From NCBI RefSeq assembly GCF_007860075.1, contig NZ_SJPP01000005.1, positions 1 to 64,000 on the forward strand: 64,000 nucleotides of DNA, in the 5' to 3' direction. The DNA comes from Symmachiella macrocystis. Lineage in GTDB: Bacteria; Planctomycetota; Planctomycetia; Planctomycetales; Planctomycetaceae. A program made the translations under genes and the position numbers. Of the stretch, positions 1-64,000 are shown one piece after another (the stretch's first letter is position 1; each line of letters starts with the position of its first letter). The notes below the pieces were generated by a model that did not search any database, was not told where the DNA came from, and saw only the letters and a list, made by a program, of their open reading frames with translations.

Positions 1-875
1 TGCTGCTCGCCAAACATCAGGAAATTGTCCAAGCATTCCTGCTTGATGCTCTGGATGACCCGTTCGCAGCGCGAGTTGAGGTTCGGGCTCTGGACCGGCA
101 GGACCTTGACCTTCAGTCCTTCGGCTTTGAACACGTCGTCGATCTGTGCCGTGAACTTCGTGTCGCGATCGCGTATCAGACAGGCTGGCTTGTCCTCGCA
201 ATCAGCGGTGTGCATCGAAAAGTTCCTCGCCTGCTGCGTGACCCACGCCGAATCGGGATGCGCCTTGGAATTCGTGACGAAGGTTTCACGGGTTTCGACA
301 TTGATGAAGACCAACAGAAAATAGTTCACGATTCCCCGCGGCGTAATGGCGCGTTGCGTGAAGAAGTCGCAGGCCCAGAGCGTCTTGGCGTGCATCTTGA
401 CGAACTGTTCCCACGAACCTTGCGAGCGTTTGGGCGACGTGTCGATCCCCTCCTCTTTGAGAATGTTCCGAACTGTTTGCCGACAGATACGGTTGATCCC
501 CAGGCGACGCAGCTCACCGAGGATACGCGTGTACCCGACACCCGTTTCACGAGCGATCTTGCGGACCAACTTACGCAATACTTGCCGTTTTCTGGGGCGT
601 CCCGGCTTGGTCGGCTTGTAGCCACGTCGCTCCTCCCGGACCCAGCGATGAAACGTGCTGGGGGGGGCGATGCTAATCAGGCGGTCGATGTCCTTGCCGA
701 GAGGTTTCCCGAATTTGAGCAACCGGGCACGCTCTTCCGGCTTCGTGTGGATTTCACCGGGGATGCGAGCGCGAAGTATCGACAGTTCTTCTTTCAAATA
801 TTGGACATGTTTGGCCAATCTGTGTTCAGAGGCATTTGCGATGAGCAGCAACAGCGGGTGAAACAGCCGGGACAT
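1..875 (-). CDS. DDE transposase, rve-type integrase core (copy 1, cut by window edge)
   Basis: This is the first of three copies of the same transposase; its C-terminus lies beyond the left edge. It catalyses insertion-sequence movement through an rve-type DDE domain. Read on the minus strand, the frame is open from the ATG at 875 (protein starts MSRLFHPLLL). An N-terminal helical/HTH part is followed by the catalytic core, with Asp in ACDFF, Asp in IRDRDTKF and Glu in CERVIQSIKQ. The sequence aligns with the second copy at a constant offset of 6777 bases with no indel across this part. I place it in the broad IS3/IS481 superfamily but cannot name the IS. It may be functional, since no stop was seen in the visible part. 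Confidence 0.8.
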   Translation of the reverse strand, partial: MSRLFHPLLLLIANASEHRLAKHVQYLKEELSILRARIPGEIHTKPEERARLLKFGKPLGKDIDRLISIAPPSTFHRWVREERRGYKPTKPGRPRKRQVLRKLVRKIARETGVGYTRILGELRRLGINRICRQTVRNILKEEGIDTSPKRSQGSWEQFVKMHAKTLWACDFFTQRAITPRGIVNYFLLVFINVETRETFVTNSKAHPDSAWVTQQARNFSMHTADCEDKPACLIRDRDTKFTAQIDDVFKAEGLKVKVLPVQSPNLNSRCERVIQSIKQECLDNFLMFGEQ

Positions 876-1270
876 CCCGTGCCTGTCTGTGATTTCGATA
901 AGGTGTTGTCGAATTGGGAGATCGCATTGTTTTTGTACCCCGCCGGAACGTGCGTCACAACAATTCGGCGCCGACAATCCACGGTTTTGAGCGACGAAAA
1001 ATCTCTCTTTGTCGCGCAAGCTGTTAACCAATGAGTCAAAGGTTTTGGCACTCTCCTCCGGTTAACACAAAGAGAGACATTTCTGTTAACCAAAAATCGT
1101 GCGAGCGACATTCGATTTTGTCGCCCGAAGCCGATTTCGCGTCGCCTCCCCTGCTCCGCTCACGCCGTAACGTGCGCTCGCTTCATGCCTTACGGCGGTT
1201 AACAGGTCCAATGTCTCTTTGCACAAAGAGATATTGGTTCGAAGAGGGTTTTGAACGGGGAGATAGGGAG
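876..1270. repeat. Structured non-coding flank of the IS family (copy 1)
   Basis: Non-coding sequence upstream of the transposase that recurs beside copies 2 and 3 and in the remnant near 32.3 kb. It holds nested inverted repeats: CTCTCTTTGT about 1005-1014 pairs with ACAAAGAGAG about 1063-1072, and inside these GTTAACC pairs with GGTTAAC. A second inverted repeat, TCTCTTTGCACAAAGAGA, lies at 1214-1231. No protein-coding frame is supported. Its conservation next to each transposase suggests it is part of the mobile unit or a shared regulatory structure. Confidence 0.6.
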
Positions 1271-1411
1271 CGATAGCCTTACTTGGTTGAAAATTGGTCC
1301 AGGGAATGGGGTATATGTCTCTCTTCAAATGGATTATTTTTAGAATGCGAAACACCAGGTAAGGAGTTGACGTCGCCGACTGAAACGAGCCCGGCCAAGA
1401 CAGCTCCGTTC

Positions 1412-2635
1412 CTACCACGTTCCATAATACCCTTGTAGCCAGAAGATGGGAAAAATCGGAATCCACTTGTTGTCTTTGAGTTTGTCGAACTGCACGGTGA
1501 CCTGCGTTGTGCCGTCGTCGTGCAACTCGATCGCCCCTCCTCCTACCGGAAGTTTCGTGGCGTCGTCTTTGGTGTCCTGAAGGCCAAACCATTGTTTGGC
1601 CGGCTTCATTGCATTGTTAGGAGCATTCGGAAGGTAGATCACTTCCAGCGTGTTGCGATGGCTGGGCTGACACATCCAAACGAGACCGTTTAGTTTTTGG
1701 TTCTCAATGGCTGGAATGTTCCGGAGTCCCCACGTGTTGGCTGTCGAATCGACATACGACCACTGCGGCAACGTGTCAGGCAGAGCGCGATCGTCAGCTT
1801 GTCCGTCAACGCGATGGAGAATCTCCTCTAGATATGCGTCGCTAGTTGCCGAGAGGATCACGTTCGCCCCGACAGTCGTGACGTACACGCCTTGCCATGG
1901 TTTGAGCTTGTAAAACGACTCCATTTCGTTCTTGTCGGCCGGAAAAACGAACACGTCGTGGCCGCTCATCCGACGTATCTGATTGGCGTCGCGGCGCAAC
2001 GCCTTCAAATACTCCTTGCCGGCTGTCGCCAGTTCGTCCTTGAAAGCCAAGATACTGCAGCCTTCGTAACGATACGTACCGAAAGCACTCACGACTTCGT
2101 AGTTTCGTCCGCCGTAGACAACCAGAGGCACGGTAACATCTTTGAGAAGCTTGACGTAGGACCCGCTTTTCAACATGTTGCCGCAGCCAAGCGTTGAAAA
2201 CTTCCCCAAAGCCACTGACTTGGCCAAGTAGTTCATCGACGTGGTCAGTTGCTGAGATCTCTCAACACTCACTTTCTCCCGAACATCGCCTTCGGCGGAT
2301 CGCGTCGGCTTGGAAAGCGGTACGTCATGCGCGACGATCAAGGTTTCTGTATCGACCGGAAGCCATTTCAGGAACTTCTCCACCTGAGGTGACAGCTTCG
2401 CTTCCACTTCTGCATTTGAATCGTCTTTGGCTGGCTTATGTTCATTCGCGGCTCCCTTAACCAAGTGAACGAGAATCTGCTTGGTGGAGGCTTTCCGCTC
2501 AACTGATGGGGTCCTCCGCCCGTTTTTGCTTTCGGCGCCTGGTTGAAGTCCTTGCCAGAATGCGGAAAGCTTACTGCCTGCCGTCGACAGAACGGCCAAG
2601 AGTAGTAAGAAACTCAGCATAGTACTTCTTTTCAT
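1412..2635 (-). CDS. Secreted protein of unknown function
   Basis: I do not recognise this 407-residue protein. It starts with a clear signal peptide (MKRSTMLSFLLLLAVLSTAG) preceded by an AGGGG ribosome-binding site, so it is probably exported. The next 60 residues are polar and basic and look disordered. The rest is a mixed alpha/beta region with no catalytic motif I can name; it contains phrases such as VDTETLIVAHDVP and TTVGANVILSATSD. It may be a planctomycete-specific periplasmic protein. It stands alone between IS-derived sequence and the sigma-factor gene and is transcribed away from the latter. Coding assignment rests on length, signal peptide and RBS. Confidence 0.7.
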   Translation of the reverse strand: MKRSTMLSFLLLLAVLSTAGSKLSAFWQGLQPGAESKNGRRTPSVERKASTKQILVHLVKGAANEHKPAKDDSNAEVEAKLSPQVEKFLKWLPVDTETLIVAHDVPLSKPTRSAEGDVREKVSVERSQQLTTSMNYLAKSVALGKFSTLGCGNMLKSGSYVKLLKDVTVPLVVYGGRNYEVVSAFGTYRYEGCSILAFKDELATAGKEYLKALRRDANQIRRMSGHDVFVFPADKNEMESFYKLKPWQGVYVTTVGANVILSATSDAYLEEILHRVDGQADDRALPDTLPQWSYVDSTANTWGLRNIPAIENQKLNGLVWMCQPSHRNTLEVIYLPNAPNNAMKPAKQWFGLQDTKDDATKLPVGGGAIELHDDGTTQVTVQFDKLKDNKWIPIFPIFWLQGYYGTW

Positions 2636-3050
2636 GTCATAACCCCTGCTCTACCAAAGAGATTGGTTCAATCGCTTTCCTGCGAAAAGGACGGCCGATA
2701 TTAGGACGATGCTTTTGACACGAAATAACGCAACAAAGTAGAGAATGATTAAGAAGTCCCAAAAGTCCTTCGGAATTTGGCACACCTAGTCCTGCCTCCA
2801 TGGATGACACCAGTCACATGGACTGATTCTATCGCCAGAAGCGCCGATCCATTTTGTGGTAAGCAGGACTAGTCTAACCACCCGAAGGTCGCGTTCCCCA
2901 GCAGTAGGTGCACGTAAGGTTACCTCTTGGCTCGTTTGTCGAATTCCCCGGCTATTTGAGGGAATGGGGCTTTTCCGGAAATTCTTGTCACCGGCTGTAG
3001 TGCATTGGTCTCTATGATATTGTTAGACCATCAACCGCAAAAGGCTTCCT
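2636..3050. other. Divergent intergenic region with one arm of a direct repeat
   Basis: This 415-base gap separates the minus-strand secreted protein from the plus-strand sigma factor and presumably carries both promoters. No gene is seen. CGGAATTTGGCACACCTAGT at 2771-2790 recurs exactly at 4620-4639 after the sigma gene, and GCAGGACTAGT follows both copies, so the sigma gene is bracketed by a direct repeat. Confidence 0.6.
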
Positions 3051-4508
3051 ATGAAATCTATCGATCCTATCGACTTGTATGCGGCAACTGATGCTGAACT
3101 GATTCAACTTTGCGGGCAGGGCGACCAAAATGCTTATGGCCAAGTCGTTGAGCGATATCAGTCGCTTGTGTGCTCTGTCGCCTATAACCGCTGTGGCGAC
3201 CTGGCGCTGAGCGAGGATCTTGCACAAGATGCTTTCATTCTCGCCTGGCAAAAGCTGGCCGACCTGAAGGAGGTCAGCAAGTTCAAGGCGTGGATTTGCA
3301 CAATCGTACGAAATCTGGCCCATCGATCGTCGCAACGATTGGAACGTGGCGTCACTCGCGTTGCACATCTGGATGCGGTTCCTGACATTCCCTCAATTAT
3401 TGAAACTCCGAGCGAACGGGCGGCGAGAGCGGAAGAAGAGAAGTTGGTATGGCAAGCGTTGGCCGACGTGCCGGAAAAATACCGCGAGCCTTTGATTTTG
3501 TTCTACCGTGAAGGCCAGTCGGTCGCTCGGGTCGCCGATGCGTTGGACTTGTCTGAGGATGCCGTGAAGCAGCGATTGTCGCGAGGCCGGAATATGTTGC
3601 GACAGCATCTTGCTGCAGTCGTTGAAACAGTACTGTCCGATTCCAAACCGGCAAAGGCATTTACGGGCGCTGTCATATTGGGGCTGTCCGGGGCAACATC
3701 AAATTCGGCGGCTGCAGCAGGAGTCACGACTGCTACGACGACCGTCGCAAAATCGGCTATCGGTGCTGGAGTGGGAAGCGGACTGGGCGGTCTCTTGCTA
3801 TGGCCGATCCTGAATTTGCCCGTGATTGCTTGGTTGTTCAAGTCGGCATTTGACGACGCTCGTTCGGTACAAGAGCGGCAGTTGTTGCACCGCAATTTGT
3901 TCATTGGGTTTTGCGGTTTCGTAGTCTATGCGGCGACGCTTTTTTCGTCGCTTTGGTGGCAGCAGTACATCGAACCTCCCTTGTTGCGACCTTATTTGCC
4001 AGCTGCGCTGATGATTGTGTTCCTCATTCCCTGGATCGTCTTTAGTCGACAAATGGGAAAACGAGTCGAACGTATTCGCATCGAAGCGGGGACTTTCACT
4101 CCATCAAGGCCGCTCTTCGAATCCGATAACAATGGACCAATTACTTTGAAGGTCTGCGGAATCTTCTGCCTCAGCTCGCTGCTTGTGATCGCCGGACCTG
4201 CCGTCTTGCCATTAATAGCTCATGACTGGATTGTATTGTGGGCGATGTTCGCGACAGCGATCGGCATAAGTTTCATTGCAGCCCAGGTCAGCCTTCGACT
4301 TCCGAAGTGGTCTTTCCAGTTGTTCGGTGTTGGCACTGGGCTAACAGCATTTGTGACAATTCTCATCATGTTTTGGAGGCGGAGTGTCTGGGCATCAGCT
4401 TTTGTCGACTTCATCCCTTGGTACCTTGGAACCATGACAGCCGTAACAATGACTCAAGTTATCCTTACCACAATTGCCTGGAAACGGGTTTACGGCAGGC
4501 GGGAATAG
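3051..4508 (+). CDS. ECF-type sigma factor fused to a multi-pass membrane domain
   Basis: A 485-residue protein whose first ~190 residues form an ECF (extracytoplasmic function) sigma factor. Region 2 is about residues 12-85 (AELIQLCGQGDQNAYGQVVE, later SEDLAQDAFILAW). Region 4 is about 130-185 and holds a helix-turn-helix (SVARVADALDLSEDAVKQRL). An Ala/Thr-rich linker follows, then several hydrophobic segments to about residue 480 (for example LFIGFCGFVVYAATLFSS and ALMIVFLIPWIVFS). In this arrangement the membrane part probably replaces a separate anti-sigma factor and tethers the sigma domain until a signal frees it; that is inference from known tailed ECF proteins. The start is the ATG at 3051, with only a weak AAGG upstream. 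No anti-sigma gene is adjacent. Confidence 0.88.
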   Translation: MKSIDPIDLYAATDAELIQLCGQGDQNAYGQVVERYQSLVCSVAYNRCGDLALSEDLAQDAFILAWQKLADLKEVSKFKAWICTIVRNLAHRSSQRLERGVTRVAHLDAVPDIPSIIETPSERAARAEEEKLVWQALADVPEKYREPLILFYREGQSVARVADALDLSEDAVKQRLSRGRNMLRQHLAAVVETVLSDSKPAKAFTGAVILGLSGATSNSAAAAGVTTATTTVAKSAIGAGVGSGLGGLLLWPILNLPVIAWLFKSAFDDARSVQERQLLHRNLFIGFCGFVVYAATLFSSLWWQQYIEPPLLRPYLPAALMIVFLIPWIVFSRQMGKRVERIRIEAGTFTPSRPLFESDNNGPITLKVCGIFCLSSLLVIAGPAVLPLIAHDWIVLWAMFATAIGISFIAAQVSLRLPKWSFQLFGVGTGLTAFVTILIMFWRRSVWASAFVDFIPWYLGTMTAVTMTQVILTTIAWKRVYGRRE

Positions 4509-5234
4509 GCGGACGAACGTATGTAGATGTCTAGGGAGCACGAGTCAGCTTGCGAGAAGCCACGTCCGCTTCGCTACGTGCTGATTGTAATGACGCCAAG
4601 CACTGTGTCAGAAAACGTTCGGAATTTGGCACACCTAGTTGCCAGCAGGACTAGTGCCCGCAGCGGCGGGCACTAGCGTGCATTCTGCCACCTGCGAATT
4701 CAAAATGCCATCAGTCCGTCGTGGCGGTGGTAGATGATATTAATTGTGGAAGACGGTCTGAGCAACTTGTTTGTTCCGGTAGAGCGGACCCAACCATCAC
4801 TTTTTGGACCGATTGAGCGGTAGCAACAGCCGTTAACCCACACAAAGAGACTCTCTCTGCTCGAACCGAGAGTGTCGGGATTTAGCGGTGCTAGATTGGA
4901 CGTCATTGTGGTTTGCGAAGGTTTTGTATGTTTGCTTTAACAGAGACGGATGATGTAATGGACATCACCGTGGGGAAGGATGCGGAGCGTAGCGAAGCAG
5001 GCTTCCCCACGGCGGCCGGCGACAGATCGATAAAGCCTGGGTCGTGTGAGACCGTCAAAGAGCGTGGTCGTCGTCGGCGTTTGGATTTTAGCCTGAACAG
5101 CCGCAAGAGCCGAAGGCAACGTCGCGTTTTTTCTGAATTGTTCGAACTTACGACAAAATAACTATGCTGGTATACTTGAGCGTGATTGCCCCGTCATGTA
5201 GTTGTTATCACCTTTGAGTTGTGATTGAGGCCAT
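4509..5234. other. Gene-poor interval with hairpin and repeat fragments
   Basis: No gene is well supported here. It contains the second arm of the direct repeat (4620-4639) and an IS-flank-like piece near 4833-4866 (GTTAACCC then CACAAAGAGA). A perfect 11-bp stem CCGTGGGGAAG / CTTCCCCACGG spans 4968-5012. An 82-codon frame at 4913-5161 covers the hairpin; its composition is Arg/Lys/Ser-rich and it has no clear RBS, so I treat it as doubtful. Confidence 0.5.
4968..5012. repeat. Perfect 11-bp stem-loop
   Basis: CCGTGGGGAAG at 4968-4978 pairs exactly with CTTCCCCACGG at 5002-5012, leaving a 23-base loop. There is no T-run, so it is not an obvious intrinsic terminator; a REP-like element or RNA structure is possible. 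Confidence 0.5.
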
Positions 5235-6371
5235 ATGATGCGTTTTCAACTTCTTCTCTTGTTCGCTGTGTATTCGGTCTCTGCGAGCGTTGTGATTGCT
5301 TTTGACGAATCCGATGAATCTAAGGCGATTAAGAAGATCGAACTACTTGGCGGAAAAATTAAGCGAGACGACAAGTTGCCGAATCACCCTGTCGTCGGAG
5401 TTTCACTCGTCGGGAGCAAACGGTTCAACGACAAATACATTCATTTGCTGAAAGCATTCAACAACGTCACAAAACTTGACATCAGCGGCACCAAAATAAC
5501 AGACAAGGGACTGAAGCAGATTTCCGAACTCAAGAGCCTGGCAGAATTGAATCTGATCGAGACCAGCGTTACATCTGCAGGTGTCCTTGAACTGCGTGCA
5601 TCTTTACCAAAGTTGCGGGTCTTCGAGCAGGCCACGTCTCTCCAATCGATCAAAGAACTGGGCGGTAGAGTTCAGTGGAAAGGCAATGTTCAGGGACGAC
5701 GGGATATCACTGTTTTTTTTGCTGACAATCACAATTTCGGTGACGAGCAGGTACATCTCTTGATACCGCTCAAGAATGTGAAGATGCTCCACCTTCAAAA
5801 CACCAAAATTACCGATACCGGTCTGAAAGAATTGAAAAAACTCAAGAACCTGACGGTACTCGTCCTCTATGGGAACCAGATCACAGACGAGGGTCTGAAA
5901 GAATTGAAGGAACTGAAGAAGTTGTACTCGCTCTGGCTCGGAAATACGAAAATCACAGACAACGGACTGAAGGAATTGCTAGTACTCCCAAACCTCGCAC
6001 AGCTTGACCTCTCACGATCCCAGATTACAGATTTGGGGCTGAAGACCCTGGGGGAATTCAAGAAACTGAATAACCTCAATCTCAGTTCATCCCCAATTAC
6101 GGATGTTGGTTTGAAGGAACTAAGTAGCCTCAATTTGACGAGACTCGATCTCGTGAATACCCAGATCACAGATATTGGGCTGAAAGAGATGAGAAAATTC
6201 AAGAAACTGAGTTTTGTCAACCTTAGGGGAACTCGAATCACGGATGCGGGGTTGATGGAATTCAAAGCCATCAAGAACCTAAATGCCGTCTTCCTCGGAG
6301 ATACCAAAGTTACGGATGCGGGCATGAAGGAACTCAAGGAACTTTTGCCGAATGTGCAGATCGGGCGATGA
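5235..6371 (+). CDS. Secreted leucine-rich-repeat protein
   Basis: A 378-residue exported protein. Residues 1-23 are a signal peptide (MMRFQLLLLFAVYSVSASVV). The rest is a run of leucine-rich repeats of about 24 residues with the consensus L-x2-L-x-L-x-x-T-x-ITDxGLKEL. Two blocks can be seen: about residues 45-125, and about 150-375 after a spacer that resembles the segment before the first block (IKKIELLGGKIK against IKELGGRVQWKG), suggesting an internal duplication. Such proteins are common in planctomycetes and usually bind proteins or surfaces; no enzymatic motif is present. The gene is isolated, and IS-derived sequence starts about 20 bases after its stop codon. Confidence 0.85.
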   Translation: MMRFQLLLLFAVYSVSASVVIAFDESDESKAIKKIELLGGKIKRDDKLPNHPVVGVSLVGSKRFNDKYIHLLKAFNNVTKLDISGTKITDKGLKQISELKSLAELNLIETSVTSAGVLELRASLPKLRVFEQATSLQSIKELGGRVQWKGNVQGRRDITVFFADNHNFGDEQVHLLIPLKNVKMLHLQNTKITDTGLKELKKLKNLTVLVLYGNQITDEGLKELKELKKLYSLWLGNTKITDNGLKELLVLPNLAQLDLSRSQITDLGLKTLGEFKKLNNLNLSSSPITDVGLKELSSLNLTRLDLVNTQITDIGLKEMRKFKKLSFVNLRGTRITDAGLMEFKAIKNLNAVFLGDTKVTDAGMKELKELLPNVQIGR

Positions 6372-6387
6372 GAAACGATCAAGGCCG

Positions 6388-8050
6388 CGCGGTCCAAAAA
6401 CAATGATGGCGCGCGGTCCAAAAACAGTGACGGACGCAAGTCGAACGACAAAACGAAGTTGGCCTCAAGATTTCTTGAACGTACTGTTGGCGGAAATCAT
6501 GGTAGCGAGCGAGGAATTTGATTTCAAACCGGGACTGACAGCCCAAACGCGCACGGGGAGCAAAGATGCGAAGAGTAGCGAAATCGAAAAAAGTCACGCT
6601 GCACGTTCGTACCACTTGATCAGGCCGCCGAGTCGCTCGCGACGGACGATGTCATTTAGTACGATCGTATTGTTCTCGGGTAGTGGATCATCGCATGTTG
6701 GAGGCAGATGTCCACAGGCGGAATGGGCACGATCATCGTTGTAGTAGCGGACGTATTCACGGACGCGGTAGTTCAGATGCTGCTCGCCAAACATCAGGAA
6801 ATTGTCCAAGCATTCCTGCTTGATGCTCTGGATGACCCGTTCGCAGCGCGAGTTGAGGTTCGGGCTCTGGACCGACAGGACCTTGACCTTCAGTCCTTCG
6901 GCTTTGAACACGTCGTCGATCTGTGCCGTGAACTTCGTGTCGCGATCGCGTATCAGACAGGCTGGCTTGTCCTCGCAATCAGCGGTGTGCATCAAAAAGT
7001 TCCTCGCCTGCTGCGTGACCCACGCCGAATCGGGATGCGCTGTGGAATTGGTGACAAAGATCTCGCGGGTCTCGACATTGATGAATACCAACAGTAAATA
7101 GTTTACAAGACCCCGCGGTGTGATGACGCGCTGCGTAAAGAAGTCACAAGCCCACAACGTTTTACCGTACATCTTAATGAATTGCTCCCAGGAGCCACGG
7201 AATCGCTTGGGCGAGGTGTCGATCCCCTCCTCTTTGAGGATGTTCCGAACTGTTTGCCGACAGATACGGTTGATCCCCAGGCGCCGCATCTCGCCGAGGA
7301 TACGCGTGTACCCGACACCCGTTTCGCGGGCGATCTTGCGGACCAGTTCACGGAGCACTTTCCGCTTCCGCGGGCGTCCAGGCTTGGCCGGTTTGTAGCC
7401 GCGTCGCTCTTCCCGGACCCAGCGATGGAACGTGCTGGGGGTAACGATGCTAATCAGGCGGTCGATGTCTTTGCCCAGCGGTTTGCCAAACTTGAGCAGC
7501 CGAGCACGCTCCTCCGGCTTGGTGTGGATTTCGCCAGGGATGCGAGCGCGGAGGATCGTCAGTTCTTCTTTCAAGTATTGGACGTGTTTGGCCAGTTGGT
7601 GTTCAGAAGCATTCGCAATGAGCAGCAACAGCGGGTGAAACAGCCGGGACTTCCTGTGTCTGTCTGTGATTTCGATAAGGTGTAGTCGAATTGGGAGATC
7701 GCATTGTTTTTGTACCCCGCCGGAACGTGCGTCACAACAATTCGGCGGCGAAAACTAGGGGTGTCGAACGTAGAAAAACGTCGCTTTGTCGCGCATGCTG
7801 TTGACCAATGGGTCAAAGGTTTTGGCACTCTTCCTCGGTTAACACAAAGAGAGGCATTTCTGTTAACCAAAAATCGCGCGCGACATTCGATTTTTGTCGC
7901 GCTAAGCCGATTTCGCATCGCTTGCCCTGCCCTGCTCTCTCCGTAACCTGCTCGCGTTCCATGCTTTAGGTCGCGGCGTCCGTCAAATGTCTCTTTGCAC
8001 AAAGAGATATTGGTTCGAAGAGGGTTTCGAACGGGGAAGTATTGAACGGG
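6388..8050 (-). mobile_element. IS element copy 2 with flanks
   Basis: Contains the second transposase copy and the same non-coding flank as copy 1. The probable left end carries GCGCGGTCCAAA, present twice in tandem here (about 6390 and 6411) and again at the left end of copy 3 (about 18316). The right flank holds the GTTAAC/CACAAAGAGAG structure and ends near GAAGAGGGTTTCGAACGGGG about 8015-8036. Exact terminal inverted repeats and target duplications could not be fixed by eye, so the limits are approximate. Confidence 0.6.
6594..7628 (-). CDS. DDE transposase, rve-type integrase core (copy 2, normal start codon lost)
   Basis: The frame is open over the full catalytic domain and has all three acidic residues (Asp in ACDFF, Asp in IRDRDTKF, Glu in CERVIQSIKQ) and the C-terminus IKWYERAA. 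In copies 1 and 3 the protein starts ATG-TCC-CGG. At the equivalent place here (about 7652) the codon is AAG, so the usual start is missing and translation would need the TTG at 7628 or another weak start. It is therefore structurally complete but may be poorly expressed. It is nearly identical to copy 1, which suggests recent movement or gene conversion. Confidence 0.8.
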   Translation of the reverse strand: MLLIANASEHQLAKHVQYLKEELTILRARIPGEIHTKPEERARLLKFGKPLGKDIDRLISIVTPSTFHRWVREERRGYKPAKPGRPRKRKVLRELVRKIARETGVGYTRILGEMRRLGINRICRQTVRNILKEEGIDTSPKRFRGSWEQFIKMYGKTLWACDFFTQRVITPRGLVNYLLLVFINVETREIFVTNSTAHPDSAWVTQQARNFLMHTADCEDKPACLIRDRDTKFTAQIDDVFKAEGLKVKVLSVQSPNLNSRCERVIQSIKQECLDNFLMFGEQHLNYRVREYVRYYNDDRAHSACGHLPPTCDDPLPENNTIVLNDIVRRERLGGLIKWYERAA

Positions 8051-8096
8051 AATCGTAGGCCCAGCGCTTCTAGGCGTGCAAGGCCAGAGATTGATC

Positions 8097-8200
8097 CCAG
8101 GTGACGCAGGAGCGCTTGGGCAATTATTCGCCCCCTCATTCTTGAGAATATTGCGGACCGTTTTCCAGCAGATGTGCTTGGTGCCGAAGCGACAAGAATG
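8097..8200 (-). pseudogene. Degenerate fragment of a related transposase
   Basis: About 100 bases just outside copy 2 resemble the middle of the transposase gene: GCGCTTGGGC, then CCCCTCATTCTTGAGAATAT and TGCGGACCGTTTTCCAGCAG correspond to the segment around 7205-7275. Substitutions are many and both ends of the gene are missing. It is an old remnant of the same or a sister IS. Confidence 0.55.
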
Positions 8201-8337
8201 CGGTATACTACAGTGGCTTTATGAAATGGCCTTCATCGAGCATTACTTCAGTATCAAAGGGATTTGACGATCTCTAATCGGGCTTAGTAGTATACATTCT
8301 GACGTGAATACCAGACATTTAATGGAGAAGTCGTCCA

Positions 8338-10191
8338 ATGGCTAATCAAGGTGCCAGCAACGACTCGGTGGAGAACCGAGCGGGGGAACCTCAAACTCCT
8401 ATCACGGAGCATGAACCCGATTTGGATTCGGAGACCGTATGTGATGGCCTGAATGTAAAAACAGTTATGGGCGCCAAGACGGAGTTCGACAATAACGAGT
8501 TTCCGACAGTGCCAGAACTGGAGGTCGGGTCCTCGTTGGGAAAATACGAGATCCGCCAGCTCCTTGGTACCGGAGGGATGGGGGCCGTCTATTTGGCGTT
8601 TGATCCGATGATCGAACGTGAGGTAGCCGTGAAGGTTCTTCCGCCTGAGATTGCTTCGCGACCGCAGGCGTTGGATCGCTTTCTCACCGAGGCCAAGGCC
8701 ACCGGAAAACTGAACAATCAGCACGTTGTCGCGATCTATGACATTGGCGTCCAGGACAACTTGAATTACATCGTAATGGAGGTGATCCGTGGGGGGAGCG
8801 TTCTTGATCTGATGGAGCAGTCCGGCTCGTTGCCCTGGGAGGATGCCTGCCGAATCGTGGCGGACGCTGCCGATGGATTAGAAGCCGCTCATGCGGCAGG
8901 ACTTGTGCATCGCGACATCAAACCCGAAAACCTGATGTTGACAGAGGGCCGGGTCGTCAAGGTTGTCGACTTCGGTCTGGCGAAATTGGTGGATGCAGCC
9001 AATCATACACGGACCGCCGTGACCAAAGCTGGCCAGGTAATGGGCACGCCACAATTCATGAGCCCCGAGCAATTCAGCGGCGCCAACATCGATCACCGCA
9101 GCGACATTTACAGTCTTGGCGGGACTTTATTTCAACTCCTGACGGGCCAGTTTCCGTTCGACAACTGTCCGACAATTGTGCAATTGATGTACGCCCATTT
9201 GGAACAACCGGTTCCGGATCCCAACGAGTTGAACGGTAATTTGCCTGCTGGATGCCGAGACGTGATCGCGCGGGCGATGGCAAAGGAGCCCCAGGAGCGT
9301 TATCAGGATGCAGCCGAGATGGCGCGCGACCTACGGTCGCTCGATCATCGACAATCTGAGCCGACATCTGGTACCAAACCGGAGAGGATTATTGAAGAAT
9401 GGCGGACACTGGAATCGGTCTGCATCATTGAGCCATCGAAGATACAGGCTCTAATGCTGCGCGATGCTCTGGCAAAGTCAGGAATCTCATCGATCCGTGT
9501 GCACGACCGGGCGGCAGAGGCAACCAGCGATCCCTCGCTGGTTCCCGACGTTGTAGTGACATCCATGCATGTTCCCGATCTGAGCGGTGTCGACATGATT
9601 AAAAAGCTGCGTACCGACCAGCGATTGCAACAGTCGATGTTGGTCCTCAATTCAAGCGATTCGACAGTCGATGAATTGATCGACGCCGGAAAAACCGGTG
9701 CGCTGGCGCTCGTCTCAAAGAAAACTAAGCCGGACGACATCTTACGGGCAGTACATGCTTGCACGTTCCTGAACGCGCCGAAAATGTCATTTGACGTTCC
9801 AATCGATCCACTTTCCCTGCGCGTGTTGATTGTCGGTGACGGAGACCAGATTCCGTATTCAATGGCCGAGTTGATTCGTAGTGTCGGTTTGCTCGACGTT
9901 GAAATCACAACACTGGTGGATCTCGGGACAGAGAAGGGACCGGTTGGCAAGTTTGACTTAGCAATTCTACTACGCACCGCTGGCGACGCGACTGGCGATA
10001 CCAAGCTCTACGCCGGCCGGTTGCTGCGAGTGTCTGAAGCCAAGACAATCGAAGTGAAAGCGACTGCGGCGGTGCAGGTTGATGGCCATCAGATGACTCT
10101 CCGAGCGTTGTCATGTAGGAGTTTCACGGCAGTAACTCGCTGTCTGCTCGATGATATCCGGCTGACACGCATTCTCCAGATCACGTTGTGA
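8338..10191 (+). CDS. PknB-like Ser/Thr protein kinase with C-terminal pseudo-receiver region
   Basis: A 617-residue soluble kinase. Residues 1-65 are a polar leader. The kinase domain, about 70-350, has the glycine loop GTGGMGAVY (77-85), Lys99, the catalytic HRDIKPEN (191-198), the DFG motif (211-213) and a PEQ activation-segment end. About 362-475 resembles a CheY-like receiver (SVCIIEPSKIQ... VPDVVVTSMHVPDLSGVDMI), but the phospho-accepting Asp is Ser; the conserved Lys side (LVSKKT) is kept. A second Rossmann-like half follows (LRVLIVGDGDQ). No membrane segment is present. It lies about 230 bases upstream of cheW on the same strand, which suggests it modulates the chemotaxis system. An RBS-like GGAG precedes the ATG. 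Confidence 0.85.
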   Translation: MANQGASNDSVENRAGEPQTPITEHEPDLDSETVCDGLNVKTVMGAKTEFDNNEFPTVPELEVGSSLGKYEIRQLLGTGGMGAVYLAFDPMIEREVAVKVLPPEIASRPQALDRFLTEAKATGKLNNQHVVAIYDIGVQDNLNYIVMEVIRGGSVLDLMEQSGSLPWEDACRIVADAADGLEAAHAAGLVHRDIKPENLMLTEGRVVKVVDFGLAKLVDAANHTRTAVTKAGQVMGTPQFMSPEQFSGANIDHRSDIYSLGGTLFQLLTGQFPFDNCPTIVQLMYAHLEQPVPDPNELNGNLPAGCRDVIARAMAKEPQERYQDAAEMARDLRSLDHRQSEPTSGTKPERIIEEWRTLESVCIIEPSKIQALMLRDALAKSGISSIRVHDRAAEATSDPSLVPDVVVTSMHVPDLSGVDMIKKLRTDQRLQQSMLVLNSSDSTVDELIDAGKTGALALVSKKTKPDDILRAVHACTFLNAPKMSFDVPIDPLSLRVLIVGDGDQIPYSMAELIRSVGLLDVEITTLVDLGTEKGPVGKFDLAILLRTAGDATGDTKLYAGRLLRVSEAKTIEVKATAAVQVDGHQMTLRALSCRSFTAVTRCLLDDIRLTRILQITL

Positions 10192-10424
10192 TCGTCTTTC
10201 TACCAAAGCGAGGCCTTAGGCAGCGTGCCCTCTTTCAAGGTAGAACTTCCGCTGCCAGTTTTGCGAGTCGTAACGGATATATAATATGTGTGTGTGCGGT
10301 TGATTCGCTCCTTGGCTAATAGAATGATGCATATTGCTTTTGGGTACCTCAGCACTCATAATAAGGCATGCCCCAGGTTACCCACATTGACCAAACCGTT
10401 AGCTAAATTCAGCGAGCCATAACC

Positions 10425-10952
10425 GTGCAGGAACCAAGCAACTCGGCACTCAGCGAATCTATGGTCCGGAACAATAACACGGCTCAGTTCGTGGGCTTTC
10501 GATTGGAAGACCAGGAGTACGCATTCCGGATCGAGCAGATCCAGGAGATTGTTATTCTCCCGCAAATCACGCATACGCCCCAGGTTCCCGCCTACGTAGA
10601 GGGCGTCAGTAACCTCCGTGGAACGATCATTCCGATCATCAATCTGCGGTGTCTGTTTGGTCTCGAATCGCGACCGGCGGATCGTGAGAGTCGCACGATC
10701 GTGGTTAATGTCGGCGAACGAACGATGGGATGCACGGTGGATGCCGTCACACAGGTCATCCGCATCCCCGCCGAGAGCATACAGCCTGCACCAGACATGA
10801 TTACCGCCGACCAGACAGGTTATATCACCGGCTTCGCCAAGCTCGATGACCGAATCCTCGTGATTCTGAACATCAATGAATTATTGGAGCCAGACAAGCT
10901 CGATCAGGTTCAACGAGCGGCGATTCACGATACCGCGACATCTGAAATGTAA
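10425..10952 (+). CDS. cheW: Chemotaxis coupling protein CheW
   Basis: A 175-residue CheW, the adaptor that links receptors to the CheA kinase. The family body runs from about residue 20 ([20 protein letters not shown]) to 165, with the typical [20 protein letters not shown] and [15 protein letters not shown] segments. I use the GTG at 10425; an ATG at 10462 would remove only the leader and is an equally good start. It is the first gene of an eight-gene chemotaxis operon on the plus strand. Confidence 0.9.
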
Positions 10953-10978
10953 TTCTCAGTATTCTAACGCAACTAGAG

Positions 10979-12253
10979 ATGACATCCATGGCCAAATCCA
11001 CTCCCACACGTCGCTCTCGCAGAGCGTCTCAGAGCCAGCGAACGAAAACCGGCAGCAGTACGTCCAGTGTCATTGATGAGAAACTGGCTTCTGTCGAGAA
11101 TGCTGGGCTAATGGATGCCATCAATAAGTCTCAAGCAGTAATTGAGTTTGAGATGGACGGCACGATCATTGCAGCCAACGAGAACTTCTTAGACGCGATG
11201 GGCTACACTCTGGACGAGGTTCGGGGCAAACATCACAGCATGTTTGTCGACGAAGACACCCGATTGAGTACCGCGTACAAGGAGTTCTGGGCTCAATTGA
11301 ATCGAGGAGAGTACATGGCGGGTGAGTACCGCCGTGTGGGAAAGAATGGCCAAAACGTCTGGATCCAAGGTTCGTACAACCCAATTCTTGACCTTGATGG
11401 CAAGCCGATCAAAGTTGTCAAGTTTGCGACGAACGTGACTGAGCGAGTGCAATTGGAAAAAAACGCAATCGAACAAAAAAAGAAGACACAGGAATTAATC
11501 GAACTCGTCGTCGAAAGTGCCGATCAGTTTGCCGAAGGCTCGAAGGCGATTGCTTCCAGCAGTGCGACTCTCAGCGACGGCGCGCAGACACAGGCTGCTA
11601 CGGTCGAAGAGATGACCGCATCTATCGACGAACTGACCGGCTCCATCCAAGTGATTTCAAAGAGTGCGGTTGGCTCCAAAGAGCAGGCTGACGAGACCGC
11701 GACAATGGCTAAGGATGGCGGAAATTCTGTCAATGAGGCAATCAACGCGATGCGCCTGATCGAGAAGTCGAGCGAGCAGATTAATGACATCATTCAAGTG
11801 ATCAGCGAGATCGCTAGCCAGACGAACCTGTTGGCTCTCAATGCAGCCATCGAAGCCGCTCGAGCTGGCGAGCACGGCTTGGGATTCGCGGTGGTAGCCG
11901 ACGAAGTGCGCAAACTTGCCGAACGCTCCAGTGAGGCCGCCAAGGAGATTACGCAGTTGATTAAGGAATCGTCTCGCCGAGTTGCCGAAGGGGCGCAATT
12001 GTCAGAGAACGTGGGCGACTCCCTCAAAGCGATCGTTGCCGCCGCTGACAAGACGGCGGCGGGAATCACCCATATCGCCGAGCAGACCGAAACCCAATCG
12101 ATTAGCGCGAGCGAAACCCATTCCGCAATTAAGTCCGTTTCTGACACGACAGAATCGAACGCGGCCAGCGCTGAGGAACTGGCTGCGAGTGCAGAACAAC
12201 TTGGTGCTCAAGCTGCCAATCTACAGCAACTCGTGTCGCAATTCAACATGTAA
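10979..12253 (+). CDS. Soluble methyl-accepting chemotaxis protein with PAS sensor domain
   Basis: A 424-residue chemoreceptor without membrane segments. After a basic, Ser/Thr-rich leader (1-35), a PAS domain spans about 45-155 ([34 protein letters not shown]). The rest is the coiled-coil signalling domain, with the highly conserved hairpin tip region ending in [20 protein letters not shown] and then [20 protein letters not shown]. The receptor thus probably senses a cytoplasmic signal such as redox or a small ligand through PAS and feeds CheW/CheA. Methylatable Glu/Gln pairs are likely in the helices; CheR, CheB and CheD to act on them are in the same operon. A second ATG three codons in is an alternative start. 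Confidence 0.92.
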
Positions 12254-12265
12254 GGAGGCAAGCCA

Positions 12266-13096
12266 GTGGATCCCGTTGAACTCAATGAGGACGAGTTCAC
12301 TCGATGTCAGGAATTCATTTATCGAATGAGTGGAATCCGTGTTCCGAAGACGAAGCGGTCACTCCTCAGCAGCCGCATTCGCCGACGGGTGAAAGCGGGT
12401 GGGTTTGATGGATATCAATCATATTTGCAACATCTGACATCCCATCAAGGAAAAAAAGAGGTTGCGTGTTTTCTGGATGTTGTCACAACCAACGAAACAT
12501 TCTTCTTTCGGACGGATAAGCACTTTGACTGGTTTCGCTCACAGTTCATCCCGCAGGTTGTCCGAGAGGCACAGGTAGGAATGCGATCCAAATCATTGCG
12601 TATTTGGTCAGCGGCGTGCAGTACGGGCGAGGAACCGTACTCGCTGGCAGTTTGTCTGGCCGAAAACCAACTCCGCCTGAGGAATTGGACCCTCAAGATT
12701 GTCGGCACCGACATCAATGCCGAAGTCATTCAGAAAGCCGAACGTGGCGCCTACGACGAACGCGCGGTCAAAGGAGTCGACGACAAACGCCGAAAGCGGT
12801 ACTTTACGAAACAGGCAGGAGATTCCCAGTGGTACGTACGGCCTGCCTTAAAAGACATGGTTGAATTTCGACGACACAATTTGATCGAGCCAATGGAAGT
12901 AAAGCCTTTTGACTGTATCTTCATCCGCAATGTCCTAATCTATTTCGACCGCGAATCCAAGAAGAAAGTGATCGGCAATTTGATTAGCCGCATGGTCGAC
13001 AACGCCTGGCTCGTGGTCGGTCCCTCAGAAGGAATCTATGACATGCTTGGAGACCTGAAGAAGCACTCAACATTCCTCTACCAGAAGGTTAAATAA
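12266..13096 (+). CDS. cheR: Chemotaxis protein methyltransferase CheR
   Basis: A 276-residue SAM-dependent methyltransferase that methylates glutamates of chemoreceptors. The N-terminal helical domain is about 1-75, and the SAM-binding domain follows, with RIWSAACSTGEEPYSLA and later FDCIFIRNVLIYFDRESKKK. The GTG start is preceded by a strong AAGGAGGC, 12 bases after the receptor gene. Length is normal for the family. Confidence 0.92.
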   Translation: MDPVELNEDEFTRCQEFIYRMSGIRVPKTKRSLLSSRIRRRVKAGGFDGYQSYLQHLTSHQGKKEVACFLDVVTTNETFFFRTDKHFDWFRSQFIPQVVREAQVGMRSKSLRIWSAACSTGEEPYSLAVCLAENQLRLRNWTLKIVGTDINAEVIQKAERGAYDERAVKGVDDKRRKRYFTKQAGDSQWYVRPALKDMVEFRRHNLIEPMEVKPFDCIFIRNVLIYFDRESKKKVIGNLISRMVDNAWLVVGPSEGIYDMLGDLKKHSTFLYQKVK

Positions 13097-13138
13097 GCCC
13101 ATTGAGTTGCATATACCAATTGTGCGACTCAACGGGCT
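13096..13138. terminator. Long hairpin between cheR and cheA
   Basis: AGCCCATTGAGTTGCA (from 13096) pairs with TGCGACTCAACGGGCT (to 13138) with one A-C mismatch and one wobble. There is no T-run, so it is more likely an mRNA-processing or partial-attenuation structure than a full terminator. It would separate cheW-mcp-cheR from the cheA part of the operon. Confidence 0.5.
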
Positions 13139-13169
13139 GTATACGGCAGCAAGGCATTAGGGCAATCTC

Positions 13170-15656
13170 GTGGAAGACGATCCTCAACAACCCGATCCCA
13201 GCGAACCGTCGTCATCAGACGAGATGACGGATTATCTCCAGATCTACCTCGACGAGTGCGATGAGGAATTGGAAGCGTTCGTCGAGTCGCTGCTAACGCT
13301 GGAAGATGATCCACACAATATCGAGGCACTCAACGAAGCATTCCGCCTATTGCATACGCTCAAGGGTTCGTCGGGAATGATGGGCTTCGAGGGCGTGAGC
13401 GAATTGACCCACGAATTTGAAAATCGCTTTGAAACTTTTCGCACAGGCGATCGAATACTCGACAAGGCGACCATGGACCTCTTGCTGGAGTGCGTAGATT
13501 TTCTCCGGGCATTCAATGACGGTCTCCGCCGCGGTGAACAGCCCCCAGGGGATGGCAGTCACCTAATTGCACGACTGGCAGAACTCGATCAAAAGTCCGC
13601 CAACCCCAGTGCTGCGAATGACTTCTCTGTCGATGTGCCTGATGACCTGCCAGACCGATCTGCCAAGACATTGGCATTACAGGGTGCATATCGCGTGCGG
13701 GTCTGCTTCAAACCTGGACTTCAACTTGCCGATCTGAAAGCGCGTTTGATTGTTGCGAGGCTATCACAGATCGGTGAGATTGTGGCCACCGATCCATCCA
13801 TTGACGAGGTCCAGAGTGTAGACGATCTACCACAATTTGCGGTCATCGTCATGTCAAATCACGATCCCAACGAGGTGCGTGAGATTGCCGATGTTGATGG
13901 TGTGGAATCCGTCAAGATTGAGGGGGGGGCAATGCTCGACCCGTCCCTTGGCGACACCCTTACGCATGCAGACCAAGAGCCACCAGAAGCACAGACATCG
14001 ACGGTCTCGGACGGCGACAAATCCGTTGCTCCCAGTCCTGAATCTGGCCTGACGGAAATCAAACACAGCGGTCCGCCGCCAAGAAAAGAGCGTGAGCCAG
14101 CCCATGCTATCCCCGAAAATGACACCGCTAGGGAAATCATATCCGATTCATCGCCGCCTAAAACGGTAATGTCTTCCGGCGATGAAACGAAACCCAGTCT
14201 CACAGGTGAAGCAAGTCGCCCAAAGGTCGCAGAGACAGTTCGGGTCGACATCAACCGACTGGACCGGCTGATGAATCTCACCGGCGAACTCGTTGTCACA
14301 CGTGCACGTTTCACGCAGATTGCTAGTAATATGACATCCCTGTTTCGCAACAGGAGTGCCTCGAACCGAGCAAAGGATCTCAACGAACGCCTCAGGCTTC
14401 GGCTCCAGAAAATTCAAGAGTTGAGCGATTCGATGGGTACCGAAGCTAATGGCTGGGGGCACGTCCTCAAGGATCTGGAAGACGATCTGACCGAACTCGA
14501 AGAACAATCCACAATCTGGGAGCAGGGAAGGAGGCACTTCACACAGATTGCTGAATCTGTCGATCAGCTCAACCGGGTCTCCAACAACCTACAGCACAGT
14601 GTGTTGGAGACGCGCATGGTCCAGGTCGCCCCATTATTTAACCGATTTCGCCGGGTCATTCGGGATCTGTCAGTGGAACGCAACAAACACGTGCAGTTGG
14701 CCATTCTTGGTGAGAAGACCGAACTCGATAAACGCATGATTGATGAGCTCGGTGATCCGCTAATCCATCTGGTACGTAATTCGATCGACCATGGGCTGGA
14801 ATCGGCAGACGAGCGTGCTCGACTGGGGAAACCAGAAGCAGGCACGATCTCTCTCGAAGCATCCCACAGCGGCAATAATGTTTTCATTCGTGTGCGCGAC
14901 GACGGTGCCGGCATCAATGTCGAACGCATCCGCGAGAGATTGCTAGAACGAGGCCTTGTCTCAGAGGCTGGGTTGCGGGAACTTAGCGAACAGCAAGTGA
15001 TCGAATTCATCTGGCATCCTGGGTTCACCACAGCAGAGAAGGTCACTGACATTTCCGGTCGCGGAGTCGGCATGGACGTTGTTCGCAATCGCATATTTGA
15101 CTTAAATGGCACGATCGAAATCGATTCCAAGCCTGGACAGGGCGCAACCTTCACCATTCGACTACCATTGACACTCGCCATCATTCGCAGCTTGCTCGTC
15201 CGCTTCGGTGACGGTGTGTTTTCCCTCCCCATCGATGATGTTCGTGAAATAGTCTCTGTGCCCCGCCATGAGGTCTACTCTGTCCACAATCACCGTACAA
15301 TCGACGTACGCGGGAAATTCATTCCGGTGGCCGGGATGAATGAGATATTTGAATGGAACACATTCCATAAAATGGCCTCGACTGCAGCCGGTGAAAGGAC
15401 AACACCCACGGCCGTCAACATTGTCGTTTTGCAAAGCGGAGATCAGACAATTGGGCTGTGCGTGGACGAACTACTCGGGGGAGCTGATATAGTGATCAAG
15501 TCGCTGACCGACAATTTCACCAGCATCCAAGGCCTGTCTGGTGCTAGTGTGATGGGCGATGGCACCGTTTGCCTGATGCTCGATGTCAATGCCGTGGCCG
15601 AGTTGGCATCAGAACGTGCGCGACTGCCGGTGTCTCAAGGGACAATGGCCGAGTGA
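13170..15656 (+). CDS. cheA: Chemotaxis histidine kinase CheA
   Basis: An 828-residue kinase that passes phosphate to CheY and CheB. Domain order: P1 Hpt domain about 20-125 with the phosphorylated His62 in LLHTLKGSSGMMGF; a P2-like response-regulator-docking domain about 165-255; a long charged linker; P3 dimerisation about 350-500 (RVDINRLDRLMNLTGELVVT), longer than usual because of an inserted coiled coil; P4 HATPase about 515-690 with the N box HLVRNSIDHGLE and the G box DISGRGVGMDVV; and the P5 CheW-like domain to 820. The start is the GTG at 13170. All catalytic boxes are intact. Confidence 0.95.
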   Translation: MEDDPQQPDPSEPSSSDEMTDYLQIYLDECDEELEAFVESLLTLEDDPHNIEALNEAFRLLHTLKGSSGMMGFEGVSELTHEFENRFETFRTGDRILDKATMDLLLECVDFLRAFNDGLRRGEQPPGDGSHLIARLAELDQKSANPSAANDFSVDVPDDLPDRSAKTLALQGAYRVRVCFKPGLQLADLKARLIVARLSQIGEIVATDPSIDEVQSVDDLPQFAVIVMSNHDPNEVREIADVDGVESVKIEGGAMLDPSLGDTLTHADQEPPEAQTSTVSDGDKSVAPSPESGLTEIKHSGPPPRKEREPAHAIPENDTAREIISDSSPPKTVMSSGDETKPSLTGEASRPKVAETVRVDINRLDRLMNLTGELVVTRARFTQIASNMTSLFRNRSASNRAKDLNERLRLRLQKIQELSDSMGTEANGWGHVLKDLEDDLTELEEQSTIWEQGRRHFTQIAESVDQLNRVSNNLQHSVLETRMVQVAPLFNRFRRVIRDLSVERNKHVQLAILGEKTELDKRMIDELGDPLIHLVRNSIDHGLESADERARLGKPEAGTISLEASHSGNNVFIRVRDDGAGINVERIRERLLERGLVSEAGLRELSEQQVIEFIWHPGFTTAEKVTDISGRGVGMDVVRNRIFDLNGTIEIDSKPGQGATFTIRLPLTLAIIRSLLVRFGDGVFSLPIDDVREIVSVPRHEVYSVHNHRTIDVRGKFIPVAGMNEIFEWNTFHKMASTAAGERTTPTAVNIVVLQSGDQTIGLCVDELLGGADIVIKSLTDNFTSIQGLSGASVMGDGTVCLMLDVNAVAELASERARLPVSQGTMAE

Positions 15657-15676
15657 ATCCGGATGGGTGAGTTTTA

Positions 15677-16324
15677 GTGCGAGCAACTTCCAGCATGTAC
15701 GATCCACGATTGACTGAACCACAACTTCGGCGCCTTGAAGCAGCATTTCATGCAGGGGCTGCGGAGGCGTCTGAAGCAATGGCCAAATGGCTGGCAGTAC
15801 CGTCAATGATCTTGATCGAATCACTCGATCAAAAACCTTTGGCCGAGGTCAGTGATCTGCTGGGCGACCCCGAGACAACACTCTGCGTCTGCGCAATGGA
15901 TTTCGATGGATCGCTGAGCGGCCAGCTCGTGTTTGCATTTGAAGACGCTTGCGGACTCTCACTGACTGATCTTCTACTCAATCAGCCAGTGAAAACAGCT
16001 ACCGAATGGGGCGAAATTGAACAGTCCGCAGCACTCGAATCGGCCAATATTATCGGCTGTGCCTACCTGAATTCACTGGCTAGGCAGCTTTCGGTGGAAA
16101 CGCCGACAATAAACGAGTTGATTCCCTCGCCACCCACCTTCCAGCGAGATTTCGCCGAGAGCCTGCTGCAGTCTCTGTTCATGTCACAAGCCGTCGTGTC
16201 TAACACGGTATTCCTTGCCCGAGCTCGGTTCGAGATTCGAGGGCAACCGCTGAACTGGACGCTCCTATTGGTTCCCGACGCAACATCAATGGCGAAGTTA
16301 CAGGAATCCTTGCCTAATGAATGA
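15677..16324 (+). CDS. cheC: CheC-like CheY-P phosphatase
   Basis: A 215-residue CheC-family protein, expected to dephosphorylate CheY-P and to bind CheD. The family's active-site pattern (S/D)-x3-E-x2-N is seen once, in SAALESANIIGCAYLNSLA about residues 117-135. The first of the two usual sites, near residues 20-35, lacks the Asn, so only one half appears active. Followed by cheD with an 8-base overlap, which fits the known CheC-CheD partnership. The start is the GTG at 15677; an ATG at 15695 (M7) is also possible. Confidence 0.8.
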   Translation: MRATSSMYDPRLTEPQLRRLEAAFHAGAAEASEAMAKWLAVPSMILIESLDQKPLAEVSDLLGDPETTLCVCAMDFDGSLSGQLVFAFEDACGLSLTDLLLNQPVKTATEWGEIEQSAALESANIIGCAYLNSLARQLSVETPTINELIPSPPTFQRDFAESLLQSLFMSQAVVSNTVFLARARFEIRGQPLNWTLLLVPDATSMAKLQESLPNE

Positions 16325-16859
16325 GTCACGGATCGAACGTATTCCCCAAACTCGGCGGCGGCACGTCGCCGGTCGAGCTACCAGTGGCGAAGCACCGGAA
16401 GTGGTTACTGTGCGGATGAGCGAGATTGCTGTTGTGACAAAGGGCGAAACCATCCGGACGTTGCTTGGCTCCTGCGTCGGCGTTGCCCTTTACGATCCGC
16501 ACAAAAAAATCGGCGGCCTTGCCCACGTCGTACTACCGGATTCTCGCGGCCAAGAAGGTCTTCCGGGCAAGTTCGTTGACACGGCAATTCCAGAGTTGAT
16601 TCGACTCATTTGCCTAAACAACGGCAGATTGAAGAGCTTAACAGCGAAACTTGCCGGTGGCGCGCGGATGTTCGCTACATCAGCCGACGTCGCGATTGGC
16701 GAGCAAAATCTGGCCGCCATCGAACGGGAACTCGAATCCCGCAACATTCCCATACTGGGACGACATTGCGGCGGGCAACAAGGGAGGCGAATGATGTTCA
16801 CACCCAGCACAAGTCGTGTCCAAATTGAGATTGTTGGGTGCGACGCTGTAGAGATTTGA
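16317..16859 (+). CDS. cheD: Chemoreceptor glutamine deamidase CheD
   Basis: A 180-residue CheD, which deamidates receptor glutamines and partners CheC. The catalytic Cys lies in LLGSCVGVALYD and the His in GGLAHVVLPD, with the KLAGGARMF segment further on. The first ~35 residues are a basic leader not typical of the family. The gene overlaps the end of cheC, so translation is probably coupled. Confidence 0.9.
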   Translation: MNESRIERIPQTRRRHVAGRATSGEAPEVVTVRMSEIAVVTKGETIRTLLGSCVGVALYDPHKKIGGLAHVVLPDSRGQEGLPGKFVDTAIPELIRLICLNNGRLKSLTAKLAGGARMFATSADVAIGEQNLAAIERELESRNIPILGRHCGGQQGRRMMFTPSTSRVQIEIVGCDAVEI

Positions 16860-16872
16860 TGAGGCTGACACA

Positions 16873-17244
16873 ATGCCGAACCGATTGATGATTGTTGATG
16901 ACGCACTGATCATGCGCATGAAGATTAAGGAGATCGCCGCACTGGCGGGCTGGACCATCGTCGCCGAAGCCGACAACGGCGAAGACGCCGTTGTAAAGTA
17001 CAATGAACACCAGCCGGACCTGATGACCCTTGACATGGTTATGCCGAAAATGGACGGTTTAGCCGCGCTCAAGGCAATTCGTGAACAACATCCCTCAGCT
17101 CGAATCGTTATGGTCAGCGCGGTCAATCAAAAGGCAAAACTCCAGGAGTGCATCGTCAGTGGAGCCTTAGATTTCATCGTGAAGCCGTTCGATCCAGAAC
17201 ATCTGAAAGGCTTCTTTGTAAAGTACAAATGTAAGGATGAATAG
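16873..17244 (+). CDS. cheY: Chemotaxis response regulator CheY
   Basis: A 123-residue single receiver domain. Acidic pocket Asp9/Asp10 (LMIVDDALIMR), phospho-acceptor Asp54 (LMTLDMVMPKMDG), the Ser in MVSAVN, and the Lys in FIVKPF are all present. No output domain, so it should act by binding the flagellar switch or another target. The gene lies 13 bases after cheD and overlaps cheB by 8 bases. Confidence 0.92.
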   Translation: MPNRLMIVDDALIMRMKIKEIAALAGWTIVAEADNGEDAVVKYNEHQPDLMTLDMVMPKMDGLAALKAIREQHPSARIVMVSAVNQKAKLQECIVSGALDFIVKPFDPEHLKGFFVKYKCKDE

Positions 17245-18301
17245 AGTGGGTAAGAAGCGTCTACGGGTCGTCGTCGTCGATGATTCCACCCTGTCCCGGG
17301 TATTGATCCGCGATGCGCTGCGCGAAATCGACACAGTCTCGATCGTTGGCAGCGCCGAGAACGGTATCCTGGCGCTTAAAAAAATTGGTGAGTTGGATCC
17401 CGACGTTGTAACACTTGACGTCGAGATGCCAGGGATGGACGGCATTCAGGTATTGCGTGAAATGAAAATCCGCGGTGACCGTGCTCGAACGATCATGGTC
17501 AGCCGCCACACCGCTGCCGGCGCTCAAGTGACAACCGATGCGCTGATGGAAGGTGCATTCGATTTCATCCTGAAGCCATCCGGCGGAAATGTCGAGGCGA
17601 ACAAACGAGAACTAACAGATGCCCTCGATGGCATTCTCGAGGCCGTTTATGAATCCTACTACGGATCAATCGATGTTGCATCAGTTGAGGATTCAGCCCA
17701 ACAAGACGAATTTGTTGGCGAGACGTCTCGTTGTGAACTTGTTCTGATTGGCACCTCGACCGGAGGACCAGATGCGCTCAGACGACTCCTGCCTTCCTTG
17801 CCAGCAGGCTTTCGCGCACCGATTCTGGTTGTCCAGCATATGCCGCCAAACTACACTGCCAGCCTAGCCAACCGGCTCGACGAACTCTGCCCACTGAATG
17901 TTGTGGAAGCCCAGGATGATACACCAATTTTACCGGGATCGATCCTCATCGCCCCAGGCGGACGACACATGGGAATAGCGGGCAGTAAAGGCGGACTCGT
18001 CACGCGACTTAGCAACGATCCCCCAGAACACAGTTGTCGCCCCGCAGTGGACTATCTATTCCGTTCAGCATTCCAAACGGTGCCGCAAAAGAAAATGCTC
18101 GGCGTCATCCTGACTGGAATGGGCAATGACGGCACCGAAGGTTGCGCCCTACTCAAAGATTGCGGCGCTCGTATTCTAGCACAAGATGCACGTGAGTGTG
18201 TCGTCTACGGCATGCCGAAATCGGTCATCAAAAATGGTCTGGCTGATCGCATCATCCCCTTGAATCAAATGGCGGCTGCAATTTGCCGCGAGGCGAAGTG
18301 A
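17237..18301 (+). CDS. cheB: Chemotaxis methylesterase CheB
   Basis: A 354-residue receptor methylesterase/deamidase. The N-terminal receiver (8-125) has Asp61 in TLDVEMPGMDG. After a linker, the catalytic domain (about 165-350) holds the triad Ser174 (IGTSTGGPDA), His201 (VQHMPPN) and Asp298 (LTGMGNDGT). It closes the chemotaxis operon; IS sequence begins just after its stop codon. Confidence 0.95.
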   Translation: MNRVGKKRLRVVVVDDSTLSRVLIRDALREIDTVSIVGSAENGILALKKIGELDPDVVTLDVEMPGMDGIQVLREMKIRGDRARTIMVSRHTAAGAQVTTDALMEGAFDFILKPSGGNVEANKRELTDALDGILEAVYESYYGSIDVASVEDSAQQDEFVGETSRCELVLIGTSTGGPDALRRLLPSLPAGFRAPILVVQHMPPNYTASLANRLDELCPLNVVEAQDDTPILPGSILIAPGGRHMGIAGSKGGLVTRLSNDPPEHSCRPAVDYLFRSAFQTVPQKKMLGVILTGMGNDGTEGCALLKDCGARILAQDARECVVYGMPKSVIKNGLADRIIPLNQMAAAICREAK

Positions 18302-18311
18302 ACACAGTAGA

Positions 18312-20460
18312 TCCGTCGCGCGGTCCAAATATAGTGAGCAACTGAAGTGGAGCGAAGATAGCAAGTACGCCTTAAAACGTGTGCGAAAACTGTTGGCTGA
18401 AATGATAGCAGTGAGCGGTAGTCGCGATTGAATTCGGGTCGTTTTTTCACGCTGCGCTTATATGGATTTCGCAGGTGTCGCGAACGGGAGCAATTAAAGA
18501 ATCACGCAGCGCGTTCGTACCATTGGATCAGACTGCCGAGTCGTTCACGGCGGACGATGTCATCGAGAACGATGGTGTTGTTCTCCGGTGGCGGATCAGT
18601 GCATGAGGGCGATAAATGTCCACAGGCAGAGTGGGCTCGATCATCGTTGTAGTGGCGGACGTATTCACGGACAAGGTAGTTCAGATGCTGCTCGCCGAAG
18701 ACCAGAAAATTGTTCAGGCATTTCTGCTTGATGCTTTTGATGACTCGTTCGTATCTGGAATTCAGGTTCGGGCTCTGTACCGGCAGGACTTTGATCTTTA
18801 CACCTTCGGCTTTTAGTACATCGTCGGATTGTGCCGTGAATTTCGTGTCGCGATCGCGAATCAGGCAGGCTGGCTTTTCGTCGCGACCGGCCGTTTGCAT
18901 GAGAAAGTTGCGGGCCTGCTGTGTTACCCATGCGGAATCGGGGTGCGCCGTGGAGTTGCTGACGAAGATATCGCGGGTCTCGACATTGATGAAGACCAAC
19001 AGGAAATAGTTCACAAGCCCTCTTGGCGTGATGACATGTTTTGTGAAAAAGTCACAGGCCCAGAGGGTCTTGGCGTGGATCTTGATGAACTGCTCCCAAG
19101 AACCTTGAGACCGGTTGGGCGAGGTGTCGATCCCCTCCTCTTTGAGGATGTTGCGGACCGTTTGTCGGCAGATGCGGTTGATGCCGAGCCGCCGCAACTC
19201 GCCCAAGATGCGCGTGTAGCCGACGCCGGTTTCACGGGCGATCTTGCGGACCAGTTCGCGGAGTACTTATCGTTTTCGGGGTCGCCCCGGTTTGGCCGGC
19301 TTGTAGCCGCGTCGCTCTTTCCGGACCCAGCGATGGAATGTGATTGGCGTGACGATGCTGATCAACCGGTCGATGTCCTTGCCGAGCGGTTTGCCGAATT
19401 TGAGCAATCGGGCACGTTCCTCCGGTTTCGTGTGACTTTTGCCAGGGACGCGGGCGCGCAGAATTGCCAGCTCTTCCTTCAGATATAGGGCGTGCTTGGC
19501 CAGTCGGTGTTCAGTGGCGTTGGCAATGAGCAGCAACAGCGGGTGAAACAGCCGGGACATCCTGTGCCTGCCTGTGATTTCGATAACATGTTGTCGAGTT
19601 GGGAGATAGCATTGTTTTTGTACCCCGCTGGGATGCGTGTCGCAACGATTCGGCGCCGACAATCCACGGTTTCGAGCGGCGAAAAATCTCTCTTTGTCGC
19701 GGTTGCTGTTAACCAATGGGTTAAAGGTTTTGGCACTCCCCTCCGGTTAACACAAAGAGAGAGAAAACTGTTAACCAAAAATCTGGCGCGCGACATTTAA
19801 TTTTGTCGCCCAAAGGCAAACTCGCGTCGCCTGCCACTCCTCGCTCTCGCCGTAACGTACGTTCTTTACATGCCTTGCGGCGGTTAACAGCCCCGATGTC
19901 TCTTTGCACAAAGAGATATTTGGTTCGAAGAGGGTTTGGCACGGGGAGCTAATATTTCGGGAGCGAACTTTTGCTCCCATTTGGTTTACACGAAACGCCG
20001 TGGCGAGAGCTACGGCGTTTTTGCGTATATCCCTACGTAGTCAAAGGCTTTGGGGCACGCCCAGGTTTCTGGCAAAACTCTCTGGTTCGAAACGTTTGGA
20101 TTGGGGTCCGTTCCGGAAAGTGGGTTTCTGGATTGGACCCCGCTTGGAACTCTCGAACTCTCTGGTTTTGGTGGGCCGGATGGTTAACGGATTACCTGCA
20201 AAAAAGTCTCAGTAGAGGCGAGTTCGAAGAGGGTTGCTAATGGTGCCAGATGGGGACAACTTTCGAACTGAGTCCGTCGATTGTTGCACGCAACATAGCA
20301 TAGCGTTCGCGATCCTGGCTATCTCATTTGCCACCGCTGTGAGGGCTTGTTAGCACTTTGAATGTCGACATCGCTAACGGCACGATGATCGTACCAATGG
20401 TTGTCGGGTAGCGGATTGTGCCCTCCAATCGCATAAACCGAACGTATTCTGGGACTGACC
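18312..20460 (-). mobile_element. IS element copy 3 with long right-hand flank
   Basis: Contains the third transposase copy (broken), a left end with GCGCGGTCCAAA about 18316, the GTTAAC/CACAAAGAGAG structure at about 19687-19760 and TCTCTTTGCACAAAGAGA at about 19897-19914. Beyond these, a further stretch of about 450 bases (to about 20455) is shared with 32.74-33.0 kb and 36.32-36.71 kb. That right-hand part may belong to the original mobile unit or be an older element it landed beside. Confidence 0.6.
18502..19560 (-). pseudogene. DDE transposase (copy 3) interrupted by a nonsense codon
   Basis: The protein begins MSRLFHPLLL at 19560 and runs to KPGRPRKR, where a TAA appears. Copy 1 has CAA (Gln) at that place, so one C-to-T change explains it. 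The same frame continues after the stop through the whole catalytic core to IQWYERAA at 18502, with the acidic residues kept (ACDFF, IRDRDTKF, YERVIKSIKQ). The sequence is more diverged from copies 1 and 2 than they are from each other. Confidence 0.8.
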
Positions 20461-20597
20461 GCGTTTAATTGACTATAGGCTGTGGTTTGGTCATGATTAA
20501 GTCTCATTTGTCATTGCCACAGAGATGTGCGGATCGCCTCTCCGTTTTTTTGTCGATACGCCAATCTGACCGAATAACAATCACCTGGAGTGACGCC

Positions 20598-22328
20598 ATG
20601 ATGAGAGTCGTGAAAATAGGTATGTTTTGTTTGCTGCTTACTGTTAGCAACGGAGTGGTTACAGCTCAATCGCAAGTAGGCAAGATCATCCAAGACGCAG
20701 AATACTACATTCTCGAAGCCCAGAATGGCCAGCGGTGGGCAGCGGAGGATAAATTACTTGACGAGAAACTTGCCACGCTGCGAAAGAAGCATGGCCAGCC
20801 GCCAAACATCGTTTACATCCTGTGGGACGACATGACATTTGGAGCGGTTGGCTTTCCCGCCCTACAGAAAAACTTTGGATTCACAACACCGAATCTCAAC
20901 CGGATGGCGAGAGAAGGCATCAACTTCACACGGATGTACTCAGAACCATCATGCACACCCACGCGAGTCGCTTTTCTGACCGGTCGACACCCAGTTCGGC
21001 ATGGAATGGGCGAGGTCGGTATGCCGCACGAAATGGCTGGTTTGCGTGCTGATGAGGTCACCATCGCCGAGGTTCTGTCCAAGGAAGGCTATGCCACTGC
21101 ACATTTCGGAAAAGGACACCTGGGAGACATTGAGGAGAGCTACCCGCATAACCAAGGATTTGACGAAACGCTGTTCACTCCAATGAATCAAATCATCTCG
21201 CAGTGGAATAGGACAGGTGACGCCGTCGGGGCCGCTCGCGGCTTTTCCCCAGAAAACTACCCAGCCGACCCTTACCGACTCGACAATCCCGGTCTGATTC
21301 CGACGGGGCTTGTGATGGCAATCGAAGGGCGCAAGGGCGAGCAAGGAAAGGAATGGGAGACTCCGACTAACGAGTCGTACAGAAAAATGGATCCCGAGTG
21401 CGAAAAGCGGACCGTTGACTTCATCCGCAAAAACGCAAAGGCAGGTAAGCCGTTCTTTGTCGAGTATTGGCCAAATCTTCTGAACCTCATTAAGACCTAT
21501 CCGAAGAAGAGCACGCAGGCGGGAACAATGGTTTCCGAAGAAATGCAGTATCTGGATGCATTTGTCGGCGATCTCATGCAAGAACTTAAAAGGCTTGGTA
21601 TCGCAGAGAATACGCTTGTGGTCGCGATGGCCGATAATGGACCTATGGTTCATAGCCCACCACCGCAGTTCGGCATGCTCAGCTTGATGTACCGTGGTGG
21701 AAAAGGCGATTTCACCGAGGGGGGAGTTCGCGTGCCTGCGTTTGCATCTTGGCCAGGCATGATCGAACCGGGGCAGACCGTTGCCGACATCGTCCACGTC
21801 ACCGACCTCTATACGACCTTCGCCCGCTTGGCTGGTGCGACAAAACATATCCCCGGAGACCGCGTGATCGACGGGATTGACCAAACGGCTCTCTTGCTGA
21901 ATGGCGACACCCACAGTCGACGCGACTACGTCTTCATCTATGCCGGTCACACGCTCGGGGCGACCGTGAAGGGACGCTACAAGCGTCACTGGCTTGGCAG
22001 CAGCGAGGGCGCATCGTCCGGTTTGCCCGAGGCGTACTACGATCTCTACGTCGATACCCGCGAAGACAACCCGATGCTCATACCACTGATTCACACGCAG
22101 GGTCAGTTCAATCGCATGCGTGCCCGGCACGAGCTGATGAAAAAGAAGTATCCCGATAAGAAAAAGGCTTACGGGATTCCGTATACCGGACTTTCCAATG
22201 CACGACCGGAAACAAAGGCGATTGCTGACCACATCAGACGTAACATCAAGAACATGCCCTTCGACGTGAAGGAATACCTTGAGTTCGAGATTCCAGGTTC
22301 CAAAGCCGACCCCGATTTTGGAAAGTAG
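20598..22328 (+). CDS. Secreted sulfatase (type I, formylglycine motif CTPTR)
   Basis: A 576-residue enzyme of the alkaline-phosphatase/sulfatase fold that cleaves sulfate esters. I choose the ATG at 20598: it follows CTGGAG and begins a signal peptide (MMRVVKIGMFCLLLTVSNGV) cut near residue 23; the frame is open further upstream but without a signal. Metal-binding Asp77-Asp78 and the C-x-P-x-R motif with Cys119 (CTPTR) are present; this Cys should be oxidised to formylglycine by a maturase, which is not in the window. ADNGPM carries the later metal site. Close in layout to the sulfatase at 29.0-30.7 kb. Confidence 0.9.
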   Translation: MMRVVKIGMFCLLLTVSNGVVTAQSQVGKIIQDAEYYILEAQNGQRWAAEDKLLDEKLATLRKKHGQPPNIVYILWDDMTFGAVGFPALQKNFGFTTPNLNRMAREGINFTRMYSEPSCTPTRVAFLTGRHPVRHGMGEVGMPHEMAGLRADEVTIAEVLSKEGYATAHFGKGHLGDIEESYPHNQGFDETLFTPMNQIISQWNRTGDAVGAARGFSPENYPADPYRLDNPGLIPTGLVMAIEGRKGEQGKEWETPTNESYRKMDPECEKRTVDFIRKNAKAGKPFFVEYWPNLLNLIKTYPKKSTQAGTMVSEEMQYLDAFVGDLMQELKRLGIAENTLVVAMADNGPMVHSPPPQFGMLSLMYRGGKGDFTEGGVRVPAFASWPGMIEPGQTVADIVHVTDLYTTFARLAGATKHIPGDRVIDGIDQTALLLNGDTHSRRDYVFIYAGHTLGATVKGRYKRHWLGSSEGASSGLPEAYYDLYVDTREDNPMLIPLIHTQGQFNRMRARHELMKKKYPDKKKAYGIPYTGLSNARPETKAIADHIRRNIKNMPFDVKEYLEFEIPGSKADPDFGK

Positions 22329-22351
22329 AAATCGCTGACGTTTGCGTCATC

Positions 22352-22383
22352 TCGCCCCGTCGGTCACGCGATCGGTGGGGCGA
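22352..22383 (+). terminator. Hairpin after the sulfatase gene
   Basis: TCGCCCCGTCGGTC pairs with GATCGGTGGGGCGA (some G-T pairs) about 24 bases after the stop codon and is followed by the T-rich ATTTCGTTGATT. It is a plausible factor-independent terminator. Confidence 0.55.
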
Positions 22384-22411
22384 TTTCGTTGATTCGTCTC
22401 ATCAACCCGTT

Positions 22412-22500
22412 CGACATGAGACATCCCGTAATACCACCGTATTGCCACAAAACGTTGCCGGTTAGGTTTTTGACACTTGCCGACTTTCGAACGTTTTACG
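22412..22500 (+). repeat. Dispersed repeat containing TTGACA (copy A)
   Basis: This stretch resembles 25972-26060 over about 85 bases. Shared parts include GAGAC-x-x-x-CCGTAA, CCGTATTG, GTTTTTGACAC and a following TTCGAA. The TTTTTGACA core looks like a -35 element, but no convincing -10 box follows in both copies. Confidence 0.45.
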
Positions 22501-22776
22501 ACAGTGCACTGTCGGATTTTACAGAACGAGTCACTTGAAGACGGTCCAATACCGAACTTTGTTAAGGCCGATCGTCTGCTAGACGGATCTGAGATAAGTT
22601 TCTGCTGAATGTGAGGCACTCCGCAGAAATTCATTGGCCGAATAATCTGCACGATCGCATCTCTTTCGCTTGTAACTTAATCAATGGTGGATTTGATCAA
22701 GATGGTAGCAGAACATTTCCGATGCGCACGGAAGGCCTTGCTCGGGCTTGATTCCGTTTATGGAGGAACTTGCCCA

Positions 22777-24060
22777 ATGCGGTCCCTATCGGTGTTTTTT
22801 GTCGTTTTCTCATTTCTCTGTGCTCCCCAATTCGGCTACGCGCAGGAATTGAATGAGCAATATCTTGAAACCTGTGATTGCTGCGATACCTTGCTGTGTC
22901 GTGACAAACTCACGGGCAACTGGTTTGGTCACCGCACATCTCTAGCGCAGCAAGGGATCGTTGTCGAGTCGGCTCTGACACAGTTTTACCAAGGTGTAGC
23001 GAGCGGCGGTGCTGAACAAAAATTTCGATATGGAGATAAACTAGATCTTTTCATCCTCGGCGACACGGGGCGGATGGGGCTGTGGCGAGGTGGAAAGATA
23101 AAGATCCACGCCGTTGACTGGCAGTTCGGTCAGAATGTCATCGGGGATGCCGCAGGCTTGGCCCCTGTCAACGCGAATCTGGTCTCACCGCTTCCGGAAC
23201 CATCATTTGCGCTAACACACTTGCTCTATGAACATGAACTTGGAGGCGGCTTTACCGCAGTCGTGGGTAGGAATAACACACTCGACTTTTGGGAAACGCT
23301 ATACCCTGACTACGGTCGCGGAGTTGACGGTTTCATGAACATGTCGATTCCGATGCCAATGAACGCGACTCCCAGCATGCCATTTATTTCAAATATTGCC
23401 GCGATCATGAAGGCAGGTGAACGCGGATTGCAAGCTGCGTTTGTCGTGATGGAAAGCCAGGAATCTCCGACAACAGTCGGTCTCGATTTCCCGAATGGCG
23501 TGACGTTGGTGGGGCTCGCAAGAAACAATACCAACTTTGGAGGTTTGCGAGGGTCGCACACCATACTAGGGACATACGCCACTGGCGAGTACACGTCATT
23601 TGACACCTCCGATTGGGTCATCGTTCCACCTGGAGGCGTGACACCGACTCAGCAAACTGGTTCTTGGATGCTGCAATACCTAGCCGAACAGAGGATATGG
23701 GCCGACCCCTGCAACGATCGACGGTATACGAAATTGTTTGGTCGAGTAGGCGTATCCGATGAGGATACTTCACCATTCGGAGTAACAGCATCAGTCTCGA
23801 TAGAAGCATTCGGCGCGATGGACAATCGGCCTAACGACCGCATGGGCATGGGCTACTTCTATAGCGGGCTCAACAGCGACTTCAAGAGTCTGTTTGTTTT
23901 TGCGAATCCGCTAGAAGATGTGCATGGTGGCGAAGTCTATTACAACGCGGAAATTACACCTTGGTTCCATTTAACTGGGGACCTGCAAGTGGTCAACCCC
24001 GGGCCCCAGGCATTAGATACGGCGGTTGTTATTGGCCTGCGGGGAAAGATTGACTTCTAG
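22777..24060 (+). CDS. OprB-like carbohydrate-selective porin
   Basis: A 427-residue outer-membrane porin of the OprB type that would let sugars cross the outer membrane. I use the ATG at 22777, preceded by TGGAGGAAC and starting a signal peptide (MRSLSVFFVVFSFLCAPQFG), not the ATG 31 codons earlier. The start of the mature part, with LTGNWFGHRTSLAQQGIVVE, is the usual OprB opening, and the body alternates short aromatic-rich strands, ending in VVIGLRGKIDF with a C-terminal Phe. A CDCCDTLLC cysteine cluster near the N-terminus is unusual. Its place beside sulfatases suggests uptake of the products. Confidence 0.82.
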   Translation: MRSLSVFFVVFSFLCAPQFGYAQELNEQYLETCDCCDTLLCRDKLTGNWFGHRTSLAQQGIVVESALTQFYQGVASGGAEQKFRYGDKLDLFILGDTGRMGLWRGGKIKIHAVDWQFGQNVIGDAAGLAPVNANLVSPLPEPSFALTHLLYEHELGGGFTAVVGRNNTLDFWETLYPDYGRGVDGFMNMSIPMPMNATPSMPFISNIAAIMKAGERGLQAAFVVMESQESPTTVGLDFPNGVTLVGLARNNTNFGGLRGSHTILGTYATGEYTSFDTSDWVIVPPGGVTPTQQTGSWMLQYLAEQRIWADPCNDRRYTKLFGRVGVSDEDTSPFGVTASVSIEAFGAMDNRPNDRMGMGYFYSGLNSDFKSLFVFANPLEDVHGGEVYYNAEITPWFHLTGDLQVVNPGPQALDTAVVIGLRGKIDF

Positions 24061-24126
24061 TCGATTATTGAAATACAAAGAGCTTGAGAGATGGCCCACA
24101 TCGTGGTCGCACGACTCTTGCTTCAT

Positions 24127-25767
24127 TTACTTGCCGCCACCCGAAGACAAATCAAGGACGCCGTTCTCTTTCTTGTACTGTTCCCAGCGGGCTACAAGTT
24201 CCATGAGTTTTTGCGGGTATTTTTTGCCTAAGTCATTCAGCTCGCCCGGATCTTGCTTCAGGTCAAATAACTCCCACTCACTCGTACCATGTGGTGTTGG
24301 CATCCAGAGAACTTTCCAGCGGCCCGCAAAGAAGGCTTTCATTCCAAACAGCTCGTATCCGACCTCACGAACGTCCGGACCCGTATCTAATTCGCGACCT
24401 TCGAGCAGTGGCAGCATGGAAGTTCCTTGGATGGGTTGTACCAAACGCCCCGCGAACTGCGTCGCCGGTTGTTTGATATTGGCCGCGTCAAGAATCGTCG
24501 GCATGATATCCCTAATGTGCAAGAACGACTGGTTGATGCTGCCGGCGTTTGCCATTTTGCCGGGCAGTTTCACCAGTAGTGGAGATCGAATGCCACCTTC
24601 CGCGGTGAAGCCCTTGAACATACGGCCTGGCGACATGCTTGCCTGAGCCCAGCCTGGGCCCATGTCGATGAGCGAGTTCTTCAAACCGCGGTTTTCGAGA
24701 CGATTGTCGAACCTATTCATGTATTCACTCGTCTGACCAGGATAAGTCGCTAGCGAAGATCCGTTGGCACCATTATCTGAGAAGAAGATGATGAGCGTAT
24801 TCTCATATTGGCCCACCGATTTCAGTTGATCAATAACGCGATTGATCTGCCCATCCATGTAATCGACCATGGCGGCGTAGACCTCCATGTCGCGGGCTGC
24901 CAACGCCCGTTCATCCTCCGGCAACTCTTCCCACGCCTTCACTGTGGGTAAGCGAGGGAAAGGTCTGGCATCCTTGTTAATGACGCCGAGCTCTTTCAAC
25001 TTTTGCAGACGCTTCTCACGCAAGGTGTCCCACCCGCCGTCGTATGTTCCCTTGTATTTGTCGATGTACTTCTGTGGAGCGTGCAGCGGGTCGTGCGGAG
25101 CGGTATACGACAGGTAAGCAAAGAAAGGTTTGTCGCTGTCCTGATCCCTCTTGATCCACTCGATAAGGTTGTCGGTGTAGTTCTTGGTCGAGTAGAAATC
25201 TTCCGGCAGCGACTTCACTTCTTTGCCATTACGGCTGTACTTCACCGGCACAGTTGGCGTTACCCATTGACCGTCGCTCCAATGACTTCCACCTCCGCCA
25301 ACGAGCACAAAGGTCTCGTCAAAGCCTCTTGCGTGCGGGATGGTTGATTCATCCTCACCAAGATGCCACTTGCCAACCATATACGTGCGGTAGCCGTTTG
25401 CCTTGAGTACCTCGGGCAACGCAGCGACGCGATGGTTCAAGTAACCTTCATAGCCAGGCTTACCTTTGGCTTGCTCTGTCAACAGTTCGCTCATTGTGCC
25501 CAAGCCCGCACGATGGTTGTCCATCCCAGACAAGAGAATCGAACGTGAAGGTGAACAACTCGCCAGCACATGATAGTTGGTCAACTGAAGGCCTTGTTTC
25601 GCCAACGCATCAAGGGTAGGTGTTGCGATCTCACCACCAAATGGTCCGATGTCCGAGTAACCCATGTCGTCGGCGACGATTAGCAGCACGTTTGGAGGGG
25701 AATCCTGTGCAACACTTGATGACACTAGCGCAAACAACAAAGGCGTAATCAACAAGTGCTTAATCAT
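24127..25767 (-). CDS. Arylsulfatase, secreted (CSPSR motif)
   Basis: A 546-residue sulfatase. The ATG at 25767 follows GGAGG by seven bases and opens a signal peptide (MIKHLLITPLLFALVSSSVA, cut after residue 20). The frame extends further upstream without a signal, so I reject the longer start. Asp33-Asp34 bind the metal; Cys71 in CSPSR is the formylglycine site; GKWHLG and the later FSDNGAN segment complete the active site. It resembles the arylsulfatase A/AtsA group more than the sulfatase at 20.6 kb. Convergent with the porin gene. Confidence 0.9.
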   Translation of the reverse strand: MIKHLLITPLLFALVSSSVAQDSPPNVLLIVADDMGYSDIGPFGGEIATPTLDALAKQGLQLTNYHVLASCSPSRSILLSGMDNHRAGLGTMSELLTEQAKGKPGYEGYLNHRVAALPEVLKANGYRTYMVGKWHLGEDESTIPHARGFDETFVLVGGGGSHWSDGQWVTPTVPVKYSRNGKEVKSLPEDFYSTKNYTDNLIEWIKRDQDSDKPFFAYLSYTAPHDPLHAPQKYIDKYKGTYDGGWDTLREKRLQKLKELGVINKDARPFPRLPTVKAWEELPEDERALAARDMEVYAAMVDYMDGQINRVIDQLKSVGQYENTLIIFFSDNGANGSSLATYPGQTSEYMNRFDNRLENRGLKNSLIDMGPGWAQASMSPGRMFKGFTAEGGIRSPLLVKLPGKMANAGSINQSFLHIRDIMPTILDAANIKQPATQFAGRLVQPIQGTSMLPLLEGRELDTGPDVREVGYELFGMKAFFAGRWKVLWMPTPHGTSEWELFDLKQDPGELNDLGKKYPQKLMELVARWEQYKKENGVLDLSSGGGK

Positions 25768-25971
25768 CAATTTACCTCCACAATATCCTGCAGAAAGTAG
25801 CCACCGTCGATATTTATTTCTATTCGTGCCGTACATATGATTACAGTTTAACCAGCCTAAAACAGTGACCTCCCCCCCCGAACGGATATCACCAGCTCCC
25901 GCAGTTTCATGTTGCCGCAATGCTATTTCAAGCTTAGAGCCGATTGTCTCAAATATCCGTTGAACGATCTT

Positions 25972-26060
25972 TGGCACGAGACGCGCCGTAAAACGACCGT
26001 ATTGTCAAACAACATTGCCGTCATGGTTTTTGACACTCACCGATATTCGAAGGTTTCCTG
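25972..26060 (+). repeat. Dispersed repeat containing TTGACA (copy B)
   Basis: Second copy of the stretch described at 22412-22500, in the same orientation, within the 330-base gap between two minus-strand sulfatase genes. The gap otherwise shows no gene and presumably holds the promoter of the downstream sulfatase. Confidence 0.45.
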
Positions 26061-26097
26061 ACTTGACCAACGGCTGCGATGATTCCGTACTGCCGGT

Positions 26098-27771
26098 TCA
26101 CTTCCGAGGGGGCTTTGCATAGAGAATTGGCTTGCTCGGCGGCACTACACCGTTCACCGATGCGTAGGTGCGCCACTGAGCAGCAAGTTTATTCAGTCGA
26201 TTGGGCTGCCTGTCGGCAAGGTCCGTAGTTTCACCAGGGTCGACCAACAAATCGTAAAGCTGCCATTTGCCAGTGCCATACGGTGGTGGAAGTTTGAGAA
26301 TTTTCCAATTCCCCTGTCGATAAGATCGGATGCCAAATAACTCACCGCCAAACCCTCGTTCATCAAACGTGGCTCGGTCTCCACTTCGCATCAGAGCCAA
26401 TAATGATTTCCCTTGCATGGGGATGGCTTTCCTATCGATTTTCGCACCTCCGGCAATTTCGAGAAGCGTTGGCATAATGTCCATTACATGAACTGGAGCA
26501 GTATTGAGTCCAGTCGGTTTCTTCCACACTGAGGGGAGTTTGGCAATCAAAGGGCTCAACACCCCGCCTTGTGACTGGTATCCTTTCATCAGACGAAAGG
26601 GAGCTGCCAGGCCATAAGCCCAGCCTGCGCCAAGATCGACGCTCGAACCTGATAGGCCGCGATTGTCGAAGTCGTTCTTGAATCCTTTGACGAAATCGGC
26701 CCCGGCACCATCAATTTTCAAGTAATCGGCAATTGTGGTCTTGCTCGGTCCGTTATCCGACATGACAAGGATCAACGTGTTATCGTATTCCTCCAGCGTC
26801 TTGAGTCGGGCCACAAGACGCCCCACATTGTGATCGATGCGATCAATCATGCCAGCGTAAATTGCCATGTCCCTGGCGGCGAGTTTCTTCGCCGAATCAC
26901 TAAGACTGTCCCAAGACGGAATCCAGTCCGGTCTCGGTTGCGGCTTGACGGATTTGCCGATCAATCCCCTGGACTTCAGGCTCTTGAGGCGACGCCGTTG
27001 CTGTGCGTCCCACCCATCCAAATATTTGTCTTCGTATTTCTTAATCGACTCAGCGGGGGCATGAAGTGGATTGTGGGGAGCGGTGAAGGATAAGAAAGCA
27101 AAGAACGGCTGATCGGGGTTCTTGCGGCGCTCAATGTAATGGATGATTCTGCCGGTGTAGTAGTCTGTTGAATAGAATCCTTTGGGGAGTCGTTTGATGG
27201 TTGTGCCATTTTCAACATAAACACTCGGCTTTGATGGAAACAGAGGTGCGTTGTCTTCCCAATGACTGGCGCCGCCGTTCAGCAGAGCGAAACAATCATC
27301 AAAGCCCCTCGCGGAGGGCCAGGTGCCAGAATCACGGCTGCCCAGATGCCACTTTCCCGCCATCATGGTGCGATACCCGGCAGTACGTAGGGCCTCGGGC
27401 AGCGTAACAACGCGATTATTCAGGTAACCCTCGTAGCCGGGCTTGCCCCGTTGGTTTTCTGCCGCCGCGCCGTGCGTGCCAAGGCCCGTGCGGTGATGAT
27501 CCATCCCCGTGAGCAGCGAAGCCCGCGTTGACGAACAGTTCGGCGTGACATGAAACTGCGTGAATTGCACGCCGCCTTTTGCCAGGCTGTCAATATGAGG
27601 AGTATCGATCTCGCTTCCGAAGACACCAAGGTCGCTATAGCCTGCGTCGTCCAAGACGATAAGTACGAGATTCGGATTCTTGTCAGCACGAGCATGTTGG
27701 TTCGTTGCGACAATAAGACAGAGCGCCATCAGAAAAACAATAAAACTCCGCAGAGGCAGAATGTTTTCCAT
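26098..27771 (-). CDS. Secreted sulfatase with unusual CSSTR motif
   Basis: A 557-residue sulfatase-fold protein. The ATG at 27771 gives a signal peptide (MENILPLRSFIVFLMALCLI) ending near HARA; the frame is open to an ATG at 27852, only six bases from the preceding gene, so a longer coupled start is possible. Asp41-Asp42 (VLDDAGYSD), GKWHLG and MSDNGPS are present. The modification motif reads C-S-S-T-R (Cys79), with Ser where Pro or Ala is usual, so formylglycine formation is uncertain. Similar in length and order to the sulfatase at 24.1-25.8 kb. Confidence 0.88.
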   Translation of the reverse strand: MENILPLRSFIVFLMALCLIVATNQHARADKNPNLVLIVLDDAGYSDLGVFGSEIDTPHIDSLAKGGVQFTQFHVTPNCSSTRASLLTGMDHHRTGLGTHGAAAENQRGKPGYEGYLNNRVVTLPEALRTAGYRTMMAGKWHLGSRDSGTWPSARGFDDCFALLNGGASHWEDNAPLFPSKPSVYVENGTTIKRLPKGFYSTDYYTGRIIHYIERRKNPDQPFFAFLSFTAPHNPLHAPAESIKKYEDKYLDGWDAQQRRRLKSLKSRGLIGKSVKPQPRPDWIPSWDSLSDSAKKLAARDMAIYAGMIDRIDHNVGRLVARLKTLEEYDNTLILVMSDNGPSKTTIADYLKIDGAGADFVKGFKNDFDNRGLSGSSVDLGAGWAYGLAAPFRLMKGYQSQGGVLSPLIAKLPSVWKKPTGLNTAPVHVMDIMPTLLEIAGGAKIDRKAIPMQGKSLLALMRSGDRATFDERGFGGELFGIRSYRQGNWKILKLPPPYGTGKWQLYDLLVDPGETTDLADRQPNRLNKLAAQWRTYASVNGVVPPSKPILYAKPPRK

Positions 27772-27858
27772 ATCGAACACTTCGGTTGGATGTGCAAAGT
27801 CAATTCGGAATCCTACGCGGGTTGTGAAGGGGCGCATTATCGATTTCAACATGGTGTC

Positions 27859-28968
27859 TCAGGCCTCAATCAATTCCAGTGTGGATGGATGAAATATCTC
27901 CTCCACGCTGAGTTTACGTTTCGCCAAGCCCTGTTCATGAGTGTAGCGCATCACCAGTTCCAATTCTTTGCGGTTGGACTTCACCCCGTACGGCCAGAAG
28001 TTCTCTCCCATCAACGCTCGCGTCTCTGCCAAATCTTGGTTCACCCACGGCAGAGTCACTTTCAGCACCTCGGCAGCTTCCAAGTCGTCATAGGCGGCTT
28101 GCTTGGCCTCGCTGTACATGGAAAAGAGTTTTTTTGGCAGGCTCGGGTTTGCATCTGCAAAATCTTTTCGGACTGCGACGACATGCATGATTGGAAACAC
28201 ACCTGTCTTCTTGTAGTACTCCTTCTCCACTGCTCGGACATTGGGAAACAGACGCCTGATCTTCGGGTGTCCGTCGGTGTAGGCCTTTGGCTCGATGGCA
28301 GTTATGAGAGCGTCGACTTCGCCAGAGAGAATTAGCTCTGATTCGTCCACGCCTTCCGGGCCTCTTTTGAGTGGAAAGTCTTTTGGCAGAAAGTACTTTC
28401 CGAATCCGGAATTCAATTTCCCGCCGTCCGAACTCTTTGTGGTCTCGACCCACTGCATTTCCTTGGGTTTGACGCCGTATACGTCTTGCAGGAAACCGCG
28501 AATCCAGGTGTGAGAACTCATCCCGTAACCGGGTGTTCCAACGCGCCGGCCGCGCAGGTCCTCGGGCTTTTCAATCCCACGATCAGTCCGAACGAAAATG
28601 TTCCGATGTCGGAACGTCCGCGAGATAAAAACGGGAATCAGAGTATAGGCGCGGAAGTCTTCGTTGGCGTACCTCGTGACGTAAGGGATGAGTCCCGTTT
28701 CGCTGACCTCGTAGGTCCGCTTTGGGCCGAAGAGATGCCTGTTGAGGTTATAAATGTCATCGGCATGAAAGCGGACTTCGAAGCCTTCCAGGTCAAGTCG
28801 CCCATCTTGAATCGCGCGCACGCGGTCGTAGGCATAGCCGGCAATGTTAACCTCTGGCAAGCTGTTCGCTGCCAACGCTGGGCGTGTTCCTGCGACGGCA
28901 ATCGCCCCGAGTCCTCCAGCCGCAGCGGCCCGAAGGCAACGGCGACGGGAGTACTGCTTTCCATCCAT
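27859..28968 (-). CDS. Tat-exported substrate-binding-like protein (4,5-dihydroxyphthalate decarboxylase-like family)
   Basis: A 369-residue protein that starts with a twin-arginine signal (YSRRRCLRAAAAGGLGAIAV) after a good GGAGA ribosome-binding site. The mature part has the two-lobed periplasmic-binding-protein look: LRGRRVGTPGYGMSSHTWIR, FRHRNIFVRTDRGIEKPEDL and AYDDLEAAEVLK are typical of the family that holds ABC substrate-binding proteins and enzymes called 4,5-dihydroxyphthalate decarboxylases. Which of the two it is cannot be told from sequence. No ABC permease or ATPase gene is adjacent, so a stand-alone enzyme or a binding protein serving a distant transporter are both open. Sits between two sulfatase genes in one minus-strand run. 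Confidence 0.75.
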   Translation of the reverse strand: MDGKQYSRRRCLRAAAAGGLGAIAVAGTRPALAANSLPEVNIAGYAYDRVRAIQDGRLDLEGFEVRFHADDIYNLNRHLFGPKRTYEVSETGLIPYVTRYANEDFRAYTLIPVFISRTFRHRNIFVRTDRGIEKPEDLRGRRVGTPGYGMSSHTWIRGFLQDVYGVKPKEMQWVETTKSSDGGKLNSGFGKYFLPKDFPLKRGPEGVDESELILSGEVDALITAIEPKAYTDGHPKIRRLFPNVRAVEKEYYKKTGVFPIMHVVAVRKDFADANPSLPKKLFSMYSEAKQAAYDDLEAAEVLKVTLPWVNQDLAETRALMGENFWPYGVKSNRKELELVMRYTHEQGLAKRKLSVEEIFHPSTLELIEA

Positions 28969-29002
28969 CTATTCTCTCCTTCACAAGTTCAAGATTTCCG
29001 AA

Positions 29003-30682
29003 TTACTCGGCAGCCTTCCGCGCCGAATAATAGTATTTCAGCAATGCCTTGGTCTCCGGACGAAGTTTGGCAATCCCTTCGTAGGGTTTGCCGCGTGTTT
29101 CCCCACGATCCGGGAAGTTTTTCTTCAAGGCCATGTGGCGTTCCCGCATATCAGGGAAGTACGCGACGGACCACATGCCCGTGGCCAATAAAGGCTTGGT
29201 TTCCTTAACGTCTCTGTACAGGTCGAAAACCGGCAGCGCAAAACCGGGCGATCCTGGTGCAGGCCAGTGTGCCTTGAACTGTTCTTTGATCGTGGCCTTC
29301 AGATGAGGGCCCTCATAGACATGATGGTAATCGCGACGACCATATCCATCGCCATTCAAGAGCAGCGCCAACTGATTCACACCGTCAATGACGCGATCGC
29401 GCGGGATGTGTTTATCTGCCTGTGCAATTGTTGCCAGTGTCGTGTACCAGTCACCGCAATAAACGATGTCGCCGGCAAAGGTATCAGCCTTGATGACATC
29501 CGGCCAGCGGACATAGGCATTCACCCGGATACCGCCTTCAGTTGTATCTCCCTTGAAGCCGCGGAAGACCAGTTGTGAGTAGCCGGATTCTGGCATGGCC
29601 TGCGCCATCGGGCCGTTGTCACTCATGACAACGACCACGGTGTTCTCTGCCTTGCCGGTTGCTTCCAGTGCTGCAAACAAATCACCCAGGTGATTGTCGA
29701 GATCTTTCATGCTCTCAACCCAGGTGCCTCCGTTGGCGGTTACGAAATTTCTGTTACGGCGTGTGAAGTTAACCGGAATCTGTGGCCAGTAGTTGAGGAA
29801 GAACGGTTCATCCTCGGCTGCCAGCTGGTTCAACCGTTCAATCACCTGCTTCTTGTATCGCTCGTTCAATGCGTCGTAGTAGGCGTAGTCCAGTGGTTTT
29901 CCTGCTTCCGCACCCCATTCGTGTGCATCCTCGCCAGCAACGGCATCAACACCCAATACCCAGCCTGCCGGACGAAAGTTCTTGTCCATGCGGTAGTTCG
30001 GAATGGTCTTGCGTGTCGCGACATTGTCGGCAAGACGGTCTTCTTCAGATTCGATGGTCATGAAGTTGAAGGTCGCTTGGTTGTGAAGGGGGTAGCTGGC
30101 CGTATCAAAACCCTGATTGTGTGGTGCAGCCTGCGCAATATCGCCTTGATGCCACTTACCGATGTGTGCTGTGTTATAGCCCTCCTTTTTCAAGAGTTCG
30201 GCCAACGTAACTTCATCTCCATGTAAGCCCGTGCCTTCTGGCGGCACGATTTTTGGCTCTAGCATATGACTGCGAACAGGCAGACGGCCGGTCAGGAGAG
30301 CGGTGCGGGTGGGTGTGCAGGTGGGTTCAGAATACATGCGGGAGAACGTCAGGCTTTCCCGGGCGAATGCATTGATGTTCGGAGTGGTGTAACCCCGCAC
30401 ATGATTCAGTACCGGGTCACCCATCTCACCGAAACCCACGTCGTCTATTAGTACAAAAAGGATATTGGGGCGTTTGCCACCATTGGCTTTTCGCACCTCA
30501 GCCAATTTGGCCCCAATCACCTTGTCTTCACGGGCCCATTTTTCACCGTGCTGAGCCAACAGCATATAGTGTTCGGCATCGTGTTGAATTGGTTTACTCC
30601 TTTGTTGGGCCAACGCATCGCCAGTACTCGCCAGGAGCGTCACTCCAATCAGAATTCGCAAGGCATCATTAAACATCATCAT
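29003..30682 (-). CDS. Secreted sulfatase (CTPTR motif)
   Basis: A 559-residue sulfatase. I start at the ATG at 30682, which follows GAGGA; a TTG four codons earlier overlaps that ribosome-binding site. The signal peptide ends near DALAQ. DDVGFGEMGD holds the metal Asp pair, CTPTR the formylglycine Cys (residue 122), and GKWHQGD and MSDNGPM the remaining site. It shares with the sulfatase at 20.6 kb the pre-domain region (AEHYMLLAQHGEKWAREDK against AEYYILEAQNGQRWAAEDK), so these two are paralogues. First sulfatase of a minus-strand run of four genes. Confidence 0.9.
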   Translation of the reverse strand: MMMFNDALRILIGVTLLASTGDALAQQRSKPIQHDAEHYMLLAQHGEKWAREDKVIGAKLAEVRKANGGKRPNILFVLIDDVGFGEMGDPVLNHVRGYTTPNINAFARESLTFSRMYSEPTCTPTRTALLTGRLPVRSHMLEPKIVPPEGTGLHGDEVTLAELLKKEGYNTAHIGKWHQGDIAQAAPHNQGFDTASYPLHNQATFNFMTIESEEDRLADNVATRKTIPNYRMDKNFRPAGWVLGVDAVAGEDAHEWGAEAGKPLDYAYYDALNERYKKQVIERLNQLAAEDEPFFLNYWPQIPVNFTRRNRNFVTANGGTWVESMKDLDNHLGDLFAALEATGKAENTVVVVMSDNGPMAQAMPESGYSQLVFRGFKGDTTEGGIRVNAYVRWPDVIKADTFAGDIVYCGDWYTTLATIAQADKHIPRDRVIDGVNQLALLLNGDGYGRRDYHHVYEGPHLKATIKEQFKAHWPAPGSPGFALPVFDLYRDVKETKPLLATGMWSVAYFPDMRERHMALKKNFPDRGETRGKPYEGIAKLRPETKALLKYYYSARKAAE

Positions 30683-30716
30683 GTAGTTCCTCAAGATTGA
30701 AGCAACGTCGGCACCT

Positions 30717-30923
30717 TCAGCTACGACGCTTCAGGTATCGTGAGACAATATGGTGCACCAACCCCGACACCGATTTTTCTTCTTCGTCAGCGACCTTCAT
30801 CAACTTCTCGAACTCAGCGTCCGTCATTAGCGTCACCACGCGCTTGTTACGAATGGACTCCGGAGCTCCAGGGGGGCGTCCGAGTCTACGACTGCTCTGG
30901 GTACCGATTTGCGGTTTAGTCAT
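30717..30923 (-). CDS. Ribbon-helix-helix DNA-binding protein
   Basis: A 68-residue basic protein with an Arc/CopG-like fold: strand RVVTLMTDAEF, then two helices EKLMKVADEEEK and SVSGLVHHIVSRYLKRR. The N-terminus (RRLGRPPGAP) is an AT-hook-like tail. I prefer the ATG at 30923; the frame extends to a TTG at 30968. It sits 34 bases upstream of the sulfatase on the same strand and is divergent from the AraC-type gene, so it could control the sulfatase run. The small size leaves some doubt. Confidence 0.65.
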   Translation of the reverse strand: MTKPQIGTQSSRRLGRPPGAPESIRNKRVVTLMTDAEFEKLMKVADEEEKSVSGLVHHIVSRYLKRRS

Positions 30924-31095
30924 GTGGACACGCCCCTTTATCTGGACTTTCCATTGCCTGTCATACAAAATGTATTGTCCGACTTTCGATGATCGCTCGC
31001 TATCAATTTCGGATCAAATTATCGATATCCGATCACGAATTCGCGGGTTGACCAGGACGAGGCCAGCGCCGCTCGCCAAGAGAGCTTACCCTTCA

Positions 31096-32064
31096 ATGCA
31101 ATCTGAGCTGATCCAAACGGGAAATAGTGTCCTCGCCACAACACCTGAAGCATGGGAAGAATCCATGCGACCGGTTACAGATGTTAGCGTAACAGAGGTG
31201 CACGGCCGAGAGTTTTCTGCAGAGATGAAGCTGTTCGAGTTACCCCGTACTGCATTTTTCAGTCTCAAGCTTCCCAGGGCCCGGGTTGTCGTTTCCGAGG
31301 GAAGCGGTTTTGTCAGTGTCAACATCGTCTCAAGTGGCCAAATACGCACCGCTAGTCCAAGACGCGGTAGCGAATGGGAAGTTGGAAGCGTCCACGTCGT
31401 GAATCACGACGACTGCGAATTCGATTTCACAAGCGATGAGAGCCTCGACGTCACCACATTGTGTTTCCAGAGACCGCTGCTTCAGCAATACGCTCGGACA
31501 TTCCATGGGAACGATGACTTTCGGTTGGACCAGGTTAATGCCAACTTGAAACGTGATTCGGGCGCAGGTGCATGCTTTACGAGGTACGCGAATTTCATAT
31601 GGGAAGAATTAAATCGCGGCGGGGCTTTTCTGCAATCACCTCTTGCGACTGTAGAAATCGAGGACAGCCTCTGGGCATTGTTATTGTCCGCAGTTCAACG
31701 TGATCGCCACGAAAACGTACATCTACGTAGCGGAGGCTACGCAGCCTACGTCAAGCCTGCCGAGGAATTCATCCTTGGGCATCTAAACTCAGCGCTTCGC
31801 GTTGTGGACATTGCTGCAGCAGTGGGCATCAGCGTTCCGACATTGAACCGAGCGTTTCGCAAGTGCCATGGCATGGGACCAAAAGCATTTATCAAACAAC
31901 GGCGTCTTGACCGAGTGCGATCAGAACTTCTGCGAGCTGATCCGCAGTCGACCACCGTGACAGCGGTTGCAACAAGATTCGCTTTTGGGCATCTGAGCCA
32001 GTTCGCAGCGGATTACAAGAAAGTCTTTCACGAATCACCCTCTGAGACCCTTCGACGTAGATAG
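31096..32064 (+). CDS. AraC-family transcriptional regulator
   Basis: A 322-residue regulator. The C-terminal ~105 residues contain the two AraC helix-turn-helix units (LRVVDIAAAVGISVPTLNRA and TVTAVATRFAFGHLSQFAAD) followed by the family's YKKVFHESPSETL. The N-terminal part (about 20-190) is a cupin-like ligand/dimerisation domain. The frame is open upstream to 30697, but that part overlaps the divergent ribbon-helix-helix gene and lacks a domain, so I start at the ATG at 31096. Divergent from the sulfatase run, hence probably its regulator. Confidence 0.85.
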   Translation: MQSELIQTGNSVLATTPEAWEESMRPVTDVSVTEVHGREFSAEMKLFELPRTAFFSLKLPRARVVVSEGSGFVSVNIVSSGQIRTASPRRGSEWEVGSVHVVNHDDCEFDFTSDESLDVTTLCFQRPLLQQYARTFHGNDDFRLDQVNANLKRDSGAGACFTRYANFIWEELNRGGAFLQSPLATVEIEDSLWALLLSAVQRDRHENVHLRSGGYAAYVKPAEEFILGHLNSALRVVDIAAAVGISVPTLNRAFRKCHGMGPKAFIKQRRLDRVRSELLRADPQSTTVTAVATRFAFGHLSQFAADYKKVFHESPSETLRRR

Positions 32065-32235
32065 GATGTGTACGACAACCAGTTCAGTACCCTCGGTAAA
32101 TCCTCTCGGTTTCTGCCCTGAAATGACGCCCACTTGCGTGTGAATGTGCTGAAGTTCTTGACATCGTGAAAACGGTTGGGGTGAGGCACACCGTCGTAGT
32201 TTCAAGACGCGGCGAACCAGCATGTGTGTCAACAA

Positions 32236-33050
32236 CCCGTTTCGCGTCACCCTCGCCGAATCGGGATGCGCCGTGGAATTGCTGACGAAGATTTCACGAG
32301 TCTCGACATTGATGAAGACCAGCACAACAGCGGGTGAAACAGCCGGGACATCCTGAGCCTGTCTGTGATTTCGATAACGTGTTGTTGAGTTGGGAGATAG
32401 CATCGTTTTTGTACCGCGCTGAAACGTGGGTCGCAACATTTCGGCGCCGAAAACTGGGGGTGTCGAACGTTGGAAAAGCTCTCTGTGTCGCGCAAGCTGT
32501 TAACCAATGGGTCAAAGGTTTTAGCACTCCCCTCCGGTTAACACAAAGAGAGAGATTTCTGTTAACCAGAAATCGCGCGCGAGACATTCGATTTTGTCGC
32601 GCAATGCCGAATTCTCGCCGCATGCCCTGCCCCGCGCTCTCCATAACATACGCTCGCTCCATGCTTTAGGTCGCGGTGTTCGTCAAATATCTCTTTGCAT
32701 AAAGAGATATTAGTTCGAAGAGGGTTTTGAACGGGGAGCTAATATTTTGGGAGCGAACTTCCGTTCCCCCATTGGTTTACGCAGACGCCGTGGCGAGAGC
32801 TACGGCATTTTTCGTATATCCCTACGGCGTCAAAGGGTTTGGAACGTGCGGTCGCCGTAGGCAAAACTCTGTGGTTCGAAAGGTCACGATTGGGGACCAT
32901 TCCGGAAAGTGGGTTGTTGGATTGGACCCCGTTGGGAACTCTCGAACTGTCTGATTTTGGGTGTCCGGATGGTTAACGGCGCGGCCGGGCTGAAATGCAA
33001 AGAGATTCTTGGTTCGAAGAGGGTGTGGAATGGTTCCCCTCGAAAGGCAT
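32236..33050. mobile_element. Internally deleted IS remnant
   Basis: A short piece of the transposase (about 32255-32322, matching the region around 18930-19000) is joined directly to the start-proximal flank (CAACAGCGGGTGAAACAGCC at about 32325), so most of the transposase gene is deleted. The GTTAAC/CACAAAGAGAG structure follows at about 32480-32560, then the right-hand repeat from 32740 (GGGAGCTAATATTTTGGGAG) to about 33000. No coding capacity remains; it could still move in trans if the ends are intact. Confidence 0.65.
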
Positions 33051-33310
33051 TATTTGCATGCGTAGGTTGTGATCGAAGTTTGCCTACAGCGACGGCCTTA
33101 CGTTGTTCAAATAACAGTTGATATTCCGCACGTCCGAGGCATCGAAGGCCCCCCCAAGTGTTCGGTATGTCCGTGAGCACTTGCGCACCTCCTCAGGTTG
33201 ACGTCCTCAGTTCTTGTGAGCGAGTCGGCAGAGGTCGCCTTAAGCCGGATTCCCCTTTTTTTGTCCAAGTCATGCTCGGGGTTAACGGCCAAAGGTCCTT
33301 CGAGATAACT

Positions 33311-35767
33311 CTACGGACCGGCATCATTAGATTTGATGAGCCAGACTTCAGAGACCATACAGCCACGACCGTCGACGAGGTTCCATTCTACGTCCAGAGT
33401 ACCGCCTCGGGTTGCTGCCTGGGGCACGTGGTAGCTGACTGGCCAGATGGGGGATGGTTGAGCGACAGGACCATGAATGCCGAACTCGTCGTTCAAAGTG
33501 AGCGTCATGCTGGGGCGGAAACGGCCAGCGTATGTGACTTTGAGTCGGTACTGGGCTTTCGGATCGAGACCTTCGTACCTCATCTTGAGCGGCGTACCGT
33601 AGAGCGTGGTGATTTGTGTTTGCCAAGACCCCCGCAATTCTTGACGTCCCGTATGGGCTCCTGCCACGCGGGCCACTTCTTCTTTGAACGCCAAGTCGTC
33701 CTTTTCCGTCTGTCCGGTCTGCTTTGCAATCGTCTTGGCGTCCGCCTTGTAATTCGGGAAGGCCACGCGAGAGGTGTGATTGCCCGAGGGGTCCTCTTCC
33801 CAGCTGTGTTGCGAAATTACGTGCGAGTACTTTCCGATTGTCCCCAGATCATCGTAGAACCCGCCGGGGCCCGGATCCTCCCAATTCAGGATGGTTTTGA
33901 TTTGCGCAAGCTGCTCTGCCTGATTGGGGAGTGCCAGAATTGCTTCAAACCGCTGTTCCAGCCAGGGCCGATTGTTCAATGGCTGATCCAGCCAGTCCAG
34001 CATAGCGCCGCGTTCTGAATTTCGGGCGAGATAGGGTGGCTCGACGCTCAGTTGATAACCGATGCTCTCCAGCATCAAAGGTCCCAATTCCTCAAGGCCG
34101 GACCGCAGCGCAGGTGCTGCCGGTCGGTCAGCTTGAGCCAGCGCCGCACGGGCACTTTCGATGGCTTGGCTCACGCCAGTCTGTGAGGCATCGGCCAGTG
34201 CGGCGAGTGCCTGGGCTTCATAACCCTTCTGGGCACGGGCTTCTGCCTGGACGTTGGCGTCGAATCGGGCGCGAAACAGATACATCTGTGCTCGCCAGTT
34301 TTTGTCAAAATCGGGAACGCGCTTCGCAATTTTTTCCCACAAGGCCAGCGTGCGGGGAATTGCTGTGTTCTCCGCAATAGGTCCACTCCAATTGGCCTCC
34401 AGCCCGCGCAGCCCCTCTGCAACGTCCTTCGCCAGATCGACTCCAAACCAGACCTTGCCGTACTCCTCAAGGGCGATATCCATGTCTGCCTGCGGATCCC
34501 AGCCGAGAACGTTCCAGACCTGTTTATTCAGATCATCATGGATTCCATCAGAATACGTGCCGAAACCGTCGCTGAGATTTAAGTATCTGCGGTAGATGTG
34601 AGACTGCTTTTGGGGCATCGGCATCACGGGTTCTCGGCCAATGGTGTGCGCAAAGGCTGGGTCCCAGTTGGGGATCGGGTACTGGCAGCGCACCGTATGG
34701 TTGATGTCCGGATATCGCCGGATGGGATAGCGGGTTGGTGTGCGTTCACGCATTTCCTCCCATCCCATCTTGATCCATGGTCCGTAGATAAGTCCGGCGA
34801 GCCAGTCGGGGCTGTTGGAGGTAAGGTAGTCGAAGAAGTAGTCGTTTTCTTCCAGCGTGAAGGTCTGATTGGATACCCAGATTTTGGCATTGGGATGAAT
34901 TTCCTTGAGAACGACTGACAGCTTCTCAAGGAAGGGCATCAAATGCTCGGCCGGTGTATCGCCGTCGTCACCACCGGGAATAAACAAGTGATCGATCGCC
35001 GAATAATCCTCGAGGAATTTGCGACGCAGTGCGATCGCCCGCGCCGCGCCCTCCGGCGTTGTCACATCTTCACCCTCGATTGCCATGACCGGCGACCAGA
35101 TCCAAACGTCAATGCCGTAAGACCGGATTAGCTCCGAGAGCGCCACGTTCATCGAACGCATCGTCTCGGTCATGACCGGACCATCTTTGGCATTCGCGTC
35201 AAGATTGCTGATGAGTTCCACGCCATTGCAACCGAATAAGATCAGATCGCGGATGTATTGCTCATACATGTCCACCGTCCAGGCATCGTATGTATTGGCT
35301 GTATTGCGGTATGCCAACTGGTGCGCGCGAATTGGAACGTCCGGCGACGAAATGATCGGTTGATCGAGCTTCAGGGTCAAAATTCCGGGCCGATACGTCG
35401 CGAGGCGAATCAGTCGCCCCGCAGCGTAGAGTGCGCCTCGCGCGTCATGTCCGACTAGGCAGACTTCTTTTTCGCGGACGGCGACCGTATACGATTCGGG
35501 CTTTTGTGGTACCTCCACAATCGAAACATCTGCCGATGTCCCCAGACGGATGACCACCCCATCTGCGGGTGCGGATTTGGCAATAGGCAGTGTGATGCCG
35601 CTGCGCTCAGCCAGTTCTTCCTGCAGCATGACTGCCGCCTTCGCCACCACGGGCGACGGAGAATCTGTCACGATTGTTGCCGTCGACAAATCGATCGTCG
35701 AAGCCGCTATCGCGACAGCAGGACTGAGGACAATGAACAGAAATCCGCCTAGTAAGCTGCGATACAT
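33311..35767 (-). CDS. Large secreted glycoside hydrolase (GH20/alpha-glucuronidase-like N-terminal domain)
   Basis: An 818-residue exported protein. I use the ATG at 35767, which begins a signal peptide (MYRSLLGGFLFIVLSPAVAI); the frame runs 30 codons further up without a signal. Residues about 20-145 resemble the domain found before GH20 and alpha-glucuronidase catalytic domains (KAAVMLQEELAERSGITLPI, GRLIRLATY). The middle is TIM-barrel-like (CNGVELISNLD, LIRSYGIDVWIWSPVMA, DHLFIPGGDDGDTPAEHLMP). The C-terminal ~150 residues look like a beta-sandwich. The acidic DGDTPAEH segment could hold catalytic residues, but I cannot assign them. It fits a glycan-degrading role beside the sulfatases. 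Confidence 0.75.
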   Translation of the reverse strand: MYRSLLGGFLFIVLSPAVAIAASTIDLSTATIVTDSPSPVVAKAAVMLQEELAERSGITLPIAKSAPADGVVIRLGTSADVSIVEVPQKPESYTVAVREKEVCLVGHDARGALYAAGRLIRLATYRPGILTLKLDQPIISSPDVPIRAHQLAYRNTANTYDAWTVDMYEQYIRDLILFGCNGVELISNLDANAKDGPVMTETMRSMNVALSELIRSYGIDVWIWSPVMAIEGEDVTTPEGAARAIALRRKFLEDYSAIDHLFIPGGDDGDTPAEHLMPFLEKLSVVLKEIHPNAKIWVSNQTFTLEENDYFFDYLTSNSPDWLAGLIYGPWIKMGWEEMRERTPTRYPIRRYPDINHTVRCQYPIPNWDPAFAHTIGREPVMPMPQKQSHIYRRYLNLSDGFGTYSDGIHDDLNKQVWNVLGWDPQADMDIALEEYGKVWFGVDLAKDVAEGLRGLEANWSGPIAENTAIPRTLALWEKIAKRVPDFDKNWRAQMYLFRARFDANVQAEARAQKGYEAQALAALADASQTGVSQAIESARAALAQADRPAAPALRSGLEELGPLMLESIGYQLSVEPPYLARNSERGAMLDWLDQPLNNRPWLEQRFEAILALPNQAEQLAQIKTILNWEDPGPGGFYDDLGTIGKYSHVISQHSWEEDPSGNHTSRVAFPNYKADAKTIAKQTGQTEKDDLAFKEEVARVAGAHTGRQELRGSWQTQITTLYGTPLKMRYEGLDPKAQYRLKVTYAGRFRPSMTLTLNDEFGIHGPVAQPSPIWPVSYHVPQAATRGGTLDVEWNLVDGRGCMVSEVWLIKSNDAGP

Positions 35768-36189
35768 CGGATCAATTCTCTCTCTCTCGTGCGGTCTGGC
35801 CTGATTGTGGTGTTGGTTGGGCGGAGCACTCGCATCGTCCCGAATCGTTGCAGGCAAAACTCCAAATCAGAGGGCGATCGATCAAACCGTTTCGTCCTAA
35901 AATTACCCAAATGGAATCCGTCTTGGCCGCAGGGCGATTTGTTCGAGTATATCCTGAACTTGCCTGCTCCGCCACGAGTTCATTGCCATCGCGACCGTTT
36001 CGCCGCACGTGGGACGGCCTCCAACGCCCTTCTCTCCCCGTTGCGAACGGACCGTTCGTACCTTCCTTTGTCAACTTCGGAGTTGTTCAACGCGGCAGGG
36101 CCTCATTCCGGCATGGGAAGGGGGCGTTTCATTTTCAGCCGATGGATCCGCTGTAGCAGTTGCCGAAACAGTGGACGGGGAATCGCCAC
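35768..36189. other. Upstream region of the glycoside hydrolase gene; no gene seen
   Basis: This stretch probably holds the promoter of the minus-strand hydrolase. Open frames exist on both strands but have no RBS, no recognisable domain and a poor residue mix, so I call none. Confidence 0.5.
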
Positions 36190-36710
36190 TTCCCGAGCGG
36201 TCCAAAAACATTGGCGGCCGAAAGCCGAATGCCACAACGAAGTTCATCGGATAAAGTCATGCATGAACTGTCGGCAGAACTCCTGGCATTCAGCCCCGTG
36301 CACCACCTATAAACAACTGAGCCACCTGTTGAAAAACTCTCTGGTTCGAAACGCCTGGAATGGGGCCGTTCCGGAATATGGGTTTGGGGATCCGACCCCG
36401 TTGCAATATCTCGAACTCTCTGGTTTTGGGTAGTCTTGCCGGTTAATGGCTTGGCCGTAAAAGCCTCACTGGGGACGAGTTTGTAGAGGGTTGCAAATGG
36501 TGTCTGATGTGGACAACTTTCGAACTGAGTCCGTTCGCAACATAGCATGTCGTTCGCGACTCTGGCTGTATCATCTGCCGCCGCTGTGACGGCTTGTTAG
36601 CACTTTGAATGTCGATTTCGCTGACGGCGCGAGATCGTACCCATGGTTATCGGGTAGCGGATAGTGCCCTCCAATCGCATCAACCAAACGATTACCTGGA
36701 ACTCGAGTAC
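36190..36710. repeat. Non-coding repeat shared with 20.06-20.46 kb
   Basis: Begins with an IS-left-end-like GCGGTCCAAAAACA about 36198. From about 36325 it follows 20065-20455 closely: AAAACTCTCTGGTTCGAAAC, GGACAACTTTCGAACTGAGT, GGCTTGTTAGCACTTTGAAT and GTGCCCTCCAATCGCAT are all shared. No transposase is left. It ends about 280 bases before the ubiquitin-like operon. Confidence 0.65.
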
Positions 36711-36990
36711 GGCAATTCTGAACTCTGTAAGCGTCTCCCATTTTGATCTGGGGTAGCTGAAACTTCTTGCAATCGCAATACCTTTTTGGCATAGTGGCAC
36801 AACAAGTGATGTTGCCTGCGTCTGCGCATAGTTTATCGCACTTTTGGCGGTGATGCAGTTTGCAATTCGCCGTTTAAAAACGTCATCATAGATACAGCTT
36901 CAAAGCCCGATTGCGCCTGCTTTTGACACGGACAGAGAGTGTCGGAGAAGCGTTGCCAGGGGTTAAACAGTCGTATAGAGGATGCGATTC

Positions 36991-37335
36991 ATGAACGATA
37001 TAACCATCGAAGTATGGGATGCAACTGGCAACAAAAAACAGTCCGTGGAACTGCCGGAAGATGCTGAGGTCAATCGCGTGATTGTCGTTCTCGTCGAACG
37101 CATGAATTTACCCGTGCACAGCCCGGATGGACAACTCATGAGCTACAAGTTTCATCACAAAAGCAGCGGCCGACAATTGTTGGATGATGAGACCCTGCAT
37201 TCGGCCGGTGTGAAAGATGGCGATATCTTACGGCTGCAACCAGAAATCACTGCAGGAAGCCCTGGACCGCAACAAAACGGCGTCGCGCCAGTTCCAATTG
37301 ACAACTTGGGGGGACGCATTGGCCATTTCAATTAA
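36991..37335 (+). CDS. Ubiquitin-like beta-grasp protein
   Basis: A 114-residue protein. Residues 1-85 fit a ubiquitin-like fold of the YukD/EsaB kind: DITIEVWDATG (strands 1-2), VNRVIVVLVERMNL (helix), YKFHHKSSGRQLLDDETLHS and AGVKDGDILRLQPE (last strands). A flexible Pro/Gln tail follows and ends NLGG-RIGHFN: a Gly107-Gly108 pair is followed by six residues, as in ubiquitin precursors that need trimming. I choose the ATG at 36991, nine bases after GAGG; the ATG at 36982 touches that site. First gene of a nine-gene run with E1, E2, JAMM and RING-like genes, so it is the likely conjugated modifier. Confidence 0.82.
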   Translation: MNDITIEVWDATGNKKQSVELPEDAEVNRVIVVLVERMNLPVHSPDGQLMSYKFHHKSSGRQLLDDETLHSAGVKDGDILRLQPEITAGSPGPQQNGVAPVPIDNLGGRIGHFN

Positions 37336-38515
37336 GTGGAGTGAAAAAGAAGGCGATCAGCGTTTCGACCGGTTCAAATTAATCTCCTGGTGGGACCAAC
37401 AACGATTGGCCGAGGCGAACGTGTTGGTAATCGGTGCCGGGGCGCTTGGCAACGAAATTCTTAAAAATCTGGCGCTGCTCGGAATCGGTCAAGTGTTTGT
37501 CGCCGATTTGGATTCGATTGAGAATTCCAATTTATCTCGATGCGTTCTGTTTCGTGCTGAGGATGAAGGACGTCGAAAATGCGACGTGGCGGCCGGACGG
37601 GCGTCTGAAATTTATCCGGATATGAAGATTCAGCCGTTTTTCGGCAATGTGGTTTACGATTTGGGGTTAGGTGTCTTTCGCTGGGCTGACGTGATTTTGT
37701 GCGGTTTAGATAATCGCGAAGCCCGTGTGGCCATTAACCGTGCCGCTGCCCGTGCAGGCAAGGTCTGGATTGACGGCGCGATTGAACGATTGGACGGTGT
37801 GGCGCGCGTGTTCGATCCGGCATGTGGTCCGTGCTATGAGTGCACAATGAGCGAAGTCGACTGGAAAATGTTAGAAGCACGGAGGAGTTGTGCGCTACTC
37901 TCGCGAGATGAAATGAATCAAGGAAAGGTCCCAACGACGCCGACAACCGCTTCGATTATCGCAGGAATTCAATGCCAAGAAGCGGTCAAGCTACTGCACG
38001 GTCTCGATGTGCTTTCCGGGCAGGGATTCGTTTTCGACGGTTCGAACCATCAGAGTTATGTCGTCGACTACACGCAGCGGAGCGAATGCCCATCGCATGA
38101 TCCCTATCAGCCCATTGTCCGGGAGTCATGGAGCGTCTCCGACATCACTGCAAGTGACATGTTGCAACGCGTTCGCAGAGATCTAGGGCCGACGGCTGTG
38201 GTCGAATTCAACAACGACCTATTAGAATCGTTACGTTGTCCAGAGTGTGAGAACGAAGAAATGATGTTTTCCTCGTTGGGGTGCGTCAATGAACGAAAAG
38301 GCCGCTGTACGTCATGTGGGGCAGACCGGATCCCGCAAACATTCCATACCCTCAACGGCCAAGAAAAGTTTTTGGATCGGACACTCAAAGATTTGGGTGT
38401 CCCGGAATGGGATATTATCGGAGGCCGTTCTGGCCTAGAACAAAAGTATTATGAGTTTGGCGGCGACCAGGATTCCGTATTGGGGCCTCTAGGTGGGACT
38501 GATCATTCCCGATGA
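37319..38515 (+). CDS. E1-like ThiF-family adenylating enzyme with C-terminal zinc ribbon
   Basis: An enzyme of about 398 residues expected to adenylate the C-terminus of the ubiquitin-like protein and hold it as a thioester. The Rossmann domain starts with VLVIGAGALGNEIL (Gly39, Gly41, Gly44); DLDSIENSNLSR carries the nucleotide-binding Asp and the Arg finger. A zinc pair lies in CGPCYEC, and Cys191 in ARRSCALLS is at the position of the MoeB/E1 active cysteine, followed by TTASIIAGIQCQEAVKLL. The C-terminal 100 residues add a zinc ribbon (CPEC...CTSC), unusual for MoeB. The start is uncertain: TTG at 37319 overlaps the first gene by 17 bases, while ATG at 37217 would overlap by 119. Confidence 0.88.
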   Translation: MAISIKWSEKEGDQRFDRFKLISWWDQQRLAEANVLVIGAGALGNEILKNLALLGIGQVFVADLDSIENSNLSRCVLFRAEDEGRRKCDVAAGRASEIYPDMKIQPFFGNVVYDLGLGVFRWADVILCGLDNREARVAINRAAARAGKVWIDGAIERLDGVARVFDPACGPCYECTMSEVDWKMLEARRSCALLSRDEMNQGKVPTTPTTASIIAGIQCQEAVKLLHGLDVLSGQGFVFDGSNHQSYVVDYTQRSECPSHDPYQPIVRESWSVSDITASDMLQRVRRDLGPTAVVEFNNDLLESLRCPECENEEMMFSSLGCVNERKGRCTSCGADRIPQTFHTLNGQEKFLDRTLKDLGVPEWDIIGGRSGLEQKYYEFGGDQDSVLGPLGGTDHSR

Positions 38516-38581
38516 ATTACCACAAAGTTGCTTTCGGTTGATCGCGCTGCGACACACAACGGGAAAGACGCGGGAGTCAGC

Positions 38582-39703
38582 ATGACAGATTCGAGTATGA
38601 GTTTGCCCGACGTCCGGCAAATTGTGTTGGAAGAATTGCCTCAAGCGGATTTTCCCGTCAACCTATCTGAGGATTTTCGCGTCCACTTCACTGAGAAATG
38701 CCATGTGTCTATTCTGGCTCATGCTGAAGAGGATACGTCCGTCGAAATCTGTGGTGTACTGGTGGGAGGAGTACAGCACGATGCACACGGCCCCTTCGCA
38801 TTGATCTCTGAACACATTCGTGCCGACGCCGCTACGAGTAAGTTCGCTGAAGTGACGTTTACCCACGAAGCCTGGTCAAAAATCAATGCGGAGATGGATT
38901 CACGGTATAGTGATTTGAGCATCGTCGGCTGGTACCACACACACCCAGACTTTGGAATATTTCTGTCGGACCGAGATGAATTCATTCACCAGAATTTCTT
39001 TTCCGGTGCCAGTCAAATCGCTCACGTGGTCGATCCGATTCGTAAGACCGAGGGCGTCTTTGTCTGGCGCGAGGGCAAGCCACATCTCTGTTCCCATTTT
39101 TGGGTCGGCGACGAAATCCGCGCGGAAACCCAGCGCGAAACAGCGGCCGGCCAATCGCCGCCACAGCCCGGTGCTCCCGAGGCGGTCGTTGCGCGGGTTG
39201 AAAACGCCGCACCGGGGCCGTTGTACTTTTGGATGTGTATGGCGCTGGTGTTTCTTCTGGGCTATATGCTATCAGGCATACTTTCGAATCGGCGATCCAA
39301 TTGGGAGCAACGGATGATCTTCCGTGGCGTCGTTCAGGAATATGGAATTATCAAGAATCTGCGACCAGGACTGAAACGGCACCTGGACGCCGTCGACTCG
39401 GGCTTGGGGTTGGCGACTTTGGAGATTGAAAAACTATCCAAGGAGCATGCATTACTGGCAGGTGATGAAAAGAACAAGATTCGCAAGCAATGGCGCACGG
39501 TGCTCAATACGGTCGCAAAAAGTCAAAAACAACTGGACGTGATTGAAGCGACATATTGTCTCACAAACGAAGAATCTGAAATCGTTGAAGGCCTGCTCAA
39601 ACAAATTCTCACCGACGCCGCTCCCCAGCCCGCCTCGCCCAAGTCGCCAAGCGAGCAGAAAACGAGCGAATCCTCGTCATCCGATAAACCACCAGCGGAG
39701 TGA
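38582..39703 (+). CDS. Membrane-anchored JAMM (JAB/MPN) isopeptidase
   Basis: A 373-residue protein with an N-terminal JAB domain (about 30-175). The zinc-metalloprotease signature is complete: Glu55 (SVEICGVLVGG), His119-x-His121, Ser129 and Asp132 in GWYHTHPDFGIFLSDRD, with exact H-x-H-x7-S-x2-D spacing. A Pro-rich linker leads to one membrane segment (about 214-234, YFWMCMALVFLLGYMLSGIL), then a ~100-residue helical region and a Ser/Pro tail. It should cut the ubiquitin-like protein from conjugates or trim its tail. I chose the ATG at 38582, six bases after GGGAG; upstream codons lack an RBS. Confidence 0.9.
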   Translation: MTDSSMSLPDVRQIVLEELPQADFPVNLSEDFRVHFTEKCHVSILAHAEEDTSVEICGVLVGGVQHDAHGPFALISEHIRADAATSKFAEVTFTHEAWSKINAEMDSRYSDLSIVGWYHTHPDFGIFLSDRDEFIHQNFFSGASQIAHVVDPIRKTEGVFVWREGKPHLCSHFWVGDEIRAETQRETAAGQSPPQPGAPEAVVARVENAAPGPLYFWMCMALVFLLGYMLSGILSNRRSNWEQRMIFRGVVQEYGIIKNLRPGLKRHLDAVDSGLGLATLEIEKLSKEHALLAGDEKNKIRKQWRTVLNTVAKSQKQLDVIEATYCLTNEESEIVEGLLKQILTDAAPQPASPKSPSEQKTSESSSSDKPPAE

Positions 39704-39709
39704 ACTGAA

Positions 39710-40783
39710 ATGCCTGCCCCGAATCAGCCAATCCGCATCCACCAAGATGACCTGCATTCTCCAAGTGTGGAGGAATCTCTACAGCAGCAGGCGCATCTGG
39801 GCCGCGACGTTGGCGAGATGGCGCCACAATCGTGGCTGGTTCGAACACTTTTTTCCAGTTGGTTCTATCTGTCAGTGACGAGCGGCTTGGGGGCGTTTGT
39901 TGCCTGGATGATTCTGGAGCCTTTCTTTGACGACTCAATGGCAGGTCAAGACGACGTCGAAATTGTCAACTTGCTTCTGTTCCCTACTGTTGCCGGATTC
40001 ATTGGCCTGTTTTTGGGAGCTGCCGAAGGAATCATGTGCCGCAATGCAAGCCGTGCCGTGATCAGCGGTGCGATTGGGCTGGGAGTTGGCTTTGGGGGTG
40101 GTTTGATTGCTTTGGTTGCCGCTGGCTGTATTTTTACAGTGATGACATCCATCGCACTGGAGTTTTGGGAAAATCCACAGGACGATGAAATGCCAACCGG
40201 ATTTGCTCTGTTAATCCTTATGATGGGTCGGGCAGCAGCCTGGGCCGTTGCAAGTATTCCTGCTGGATTAGGTCAGGGCATCGCGATCCGCCAGAAAAAA
40301 GTGGTCCTCAACGGAGTTGTGGGAGGAGTGCTGGGCGGGTTAGTGGGAGGATTGTTATTCGATCCGATTAGTCTGCTATTTGTCACTGATGACGGTGAGG
40401 CCAGTTTAAGCCGAGCCATTGGGTTAACATGCATAGGACTCTCGGTCGGCCTATTTGTCGGCTTAGTCGAAGGCTGGACGAAGACAGCCTGGTTGCTGAT
40501 GCAAAAGGGGCCATTGGCCGGAAAGCAGTTTGTAATGTATCGCGATACCACAGTGCTCGGCAGTTCACCCAAAGCCGACATTTATTTGTTCAAAGACGAT
40601 GTGATTGAACCGCGACACGCGCTGATTCATAACCGGGGTGGACGTTTTGAACTTGAAGATTGCCAAACCCCTGATGGGACCTACGTCAACGGGATTCCGA
40701 TCAAACGGCACGTCTTGCACGCGGGCGATCAAATCGGCCTCGGCAAAACCGTATTGGAGTTTTCAGTAAAAGAAAAAGTATAG
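39710..40783 (+). CDS. Multi-pass membrane protein with C-terminal FHA domain
   Basis: A 357-residue protein. After a polar start (1-42), about six or seven hydrophobic, Gly-rich segments run to residue 255 (SGLGAFVAWMILEPFF, VAGFIGLFLGAAEGI, GVVGGVLGGLVGGLL, GLSVGLFVGLVEGW). The last ~90 residues are an FHA domain (TTVLGSSPKADIYLF, DVIEPRHALI, DGTYVNGIPI, GDQIGLGKTVLEF), which binds phosphothreonine. It would bring a phosphorylated partner to the membrane next to the conjugation machinery. No kinase gene lies in this run. The gene starts six bases after the JAMM gene. Confidence 0.85.
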   Translation: MPAPNQPIRIHQDDLHSPSVEESLQQQAHLGRDVGEMAPQSWLVRTLFSSWFYLSVTSGLGAFVAWMILEPFFDDSMAGQDDVEIVNLLLFPTVAGFIGLFLGAAEGIMCRNASRAVISGAIGLGVGFGGGLIALVAAGCIFTVMTSIALEFWENPQDDEMPTGFALLILMMGRAAAWAVASIPAGLGQGIAIRQKKVVLNGVVGGVLGGLVGGLLFDPISLLFVTDDGEASLSRAIGLTCIGLSVGLFVGLVEGWTKTAWLLMQKGPLAGKQFVMYRDTTVLGSSPKADIYLFKDDVIEPRHALIHNRGGRFELEDCQTPDGTYVNGIPIKRHVLHAGDQIGLGKTVLEFSVKEKV

Positions 40784-40813
40784 GTTGATCATTCACATCT
40801 TTAGGAGCCGGTC

Positions 40814-41350
40814 GTGATTGAATTTGAGTGTCCAACATGTGGGAAAGCATTGAAAGTCCGTGAATCCTCCGCTGGCAAGACGGGGAAATGCCCCGATTGT
40901 AACGGAAAGATCCAAGTCCCGGACGCCGTGTATGATGCCGAAGAGGTCGAGTCCTACTCAACGCAGGGCGACGACGATTTCTCTTCGTTTGACGGCTATG
41001 AAAACGCCGGAACTCCGATCCCACGTGAAGAGGCCGAAGGCGCTTTCCGACATCCGTGCCCGGTTTGCGGAGAGATGATTAAAGACTCAGCCGTCAAATG
41101 CCGCTATTGCGGAGAAATCTTTGACGAGACACTCAAGAAGAAGGAGAGCCGTCATTCGGATGAGGATGCCGATTTGACGACGGGCGACTGGGTGTTTTGC
41201 ATTATATGTAGCGGAATCGCCTGTATCTTTGGCATTGTTTATATGATTCAGGGAAAGCCCAAAGGGATCAAAATGGTCGGCATCTCTTTTGTAATGCAAA
41301 TCGTTTGGGGAATTGTCCGAGTAATTCTTGAAGCAGCAGCGAATCGTTAA
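40814..41350 (+). CDS. Zinc-ribbon membrane protein
   Basis: A 178-residue protein with two zinc ribbons and two membrane segments. Ribbon one: Cys6, Cys9, Cys26, Cys29 (FECPTCGKAL, GKCPDCNGKI), of the MJ0042-like kind also seen at the end of the E2 gene product. An acidic linker follows, then ribbon two (PCPVCGEMIKDSAVKCRYCG), close in sequence to the ribbon in the next gene. Membrane segments are at about 128-147 and 155-173. The GTG start follows TAGGAG. It may be an adaptor; no enzyme motif is present. Confidence 0.8.
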   Translation: MIEFECPTCGKALKVRESSAGKTGKCPDCNGKIQVPDAVYDAEEVESYSTQGDDDFSSFDGYENAGTPIPREEAEGAFRHPCPVCGEMIKDSAVKCRYCGEIFDETLKKKESRHSDEDADLTTGDWVFCIICSGIACIFGIVYMIQGKPKGIKMVGISFVMQIVWGIVRVILEAAANR

Positions 41351-41367
41351 AAAGAGGTGGAAACAAC

Positions 41368-41475
41368 CACAGAGACCGCACAGAGACCGCACAGAGACCG
41401 CACAGAGACCGCACAGAGACCGCACAGAGACCGCACAGAGACCGCACAGAGACCGCACAGAGACCGCACAGAGAC
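41368..41475 (+). repeat. Tandem array of an 11-bp unit
   Basis: CACAGAGACCG is repeated nine times without error from 41368 to 41466, and a tenth copy breaks off after CACAGAGAC at 41475. The array fills most of the 140-base gap between two genes of the ubiquitin-like operon and ends 15 bases before the next ATG. An 11-bp period is close to one DNA turn. Confidence 0.95.
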
Positions 41476-41490
41476 TTAGGCTGACCAGCA

Positions 41491-42201
41491 ATGTCAAACA
41501 TCATTCAATGTGAGTGTGGGGCGAGTATACGATTGCCCTCTAATACAGAGAAACGCGCTCTGCGCTGCCCCAAATGCAAACAGGGCATTGCGCTGACCGT
41601 CCACGCGACAGCGCTGAAGACAGTACCAGTGGATGCAGGTGAAACAGTCGCAACCTGTTCGATATGTCAATCGTCAGCGCATGCGTCTGAACAGTTGGTC
41701 AGCTGCCCGCAATGCGATCAGATTCATCACCAGGAATGTTGGGCGGAAGTGGGGGGATGCGGGACTTATGGTTGTAGTGAAGCCCCCGCACATGAGAAAG
41801 ATGTGAGTTCTTCTCAGACGCAGCGTTCTGGGTGGGGGGATGAGAAAACGTGTCCTGCTTGCTCTGAATCGATCAAGTCGATTGCATTACGATGCCGTTA
41901 TTGCGGCACCGACTTCAATACCGTTGACCCTTTGACTGTGAAAGATTTGCGGCGGCAGGTGAAGCATGAGTCGGCGGTCGGAGATTTGCGAAATTGGACC
42001 ATTGCCATTTTTGTCATGAGCTTGATCGGGTGTTTTGCCCCCATCATGATATTCGTGGCCTTCGGTGTATTACTGAACAAACGCAAGGAATTAAAAGCAG
42101 CCGGCCCGATTTACTTGGTATTGTGTTATTCCGCGGCGATTCTGTCTGCGATATACTCATTTTTGATGCTTGCGTTTGCGATAATAAGCGGACTGAATTA
42201 A
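41491..42201 (+). CDS. Membrane protein with zinc ribbons and a RING-like domain (candidate E3)
   Basis: A 236-residue protein. A first ribbon uses Cys7, Cys9, Cys26, Cys29. Next comes a binuclear treble-clef domain with Cys56, Cys59, Cys72, Cys75, His80, Cys83, Cys90 and Cys95, that is C-x2-C-x12-C-x2-C-x4-H-x2-C-x6-C-x4-C, the pattern of prokaryotic RING fingers. A second ribbon (CPACSESIKS, LRCRYCG) follows, and then two or three membrane segments (IAIFVMSLIGCFAPIMIFVA, LVLCYSAAILSAIYSFLMLA). With E1 and E2 in the run, it is the best candidate for an E3-type ligase or scaffold. No clear ribosome-binding site stands between the repeat array and the ATG. Confidence 0.82.
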   Translation: MSNIIQCECGASIRLPSNTEKRALRCPKCKQGIALTVHATALKTVPVDAGETVATCSICQSSAHASEQLVSCPQCDQIHHQECWAEVGGCGTYGCSEAPAHEKDVSSSQTQRSGWGDEKTCPACSESIKSIALRCRYCGTDFNTVDPLTVKDLRRQVKHESAVGDLRNWTIAIFVMSLIGCFAPIMIFVAFGVLLNKRKELKAAGPIYLVLCYSAAILSAIYSFLMLAFAIISGLN

Positions 42202-42217
42202 CCGACGAACCCGACTG

Positions 42218-43537
42218 TTGAATAAAGCCCGTCCAACATTGGATCAACCCCATAATAAATCACTGCTGGCTGGAAGCCGTGAGGCGGGAGTGCTTTGCCC
42301 CCACTGCCGAGGAGAGATCGAACTGGGCGAGATGGTCTCCATCTGCCAGGCATGTGGTCAAGTCCAGCATGAGAAATGTTTTCAGAATTGGGACACGTGC
42401 GGATCGTATCATTGTGCGCCGCAGCGACGTGTGGAATTGGCGGCGCAGCCATCTGACATCAAAATTACTTCCGGCGATCTAAAACGCGTGCATCCAGCGA
42501 AATCCGTATTTCATCCTCGCCGCCCACATGCCAATTCTGCTTCCGCAGCGGGAGTTTCGTCCGACCGGCCAGGGATGAATCGCTTGGCAGTCATTGCACT
42601 GGTGATAGCCCTGCTGGGAATTCCGTTATTCGGCCTTATCACCGGGTTAATGGCAATTGCGCTGGGGTGCATTGCTCTGGCGACACACAAACCCAATGCC
42701 CGCGGCGCCGGATTCGCTGTCTCTGGAATTCTGCTGGGCGTGGTTGATATGGCGGGTTGGGTCGTGTTTCTTGCCTTGTTCTTGAACGGCCGCGCCGAGA
42801 ATCATCAAGTGATCGAATTCGAACCGGACGCGGCTGAAATCGAGGCTGCCGCCCCACATATTCGCCGTGCGATCAAAGCAAACGTGTTGATTGAATCGCA
42901 CAACGGCATACCAGGATTTTCTGGAGGCTCGATCGGATCGGGAGTGATCCTCCGAATCCAAGACGGAGAAGCGTTGATCGTAACCAACCGGCATGTCATC
43001 GACGACGAGTATACAGGGGACGAGTTTCACGACACGAAACTGCCGACAGATATCGGCGAATTACGAATCAAGCTGATTGGGCAACTCTCGCAACCGGGAA
43101 AACTAGTCTGGATGGCTCCCGACGGGATCGACTTGGCGTTGTTAACCGTGCCTGTCTTGTCACCGGATGTGTTGCCTGCGGTTTGGGATGCTGCGGTTCC
43201 CCAACTGGCCGTGGGGGATGAAGTATTTGCGATTGGGAATCCTCACGGTTTGGGCTGGACACATACGAGCGGTGGGATTTCACAGTTTCGGTCCCTGGCC
43301 AGCGGCAATCGTAAAATTCGCGTGATTCAAATCAGCACCGCGATCAATTCCGGTAACAGCGGAGGAGGTCTTTACGATCAAGCTGGGAAATTGATTGGCA
43401 TCAATACCTGGAGCGATGACAAGCGATTTAGCGAGGGGCTTAGTTTTACCATCGCGTTTGAATCTCTGTTAGAATTGGCACCACATCCATTGGAGGGTTT
43501 TATCCCCCCTCAAATTGAGGCCTCAGACGCACTATGA
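42218..43537 (+). CDS. RING-like, membrane and trypsin-like serine protease fusion
   Basis: A 439-residue protein. Its N-terminal RING-like domain has ligands Cys27, Cys30, Cys43, Cys46, His51, Cys54, Cys61, Cys66, the same spacing as in the preceding gene. Two membrane segments follow (about 121-155 and 166-190). The C-terminal half is an HtrA/trypsin-like protease with His259 (VTNRHVID), Asp305 (DGIDLALL) and Ser381 (NSGNSGGGL), so the triad is complete; no PDZ domain is present. The start appears to be the TTG at 42218, since no ATG precedes the first zinc ligand. It joins a candidate ubiquitin-ligase module to proteolysis in one chain. Confidence 0.87.
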   Translation: MNKARPTLDQPHNKSLLAGSREAGVLCPHCRGEIELGEMVSICQACGQVQHEKCFQNWDTCGSYHCAPQRRVELAAQPSDIKITSGDLKRVHPAKSVFHPRRPHANSASAAGVSSDRPGMNRLAVIALVIALLGIPLFGLITGLMAIALGCIALATHKPNARGAGFAVSGILLGVVDMAGWVVFLALFLNGRAENHQVIEFEPDAAEIEAAAPHIRRAIKANVLIESHNGIPGFSGGSIGSGVILRIQDGEALIVTNRHVIDDEYTGDEFHDTKLPTDIGELRIKLIGQLSQPGKLVWMAPDGIDLALLTVPVLSPDVLPAVWDAAVPQLAVGDEVFAIGNPHGLGWTHTSGGISQFRSLASGNRKIRVIQISTAINSGNSGGGLYDQAGKLIGINTWSDDKRFSEGLSFTIAFESLLELAPHPLEGFIPPQIEASDAL

Positions 43538-44205
43538 GCAACGTACGACTGCGCCGATTGCAATCGGACTATGAGAAGTTGGGGAGTTTTATCAAGCAGC
43601 ATCCGAGGCTGACATTGATTCAAGCCGATGGTGATCCCCCCGAGAGATATCAACTGGAATACCGTATCCGCAGCATTCGACAAGTCGATGATGACGTTGA
43701 ATGGATAAAAAACCACACTGTAGAAATTTTGTTGCCACGGAACTATCCACGTGTCCCGCCCCAATGTCGGATGCTCACTCCGATATTTCACCCCAACATA
43801 GCGCCGCATGCCATCTGCGTAGGAGACCACTGGAGTGCGGGCGAACCATTGTGGTCGATCGTCGCTCGCATCGGCGAGATCATCGCCTATCAAAGCTACA
43901 ATACAAAAAGCCCCTTAAATGGCGAAGCGGCGCGGTGGGTCGACGAAAACAAAGTGCAACTGCCACTCGACCCGGTCAGTATGCTCCCCGAGGAGAAGGC
44001 ATCGCGATCCCGGAAGATAACCCGATCCGCTCAATCCGCGAAGGGCAAAGTCAAATCCACACATGTGTCGGAGCCAGCGACGCTTTCCGTCCCGTGCACG
44101 AATTGCCAAGCACGCTACAACGTGCCGGTTGATAAGGCCGGCAAACGTTTTCGTTGTAAACGTTGTCAAACTCTGATTCAAATCCCCGGCCAACCGGTTT
44201 CTTGA
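43534..44205 (+). CDS. E2 ubiquitin-conjugating-like enzyme with C-terminal zinc ribbon
   Basis: A 223-residue protein whose first ~145 residues have the UBC fold: VEILLPRNYPRVPPQCRMLT, then FHPNIAPHAICVGDHW with the HPN motif (86-88) and catalytic Cys95, then the Trp and helix region PLWSIVARIGEIIAYQSYN. It should take the modifier from the E1 and pass it to targets. A basic Ser/Lys linker leads to an MJ0042-type zinc ribbon (PCTNCQARYN, FRCKRCQTLIQI). Four-base overlap (ATGA) with the preceding gene. Confidence 0.9.
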   Translation: MSNVRLRRLQSDYEKLGSFIKQHPRLTLIQADGDPPERYQLEYRIRSIRQVDDDVEWIKNHTVEILLPRNYPRVPPQCRMLTPIFHPNIAPHAICVGDHWSAGEPLWSIVARIGEIIAYQSYNTKSPLNGEAARWVDENKVQLPLDPVSMLPEEKASRSRKITRSAQSAKGKVKSTHVSEPATLSVPCTNCQARYNVPVDKAGKRFRCKRCQTLIQIPGQPVS

Positions 44206-44642
44206 TGATTAACGATCGTATGGCACAGAACGGATTACGGATGCGCAATCGGCATCTCATGATGTTGACGACTGCAGCCGTTGTTGTCTGTTTGGCTTTT
44301 TTGCTCGAAGTACGCCCCGACCAAGGCGTTCAACTCCGCATGTTTAAAAGTCATCCGCTTCCCTCAAGTTGCATTTCGAGAGATGTGTTTGGTGTCGATT
44401 GTCCAGGTTGCGGCCTCACACGGAGTTTCGTGTATTTGTCGCACAACCAATGGGCGGAATCTTTAGCCGTACATCGTGTTGGGTGGGTGTTGGCCATAGC
44501 TGTGCTCCTCCAGTTTCCTTATCGCATCGCCGCACTGGCCTATCATAAAGATTATCCGATTGGCAAACCCTTTACGGTATGGTTTGCCTGGGGACTGATC
44601 GCGATGTTGATCGGGAATTGGATACTCGGATTCTGGCTGTGA
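44205..44642 (+). CDS. DUF2752 membrane protein
   Basis: A 145-residue protein of the DUF2752 family, recognised by DCPGCGLTRSFVYLSHNQW and three hydrophobic segments (LMMLTTAAVVVCLAFLLEV, GWVLAIAVLLQFPYRIAALA, WGLIAMLIGNWILGFWL). Its function is unknown. The TGATG junction with the E2 gene (one-base overlap) shows it is translated with the run, so it is probably part of the system or a passenger at its end. Confidence 0.82.
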   Translation: MINDRMAQNGLRMRNRHLMMLTTAAVVVCLAFLLEVRPDQGVQLRMFKSHPLPSSCISRDVFGVDCPGCGLTRSFVYLSHNQWAESLAVHRVGWVLAIAVLLQFPYRIAALAYHKDYPIGKPFTVWFAWGLIAMLIGNWILGFWL

Positions 44643-44997
44643 TCGCTGATAGGCAATAAATGTCGCTCAGCAGCGAGTACGTCTTGCAGTGCGTGCTGTT
44701 GCTCTGGAGTTATTTATTTCCACACGGCCGCATAAAATCACGATGGCCAAGACAAAAATGGGAAAGTTTATGAGTGCGCTTGCTGGATCAGGTTTCTTCT
44801 GACTGGCCGAGCCTGAAAACCCAGTAAATTCATTCCTCTATCTTCATGGATTCGGGATCGCGTTCCCAACCATACTACTGCCGATTTCATTTCACCGTTG
44901 GTATTAGCAACTGTATTCGGCCGAGGTGTAGTAGACCTGTGGATTTAGAGTAGGCAAGTTCCCACTACAAACGCGGCGTTATCCTCAAGGGCACATC
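44643..44997. other. Interval between the ubiquitin-like operon and the recombinase module; no gene seen
   Basis: 355 bases with no credible frame, tRNA or strong hairpin. One edge of the mobile island is probably here, but no attachment-site repeat was found by eye. Confidence 0.5.
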
Positions 44998-45390
44998 TTA
45001 ACGGAGGATGGTCCATATCCTGCGTTGCCTCCCCCAATCCGCCTCCGCCACAACCGCCCGCAGTTCGCGCTCCGTCATCGCATCCCTTCCCTGTTCCACT
45101 GCTGGCAGAAACAACAACGCCTCTTGGATATCAGTCGCTAGATTGAGCAAATTCATAATCTGCGTCACCCGCGCCCGGCTGACATGTCCCTGCCACGCCA
45201 ACTCCGCCTGGTCAGTCACGACGCCATCGCAGATCAACTGGTCGAACCGAATCGCCAACGCCATCAACTTGGCTATCCTAGGAATGCGTTTTGCCGGCGG
45301 CGCGGGCTTTTCGCCAGTCTTCAATTCTTTCCGGCTCCGCCGCCCGGCCCCGAAATGCACGTTTGCCGTTACAGTCGGTCCACCAAACAT
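44998..45390 (-). CDS. Small HTH-type protein downstream of the recombinase
   Basis: A 130-residue basic protein. The section QAELAWQGHVSRARVTQIMN reads as a helix-turn-helix, and a basic N-terminus (GRRSRKELKTGEK) precedes it. It overlaps the end of the recombinase frame by 22 bases and follows it on the same strand, so it belongs to that module. Unlike its upstream neighbours it has no internal stop. The exact role is unknown; a recombination directionality or regulatory role is possible. Confidence 0.65.
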   Translation of the reverse strand: MFGGPTVTANVHFGAGRRSRKELKTGEKPAPPAKRIPRIAKLMALAIRFDQLICDGVVTDQAELAWQGHVSRARVTQIMNLLNLATDIQEALLFLPAVEQGRDAMTERELRAVVAEADWGRQRRIWTILR

Positions 45391-46886
45391 TGCACCACCT
45401 CCGTTGCTAACGTCTTGATTCCCGTCGCATGAAACGTCACGCTGATCGTTCCGGCCTGCCCGTCGTAGTCGACCCGCTCGATCAGCAATTTCAGAAGCTT
45501 CGATTTCTCCTGTGAGGACAACTCGTCCCAGACCGGATCGAATTCCGCCAATGCAGTCTGCACGTCCGCCTCATTGATGATCCGGTTTCGCAAGTCTGCC
45601 AATTCGCTACGAATCTCCGACTGTCGCCGTTCTGCGATCGCCTCGCGTTCCTGGGCGTCGGCCAATCGGGCCGTCTCCTCCGCGGCAACTGCCCGTTCCA
45701 TTTCGCCGCCCAAACGCCCCAGTTCCCGCGAAAACGCCCGCGTTTCAGTTTTTAGTTCTTTGATCGCCTTTTAGGTCTGCGACCGCGACGCAGCCTACGT
45801 GGCGGCGACGAGGCCGGGATCGCGGCCGATCGCTCGGATCTGGTCCACCACAAACCGTTCGATTTCGCCGGCCGGTACTGATTTTGGAGGGCACTCGCCG
45901 TATCCCCGTTTCTGCGCATTGGTGCAGACGTAATACCGGTACCGCTTTGTCTTGTTCTTGACCACGTGCGAAGGCGTCATCCGGCAACCACACGGTGCGC
46001 AGTGGAGCAGTCCCTTGAGCAGCGCGCCGAACCGGTTTCGCACGTCGCGACCGCCGTTGCGGTGGTTTTTTCGCAGCAATTCCTGTACCCGGCGAAATAT
46101 CTCCTGATCGACGATCGCCTCGTGTTCCCCCTCGTAGACGGCCTCTTTGTGCCGCACTTGGCCGATGAAGGCCACGTTGGTCAGTTGTTTGTGCAGACTC
46201 GTCTTGTCGAATCGGCGGCCACCACGGGTTTTGCCTTTCTTGGTGGTCCAGCGCTTCGTCTTCCAACCCCGCTGATCGATTTTCGCGATAGTTGGCAGCA
46301 GCCCTTCGTGCTCCAGATAAAGCTCGAATATCTGTCGGATCTGCAGTGCCTCGATTTCGTTGATGACCAGTTTCGTGTTGATGATGTCATATCCCAGGAT
46401 CGGCGGGCCGCCAGCGTATTTTCCCTTGCGGCGGGCAGTCGCCATCTTGTCTCGCGTCCGCTCGGAGATCATTTCCCGTTCGAACTGGGCGAACGACAGC
46501 AAAATGTTCAGCGTGAGCCGTCCCATGGAATGGGTGGTATTGAATTGCTGCGTGACCGAGACGAACGAGATGCCGTGTTGTTCAAAGACCTGCATCATGC
46601 TGGCAAAATCAAGCAGGCTGCGGCTAAGGCGGTCGACCTTGTAGACCACAACGCATTCAATGCGGTCCGCTTCGATGTCGGCCATTAGTCGTTTTAATCC
46701 CGGACGGTCCATGTCTCCTCCCGAAAAGCCACCATCGGCATATTCGGTGGGCAAGCACTCCTAGCCTTCGTGACGGTGGCTGGCGATGAATGCCTCGGCG
46801 GATTCTCGCTGGGCGTCGAGCGAATTGAATTCCTGTTCGAGCCCCTCGTTGGTCGATTTGCGGGTGTAGATGGCACAGCGCGTCAT
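45369..46886 (-). pseudogene. Large serine recombinase, decayed by three in-frame stops
   Basis: Read from the ATG at 46886 (strong AAAGGAGGA upstream), the frame codes a 505-residue serine recombinase: N-terminal resolvase domain ([29 protein letters not shown]), recombinase domain, a zinc-ribbon part (HCAPCGCRM, CTNAQKRGYGEC), and a coiled-coil tail. Three stops lie in this one frame: TAG at 46763-46761 between HEG and ECLPTEY, TAG at 45797-45795, and TAA at 45773-45771. No frameshift was needed to read through. The first replaces a codon one base from TGG. The catalytic Ser would lie in the N-terminal part ([11 protein letters not shown]). I judge it inactive. Confidence 0.85.
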
Positions 46887-47374
46887 TGCTGTCCTCCTTT
46901 AACATTCAGGCGGAAAATGAGAAATCCATTGGTGTGTGTGCCGGTGATCGCCTTGGCGACCGCCGAGAGCGACTTGAAGGTTTCCCCCTCGTATTCGAAG
47001 CCCTCGTCGAGCACCTTCACGCGGACATCACCCCCCTTCTAGATTCGGGAAAGCGTCGTGCCGGGTAACAGCAGTCGGGGATCGTGGCGATTCGGCAGCT
47101 GTCCCGTCCGCGCGGGTGGCTTTGCCAGATCGTGCCCCTGTGGCGGTTTGAGCCACAGATCGGCGTCGTTGGCCAATTCCATTGCCCGGCGGCGAGTCCG
47201 TTCCGACAGGTCCCCTTCCTCATTGGCCTGCATCCGCCAAGCAATCCGCTTGATCAACCATTGTTTGTGGTTGGAGCGGCATTCTTCGCCGAAGACCTCC
47301 TCGTACCGCACCCGCAATTCACGGGGCGTCATTCGCCGCAACGCGGTAACCTCTTGCTCGATGTTCAACGCCAT
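46883..47374 (-). pseudogene. DUF2924 protein, split by an amber codon
   Basis: From the ATG at 47374 (AGGAG upstream) the frame gives MALNIEQEVTALRRMTPREL and continues to PGTTLSRI, where a TAG (47041-47039) falls; after it the same frame runs VKVLDEGFEYEGETFKSLSA to the end at 46883, overlapping the recombinase ATG (ATGA). Together they match the DUF2924 family, often found beside serine recombinases; the missing residue is probably the Trp of the family's W-x-G motif. Decay matches that of its partner. Confidence 0.8.
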
Positions 47375-47408
47375 GAATTTACTCCTGTGTGTGAGACTCT
47401 CGAAACCG

Positions 47409-47587
47409 TTAACCAACGGTGACAGTGAGCCTCGAATCGTCGCCGGCATCAAGGCATGTCGGGGCGGATTTTTCTAGGCGTGGAGGGGAGATTGGCCTGG
47501 CGTGGAGCCGCTGAACGGCGCGGGCGAGGAGTTCGGCGATTTGGCGGTCGCGATCTTCCGGTGTGTGGTGGGGGGTGCTGTGTTCAT
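47409..47587 (-). pseudogene. Small leader gene of the recombinase module, frameshifted
   Basis: The frame ending at 47409 reads EDRDRQIAELLARAVQRLH and then SAPTCLDAGDD, a protein-like sequence without a start: a TAG lies just upstream in that frame. The ATG at 47587 is in another frame, and a run of six C residues (about 47570-47575) between them is the likely indel site. It looks like the first gene of the DUF2924-recombinase transcript. Confidence 0.5.
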
Positions 47588-47608
47588 ACTATTTATTTAC
47601 GCAATCGG
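47587..47608 (-). promoter_or_regulatory. 22-bp element upstream of the recombinase module
   Basis: On the minus strand this 22-base stretch contains GCGTAAATAAATAGTA and ends at the ATG of the small leader pseudogene. The identical 22 bases occur at 51268-51289 on the plus strand, upstream of the primase genes. Because each copy points at the first gene of its module, a promoter or operator is more likely than a recombination site. Confidence 0.55.
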
Positions 47609-47709
47609 CCGTTGCGGTTGCCCGAAAAATGAATCGTTTTTTCCTGCGTGGTAATTTGGAAGACTTCATCCTGATCCCACACCATTGATGTACAACAAGG
47701 AGACAAGTA

Positions 47710-48921
47710 ATGGCTGATTACCGCATGAAGCGGTTGTCGAACCCGGGGGTGCTCCGGTCGATCGATCGAAAAAACCTTAGTGGTTTCCTGACGCAATATC
47801 GCGATTTCTTCGCGAGGCGAGGCTTAAAGCTGCCCGAAAAGTCGAAAGGCGGTCGCCTGAATTACGACAAACTTATCACCATATTGATGACCCCTGACGA
47901 GGAAACGCCCCACGAGTTGCTCGATGCGTTATATCTCATCGACGAACTATCGACGCCAGATGCGCAGGCCGCGCTCATCAATGAATTCCATGCCAGGAGC
48001 GGCGAGATGGAGATTTTTGTCGTTAGTTTTCCTGAAAACCTGACGCTCGACAATCCCAGCCCTGCCGATGTCGCATTGTGCATGTGGTTGTACGATCGAA
48101 ACGTCGTGGTGCGAGTGCATGCCGAGTGGGCGATGCCCAATGCGACACGATTTTATTATTTCCGCTCCAGCGAATCAGAGTTGGAATTCCCAGACCGGAT
48201 CGAGGAGGCACTATCGAACTTACAGACCGAACTTGGAAATTGGTTCGAGTCACAGAAGTGGGGACGTAGCACAGAAATATTCGATTTTGGTGGTGATGTT
48301 GATCGCTGGTTTCTAGTCCGGCATGGACAACCCTACCGGCGCCTGGAAGGCTGGAATGGAAAAAGTATCGTTAGCATTGAATACCAACCATTGATATACG
48401 ATGCGATTGTATTTGACGGTGAGCACGGCTTGCTCAAAGTCAAACCCTGCTCGCACCCCGGACCCGAAGCCGAACTCTATCGCAATCTCGTTGGCAAACA
48501 CGTTTTTGGCGACGATCGGATGTTTAGCGAAGACCAAGTGTTTTCGCTGGAACCACTGAAGGACTACGGCCAACGGTCGCTGGGTTGTGGTGCGAATGAA
48601 GGCCTTGACTCAATTCGTGCCACCGGATTGATCTGGCATTTCCAAGATGTTTATGGCCGCGTGGAAACGTGGAATTCGGACAATATCTTTAGCAGCAGTA
48701 CGGATCTGGAGGGCGATGTGGTGGAAACGGCCGCGCTCATCGAGGCTGAATTTAATGTGGTGTTCTCCGGCGAGACGAATCCTCGGCCGTTTCGGCTTCA
48801 ATTGCCAAACATTGCTAAGTTCTCTCGCAATGAGGACATCTCACTAATCGAGCGGTGGTTAACAGAACAACGATTTATGGACAACGAGGCTGGGAATGAC
48901 AACGTGGCAACGATTTTGTGA
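47710..48921 (+). CDS. Unknown protein, first gene of a two-gene cassette
   Basis: I do not recognise this 403-residue soluble protein. It begins after a strong AAGGAGAC. An N-terminal helical part (about 1-85, with MKRLSNPGVLRSIDRKNLSG and DALYLIDELSTPDAQAALIN) precedes a long mixed region rich in aromatic and acidic residues, with no signal peptide, membrane segment or known catalytic motif. It overlaps the next gene by 26 bases, so the two are probably made together. Its place between a recombinase module and a replication module is typical of variable cargo in mobile islands. Confidence 0.75.
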   Translation: MADYRMKRLSNPGVLRSIDRKNLSGFLTQYRDFFARRGLKLPEKSKGGRLNYDKLITILMTPDEETPHELLDALYLIDELSTPDAQAALINEFHARSGEMEIFVVSFPENLTLDNPSPADVALCMWLYDRNVVVRVHAEWAMPNATRFYYFRSSESELEFPDRIEEALSNLQTELGNWFESQKWGRSTEIFDFGGDVDRWFLVRHGQPYRRLEGWNGKSIVSIEYQPLIYDAIVFDGEHGLLKVKPCSHPGPEAELYRNLVGKHVFGDDRMFSEDQVFSLEPLKDYGQRSLGCGANEGLDSIRATGLIWHFQDVYGRVETWNSDNIFSSSTDLEGDVVETAALIEAEFNVVFSGETNPRPFRLQLPNIAKFSRNEDISLIERWLTEQRFMDNEAGNDNVATIL

Positions 48922-50062
48922 AGCGCTCGAGCGTATCCCCAATCAGGAGGCTGTGCTCGTTCAATGGCGGTTGTTGGTGGGTGACGACATTGGACTCATC
49001 CAGAAGTTATTGCGACGGACGGAGCGGCGAGCTTACACTATTCTGACGCGACAAGGGGCAGCACTGTCGGTAAGGAATTTGCCAGACGGTAGCTGTGTCG
49101 GTGTCAACCGTGAATCCGGCGAGCGACAGATAATCATTGATGACGAACGTTGGATCTACGAGCTGGACGAGGTTAATTTGATCAAGGGTGTTTGCCAAGT
49201 TTTGGGAGCCTTGCCTTCAGCAATAACTGTGGAGCTTCCTGCTTCGACTCGCATGATCGGCAAACTGTCTGCGGATCCCGATTTGGCGGTTCCTACATAT
49301 CTCATCATCGCTATCAGCTCAGGGCAGTTTGAACAATCTCTGAATGCTCTTGTAGCAGGGTCCTCAGAATCTTTCATCGTATTCGCTGCAACAGACAAAT
49401 TCCTCGATGCGTCCTGTACAGCCCTACTTGATCGACAACGATGTCTGTTTCTCCCATTTTGCGAAGTTTTCCAGTTTTACGAGTGTGATTGGCTGATAAC
49501 TCCGATCGGACGGCGCGCAGTGGAGGTGTTCTCAGAGAAGTTTCGAGAGGAACGCAGAGACGAAGGCCGATCGATGGAACGTAATTCCAGGATTCGTGTT
49601 GAAAGGGAATGGCCGGATCCGAATGAACATACGACTGCGAAGGTTTGGACCGTTAAATCAGGTGCATTGAAGATCAGTACGAAGACGGACGGGCACCCCG
49701 ATGAAACGGTTGAATTCTCTCCAAACCAAGATGGTACTCCAACCAAACAACTCCAACTCATGAGATTGTTGTGCTTCAAGTTCCCCGTGCCAGTCACATT
49801 CTCAACTATCCTTGAAGAAGTTTATCCTGGGGCCTTGGTCGAAAGCCCGCGTGAACCTGAAACGCTAAAATCCACATTGGCAAAAATCGGAACACTTGTA
49901 AGTGATTGTGGAAAAAAACTGGAAAAAGCTGGACTTAATCTACGCATATTGCCATCGCTGAAAATCGAACCGACACGGGGTACAGCGATTTCGCTCCAAC
50001 TCCGAAGTCTTCACCGAATGGACGACAAGTCGCTTGATGAGGGTGACGAACCACTTCTCTAG
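48896..50062 (+). CDS. Unknown protein with possible winged-helix end, second gene of the cassette
   Basis: A 388-residue protein that I do not recognise. Residues about 1-240 are mixed alpha/beta (DGSCVGVNRESGERQIIIDD). A charged linker (EERRDEGRSMERNSRIRVER) follows. The last ~110 residues (TKQLQLMRLLCFKFPVPVTF, TLKSTLAKIGTLVSDCGKKL) could be a winged-helix DNA-binding domain of the kind found at the end of response regulators, though weakly. No membrane part. Translationally coupled to the preceding gene; a hairpin terminator follows at 50190. Confidence 0.72.
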   Translation: MTTWQRFCEALERIPNQEAVLVQWRLLVGDDIGLIQKLLRRTERRAYTILTRQGAALSVRNLPDGSCVGVNRESGERQIIIDDERWIYELDEVNLIKGVCQVLGALPSAITVELPASTRMIGKLSADPDLAVPTYLIIAISSGQFEQSLNALVAGSSESFIVFAATDKFLDASCTALLDRQRCLFLPFCEVFQFYECDWLITPIGRRAVEVFSEKFREERRDEGRSMERNSRIRVEREWPDPNEHTTAKVWTVKSGALKISTKTDGHPDETVEFSPNQDGTPTKQLQLMRLLCFKFPVPVTFSTILEEVYPGALVESPREPETLKSTLAKIGTLVSDCGKKLEKAGLNLRILPSLKIEPTRGTAISLQLRSLHRMDDKSLDEGDEPLL

Positions 50063-50189
50063 CGAACATCTGCGCAGATGGCAAATCGCAGAAGTCGTTT
50101 CTGCGCAAGGTTCTACACCGGCCGTTCTATTCAGGTAGCAGGTCCGGTGAAACCTACTAATTAACAATCAACCGCAGCCAATGCGGTCG

Positions 50190-50233
50190 CACCCCGTGGG
50201 AACTCCTTCACCGGACTTGCTTCCCACGGGGTG
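50190..50233 (+). terminator. Intrinsic-type terminator after the two-gene cassette
   Basis: A perfect 13-bp stem, CACCCCGTGGGAA with TTCCCACGGGGTG, and an 18-base loop, followed by ATTTATTT. It lies about 130 bases after the second cassette gene and before the next gene. Confidence 0.7.
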
Positions 50234-50271
50234 ATTTATTTGGCCACAGGGCCAGGAAGCGAGGATTCGTT

Positions 50272-50616
50272 ATGAGTTCTACTACACGACAGGAAATTCC
50301 GTCTTGGATCGACGAGATTACAGATGGTCGTTGCCGTTTAGTCACCTGGATGCAGGACGTCTATTTCGGGCGCCTCGAAAACTTGTTGGTACGGGACGGC
50401 GAACCACAAGAGTTTCCAGAGCCGATTCAGGTGTTTCGCCGACCTATTGATAATTTACGAAGATGCGGTTGCAACAAGCTGACGTGGTCTGGTCCTCACC
50501 CTAAGGCTCTGGACAACCTATGGGAGCTGTTCGACATCGAGCGCAACCTTTGGGTTGAAGTGATTGAGGTCCGAAATGGTCTGGCGACGCACGTGACGTT
50601 TCGCCCGCTTAACTAA
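50272..50616 (+). CDS. Small hypothetical protein of the island
   Basis: A 114-residue soluble protein of unknown function. It has an acidic, Trp-rich composition (PSWIDEITDGRCRLVTWMQD) and a CGCNKLTW patch, but no domain I can name. GCGAGG lies ahead of the ATG, and hairpins on both sides make it a single-gene unit. Confidence 0.65.
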   Translation: MSSTTRQEIPSWIDEITDGRCRLVTWMQDVYFGRLENLLVRDGEPQEFPEPIQVFRRPIDNLRRCGCNKLTWSGPHPKALDNLWELFDIERNLWVEVIEVRNGLATHVTFRPLN

Positions 50617-50629
50617 ACCTCTACCCAGC

Positions 50630-50653
50630 GCGGCGGGATGCGCATCCCGCCGC
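50630..50653. terminator. Perfect 24-base palindrome
   Basis: GCGGCGGGATGC followed directly by its complement GCATCCCGCCGC, then CTCTTCTG. It sits 14 bases after the preceding stop codon and is probably a terminator, although the loop would need to open a few pairs. Confidence 0.6.
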
Positions 50654-50686
50654 CTCTTCTGATCGTCCCACCTGAGGATGGAACCA

Positions 50687-51247
50687 ATGTTTTTCTGCGA
50701 TGAAGGTACGTCCCGACTGATCCGCCGTAAGGCGAGACAGTTGATGAAACATCCCGCGCTCCACAAATTGGACCGCGAAGACATAGAGCAAGAGTTGTGG
50801 CTGCACGTCTTAGAAAAGCAGCATCATTTTGACATTGAACGTGGGGCTTTCAACGCATTCGTGACACGCCTTTGCCGAAACAAAGGGGCGTCGCTGATTC
50901 GTTATCACACGGCGGAGAAACGGAACCACGCCTCCAATGGGGTTTCGTTGAACATGCCGATCGACGAAGAACCATACGAACTCGGCGACACACTGACCGT
51001 ATCGGGTGCCCGCAAACATCGCGGTACGGCACCGCGGAGCGACTGTGAAATAGCGCAGCTTCGGTTCGACGTCTGCGGAGTATTGGGTCGACTTCAGGCA
51101 GATCTTGCCGCTCTGGGAAACCTGCTAAAATGGAATTCTAAGTACTCCGTGGCAAACGCCCTCAACATTTCTAGGCGTCAAGCCCACCACCACATCACCC
51201 ACATGCGACGTCGATTCGAAGACGCCGGCCTCAAAGAATATTTGTAA
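50687..51247 (+). CDS. Sigma-70-like (ECF-type) protein of the mobile element
   Basis: A 186-residue protein with a region-2-like part (LDREDIEQELWLHVLEKQHH, AFNAFVTRLCRNKGASLIRY) and a region-4-like helix-turn-helix at the end (SVANALNISRRQAHHHITHM). The two are joined by an ordinary ECF linker. I take the ATG at 50687, nine bases after GAGG, over the ATG at 50678 that touches it. Placed just before the primase genes, it may direct transcription of the element; the shared 22-bp element at 51268 and 47587 is a candidate target. That link is inference. Confidence 0.75.
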   Translation: MFFCDEGTSRLIRRKARQLMKHPALHKLDREDIEQELWLHVLEKQHHFDIERGAFNAFVTRLCRNKGASLIRYHTAEKRNHASNGVSLNMPIDEEPYELGDTLTVSGARKHRGTAPRSDCEIAQLRFDVCGVLGRLQADLAALGNLLKWNSKYSVANALNISRRQAHHHITHMRRRFEDAGLKEYL

Positions 51248-51267
51248 TTCGCGGGCGCTTGCGCCAC

Positions 51268-51289
51268 CCGATTGCGTAAATAAATAGTA
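51268..51289 (+). promoter_or_regulatory. 22-bp element upstream of the primase module
   Basis: Identical to 47587-47608 but on the other strand, with the core GCGTAAATAAATAGTA. It is 30 bases ahead of the ATG at 51319, leaving room for a GAGGAG ribosome-binding site, so a promoter or operator fits. Confidence 0.55.
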
Positions 51290-51318
51290 GGTAGAGGGAC
51301 TTCATTGAGGAGTACATT

Positions 51319-51582
51319 ATGTACAAGTACACGTTTGCGCCGCAGGTAGACATGCTCGAGATTGAAGCCTCGTTCCTGCTGGCCGTGTTGGCTACAGAGA
51401 GTCTTCACGGTGAATCGCAGGTGCGTTTGGAAGCTAAGCATGCCATGGATGTCGATAGGCGGACCTGTGTGATCGACGCCGGTAATCTAGTTGGCCGCGA
51501 TCTGAATAGCCTGTTCGTTAAATTCGTGGGGCGTGAGTTTGGGGAGGATGCGTTTACGGTGCGGGAGGTGCCCGTCTCGTGA
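51319..51582 (+). CDS. Small hypothetical protein before the primase
   Basis: An 87-residue protein of unknown function with a strong GAGGAG ahead of the ATG. It ends in FGEDAFTVREVPVS and overlaps the primase start by four bases (GTGA), so it is part of the replication operon. The SFLLAVLATESLHGE stretch is hydrophobic but too short for a membrane helix claim. Confidence 0.65.
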   Translation: MYKYTFAPQVDMLEIEASFLLAVLATESLHGESQVRLEAKHAMDVDRRTCVIDAGNLVGRDLNSLFVKFVGREFGEDAFTVREVPVS

Positions 51583-52760
51583 GCGACTTATTAAGCAAAT
51601 CCATTGAATACACGAACCGCGGCTGGTCCGTCATACCGATCCCCCACAAGTCGAAAGCCCCTCGTCTCAATGGTTGGCAAAAACTTCGACTAACAACGGA
51701 GAATCTGCCGAAGCACTTCAACGGCAAACCGCAGAACATCGGCGTGTTGCTCGGCGAACCGTCCGGGTGGCTGATCGACATTGATCTGGACCACCCGGTA
51801 GCGGTGGAATTGGCGCCAGAGTATTTGCCGCCGACCTCCGCCGTTTTTGGTCGCGCTGGCAAACAGCGGTCGCACTATCTTTACCGCGCCACTGGGCCAA
51901 TTGAGACCAAGAAGTTCTCAAGCAATTCAGAAGGCATGCTGGCCGAGTTACGATCGACCGGACAACAGACTGTTCTGCCTCCCAGTACGCATGTGAGCGG
52001 TGAGGCAATCGAATGGAACGAAGCCAACCCGGAACCGGCGTTGGTCGATCCAGAAGAATTGCAACGGTGTGTCGCCAAGTTAGCTGCGGCGGTTAAAGAG
52101 CGAATCGGTGAACTTCCCGCAAACGTCTGCCTCGATGCGATGCTCCGCATGAATATGGCAGATGGTAAGGACGGATCTAAGCGTCTGTTTGCCGCTGCGT
52201 GTCGGGTCGTGGAGCATGACCTCTCCGACCAAGACGGGTTGGCCCTAATTCGTCAGTACGAACAGCAACGACCGTTCCCTCGCCAATGGAGTGACAAAGA
52301 GATTCTGCAGCGGTATCGGGACGCTGAGAAAAAGGTTGAGCGTGGAACAGTCACGGAAAGGCCGAGCGGTTTTGCGAAGACCGGGGAACGCGATCCAAAA
52401 AGCGGCAAGCTGGTACTCTCTCCCAAGAAAACTCTACCGACGGCGGAAGCCTATGTCGACGAATTTCATACACATCCCGAGGGACGCACGCTGTACTGTC
52501 ACAATGGAGTGTTGTTGCACTGGGAAGGCAATCGGTACGTGGAATTAGAGGACGGCGCTGCTAAAAACAAGTTTCAGCGGTGGCTTCACGACGCGTTGAT
52601 GTACAAGACCATCTCTGGTAAGCCACGACTGGTGCAATTCGAAGCAAATCCTCGCACGGTCAACAGTGCTCTGGAGTCGATTCGCACTCATGTGCATTTA
52701 CTCAGGAACGATCAGCGATCCCTACTGGTTACAGCCGCAGCCTGGCGATCAGCAGCCTGA
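51579..52760 (+). CDS. Primase-polymerase (AEP) part of a phage/plasmid replication protein
   Basis: A 393-codon frame starting at GTG. The archaeo-eukaryotic-type Prim-Pol domain spans about 8-165: WSVIPIPHKSKAP, the acidic WLIDIDLDHPVA metal-binding motif, and RSTGQQTVLPPSTHVSGE. A primase C-terminal helical region follows, then the start of the D5-like part. Related proteins usually continue into an SF3 helicase; here the frame goes off after THVHL near 52700 and reads 19 unrelated codons, while the helicase continues in the +1 frame. It is either split by a base insertion or joined by a +1 frameshift. Confidence 0.82.
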   Translation: MSDLLSKSIEYTNRGWSVIPIPHKSKAPRLNGWQKLRLTTENLPKHFNGKPQNIGVLLGEPSGWLIDIDLDHPVAVELAPEYLPPTSAVFGRAGKQRSHYLYRATGPIETKKFSSNSEGMLAELRSTGQQTVLPPSTHVSGEAIEWNEANPEPALVDPEELQRCVAKLAAAVKERIGELPANVCLDAMLRMNMADGKDGSKRLFAAACRVVEHDLSDQDGLALIRQYEQQRPFPRQWSDKEILQRYRDAEKKVERGTVTERPSGFAKTGERDPKSGKLVLSPKKTLPTAEAYVDEFHTHPEGRTLYCHNGVLLHWEGNRYVELEDGAAKNKFQRWLHDALMYKTISGKPRLVQFEANPRTVNSALESIRTHVHLLRNDQRSLLVTAAAWRSAA

Positions 52761-53772
52761 CGAAATTCTAGCCGGACGGTCGCAGTTGCTGCATTTACCG
52801 ACCGGCAATTTACTAATTTCCACCCCGCGATTCTTCACGAACAATGCGTTGGAGTTTGACCTTGACCCCGAAGCACCATCACCGCAGGAATGGCTTAAGT
52901 TCGTCACGCAACTCTTCGGCAATGACCGGGAGTCTCTGGAGTTGCTACAGGACTGGTTCGGTTATTGCCTGACTTCCGATACGTCGCAACAGAAAATGCT
53001 GCTGATGGTCGGTCCCACGCGTCCCGGTAAAGGAACTATCGCTCGGGTGCTTAAAGAGCTGGTCGGCACAGCCAATGTCTATGCTCCAACCACATCGGGA
53101 CTAGCGGGTAACTTCGGGTTACAACCGCTGCTTGGCAAGTCGCTCGCCATTGTCAGTGATGCCCGGTTCCGCGGCAAAGACATCTCCACTGTCGTTGTGC
53201 GGCTGCTCTGCGTCAGCGGCGAAGATCCACTGTCCGTCGACCGCAAGTTCATGGGCAGCGTATACCTGAAACTCCCCACGCGGTTCATGTTTTTGAGCAA
53301 CGAGTTGCCGAAGTTGTCGGATGCCAGTGGAGCGCTAGCCGGGCGGTTTGTGATGCTGCAAACGACGAAAAGCTTTTATGGCCTGGAAGACCACGGTTTG
53401 ACTGCAAAATTATTGGCCGAACTGCCCGGCATTTTCAATTGGGCGATCGAAGGCTGGAAACGCTTGCGCCATCGAGGGCGGTTCTTTGTGCCCGCTAGTG
53501 TTGCGGAAGAGTTGCAGGCGATGCGCGACCTCGGGTCACCGGTGGGGGCTTTCGTCCGCGAGAAGTGCGAGGTCGGCCAAGGCCTCCGCGTGAATGTAGA
53601 AGACCTATATAGCGCGTGGGTGGGGTGGTGCCGCCGCGAAGGGCACACAGTCACCCTGTCGATACAGACGTTCGGCCGCGATCTGAAGGCTGCTACCGCG
53701 ACGGTTGAATGCCGTCGCGGCACTGGCAATGTGCGGTTCTATGACGGCATCACATTTAAGGAGGGCGTGTAA
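52705..53772 (+). CDS. SF3/D5-type helicase part of the replication protein (+1 frame)
   Basis: The frame continues the primase from about 52705 (GTISDPYWLQP) and has no good start codon at its natural joint; an independent start at 52666 overlaps the primase and lacks an RBS. It carries the D5 region (FVTQLFGNDRESLELLQDWF), the Walker A motif GPTRPGKGTI, the Walker B-like LAIVSDAR, and the sensor segment TRFMFLSNELPKLSD. The end (about 300-365) is a winged-helix DNA-binding part. It would unwind DNA at the element's origin. Whether a fused protein is made depends on the joint at 52701-52705. Confidence 0.8.
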   Translation, partial: GTISDPYWLQPQPGDQQPDEILAGRSQLLHLPTGNLLISTPRFFTNNALEFDLDPEAPSPQEWLKFVTQLFGNDRESLELLQDWFGYCLTSDTSQQKMLLMVGPTRPGKGTIARVLKELVGTANVYAPTTSGLAGNFGLQPLLGKSLAIVSDARFRGKDISTVVVRLLCVSGEDPLSVDRKFMGSVYLKLPTRFMFLSNELPKLSDASGALAGRFVMLQTTKSFYGLEDHGLTAKLLAELPGIFNWAIEGWKRLRHRGRFFVPASVAEELQAMRDLGSPVGAFVREKCEVGQGLRVNVEDLYSAWVGWCRREGHTVTLSIQTFGRDLKAATATVECRRGTGNVRFYDGITFKEGV

Positions 53773-53978
53773 TGGCCATTTACCGTCGCGATCACCGTCG
53801 AGATGTTTTGCCGATGGGAAATCCGTATAACCTTACCCGGAAGCCAGTTTGGGAATCCGCCGTCGCACCATCGCGGAGGTTCCTATTTATTTGGAGTAAT
53901 ACACGCATTTTAAAAAAACACAAATATATGGCGCACAATAGGAAACGTCGCGACGGTGCGACGGTAGCTCGCTGTTGA
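53772..53978 (+). pseudogene. Short frame interrupted by a MITE-like element
   Basis: An ATG overlapping the helicase stop (TAATG) opens MAIYRRDHRRDVLPMGNPYN and about ten further codons before running into the inverted-repeat element at 53860. The remaining codons are encoded by the element. It is probably a small gene whose 3' part was displaced. Confidence 0.4.
53860..53964. mobile_element. MITE-like inverted-repeat element
   Basis: CCGTCGCACCATCGCG (53860-53875) and CGCGACGGTGCGACGG (53949-53964) are inverted repeats with one mismatch; just inside them TTCCTATT pairs with AATAGGAA. The centre is A/T-rich and non-coding. About 105 bases in all, which fits a MITE or a REP-type palindrome. 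Confidence 0.65.
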
Positions 53979-54109
53979 TCACAGATCACAGCCTTAAGAC
54001 TTCTTCCAGAACGTCGACCGCCGCGCAACCACCCCTACCCTAAATGACCATGGCGAGGCCGCCGTGCGTTAATGACTACGATCAATTTATATTCATAGGA
54101 AACCACACA

Positions 54110-55387
54110 ATGCAAATAGACCAACGCCCCCTCACTGACATCCAGCACTACGAGAACAATCCTCGACTCAATGACGGCGCCGTCGACGCCGTAGCGAAGT
54201 CCATCCAAGAGTTCGGCTTCCGGCAGCCGATCGTCGTCGACGAAGACGGCGTGATTATCGTCGGCCATACCCGCTACAAAGCCGCGCAGAAACTGGGCCT
54301 GGAAACAATCCCGGTCCACGTAGTCACCGGGCTCAGCGCGGCACAAATCAAGGCCTACCGCCTCGCCGACAACAAAACCGGCGAATTGGCCGATTGGGAT
54401 CAAGCCTTGTTGCCGGCCGAGCTATTGGACCTACAAGAAGTCGACTTCGACCTGGATACGATCGGCTTCACACCCGACGACCTGGCGAAGATGCTGGGCA
54501 CCGATCCGGCCGATGGCTTGACCGACCCCGACGCGATCCCAGAACCGCCCGACGAGGCGACCACGCAACCGGGCGACCTGTGGATCCTCGGCGATCACCG
54601 GCTATTGTGCGGAGACAGCGCCAACCCGGCCGACGTGGACCGCTTGCTGGACGGCGCGGCGATCCATTTGGTGAACACCGATCCACCCTACAATGTCAAA
54701 GTCGAGCCCCGGTCGAACAACGCCATCGCTGCCGGGCTCTCCTCCTTCTCGGCAAATCAGAAATCTGCCACGCAAACCAAGCTCCGTGCCAAGGATCGAC
54801 CACTGGCCAATGACTTCGTGTCCGACGAAGAATTCGACCGCCTGCTCGTCGCGTGGTTCGGCAATATCGCACGGGTCATAGTTCCCGGCGGCGCGTTCTA
54901 TATCTGGGGAGGCTACGCCAACCTGGGGAACTACCCGCCGGTGCTCAAAACCTCCGGGCTCTACTTCTCGCAGGCCATCGTGTGGGACAAAGAACACCCC
55001 GTGTTGAGCCGCAAAGATTTTATGGGCGGTTTCGAACTGGCGTTCTACGGCTGGAAGGAAGGAGCCGGTCACAAATTCTACGGTCCCAACAATGCCGTCG
55101 ACCTGTGGCACGTCAAGAAAGTCAATCCTCAGAGCATGATCCATCTCACCGAAAAACCAGTGGAATTGGCCACACGGGCCATCGAGTATTCCTCCAGGAT
55201 CGGCGAGAACGTGCTGGATCTGTTCGGCGGCAGCGGGTCGACGCTGATCGGTTGCCAGCAAACCGGCCGCAAGGCATTCCTGATGGAATTCGATCCGTTG
55301 TACTGCGATGTGATTGTGAGTCGCTGGGAAGCGTTCACCGGCCAAATAGCACGGCGCGTTCCACAGACAGCCAAAATCCCCGCCTAA
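54110..55387 (+). CDS. ParB-like domain fused to a DNA methyltransferase
   Basis: A 425-residue protein. The N-terminal ~110 residues are a ParB/Srx-like nuclease domain (YENNPRLNDGAVDAVAKSIQ, VIIVGHTRYKAAQKLG). The C-terminal ~240 residues are an amino-methyltransferase (N6-adenine or N4-cytosine) with motif IV TDPPYN and, later, the SAM-binding motif I DLFGGSGST; this order (IV before I) is that of the beta group. Such fusions are common in phages and protect DNA or regulate genes. I take the ATG at 54110, where the ParB part starts. Confidence 0.87.
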   Translation: MQIDQRPLTDIQHYENNPRLNDGAVDAVAKSIQEFGFRQPIVVDEDGVIIVGHTRYKAAQKLGLETIPVHVVTGLSAAQIKAYRLADNKTGELADWDQALLPAELLDLQEVDFDLDTIGFTPDDLAKMLGTDPADGLTDPDAIPEPPDEATTQPGDLWILGDHRLLCGDSANPADVDRLLDGAAIHLVNTDPPYNVKVEPRSNNAIAAGLSSFSANQKSATQTKLRAKDRPLANDFVSDEEFDRLLVAWFGNIARVIVPGGAFYIWGGYANLGNYPPVLKTSGLYFSQAIVWDKEHPVLSRKDFMGGFELAFYGWKEGAGHKFYGPNNAVDLWHVKKVNPQSMIHLTEKPVELATRAIEYSSRIGENVLDLFGGSGSTLIGCQQTGRKAFLMEFDPLYCDVIVSRWEAFTGQIARRVPQTAKIPA

Positions 55388-55409
55388 TAATAGATTGGAG
55401 TTAGAGAAC

Positions 55410-56114
55410 ATGGCGTCCAAGAGCGTCATCAAAAGCCGCGTGCAAGAGGTGCTGAGGCTCATACTGGCCGGCGCGGAATTCCCCGAAGTTCGGCAACATG
55501 CGACTCAGCAAGGCTGGGAGCTGAGTGACCGGCAGGTACGGCGGTACATAGAGGCCGCCTATCGCCAATTCACCAAACTCACCGTCCGCGCTGTGGAACA
55601 ACTCCTTGGCCGGCACATTATGCAGCGGCGGAGTCTGTTTGCCCGCGCGCTCAAAAACGGCGACCTACGGACCGCGCTGGCAGTTCTGCAGGACGAGGCC
55701 AAATTGGAGGGCTTGTATCCGCCCAGCAAGATTGCGCCCACCACGCCCGACGGTCGGCAACCGTATGCGCCGCATTGCAGCATTGAGTTGCAGGAACGCC
55801 TACCACGGTTGGTGATCGCGCAATCAAACCATGACGACGCGGAGATGCGGCTACTGGAACAGGCGTCGCCCCGCAAGTTTTACGCGGCGCCCGACATTGC
55901 GATGCCCCTACAGCGGCTGAACGTGATGGCGTTGATCTACGTCAACGAACAACTGGAACAGGCGGGACAGTTGTTGCATGCGTTCGCGATGACCAATTGG
56001 GAGGGTGATCCGGACGGTGTGTGGAACGCGATTGCTGCGGCCGCCGCTTACCGATTTCGGATCGGTAAGTTGGCCTGGGAAGAATTCACAACGGAGATCG
56101 GCGTCCCCTGGTGA
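55410..56114 (+). CDS. Phage-like protein with N-terminal HTH
   Basis: A 234-residue protein. Its start (KSRVQEVLRLILAGAEFPEV, GWELSDRQVRRYIEAAYRQF) looks like the helix-turn-helix of small terminase subunits, and the middle (LARALKNGDLRTALAVLQDE in spirit) is helical. The second half has no domain I know. A small terminase or DNA-packaging accessory role is a guess. The stop codon lies inside a strong hairpin (56101-56146). Confidence 0.6.
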   Translation: MASKSVIKSRVQEVLRLILAGAEFPEVRQHATQQGWELSDRQVRRYIEAAYRQFTKLTVRAVEQLLGRHIMQRRSLFARALKNGDLRTALAVLQDEAKLEGLYPPSKIAPTTPDGRQPYAPHCSIELQERLPRLVIAQSNHDDAEMRLLEQASPRKFYAAPDIAMPLQRLNVMALIYVNEQLEQAGQLLHAFAMTNWEGDPDGVWNAIAAAAAYRFRIGKLAWEEFTTEIGVPW

Positions 56115-56146
56115 TGCGCTCGTGCGAGCGAATTACCAGGGGACGC
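56101..56146. terminator. Nested hairpin over the stop codon
   Basis: GCGTCCCCTGGT (56101-56112) pairs exactly with ACCAGGGGACGC (56135-56146). Inside, CGCTCG pairs with CGAGCG around a two-base loop. The stem covers the stop codon of the preceding gene and is not followed by a T-run. Confidence 0.55.
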
Positions 56147-56301
56147 TGTTGGACGTGTGCGCGGAGAACATTTGTAACTTGGCACCGCCGCGGGATCAGT
56201 TACAGGCGGTATGTGATGTGGACGTCAAGACATGCATCGCCGATCAGGTTAAAAGTTGGCGGGAGATCAACAACGGCAGATGGGATTCAGTTGACTCTTG
56301 A
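56122..56301 (+). CDS. Possible small protein
   Basis: A 59-codon frame starting at GTG reads TLLDVCAENICNLAPPRDQL and VKSWREINNGRWDSVDS, a balanced mix that looks coded. There is no clear ribosome-binding site and it overlaps the end of the convergent gene, so it is a weak call. Confidence 0.35.
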   Translation: MRANYQGTLLDVCAENICNLAPPRDQLQAVCDVDVKTCIADQVKSWREINNGRWDSVDS

Positions 56302-56856
56302 GAACACGCTTGGTCGTTTGAGATGATCCGTTTCGGCATGCAACTGCAGAAAACAGTCGTCTAAAACGCGAAACCGATGAGAAAGTAACTTCTGTTCTTC
56401 GGACTCATAACTAGTTTGGGGCTTCTTGTGAATTCCGGCCCAGACGAACAGGACATCCTCCGACATCGGATAATTCTTCGCATCGACCGCTGGTCCTCGG
56501 AATCGAGTGTTGGACACCGAAACTCGTCTGCGATTTCGTGCAAGGATACGTAACGTCTCTAGATCTTTATCATGAGATGGCAAGGCGCGGGGTTGATACT
56601 TGATTTCAATGACAGCGATCACTTCTCTGGTGTTACAGATTACGATGTCGGGGAAGAAGACCCGCTTCGTTCCGACTTTCATTCCAGGTTCAATGAACAT
56701 CCGTCGCGTCTTGGGTGGCAGTGTTCGATTGAGTTGGGCCCAGAGTGATGCCTGCAAACTCCGTTCGGAGTTGATCCGCTGATTACAATAATCACGCGTG
56801 ATAGCACGCTGCCAGGCGCGAATGACTTGTACTTGCAAAGGGCGTCGAACCGCCAT
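56287..56856 (-). CDS. PD-(D/E)XK nuclease-like protein
   Basis: A 189-residue basic protein. The core FFPDIVICNTREVIAVIEIK has the PD...(E)xK arrangement of restriction-type nucleases, preceded by a helix with an acidic residue (INSERSLQASLWAQLN). The ATG at 56856 follows GGAG; the frame reaches a TTG at 56919. It faces the methyltransferase operon on the other strand. It could be a restriction-like or defence nuclease, or a Holliday-junction type enzyme. Confidence 0.62.
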   Translation of the reverse strand: MAVRRPLQVQVIRAWQRAITRDYCNQRINSERSLQASLWAQLNRTLPPKTRRMFIEPGMKVGTKRVFFPDIVICNTREVIAVIEIKYQPRALPSHDKDLETLRILARNRRRVSVSNTRFRGPAVDAKNYPMSEDVLFVWAGIHKKPQTSYESEEQKLLSHRFRVLDDCFLQLHAETDHLKRPSVFSRVN

Positions 56857-57104
56857 ATGCCGCCACTCCAATCGTCGAGGGGGTTTGGTCAGTGAACTCG
56901 TCGGCTCGCAATCATACAACAGACCGGCATCTATCCGCGAATAGGACCATCGATCACTTTTTCTCCAAAAATGGTAACCATTTCATACAAACTGCGCACC
57001 ATTTTCGTTGAGTTTCGGGCGGGTGTGAGGTAACTGGTGGGTGACCAAAAAGTGTCAAAAAATGTCCGGATTTGTGTCATTATCACCTTGGGGTAAACCC
57101 GCGC

Positions 57105-57743
57105 ATGCATGCATTTGAGCCTTGGAATATAGACGTTTCGCAGATCCTCACCCGCCGGGAATTAATGTCCGTCGTGACATCTTTGAAAACGCGGTCGGAT
57201 CGGTTGCCGAATGTGCAACAGAACCTGGCGCTGGTACGACTGGCGTACTGCTGCGGTCTGCGAGCCAGCGAGATTGGTGGTTTGAAATTGGCGGATGTGA
57301 CGACGGGTATTTCCCGGTCGTTTATCCAGGTCCGCGCCGAAACCGCCAAAGGGGGCCATGCCCGGCGCGTGCCGCTATGGTGGGATGCTGGGACGTTGGA
57401 GGACCTTACGGACTGGAAGTCGAAACGCAAATCGCAGGCCGCGCGCTCCGGTGATCCGTTCCTCTGTTCGCTGCAGGCTGCGACGTTTGGCAAGCCAATT
57501 AATCGGCATGTGCTCCGGCGGAGATTCTTGACCGCCTGCCGCGTATTGGGCTGGGATCGCTTACGAACGCTTACGCTACATCACGGCCGGCATACGTTCA
57601 TTAGTCACGCACTGGCCGGTAATCGCACGTTGGCGGAAGTCCGCGCGGCAGCGGGACATGCGAGTTTACTAACCACCAGTGCGTATCTGCATGTAGCAGT
57701 GGACGACGACGGCACGGTGGGGGATTTGTTTGCGTTTGCGTGA
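57105..57743 (+). CDS. Tyrosine recombinase/integrase (catalytic domain)
   Basis: A 212-residue integrase. The catalytic set is complete: Arg in AYCCGLRASEIGGL, Lys in AKGGHARRVP, His-x2-Arg in LHHGRHTFISHAL, His in AAGHASLLTTSAY and the Tyr of SAYLHV. The usual N-terminal arm-binding domain is missing or very short, so it is a small-type integrase. Last plus-strand gene of the island. I use the ATG at 57105; the upstream part of the frame adds nothing recognisable. Confidence 0.85.
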   Translation: MHAFEPWNIDVSQILTRRELMSVVTSLKTRSDRLPNVQQNLALVRLAYCCGLRASEIGGLKLADVTTGISRSFIQVRAETAKGGHARRVPLWWDAGTLEDLTDWKSKRKSQAARSGDPFLCSLQAATFGKPINRHVLRRRFLTACRVLGWDRLRTLTLHHGRHTFISHALAGNRTLAEVRAAAGHASLLTTSAYLHVAVDDDGTVGDLFAFA

Positions 57744-57991
57744 ATTGCGTGGTCGGTATGGGCAAAGGATACACGGCCTTTTGATCTGACGAGTCAGTCG
57801 TGTTGTCGCAATTCCTAGAATACCAATAGGAAGAACGCATCCGTCACCGCTCTGTTGCTGTGTCATCATGGACTACCCCGATACAATGAGGAACTTGACC
57901 TTAGCCGATTTGCCGTAGCAAAACGTATATATAAAAAATTTACTCGCCCCATCAAACCTCTAAAAAATGTCCTGGAGATAACGAGAAATCC

Positions 57992-59269
57992 ATGAGAATG
58001 ATATACACCACGACCCGCTTCTCAGATCATGTGTCGTCCGTAAAACACCTGCGGGTCCTGGGTGCCTGTCTTCTGGTGGTGAACGTGATCTTTGCAGATC
58101 ACACCATTGCCGAGACGGCTCGGCCTCTGCGGCTGATATACAACAGCGATGCGGACAATATGTTTATTTACGTCAAGCCACCGATGCGGCCAGCGGACGT
58201 GTATGCCTACGTAGACGAAATCGCCGCCGCGGGCGTTACGACAATCTATATGTGCCCGAACTACGGAATGCCGGTCAACTATCCGAGCGACGTGACGCAA
58301 ATGTTCGGAACTGGACTGACCGCCGAACAGGACGAGCATGTCGCGAAAGTCGCCCCGGAGAAATCTTCACTGGAACGGGGGGCCGCGAATTTGCGATCTC
58401 TCGTAGCGGCTGGACATTCCCCGCTCGGATTGGTCATCGATCGCGCGCGTGTAAAAGGATTGGAGACATTCATCACGTTTCGACCCAATGAAGTGCATTG
58501 GATCGATAAACCGGACGACTTTCCGATCAACCTCTTGCTCTCGAAATATTGGCGGGAACATCCGCAATGGCGAATTGGCAAGGCGGGTGACGCGATCGGC
58601 CAGTTGCACCGCGACATCCTTGGCCCACGGACCAGCCCGGTTGTCGCCGGCTGGTTACCCGGAGGAATGAACTTTGCGGTTCCGGAGGTCCGCGCGCAGC
58701 GTCTGGCACAATTGCGGGAATGCTGCGAGCGATTTAACATTGATGGCCTCGACATTGATTTCCAGCGGTTTCCGATGTACTTTCGCATCGGTGAAGAAGC
58801 GGCAAATATCAAGACAATGACCGCTTGGATTGCTGAAGTTCGGAAAATGACTAAAGAGGTCGCCAGGAAACGTGGGCAACCGATACTGCTTTCCGTACGT
58901 GTAATGGCTAAGCCGCAACAGAATCTTGGCCTGGGGCTGGATCCAGTCGACTGGGCAAGAAAAGGGATGATCGACATCGTCGTCGCGTCACATTACCTGC
59001 ACAATAACTTTCCGCTGCCGATCGGCGAATATCGGGAACTGCTCCCGAACGACGTTCCCCTGTATGGTTCGATTGAAGTTGAGGCGAGCGCGGATAACTA
59101 TCGTCGCATCGCCAAACGGATGTGGGATGATGGCGTGGACGGGATCATGATGTTTAACTTCTTCACGTGCAGAGAACTGGGAACCGAGCCGGAATTTGGA
59201 CTGTTGAAAGAATTGGGCGACCCGTCACAACTTAAGGCGGATGATACGAAACCGGATGAAGGTGACTAA
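57992..59269 (+). CDS. Secreted glycoside-hydrolase-like TIM-barrel protein
   Basis: A 425-residue exported protein. The N-terminus (VLGACLLVVNVIFADHTIAE) is a signal sequence after a 20-residue leader. The body reads as a TIM barrel of the family-10-glycosylhydrolase-like kind: YVDEIAAAGVTTIYMCPNYG, LETFITFRPNEVHW, ERFNIDGLDIDFQRFPMYFR and GMIDIVVASHYLHN. The Asp/Glu residues in DGLDIDFQRFP are likely in the active site. Substrate unknown. The stop overlaps the open frame of the next gene, whose start I place 23 bases further on. Confidence 0.75.
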   Translation: MRMIYTTTRFSDHVSSVKHLRVLGACLLVVNVIFADHTIAETARPLRLIYNSDADNMFIYVKPPMRPADVYAYVDEIAAAGVTTIYMCPNYGMPVNYPSDVTQMFGTGLTAEQDEHVAKVAPEKSSLERGAANLRSLVAAGHSPLGLVIDRARVKGLETFITFRPNEVHWIDKPDDFPINLLLSKYWREHPQWRIGKAGDAIGQLHRDILGPRTSPVVAGWLPGGMNFAVPEVRAQRLAQLRECCERFNIDGLDIDFQRFPMYFRIGEEAANIKTMTAWIAEVRKMTKEVARKRGQPILLSVRVMAKPQQNLGLGLDPVDWARKGMIDIVVASHYLHNNFPLPIGEYRELLPNDVPLYGSIEVEASADNYRRIAKRMWDDGVDGIMMFNFFTCRELGTEPEFGLLKELGDPSQLKADDTKPDEGD

Positions 59270-59291
59270 ACACTTTTCGAGGCGCGAGCAG

Positions 59292-60650
59292 ATGGCAACC
59301 ACAATCCCGGCAAACGACAAGACGAATCCCCAACAATCCCGAACTGGTGATTCCGGCTGTGAAACGTTGTTCGTCGACGAGTACATCGACGGTATTCTGG
59401 ATCCGATCAAGGAAATGCTGGGACCGGTCCGCGACGGCGGGCATATTGTAGCGAACACGACGCCGGGGTGTTGGGGACCGATGATCACGCCGGCGATTCG
59501 CGGGGGACATGAGGTCACACGGCCAGTCGCCGTTGCCGGCGCGGACGTGGGAGATGCGATTGCAATTCGTATCAAGGAAATCACCGTTACTTCCTTGGCG
59601 ACTGCGTCGGGGAACGATCGCACCATGGAAGGACGATTCCAAGGCGACCCGTATTGTGCTGCCGTCTGCCCCCAATGTGGGACTTCTCATCCAGAGACGG
59701 TGATTAAAGGCATTGGTCCTGAATCGGTTCGATGCACGAATTGCGGGGCGGATGCGACTCCGTTTACTTTCGCCAATGGGTATACCATTGTATTTGACGC
59801 GAACCGGACCTTGGGAGTCACGCTTCCCCAGGAGGCGGCCGAGAAGATGGCGCTGGATGCACGCAAGTTCGCTGCACTCCCGGACGGCTCGGTGCAGAAT
59901 CCGATTTTGACTTTTGCCCCGCACGATTTGGTGGGCATAGTCGCCCGCCTAAGACCGTTCCTGGGTCAGTTGGGTACTACACCCGCGGTTGCCATGCCGG
60001 ACTCACACAATGCGGGGGATTTTGGAGCATTCCTGGTCGGTGCCCCGCATGAATTCGCTCTGACCGAAGAGCAATTAAAACTACGAACCGACGGGCATAT
60101 GGATATTGATGTCGTCCGCGCCGGCGCAGTGTTGATTTGCCCAGTCAAGGTACCTGGCGGCGGCGTCTATCTGGGCGACATGCATGCATTGCAAGGCGAC
60201 GGCGAAATCGCAGGACACACTTGTGATGTTGCCGGAACAGTCACATTGCAAGTCAGTATCATAAAAGACCTCGACATCGATGGCCCGATTTTACTGCCAC
60301 TTGTCGACGATCTTCCGTTTCTCGCTCGGCCGTTGACAATTGAAGAAAAAGCCCAGGCTGCGACACTCGCCCAATCCTATGGTTTGCACACGCTGGAACA
60401 ATCAGCACCGATTTCAGTGATCGGTACAGCCGCTGATCTGAATTCTGCGACTGAAAACGGGCTGCAGAGGGCGTCTGATCTGCTCAGTATGTCGTTGCCG
60501 GAAGTCAAGAACCGCGCCACCATGACAGGAGCGATTGAGATTGGGCGACATCCTGGTGTCGTGCAGATCACTCTTTGCGCCCCGCTTGAAAACTTGGAAC
60601 GTGCGGGTTTATTACCAATTGTCAGCGACTATTACGGAATCAAATGCTAA
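59292..60650 (+). CDS. Acetamidase/formamidase family protein
   Basis: A 452-residue cytoplasmic amidase of the FmdA/AmdA family, which hydrolyses short amides to acid and ammonia. Diagnostic stretches: HIVANTTPGCWGPMITPAIR, MPDSHNAGDFGAFLVGAP, PGGGVYLGDMHALQGDGEIA and TCDVAGTVTLQVSI. A Cys pair region (CPQCGTSHPE, VRCTNCGADAT) may bind zinc. The ATG at 59292 follows GAGGCGCGAG; an earlier ATG overlaps the upstream gene. The two genes are probably co-transcribed. Confidence 0.85.
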   Translation: MATTIPANDKTNPQQSRTGDSGCETLFVDEYIDGILDPIKEMLGPVRDGGHIVANTTPGCWGPMITPAIRGGHEVTRPVAVAGADVGDAIAIRIKEITVTSLATASGNDRTMEGRFQGDPYCAAVCPQCGTSHPETVIKGIGPESVRCTNCGADATPFTFANGYTIVFDANRTLGVTLPQEAAEKMALDARKFAALPDGSVQNPILTFAPHDLVGIVARLRPFLGQLGTTPAVAMPDSHNAGDFGAFLVGAPHEFALTEEQLKLRTDGHMDIDVVRAGAVLICPVKVPGGGVYLGDMHALQGDGEIAGHTCDVAGTVTLQVSIIKDLDIDGPILLPLVDDLPFLARPLTIEEKAQAATLAQSYGLHTLEQSAPISVIGTAADLNSATENGLQRASDLLSMSLPEVKNRATMTGAIEIGRHPGVVQITLCAPLENLERAGLLPIVSDYYGIKC

Positions 60651-60953
60651 GTCGCTGCATTGCCCAAAGTTTGTCGCGACGATCGATTTCACAGCAGTCC
60701 ATCAATTTCGGTATCCAATGTCGACAACAAGGAGTTGCAGCGCTGCCATCATATTGCCGCAGACGGGGATATTGCCTCGGCATGGGTGTGAGAGTGAACT
60801 ATTTCGAAAACCTTTCGAATACTTACACAATTTCTCCACTGAATGGATCTTGTGTTCGCCTCGTGTGTCCCACGGGCGAACCCTGGTAGTATTCGCTACT
60901 CCAACCGAGAAAACATCCCACAGCCAAACGTGGGGCGGTAGTCGCGAAGCGGT
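60651..60953. other. Convergent intergenic region; no gene seen
   Basis: 303 bases between convergent genes. Frames here are short and without RBS or domain; no clear terminator hairpin was found. Confidence 0.5.
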
Positions 60954-61298
60954 CTATTTCTTCAACGCAAACAACCCACGATCGGCCTTCGCAAACCGCG
61001 AGTCTTCGCTCTTGCGCTGAATATCGCGGAGCAAGGCCGCGTACAGCGTCGCATGCGGCGTCTTGCCGCCGGGGCTGGTCCAGTAGCCCTTGGCTGCCAT
61101 CTGCTCGATCATCTGCTTGGTGGTCAGCGGCTCTTTGGCTTCGCTGAGCACTTTGGCGGCGGCGTTGATGGCGCTGAGATTCTTGGCGCCGGTTTTTCCG
61201 GAGGCCTTTGGGGAAAGGGAAATCTGAGTGGTGGTCGTCTTCTTCGTTTTCGGTTTCCGCGTCGTAGTCTTCTTGGTCGTCGTTTTTTTCGTGGTCAT
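60954..61298 (-). CDS. HARE-HTH domain protein with lysine/threonine-rich tail
   Basis: A 114-residue protein. Its first ~40 residues are a Lys/Thr-rich, histone-tail-like stretch (MTTKKTTTKKTTTRKPKTKK). The rest is a HARE-HTH winged helix (INAAAKVLSEAKEPLTTKQM, KGYWTSPGGKTPHATLYAAL, FAKADRGLFALKK), a domain linked to DNA binding in bacteria and in eukaryotic chromatin proteins. AAGGGA precedes the ATG at 61298. It is probably a nucleoid or regulatory protein. Confidence 0.8.
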   Translation of the reverse strand: MTTKKTTTKKTTTRKPKTKKTTTTQISLSPKASGKTGAKNLSAINAAAKVLSEAKEPLTTKQMIEQMAAKGYWTSPGGKTPHATLYAALLRDIQRKSEDSRFAKADRGLFALKK

Positions 61299-61878
61299 GT
61301 CCGTGTCCCTTCGTGAATCGGGTGTCATGTCAGTCCGGCGGCCAACATAGCCACCGAGAACAGGACAGTCAGTTACCTCGTCTGCCGCGAGACATCCAGC
61401 GCTGTGTGGGAGATATTTTCAGAAAATCTCACCCACACGCGAGGTTTTCGATTCCGCAGGTGGTTGGCCGCTGACGAAGCGGGGAGATTTCGATCAGGCG
61501 TTTCTTCGGCGGTTGGCGGGTCTGACGAAGACGGTCGATACTTGTCCCGCATGTGCCCCGTCCTACGTCTTCCGCTGGGGCTCGACCCACGCGTACCACG
61601 GCCAGGGGCTCATGCACGACCCACACGACGTGAAATGGTACGAGCGTGTTGCTGACGAGGAGCCCGTCGTGGCGACGGCCGGGATTGAGCCGGCGATTGA
61701 TTCGGAAACGGCTTGTATGTTCGACATTGCACGGTATGACGGGTCCGTGATAGCCAAATAAGATAGTCGAATTCGAATCTGGGAGGGGATTTCGAAGAGG
61801 GCATAGAACGGGGAGCTGCAGTTTACAAGGCTCTTCGAAGGTTGAGACACGGCGATGGGAGAAATGGGCGGTGAGATG
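61299..61878. other. Interval with doubtful frames and an IS-flank fragment
   Basis: An 82-codon plus frame at 61513-61761 (CPACAPSYVFRWGSTHAYHG) has a little protein character but no RBS or family. At 61790-61816 the sequence TTCGAAGAGGGCATAGAACG followed by GGGAGCT matches the right flank of the IS family, so another IS scar is likely. Otherwise nothing is seen. Confidence 0.4.
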
Positions 61879-63546
61879 CTAAGGCCGCCGGGTCTCCAGA
61901 TTGCCTGTACTTCGAATGGCCTTTAGCAACCGAAATCCTAACAGTACCGCAGCGCCGCAACCCGCGGCTCCCGGCACCGACACACCGGAAACAAGGGGTG
62001 GAACCCCACGACTCCAGAGCTGAGCCGATCCCATGAACAGTGCGGCACTGAGAATGCCGAGGACCAGTCGGTTGACGGTCTGCTCCAATCGGCGATGCTC
62101 CAAATGGACGTCGAAACGGCCCCGCTTAATTTGCGTGAGGATGTCGCTGAGATCGCGTGGTAGGGCTTCACCGAGGCGCGACCAGTCGGTCCAAGCGTGT
62201 TGCAAGCGTCCGAAGAGCCTCTGGGGCGACAGTCGCCGCTGCATCGCCTTTGCCTGCCAGGGTTCGAGCAGTTCGGCCAGACTGAATTGCGGACTGAGAT
62301 TTTGCGACGTCCCTTCCAGCATCACCAGCACTTTGATCAGAAGAGAGACACGTGCGGGTAGCACGATGCGGTATTTGCGAATGATCTCGGTCATGCCGTT
62401 CAATGCGCCGCTGAGGTCGAAGTCGCTAAGCGATTGCCCTGAGAATTCGATCAGGAATTCTTCAACGTCGGCCCGCATCCGGTTGTCGTCGAAGTCGGGA
62501 GGGACCGATCCCAACCGCACGATTCCGTCGCACAGCGCGGTCGCATCGCTACGCACCGCGGCGATCAGCAGGTCCTCGATTTGCTCGCGCAAAGTCTCAT
62601 CAATTCGGCCAACCATCCCGCAATCAAGCAGTCCAATCGCGCCGCCCTCAAGGACCAAAAGGTTTCCGGGATGTGGATCGGCATGATAGAAGCCATCCCG
62701 AAATATCATGTCGAGAAACATGTTCGCTCCGCGACTCGCCACGTCGTTGAGGTCGTAACCGGTTTGCTGGAGTTCGGCAGGCTTCGAGACGCTAATCCCA
62801 TCGAGACGATCCATTGTGAGCACGCGGCGGGAAGACAATTCGGGGTACGGAGCCGGTATGCGAATGTCACTCTGTTGACCAAAGTTCCGAGTGAAGGTTT
62901 GCAGACTACTTTGCTCGCGCGTGAAGTCCAGCTCGGCGAGCAGCGTCCGGCTGAACTCTTCTGTCGTATCGACCGGCCGATATTGACGCAGCTCCGCCGA
63001 ATATTGTTCCGCCAACTGTGCGAGTTGCTGTAAAATTTCCAGGTCGTTGCGGATGCGATCTTCGATACCGGAATGTTGAATTTTTACGACCACTTCGCGA
63101 CCGTCCTTGAGAACGGCCGCATGAACTTGTCCGATTGAAGCCGATGCAAAGGCGCAATCGTCGAACTCTCGGTAGAGATTCTCCGGAGTATCGCCGAGTT
63201 CTCCGGCCATCAACGCACGCACGGTTTCGGGGGCATCCGCCGGCGTGCTGGATTGAAGCTTCTGCAACTCCGCACTCAATTCCGGTCCCGCGAGATCGGG
63301 CCGCGTGCTGAGGATTTGCCCGAGCTTAATGAAGGTCGTACCTAGTTCAGTCAGCGCCTGCCGGATACGAACCTCCTCGCTCAACTCACCAAGATGCTGC
63401 CCGGCCGAATCGCGAAACAGCCCTTGGATCCACTCAATGCGCACGCTCTGCATCCACGGCGCAAGTCCGTATTTCGCCAGAATGGCCACAACGTCTTTGA
63501 ATCGAGCAGTGTTTCTGGCCAATTTTGGCAGCGAGGTCAGGGCCAT
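61879..63546 (-). CDS. AarF/UbiB (ABC1/ADCK) family atypical kinase
   Basis: A 555-residue protein of the UbiB family, ATPases/kinases tied to quinone or isoprenoid-lipid metabolism. The family's KxGQ helix is TFIKLGQILSTRPD; ASIGQVHAAVLKDGREVVVK holds the Ala-rich loop and Lys; HADPHPGNLL and GLLDCGMVGRI are the catalytic and metal loops. Two hydrophobic segments at the C-terminus (LVLGILSAALFMGSAQLW, AAGCGAAVLLGFRLL) anchor it. I use the ATG at 63546 after AAGGCGG; the frame reaches an ATG at 63621 that overlaps the upstream gene. Confidence 0.88.
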   Translation of the reverse strand: MALTSLPKLARNTARFKDVVAILAKYGLAPWMQSVRIEWIQGLFRDSAGQHLGELSEEVRIRQALTELGTTFIKLGQILSTRPDLAGPELSAELQKLQSSTPADAPETVRALMAGELGDTPENLYREFDDCAFASASIGQVHAAVLKDGREVVVKIQHSGIEDRIRNDLEILQQLAQLAEQYSAELRQYRPVDTTEEFSRTLLAELDFTREQSSLQTFTRNFGQQSDIRIPAPYPELSSRRVLTMDRLDGISVSKPAELQQTGYDLNDVASRGANMFLDMIFRDGFYHADPHPGNLLVLEGGAIGLLDCGMVGRIDETLREQIEDLLIAAVRSDATALCDGIVRLGSVPPDFDDNRMRADVEEFLIEFSGQSLSDFDLSGALNGMTEIIRKYRIVLPARVSLLIKVLVMLEGTSQNLSPQFSLAELLEPWQAKAMQRRLSPQRLFGRLQHAWTDWSRLGEALPRDLSDILTQIKRGRFDVHLEHRRLEQTVNRLVLGILSAALFMGSAQLWSRGVPPLVSGVSVPGAAGCGAAVLLGFRLLKAIRSTGNLETRRP

Positions 63547-63595
63547 CAGAGTACCGCCTTCTTTGCTGAGTTCCGTCGATGCTGGCGCGTAGGAA

Positions 63596-63859
63596 TCAGA
63601 GGCTTTTGCGAATACGGTCAAAACTATTCATGACCTCTTCAGCAACCAGATTCATTGCCTCAGTGACACTTTCGGTCGACTCCGAAACTGCTCGTTTTAC
63701 AGGGTCGTAATCTTGCGTCAGTTCGTCCAGTTTATCAGTGGCTTTCTCCCATTCCTTTTTGGCTTCCGCCGCTCCAAGATGAATCTTGACGGCCAATTCG
63801 TCGCGTTGTTGTTTGAGCGTGCTAATTAACTCGCCGATGGAGTTTCTCGCGTCAGTCAT
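63596..63859 (-). CDS. Small coiled-coil protein upstream of the UbiB-like kinase
   Basis: An 87-residue, highly charged helical protein (ELISTLKQQRDELAVKIHLG, AKKEWEKATDKLDELTQD) with an excellent GAGGAGA ribosome-binding site. No enzyme motif. It ends 49 bases before the kinase start, so the pair is one transcript; it may be a partner or regulator. The 140 bases to the window edge show no further gene. Confidence 0.78.
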   Translation of the reverse strand: MTDARNSIGELISTLKQQRDELAVKIHLGAAEAKKEWEKATDKLDELTQDYDPVKRAVSESTESVTEAMNLVAEEVMNSFDRIRKSL

Positions 63860-64000
63860 CTGTTTCTCCTCGTTAACGACATTGCAGTTGTCTGACCGCA
63901 GTTCAATTCGCGGTCAACGACATGGGGTTCTGACGGTCCAGTTTATGGTGGCAACAAACGTTCGACAAGCGATGTTCTCGCGTTTTGTGGCGTCCGGTTG

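Follow-up and report, generated by a model that had tools for sequence, protein, structure and literature searches.

Does the cluster of nine genes at 36991-44642 of the window, the whole 64,000-nucleotide stretch of Symmachiella macrocystis DNA that was analysed, encode a complete pathway by which a ubiquitin-like protein (Ubl) is conjugated at the membrane? A sequence-only reading had described nine tightly packed plus-strand genes, and all nine open reading frames were present on that strand, closely spaced, in the following order.

36991..37335, + strand: Ubl of the YukD family, 114 aa (Pfam YukD 9.5e-11, over cut-off)
37319..38515, + strand: E1-like activating enzyme, 398 aa, one ThiF domain (ThiF 1.8e-49; TTG start at 37319 inferred)
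38582..39703, + strand: JAMM/JAB metallopeptidase, 373 aa (JAB 1.3e-9; start inferred)
39710..40783, + strand: FHA protein with about five transmembrane helices (hydropathy) and a C-terminal FHA domain (FHA 1.6e-13, over cut-off)
40814..41350, + strand: zinc-ribbon protein with two transmembrane helices (hydropathy) and a GTG start (zinc-ribbon matches found, though under the Pfam cut-offs)
41368..41475, no strand: perfect tandem repeat of 11 bp, 9.8 copies, inside the 140-base gap between the zinc-ribbon and RING genes
41491..42201, + strand: RING protein with an N-terminal zinc ribbon, a C4HC3 RING and a second zinc ribbon (Prok-RING_1)
42218..43537, + strand: RING-like domain, DUF4190 membrane segment and trypsin/HtrA-like serine protease (Trypsin_2 7.7e-20, DUF4190 7e-9)
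43534..44205, + strand: E2 (UBC) with a C-terminal zinc ribbon (UQ_con 6.5e-11)
44205..44642, + strand: DUF2752 membrane protein with three transmembrane helices (DUF2752 1.1e-14; hydropathy)

The matches of the Ubl, E1, JAB, FHA, E2 and trypsin domains all exceed the Pfam cut-offs. With the starts as chosen, the gaps along the operon are -17, 66, 6, 30, 140, 16, -4 and -1 bases. Spacing and strand suggest that the nine genes are co-transcribed. Neither promoter-like matches (4, versus 6.9 in shuffled sequences) nor terminator-like matches (8 versus 9.3) were in excess. Six of the nine products are membrane proteins as predicted from hydropathy: helices were found in the JAB, FHA, zinc-ribbon, RING, RING-protease and DUF2752 proteins, in agreement with the earlier claim that the accessory parts are nearly all membrane-bound, and none in the Ubl, E1 and E2.

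Co-occurrence of the genes was counted in 43 well-flanked related loci and in 20 control stretches of the same genome. Beside the E1 gene the well-flanked loci carried Ubl (42), E2 (42), JAB (43) and RING (38) genes, together with FHA in 30/43 and a protease, fused or separate, in 18/43; RING, FHA and protease were not detected in 5/43, 13/43 and 25/43 of these loci, respectively. FHA was present in 2/20 control stretches, and Ubl, E2, JAB, RING and protease in 0/20. These counts and the conservation of catalytic residues, for which the window was included and four duplicate loci were dropped, indicate that the genes are associated more than expected by chance. The sequence-only reading had called for a search for the same gene order in other planctomycetes. 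The order Ubl, E1, JAB, FHA, RING, RING-protease, E2 was identical in four planctomycete loci (L039, L040, L041 and L058) and in one locus from Riflebacteria (L085), and related sets with intact catalytic residues were found in other bacterial phyla.

The residues ascribed earlier to the conjugating enzymes were all recovered. The E1 contains GAGALG, the conservation of which is partly a product of how the loci were found, and a CYEC...CxxH arrangement that forms a putative zinc site. Its catalytic cysteine is Cys191 if translation starts at TTG 37319, and this residue is kept in 93/93 rows. Two of the nine proteins were modelled structurally, namely the E1 and the first of the RING proteins. 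The E1 model (pLDDT 92.3) had UBA3, the NEDD8 E1 subunit, as its best Foldseek match (2.8e-22) and also resembled ThiF, which supports a eukaryote-like E1. A UFD-like C-terminal domain was considered as well; the alignment to UBA3 spanned 461 columns, but the rmsd was 10.5. In the E2, HPN (residues 86-88) is found in 76/76 rows and Cys95 in 74/76 of the rows having a residue there, the two rows without it belonging to an orphan E2 (L032) and to one member of the E2 pair in L114. A profile search against solved structures matched eukaryotic E2s (best 3.9e-13), with Ubc13-type enzymes nearest, which at the level of sequence points to the UBC fold that the earlier reading required.

The same reading required a beta-grasp fold of the first gene product, and its membership of the YukD family, over the Pfam cut-off, points to such a fold. 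When a profile of the Ubl was searched against the PDB, no ubiquitin relative came up convincingly: designed TIM barrels took the first three places (E 0.0027-0.021), and ubiquitin-like proteins, among others, came next (E 0.11-0.32). In the window protein the motif PEITAG (residues 84-89) is followed by a tail of 25 residues, so that a C-terminal glycine suited to conjugation is encoded before the tail. Ala-Gly closes the Ubl domain in 90/90 complete domains of the relatives, and 42 proteins stop exactly there. In five Chloroflexi loci (L106, L113, L115-L117) the Ubl is fused to E2 after this glycine, and in three Ruminococcaceae loci the Ubl reading frame extends into a membrane or lipoprotein-like segment; cutting after Ala-Gly makes sense of both arrangements. 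Judged from this alignment, ...PEITAG is most likely the C-terminus of the mature Ubl, which would then be 25 residues shorter than the encoded protein. As the tail follows the conserved glycine in the window, processing would be needed, and the 25 residues are probably removed. The encoded end, Leu-Gly-Gly plus six residues, was also considered as the active end. It was rejected as not being a conserved site, since the tail is absent or replaced in the aligned relatives whereas Ala-Gly is found in all of them.

The protein that removes the tail is plausibly the JAB peptidase. It carries the complete metal motif noticed before, HTHP-x6-S-x2-D with a glutamate upstream, and the residues E, H, H, S and D are present in 106/106 rows. 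Hydropathy predicts one transmembrane helix (216-234) followed by a C-terminal region; charge favours neither orientation clearly (22 versus 25 of 72 proteins).

Two RING-like proteins, one of them fused to a protease, had also been proposed, and Prok-RING_1 matched both. The first fell just short of the cut-off in the Pfam scan (29.0 of the required 29.1 bits; 1e-6) and passed it in a genome-wide search (32.4 bits); the second stayed under the cut-off in both (24.4 bits, 2.9e-5, and 28.5 bits). The first has the C4HC3 ligands C56, C59, C72, C75, H80, C83, C90 and C95, in a domain encoded near 41656-41775, and two predicted transmembrane helices. Its model gave RING E3 entries at Foldseek ranks 1-20, many of them complexed with E2, at E-values of 0.017-0.30, with no match reaching 0.001; the model thus lends support, at weak E-values, to an E3-type fold. 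In the fusion, the protease matches Trypsin_2 as listed and a Do-family model at 1.4e-25, under that model's cut-off, and has His, Asp and Ser motifs (RHVI, IDLAL, GNSGG), in line with the earlier claim; two transmembrane helices are predicted, plus a doubtful one within the protease domain. Among 30 protease matches, 7 missed a strict His-plus-GxSGG pattern, some perhaps because the pattern is narrow.

It could be argued that the RING-like domains are zinc-binding adaptors without E3 activity and that E1 and E2 conjugate the Ubl unaided. Weak RING scores, the 5/43 loci in which a RING went undetected and the 16 of 98 RING-profile matches, most of them from Chloroflexi, that missed the C4HC3 spacing (82/98 had it) would fit this, as would the functional diversity of prokaryotic RINGs reportedly noted by Burroughs in 2011. 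Conjugation of bacterial cGAS, moreover, is described in the relevant part of PMC10097602 for Cap2 with its E1 and E2 domains. On the other hand, the eight ligands were invariant in 24 chosen RINGs, the 20 best Foldseek matches were RING E3 entries, and in the 7.6-Mb genome a profile search found two convincing RINGs, both in the operon, beside the sole E2 (UQ_con) match. This makes the adaptor explanation unlikely.

Family membership, intact catalytic residues, the Ala-Gly end, the conserved operon and the membrane segments support the view that the operon probably specifies all parts of a reversible pathway of Ubl conjugation that is anchored at the inner membrane. In such a pathway the Ubl would first lose its tail by a cut behind PEITAG, for which the JAB protein is the simplest candidate. 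The E1 would adenylate the C-terminal glycine, bind the Ubl in thioester linkage to Cys191 and hand it to Cys95 of the E2. The membrane RINGs would recruit the charged E2 and promote the formation of an isopeptide bond on membrane or membrane-near proteins, the asparagine of HPN serving as the oxyanion residue. The FHA protein may add phospho-dependent recruitment, the JAB protein would take the tag off, and the RING-fused HtrA-like protease could connect tagging with the proteolytic breakdown of proteins, probably those of the envelope. Precedents exist for single steps: as described in PMC5654768, the pro-ubiquitin of Caldiarchaeum is trimmed by nine C-terminal residues through the JAMM enzyme, and a cascade of E1, E2 and RING has been reconstituted, and according to the account in PMC10097602 bacterial cGAS is conjugated via a single C-terminal glycine or alanine. 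The YukD of type VII secretion, namesake of the Ubl family in Pfam, is reported to be unconjugated in the passages concerned of PMC1779556 and PMC5845737.

A different acceptor was weighed, namely a membrane lipid to which the Ubl would be joined like Atg8/LC3, the membrane proteins forming a docking and effector platform. The six predicted membrane proteins and the single C-terminal glycine, as in Atg8, agree with this, and lipid conjugation is raised for a bacterial system in the cGAS paper (PMC10097602, in the part that bears on it). However, the E2 belongs to the canonical UBC type, having HPN in every row and Ubc13-type enzymes nearest, and RING partners would presumably be needless for lipid conjugation, so that we regard a lipid acceptor as very improbable. 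That the Ubl stays unconjugated and has a structural or regulatory place in a membrane complex like that of type VII secretion, with E1, E2 and JAB serving otherwise, is scarcely credible despite the YukD family name and the FHA and membrane proteins, which also accompany secretion systems, given the Ala-Gly end in 90/90 domains, the near-constant E1, E2 and JAB neighbours and the lack of Pfam matches to an FtsK/EssC-type ATPase or ESAT-6/WXG100 among the nine operon and ten downstream proteins, two of the latter being without any Pfam match.

Protein conjugation at the membrane being the favoured reading, a more specific proposal can be made, albeit tentatively, for we consider it rather doubtful: a fusion of RING ligase and HtrA-like protease that spans the membrane might, as a bacterial counterpart of membrane-bound ubiquitin quality control, couple the sensing or cleavage of envelope proteins on the outer side to Ubl tagging on the inner one, with an FHA protein exerting phospho-control, and might be common to many phyla.

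With respect to known systems, the core of the operon is of a type predicted in 2011, so that the operon counts as a variant of that type. The tri-ligase systems of Burroughs, Iyer and Aravind (2011) have the same five core parts, E1, E2, RING, JAB and Ubl, in one operon; the account in PMC4197634 cites their occurrence in Actinobacteria, Planctomycetes and Acidobacteria, and the name "tri-ligase" is used in PMC7159879. The window likewise holds the five genes in one operon with intact E1, E2 and JAB catalytic residues, and differs, going by what the citing papers describe, in its free Ubl and E2, its membrane FHA protein and its RING-protease fusion. The FtsH-ternary conflict systems, as outlined in PMC7159879, combine JAB, E1 and RING with a Ubl joined to E2. 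The five Chloroflexi Ubl-E2 loci, with a vWA protein in L113, fit that outline, whereas Ubl and E2 are separate in the window, and vWA, MoxR, FtsH and caspase had no Pfam match among the same nine operon and ten downstream proteins. The Caldiarchaeum subterraneum operon is alike in its tailed Ubl, E1, E2, RING and JAMM, the last of which matures the Ubl in vitro, but it is archaeal, with a small RING protein and a Gly-Gly end, and the description in PMC5654768 on which we rely mentions neither an FHA protein nor a protease as a partner.

Bil, Bub and CBASS Cap2/Cap3 are also bacterial E1-E2-JAB(-Ubl) cassettes. BilD is described as having two adenylation domains, one inactive and one active, in contrast to the single ThiF domain of the 398-residue E1, and in Cap2 (according to the section of PMC10097602 concerned) a single polypeptide contains the E1 and E2 domains that are separate in the window, where a cGAS-like gene had no match among the nine operon proteins. 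The PADLOC E1-E2 and BilD models matched the adenylation core only (best 1.8e-16 and 4.2e-8). A role in anti-phage defence was considered as well. Matches of PADLOC models to the E1, JAB and protease arose via shared domains, the zinc-ribbon protein had two weak ones (0.0013 and 0.0046), and the Ubl, FHA, first RING, E2 and DUF2752 proteins had none; at 1e-5, a DNA methyltransferase alone matched among nine neighbours (eight downstream, one upstream).

In the descriptions of the experimentally studied CBASS, Bil and Bub systems that we drew on, E1, E2 and peptidase appear and a RING E3 goes unmentioned, and no test in bacteria of a set like the present one was found in our literature searches. 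In this operon family E1, E2, RING and JAB come together with a Ubl whose Ala-Gly end is fixed, and named strains are included: all six markers are present in loci of Lacipirellula limnantheis I41 and Edaphobacter aggregans DSM 19364. A RING-driven bacterial tagging cascade, its membrane site and its link to a protease thereby become directly testable.

Pfam indicated no single function for 20 accessory and core proteins from other loci, which included zinc ribbons, an LRR-transglutaminase, GYF, RDD, YbjN and vWA proteins and housekeeping enzymes. A homologue of the zinc-ribbon gene occurs in locus L031 of genome G014, and a DUF2752 gene follows that of the E2 in the Riflebacteria locus L085 as well.

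The nine closely packed plus-strand genes described in the sequence-only reading were recovered as nine ORFs at 36991-44642, with intergenic gaps of -17 to 140 bases. Among the operon proteins, Ubl (YukD), E1 (ThiF), JAB, FHA, E2 (UQ_con), trypsin and DUF2752 exceeded the Pfam cut-offs, and the zinc ribbons and Prok-RING_1 scored just below or below them. Nearly all accessory parts had been described as membrane-bound, and hydropathy indeed predicted membrane segments in the JAB, FHA, zinc-ribbon, RING, RING-protease and DUF2752 proteins. Ubl, E1 and E2 had no predicted segment. The simplest reading is that the operon encodes a reversible Ubl cascade of which the late steps take place at the membrane. 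A perfect 11-bp tandem repeat of 9.8 copies lies between two of the operon genes (41368-41475).

Conservation of the gene neighbourhood was studied in 92 related loci (four duplicates dropped, window excluded, many ended by contig ends), in which the Ubl, E1, E2, JAB, RING, FHA and protease ORFs were labelled with home-made profiles. A neighbour was counted if it was on the strand of E1 and within 7.5 kb. Ubl was found in 85 loci, E2 in 70, JAB in 85, RING in 65, FHA in 51 and protease in 30, and all six together in 20 of the 92. When the count was restricted to the 43 loci flanked by 5 kb or more on each side, these numbers were 42, 42, 43, 38, 30 and 18, respectively. As a control, the genome that holds the window was sampled at regular intervals in 20 stretches of 20 kb, which were scanned on both strands: Ubl, E2, JAB, RING and protease profiles gave no match, FHA was present in 2 stretches, and the E1 profile matched in 2, which is expected because of MoeB/ThiF-like proteins. 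The fusion of RING and protease was also present in four planctomycete loci (L039, L040, L041 and L058) and one of Riflebacteria (L085). A check for the same gene order elsewhere was positive in these five, which read Ubl, E1, JAB, FHA, RING, RING-protease, E2. L058 has two RING genes ahead of the fusion, and in L085 E2 is followed by a DUF2752 gene, so that its order is that of the window without the zinc-ribbon gene.

The catalytic residues were examined in alignments that included the window and from which four duplicates had been removed. The start of E1 is best set at TTG 37319, by which the invariant RxSC cysteine is numbered Cys191, in agreement with the number originally assigned. Cys191, the CxxC/CxxH motifs and the nucleotide Gly residues were each present in 93/93 rows, the conservation of GAGALG being biased because this motif formed part of the search pattern. 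The E2 His-Pro-Asn was found in 76/76 rows and the active Cys in 74 of the 76 rows with a residue at that position (two more rows were gapped); the JAB Glu, His, His, Ser and Asp were all present in 106/106 rows. Ala-Gly was present in 91/91 Ubl rows, with one gap. It formed the end of the domain in all 90 complete Ubl domains of the relatives (one incomplete domain left out), followed by no residue in 42, 1-10 in 37, 11-40 in 3 and more than 40 in 8. The window Ubl has a tail of 25 residues after Ala-Gly. In three Ruminococcaceae MAG loci (L079, L081 and L105) the Ubl ORF runs past Ala-Gly for a total of 318 residues, into what by eye is a membrane or lipobox-like segment. Five Chloroflexi loci have Ubl placed ahead of E2 in a fusion.

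The E1 structure predicted from 55 sequences (pLDDT 92.3, pTM 0.91) had UBA3 of the NEDD8 E1 as first Foldseek match (2.8e-22), and a TM-score of 0.90 to ThiF on the latter's own length. In profile searches of the PDB, E1 was nearest to UBA7, UBA1 and UBA3 (best 60 of 80 matches) and E2 to eukaryotic E2s (3.9e-13; best 60 of 262 matches). In the genome, estimated to be 96.6% complete, the operon E2 was the sole UQ_con match at E 0.1. Prok-RING_1 detected the first operon RING (32.4 bits, passing the cut-off), the second (28.5 bits, under it) and one other, marginal place (0.0037). The RING ligands C56, C59, C72, C75, H80, C83, C90 and C95 were invariant in 24 aligned sequences (that of the first RING protein of the window plus 23 chosen from 62), and the C4HC3 spacing was present in 82 of 98 RING-profile matches, the other 16 being mostly from Chloroflexi. 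For the RING protein predicted from 24 sequences (pLDDT 89.7, pTM 0.53), Foldseek matches 1-20 were RING E3 entries at E 0.017-0.30, none of the matches falling below 0.001; PHD and C1 domains ranked below the RING E3 entries.

Around the last membrane segment ahead of the protease, Lys/Arg were in excess on the N-terminal side in 19/26 proteins and the opposite was seen in 1/26 (26 protease proteins in the count, 3 without a membrane segment). This charge pattern suggests an extracytoplasmic protease. Simple hydropathy placed two segments before the protease in the window's fusion, by which RING and protease would share one side. It is possible that the long first segment forms a hairpin, in which case they would face opposite sides. 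The FHA domain family suggests phospho-threonine dependent recruitment.

An E1-profile scan of genome contigs, of which the best 80 of 374 loci were kept, yielded mostly MAGs, from Planctomycetota, Lentisphaerota, Kiritimatiellota, Armatimonadota, Acidobacteriota, Bacillota, Chloroflexota, Verrucomicrobiota, Riflebacteria and others. Within the class, 83 of 297 genomes matched at E <= 1e-30, 58 of them at E < 1e-150; the best matches of the other 25 were about 1e-37 to 1e-30 with partial profile coverage. Among the 297 the genus is represented by two further genomes, neither of which matched at E <= 1e-30. In a quick tree of 55 chosen E1 rows the Planctomycetota label required 6 changes and the Bacillota label 3; transfer may have taken place. 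When 59 genomes were searched for E2, true homologues beyond the window's own turned up in 8; almost all of the remaining matches lay on the C-terminal zinc ribbon. Six of the 8, which belong to another family, have the gene order Ubl-E2-E1-JAB, with a RING gene detected ahead of Ubl in 3. In G014, also one of the 8, the related locus starts at the FHA gene, at the contig end, and the last, G006, has the orphan E2 described below.

The passage of PMC12687455 on bacterial UBL operons calls some of them complete, with UBL, E1, E2 and a protease, and names no RING; the other literature consulted was PMC1779556, PMC4197634, PMC7159879, PMC8195603, PMC5654768, PMC10097602, PMC11354881, PMC13373217, PMC5845737, PMC10936438 and PMC3701619. 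Among the papers listed in searches of the open literature (for several searches the 10-25 best-ranked), none was seen to test a bacterial operon of the E1-E2-RING-JAB type by experiment or to describe the version with FHA and RING-protease.

An orphan E2 in genome G006 (L032:8865-9665) has HPN and the C-terminal zinc ribbon and lacks the active Cys, in which it resembles an E2 of the UEV type or one in decay. No E1 or Ubl match was present within the 19.9 kb of this locus, and by eye a MoaA-like radical-SAM gene adjoins the E2. A Pirellulaceae locus (L114) has three RING-profile proteins and two E2s (7717-8379 and 11554-12243), the second with Asn in place of the active Cys. In L033-L038 the E2 C-termini share, by eye, a similar short hydrophobic-acidic motif (ILFID/E-like), absent in the window's E2, which is reminiscent of a SUMO-interaction motif.

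Up to 36072 the left flank matched the chromosome of a same-genus relative at 90%; beyond this point, at 36073-60898, no match of at least 60 bases was found (39.8 kb compared). Downstream of the operon (45795-55387) are a serine recombinase, DUF2924, a pair of Prim-Pol and D5-type helicase, and a ParB-methylase protein. These genes, together with the end of the match to the relative, place the operon beside an apparent mobile element in a variable region. The adjoining element looks mobile or phage-like; this concerns location and does not imply that the operon itself has moved. At 33314-35857 an 848-aa protein is encoded that belongs to a large family, represented elsewhere in the genome too, with, counting some pieces of one gene as separate matches, 15 in genome G000, 11 in G001 and 6 in G002.
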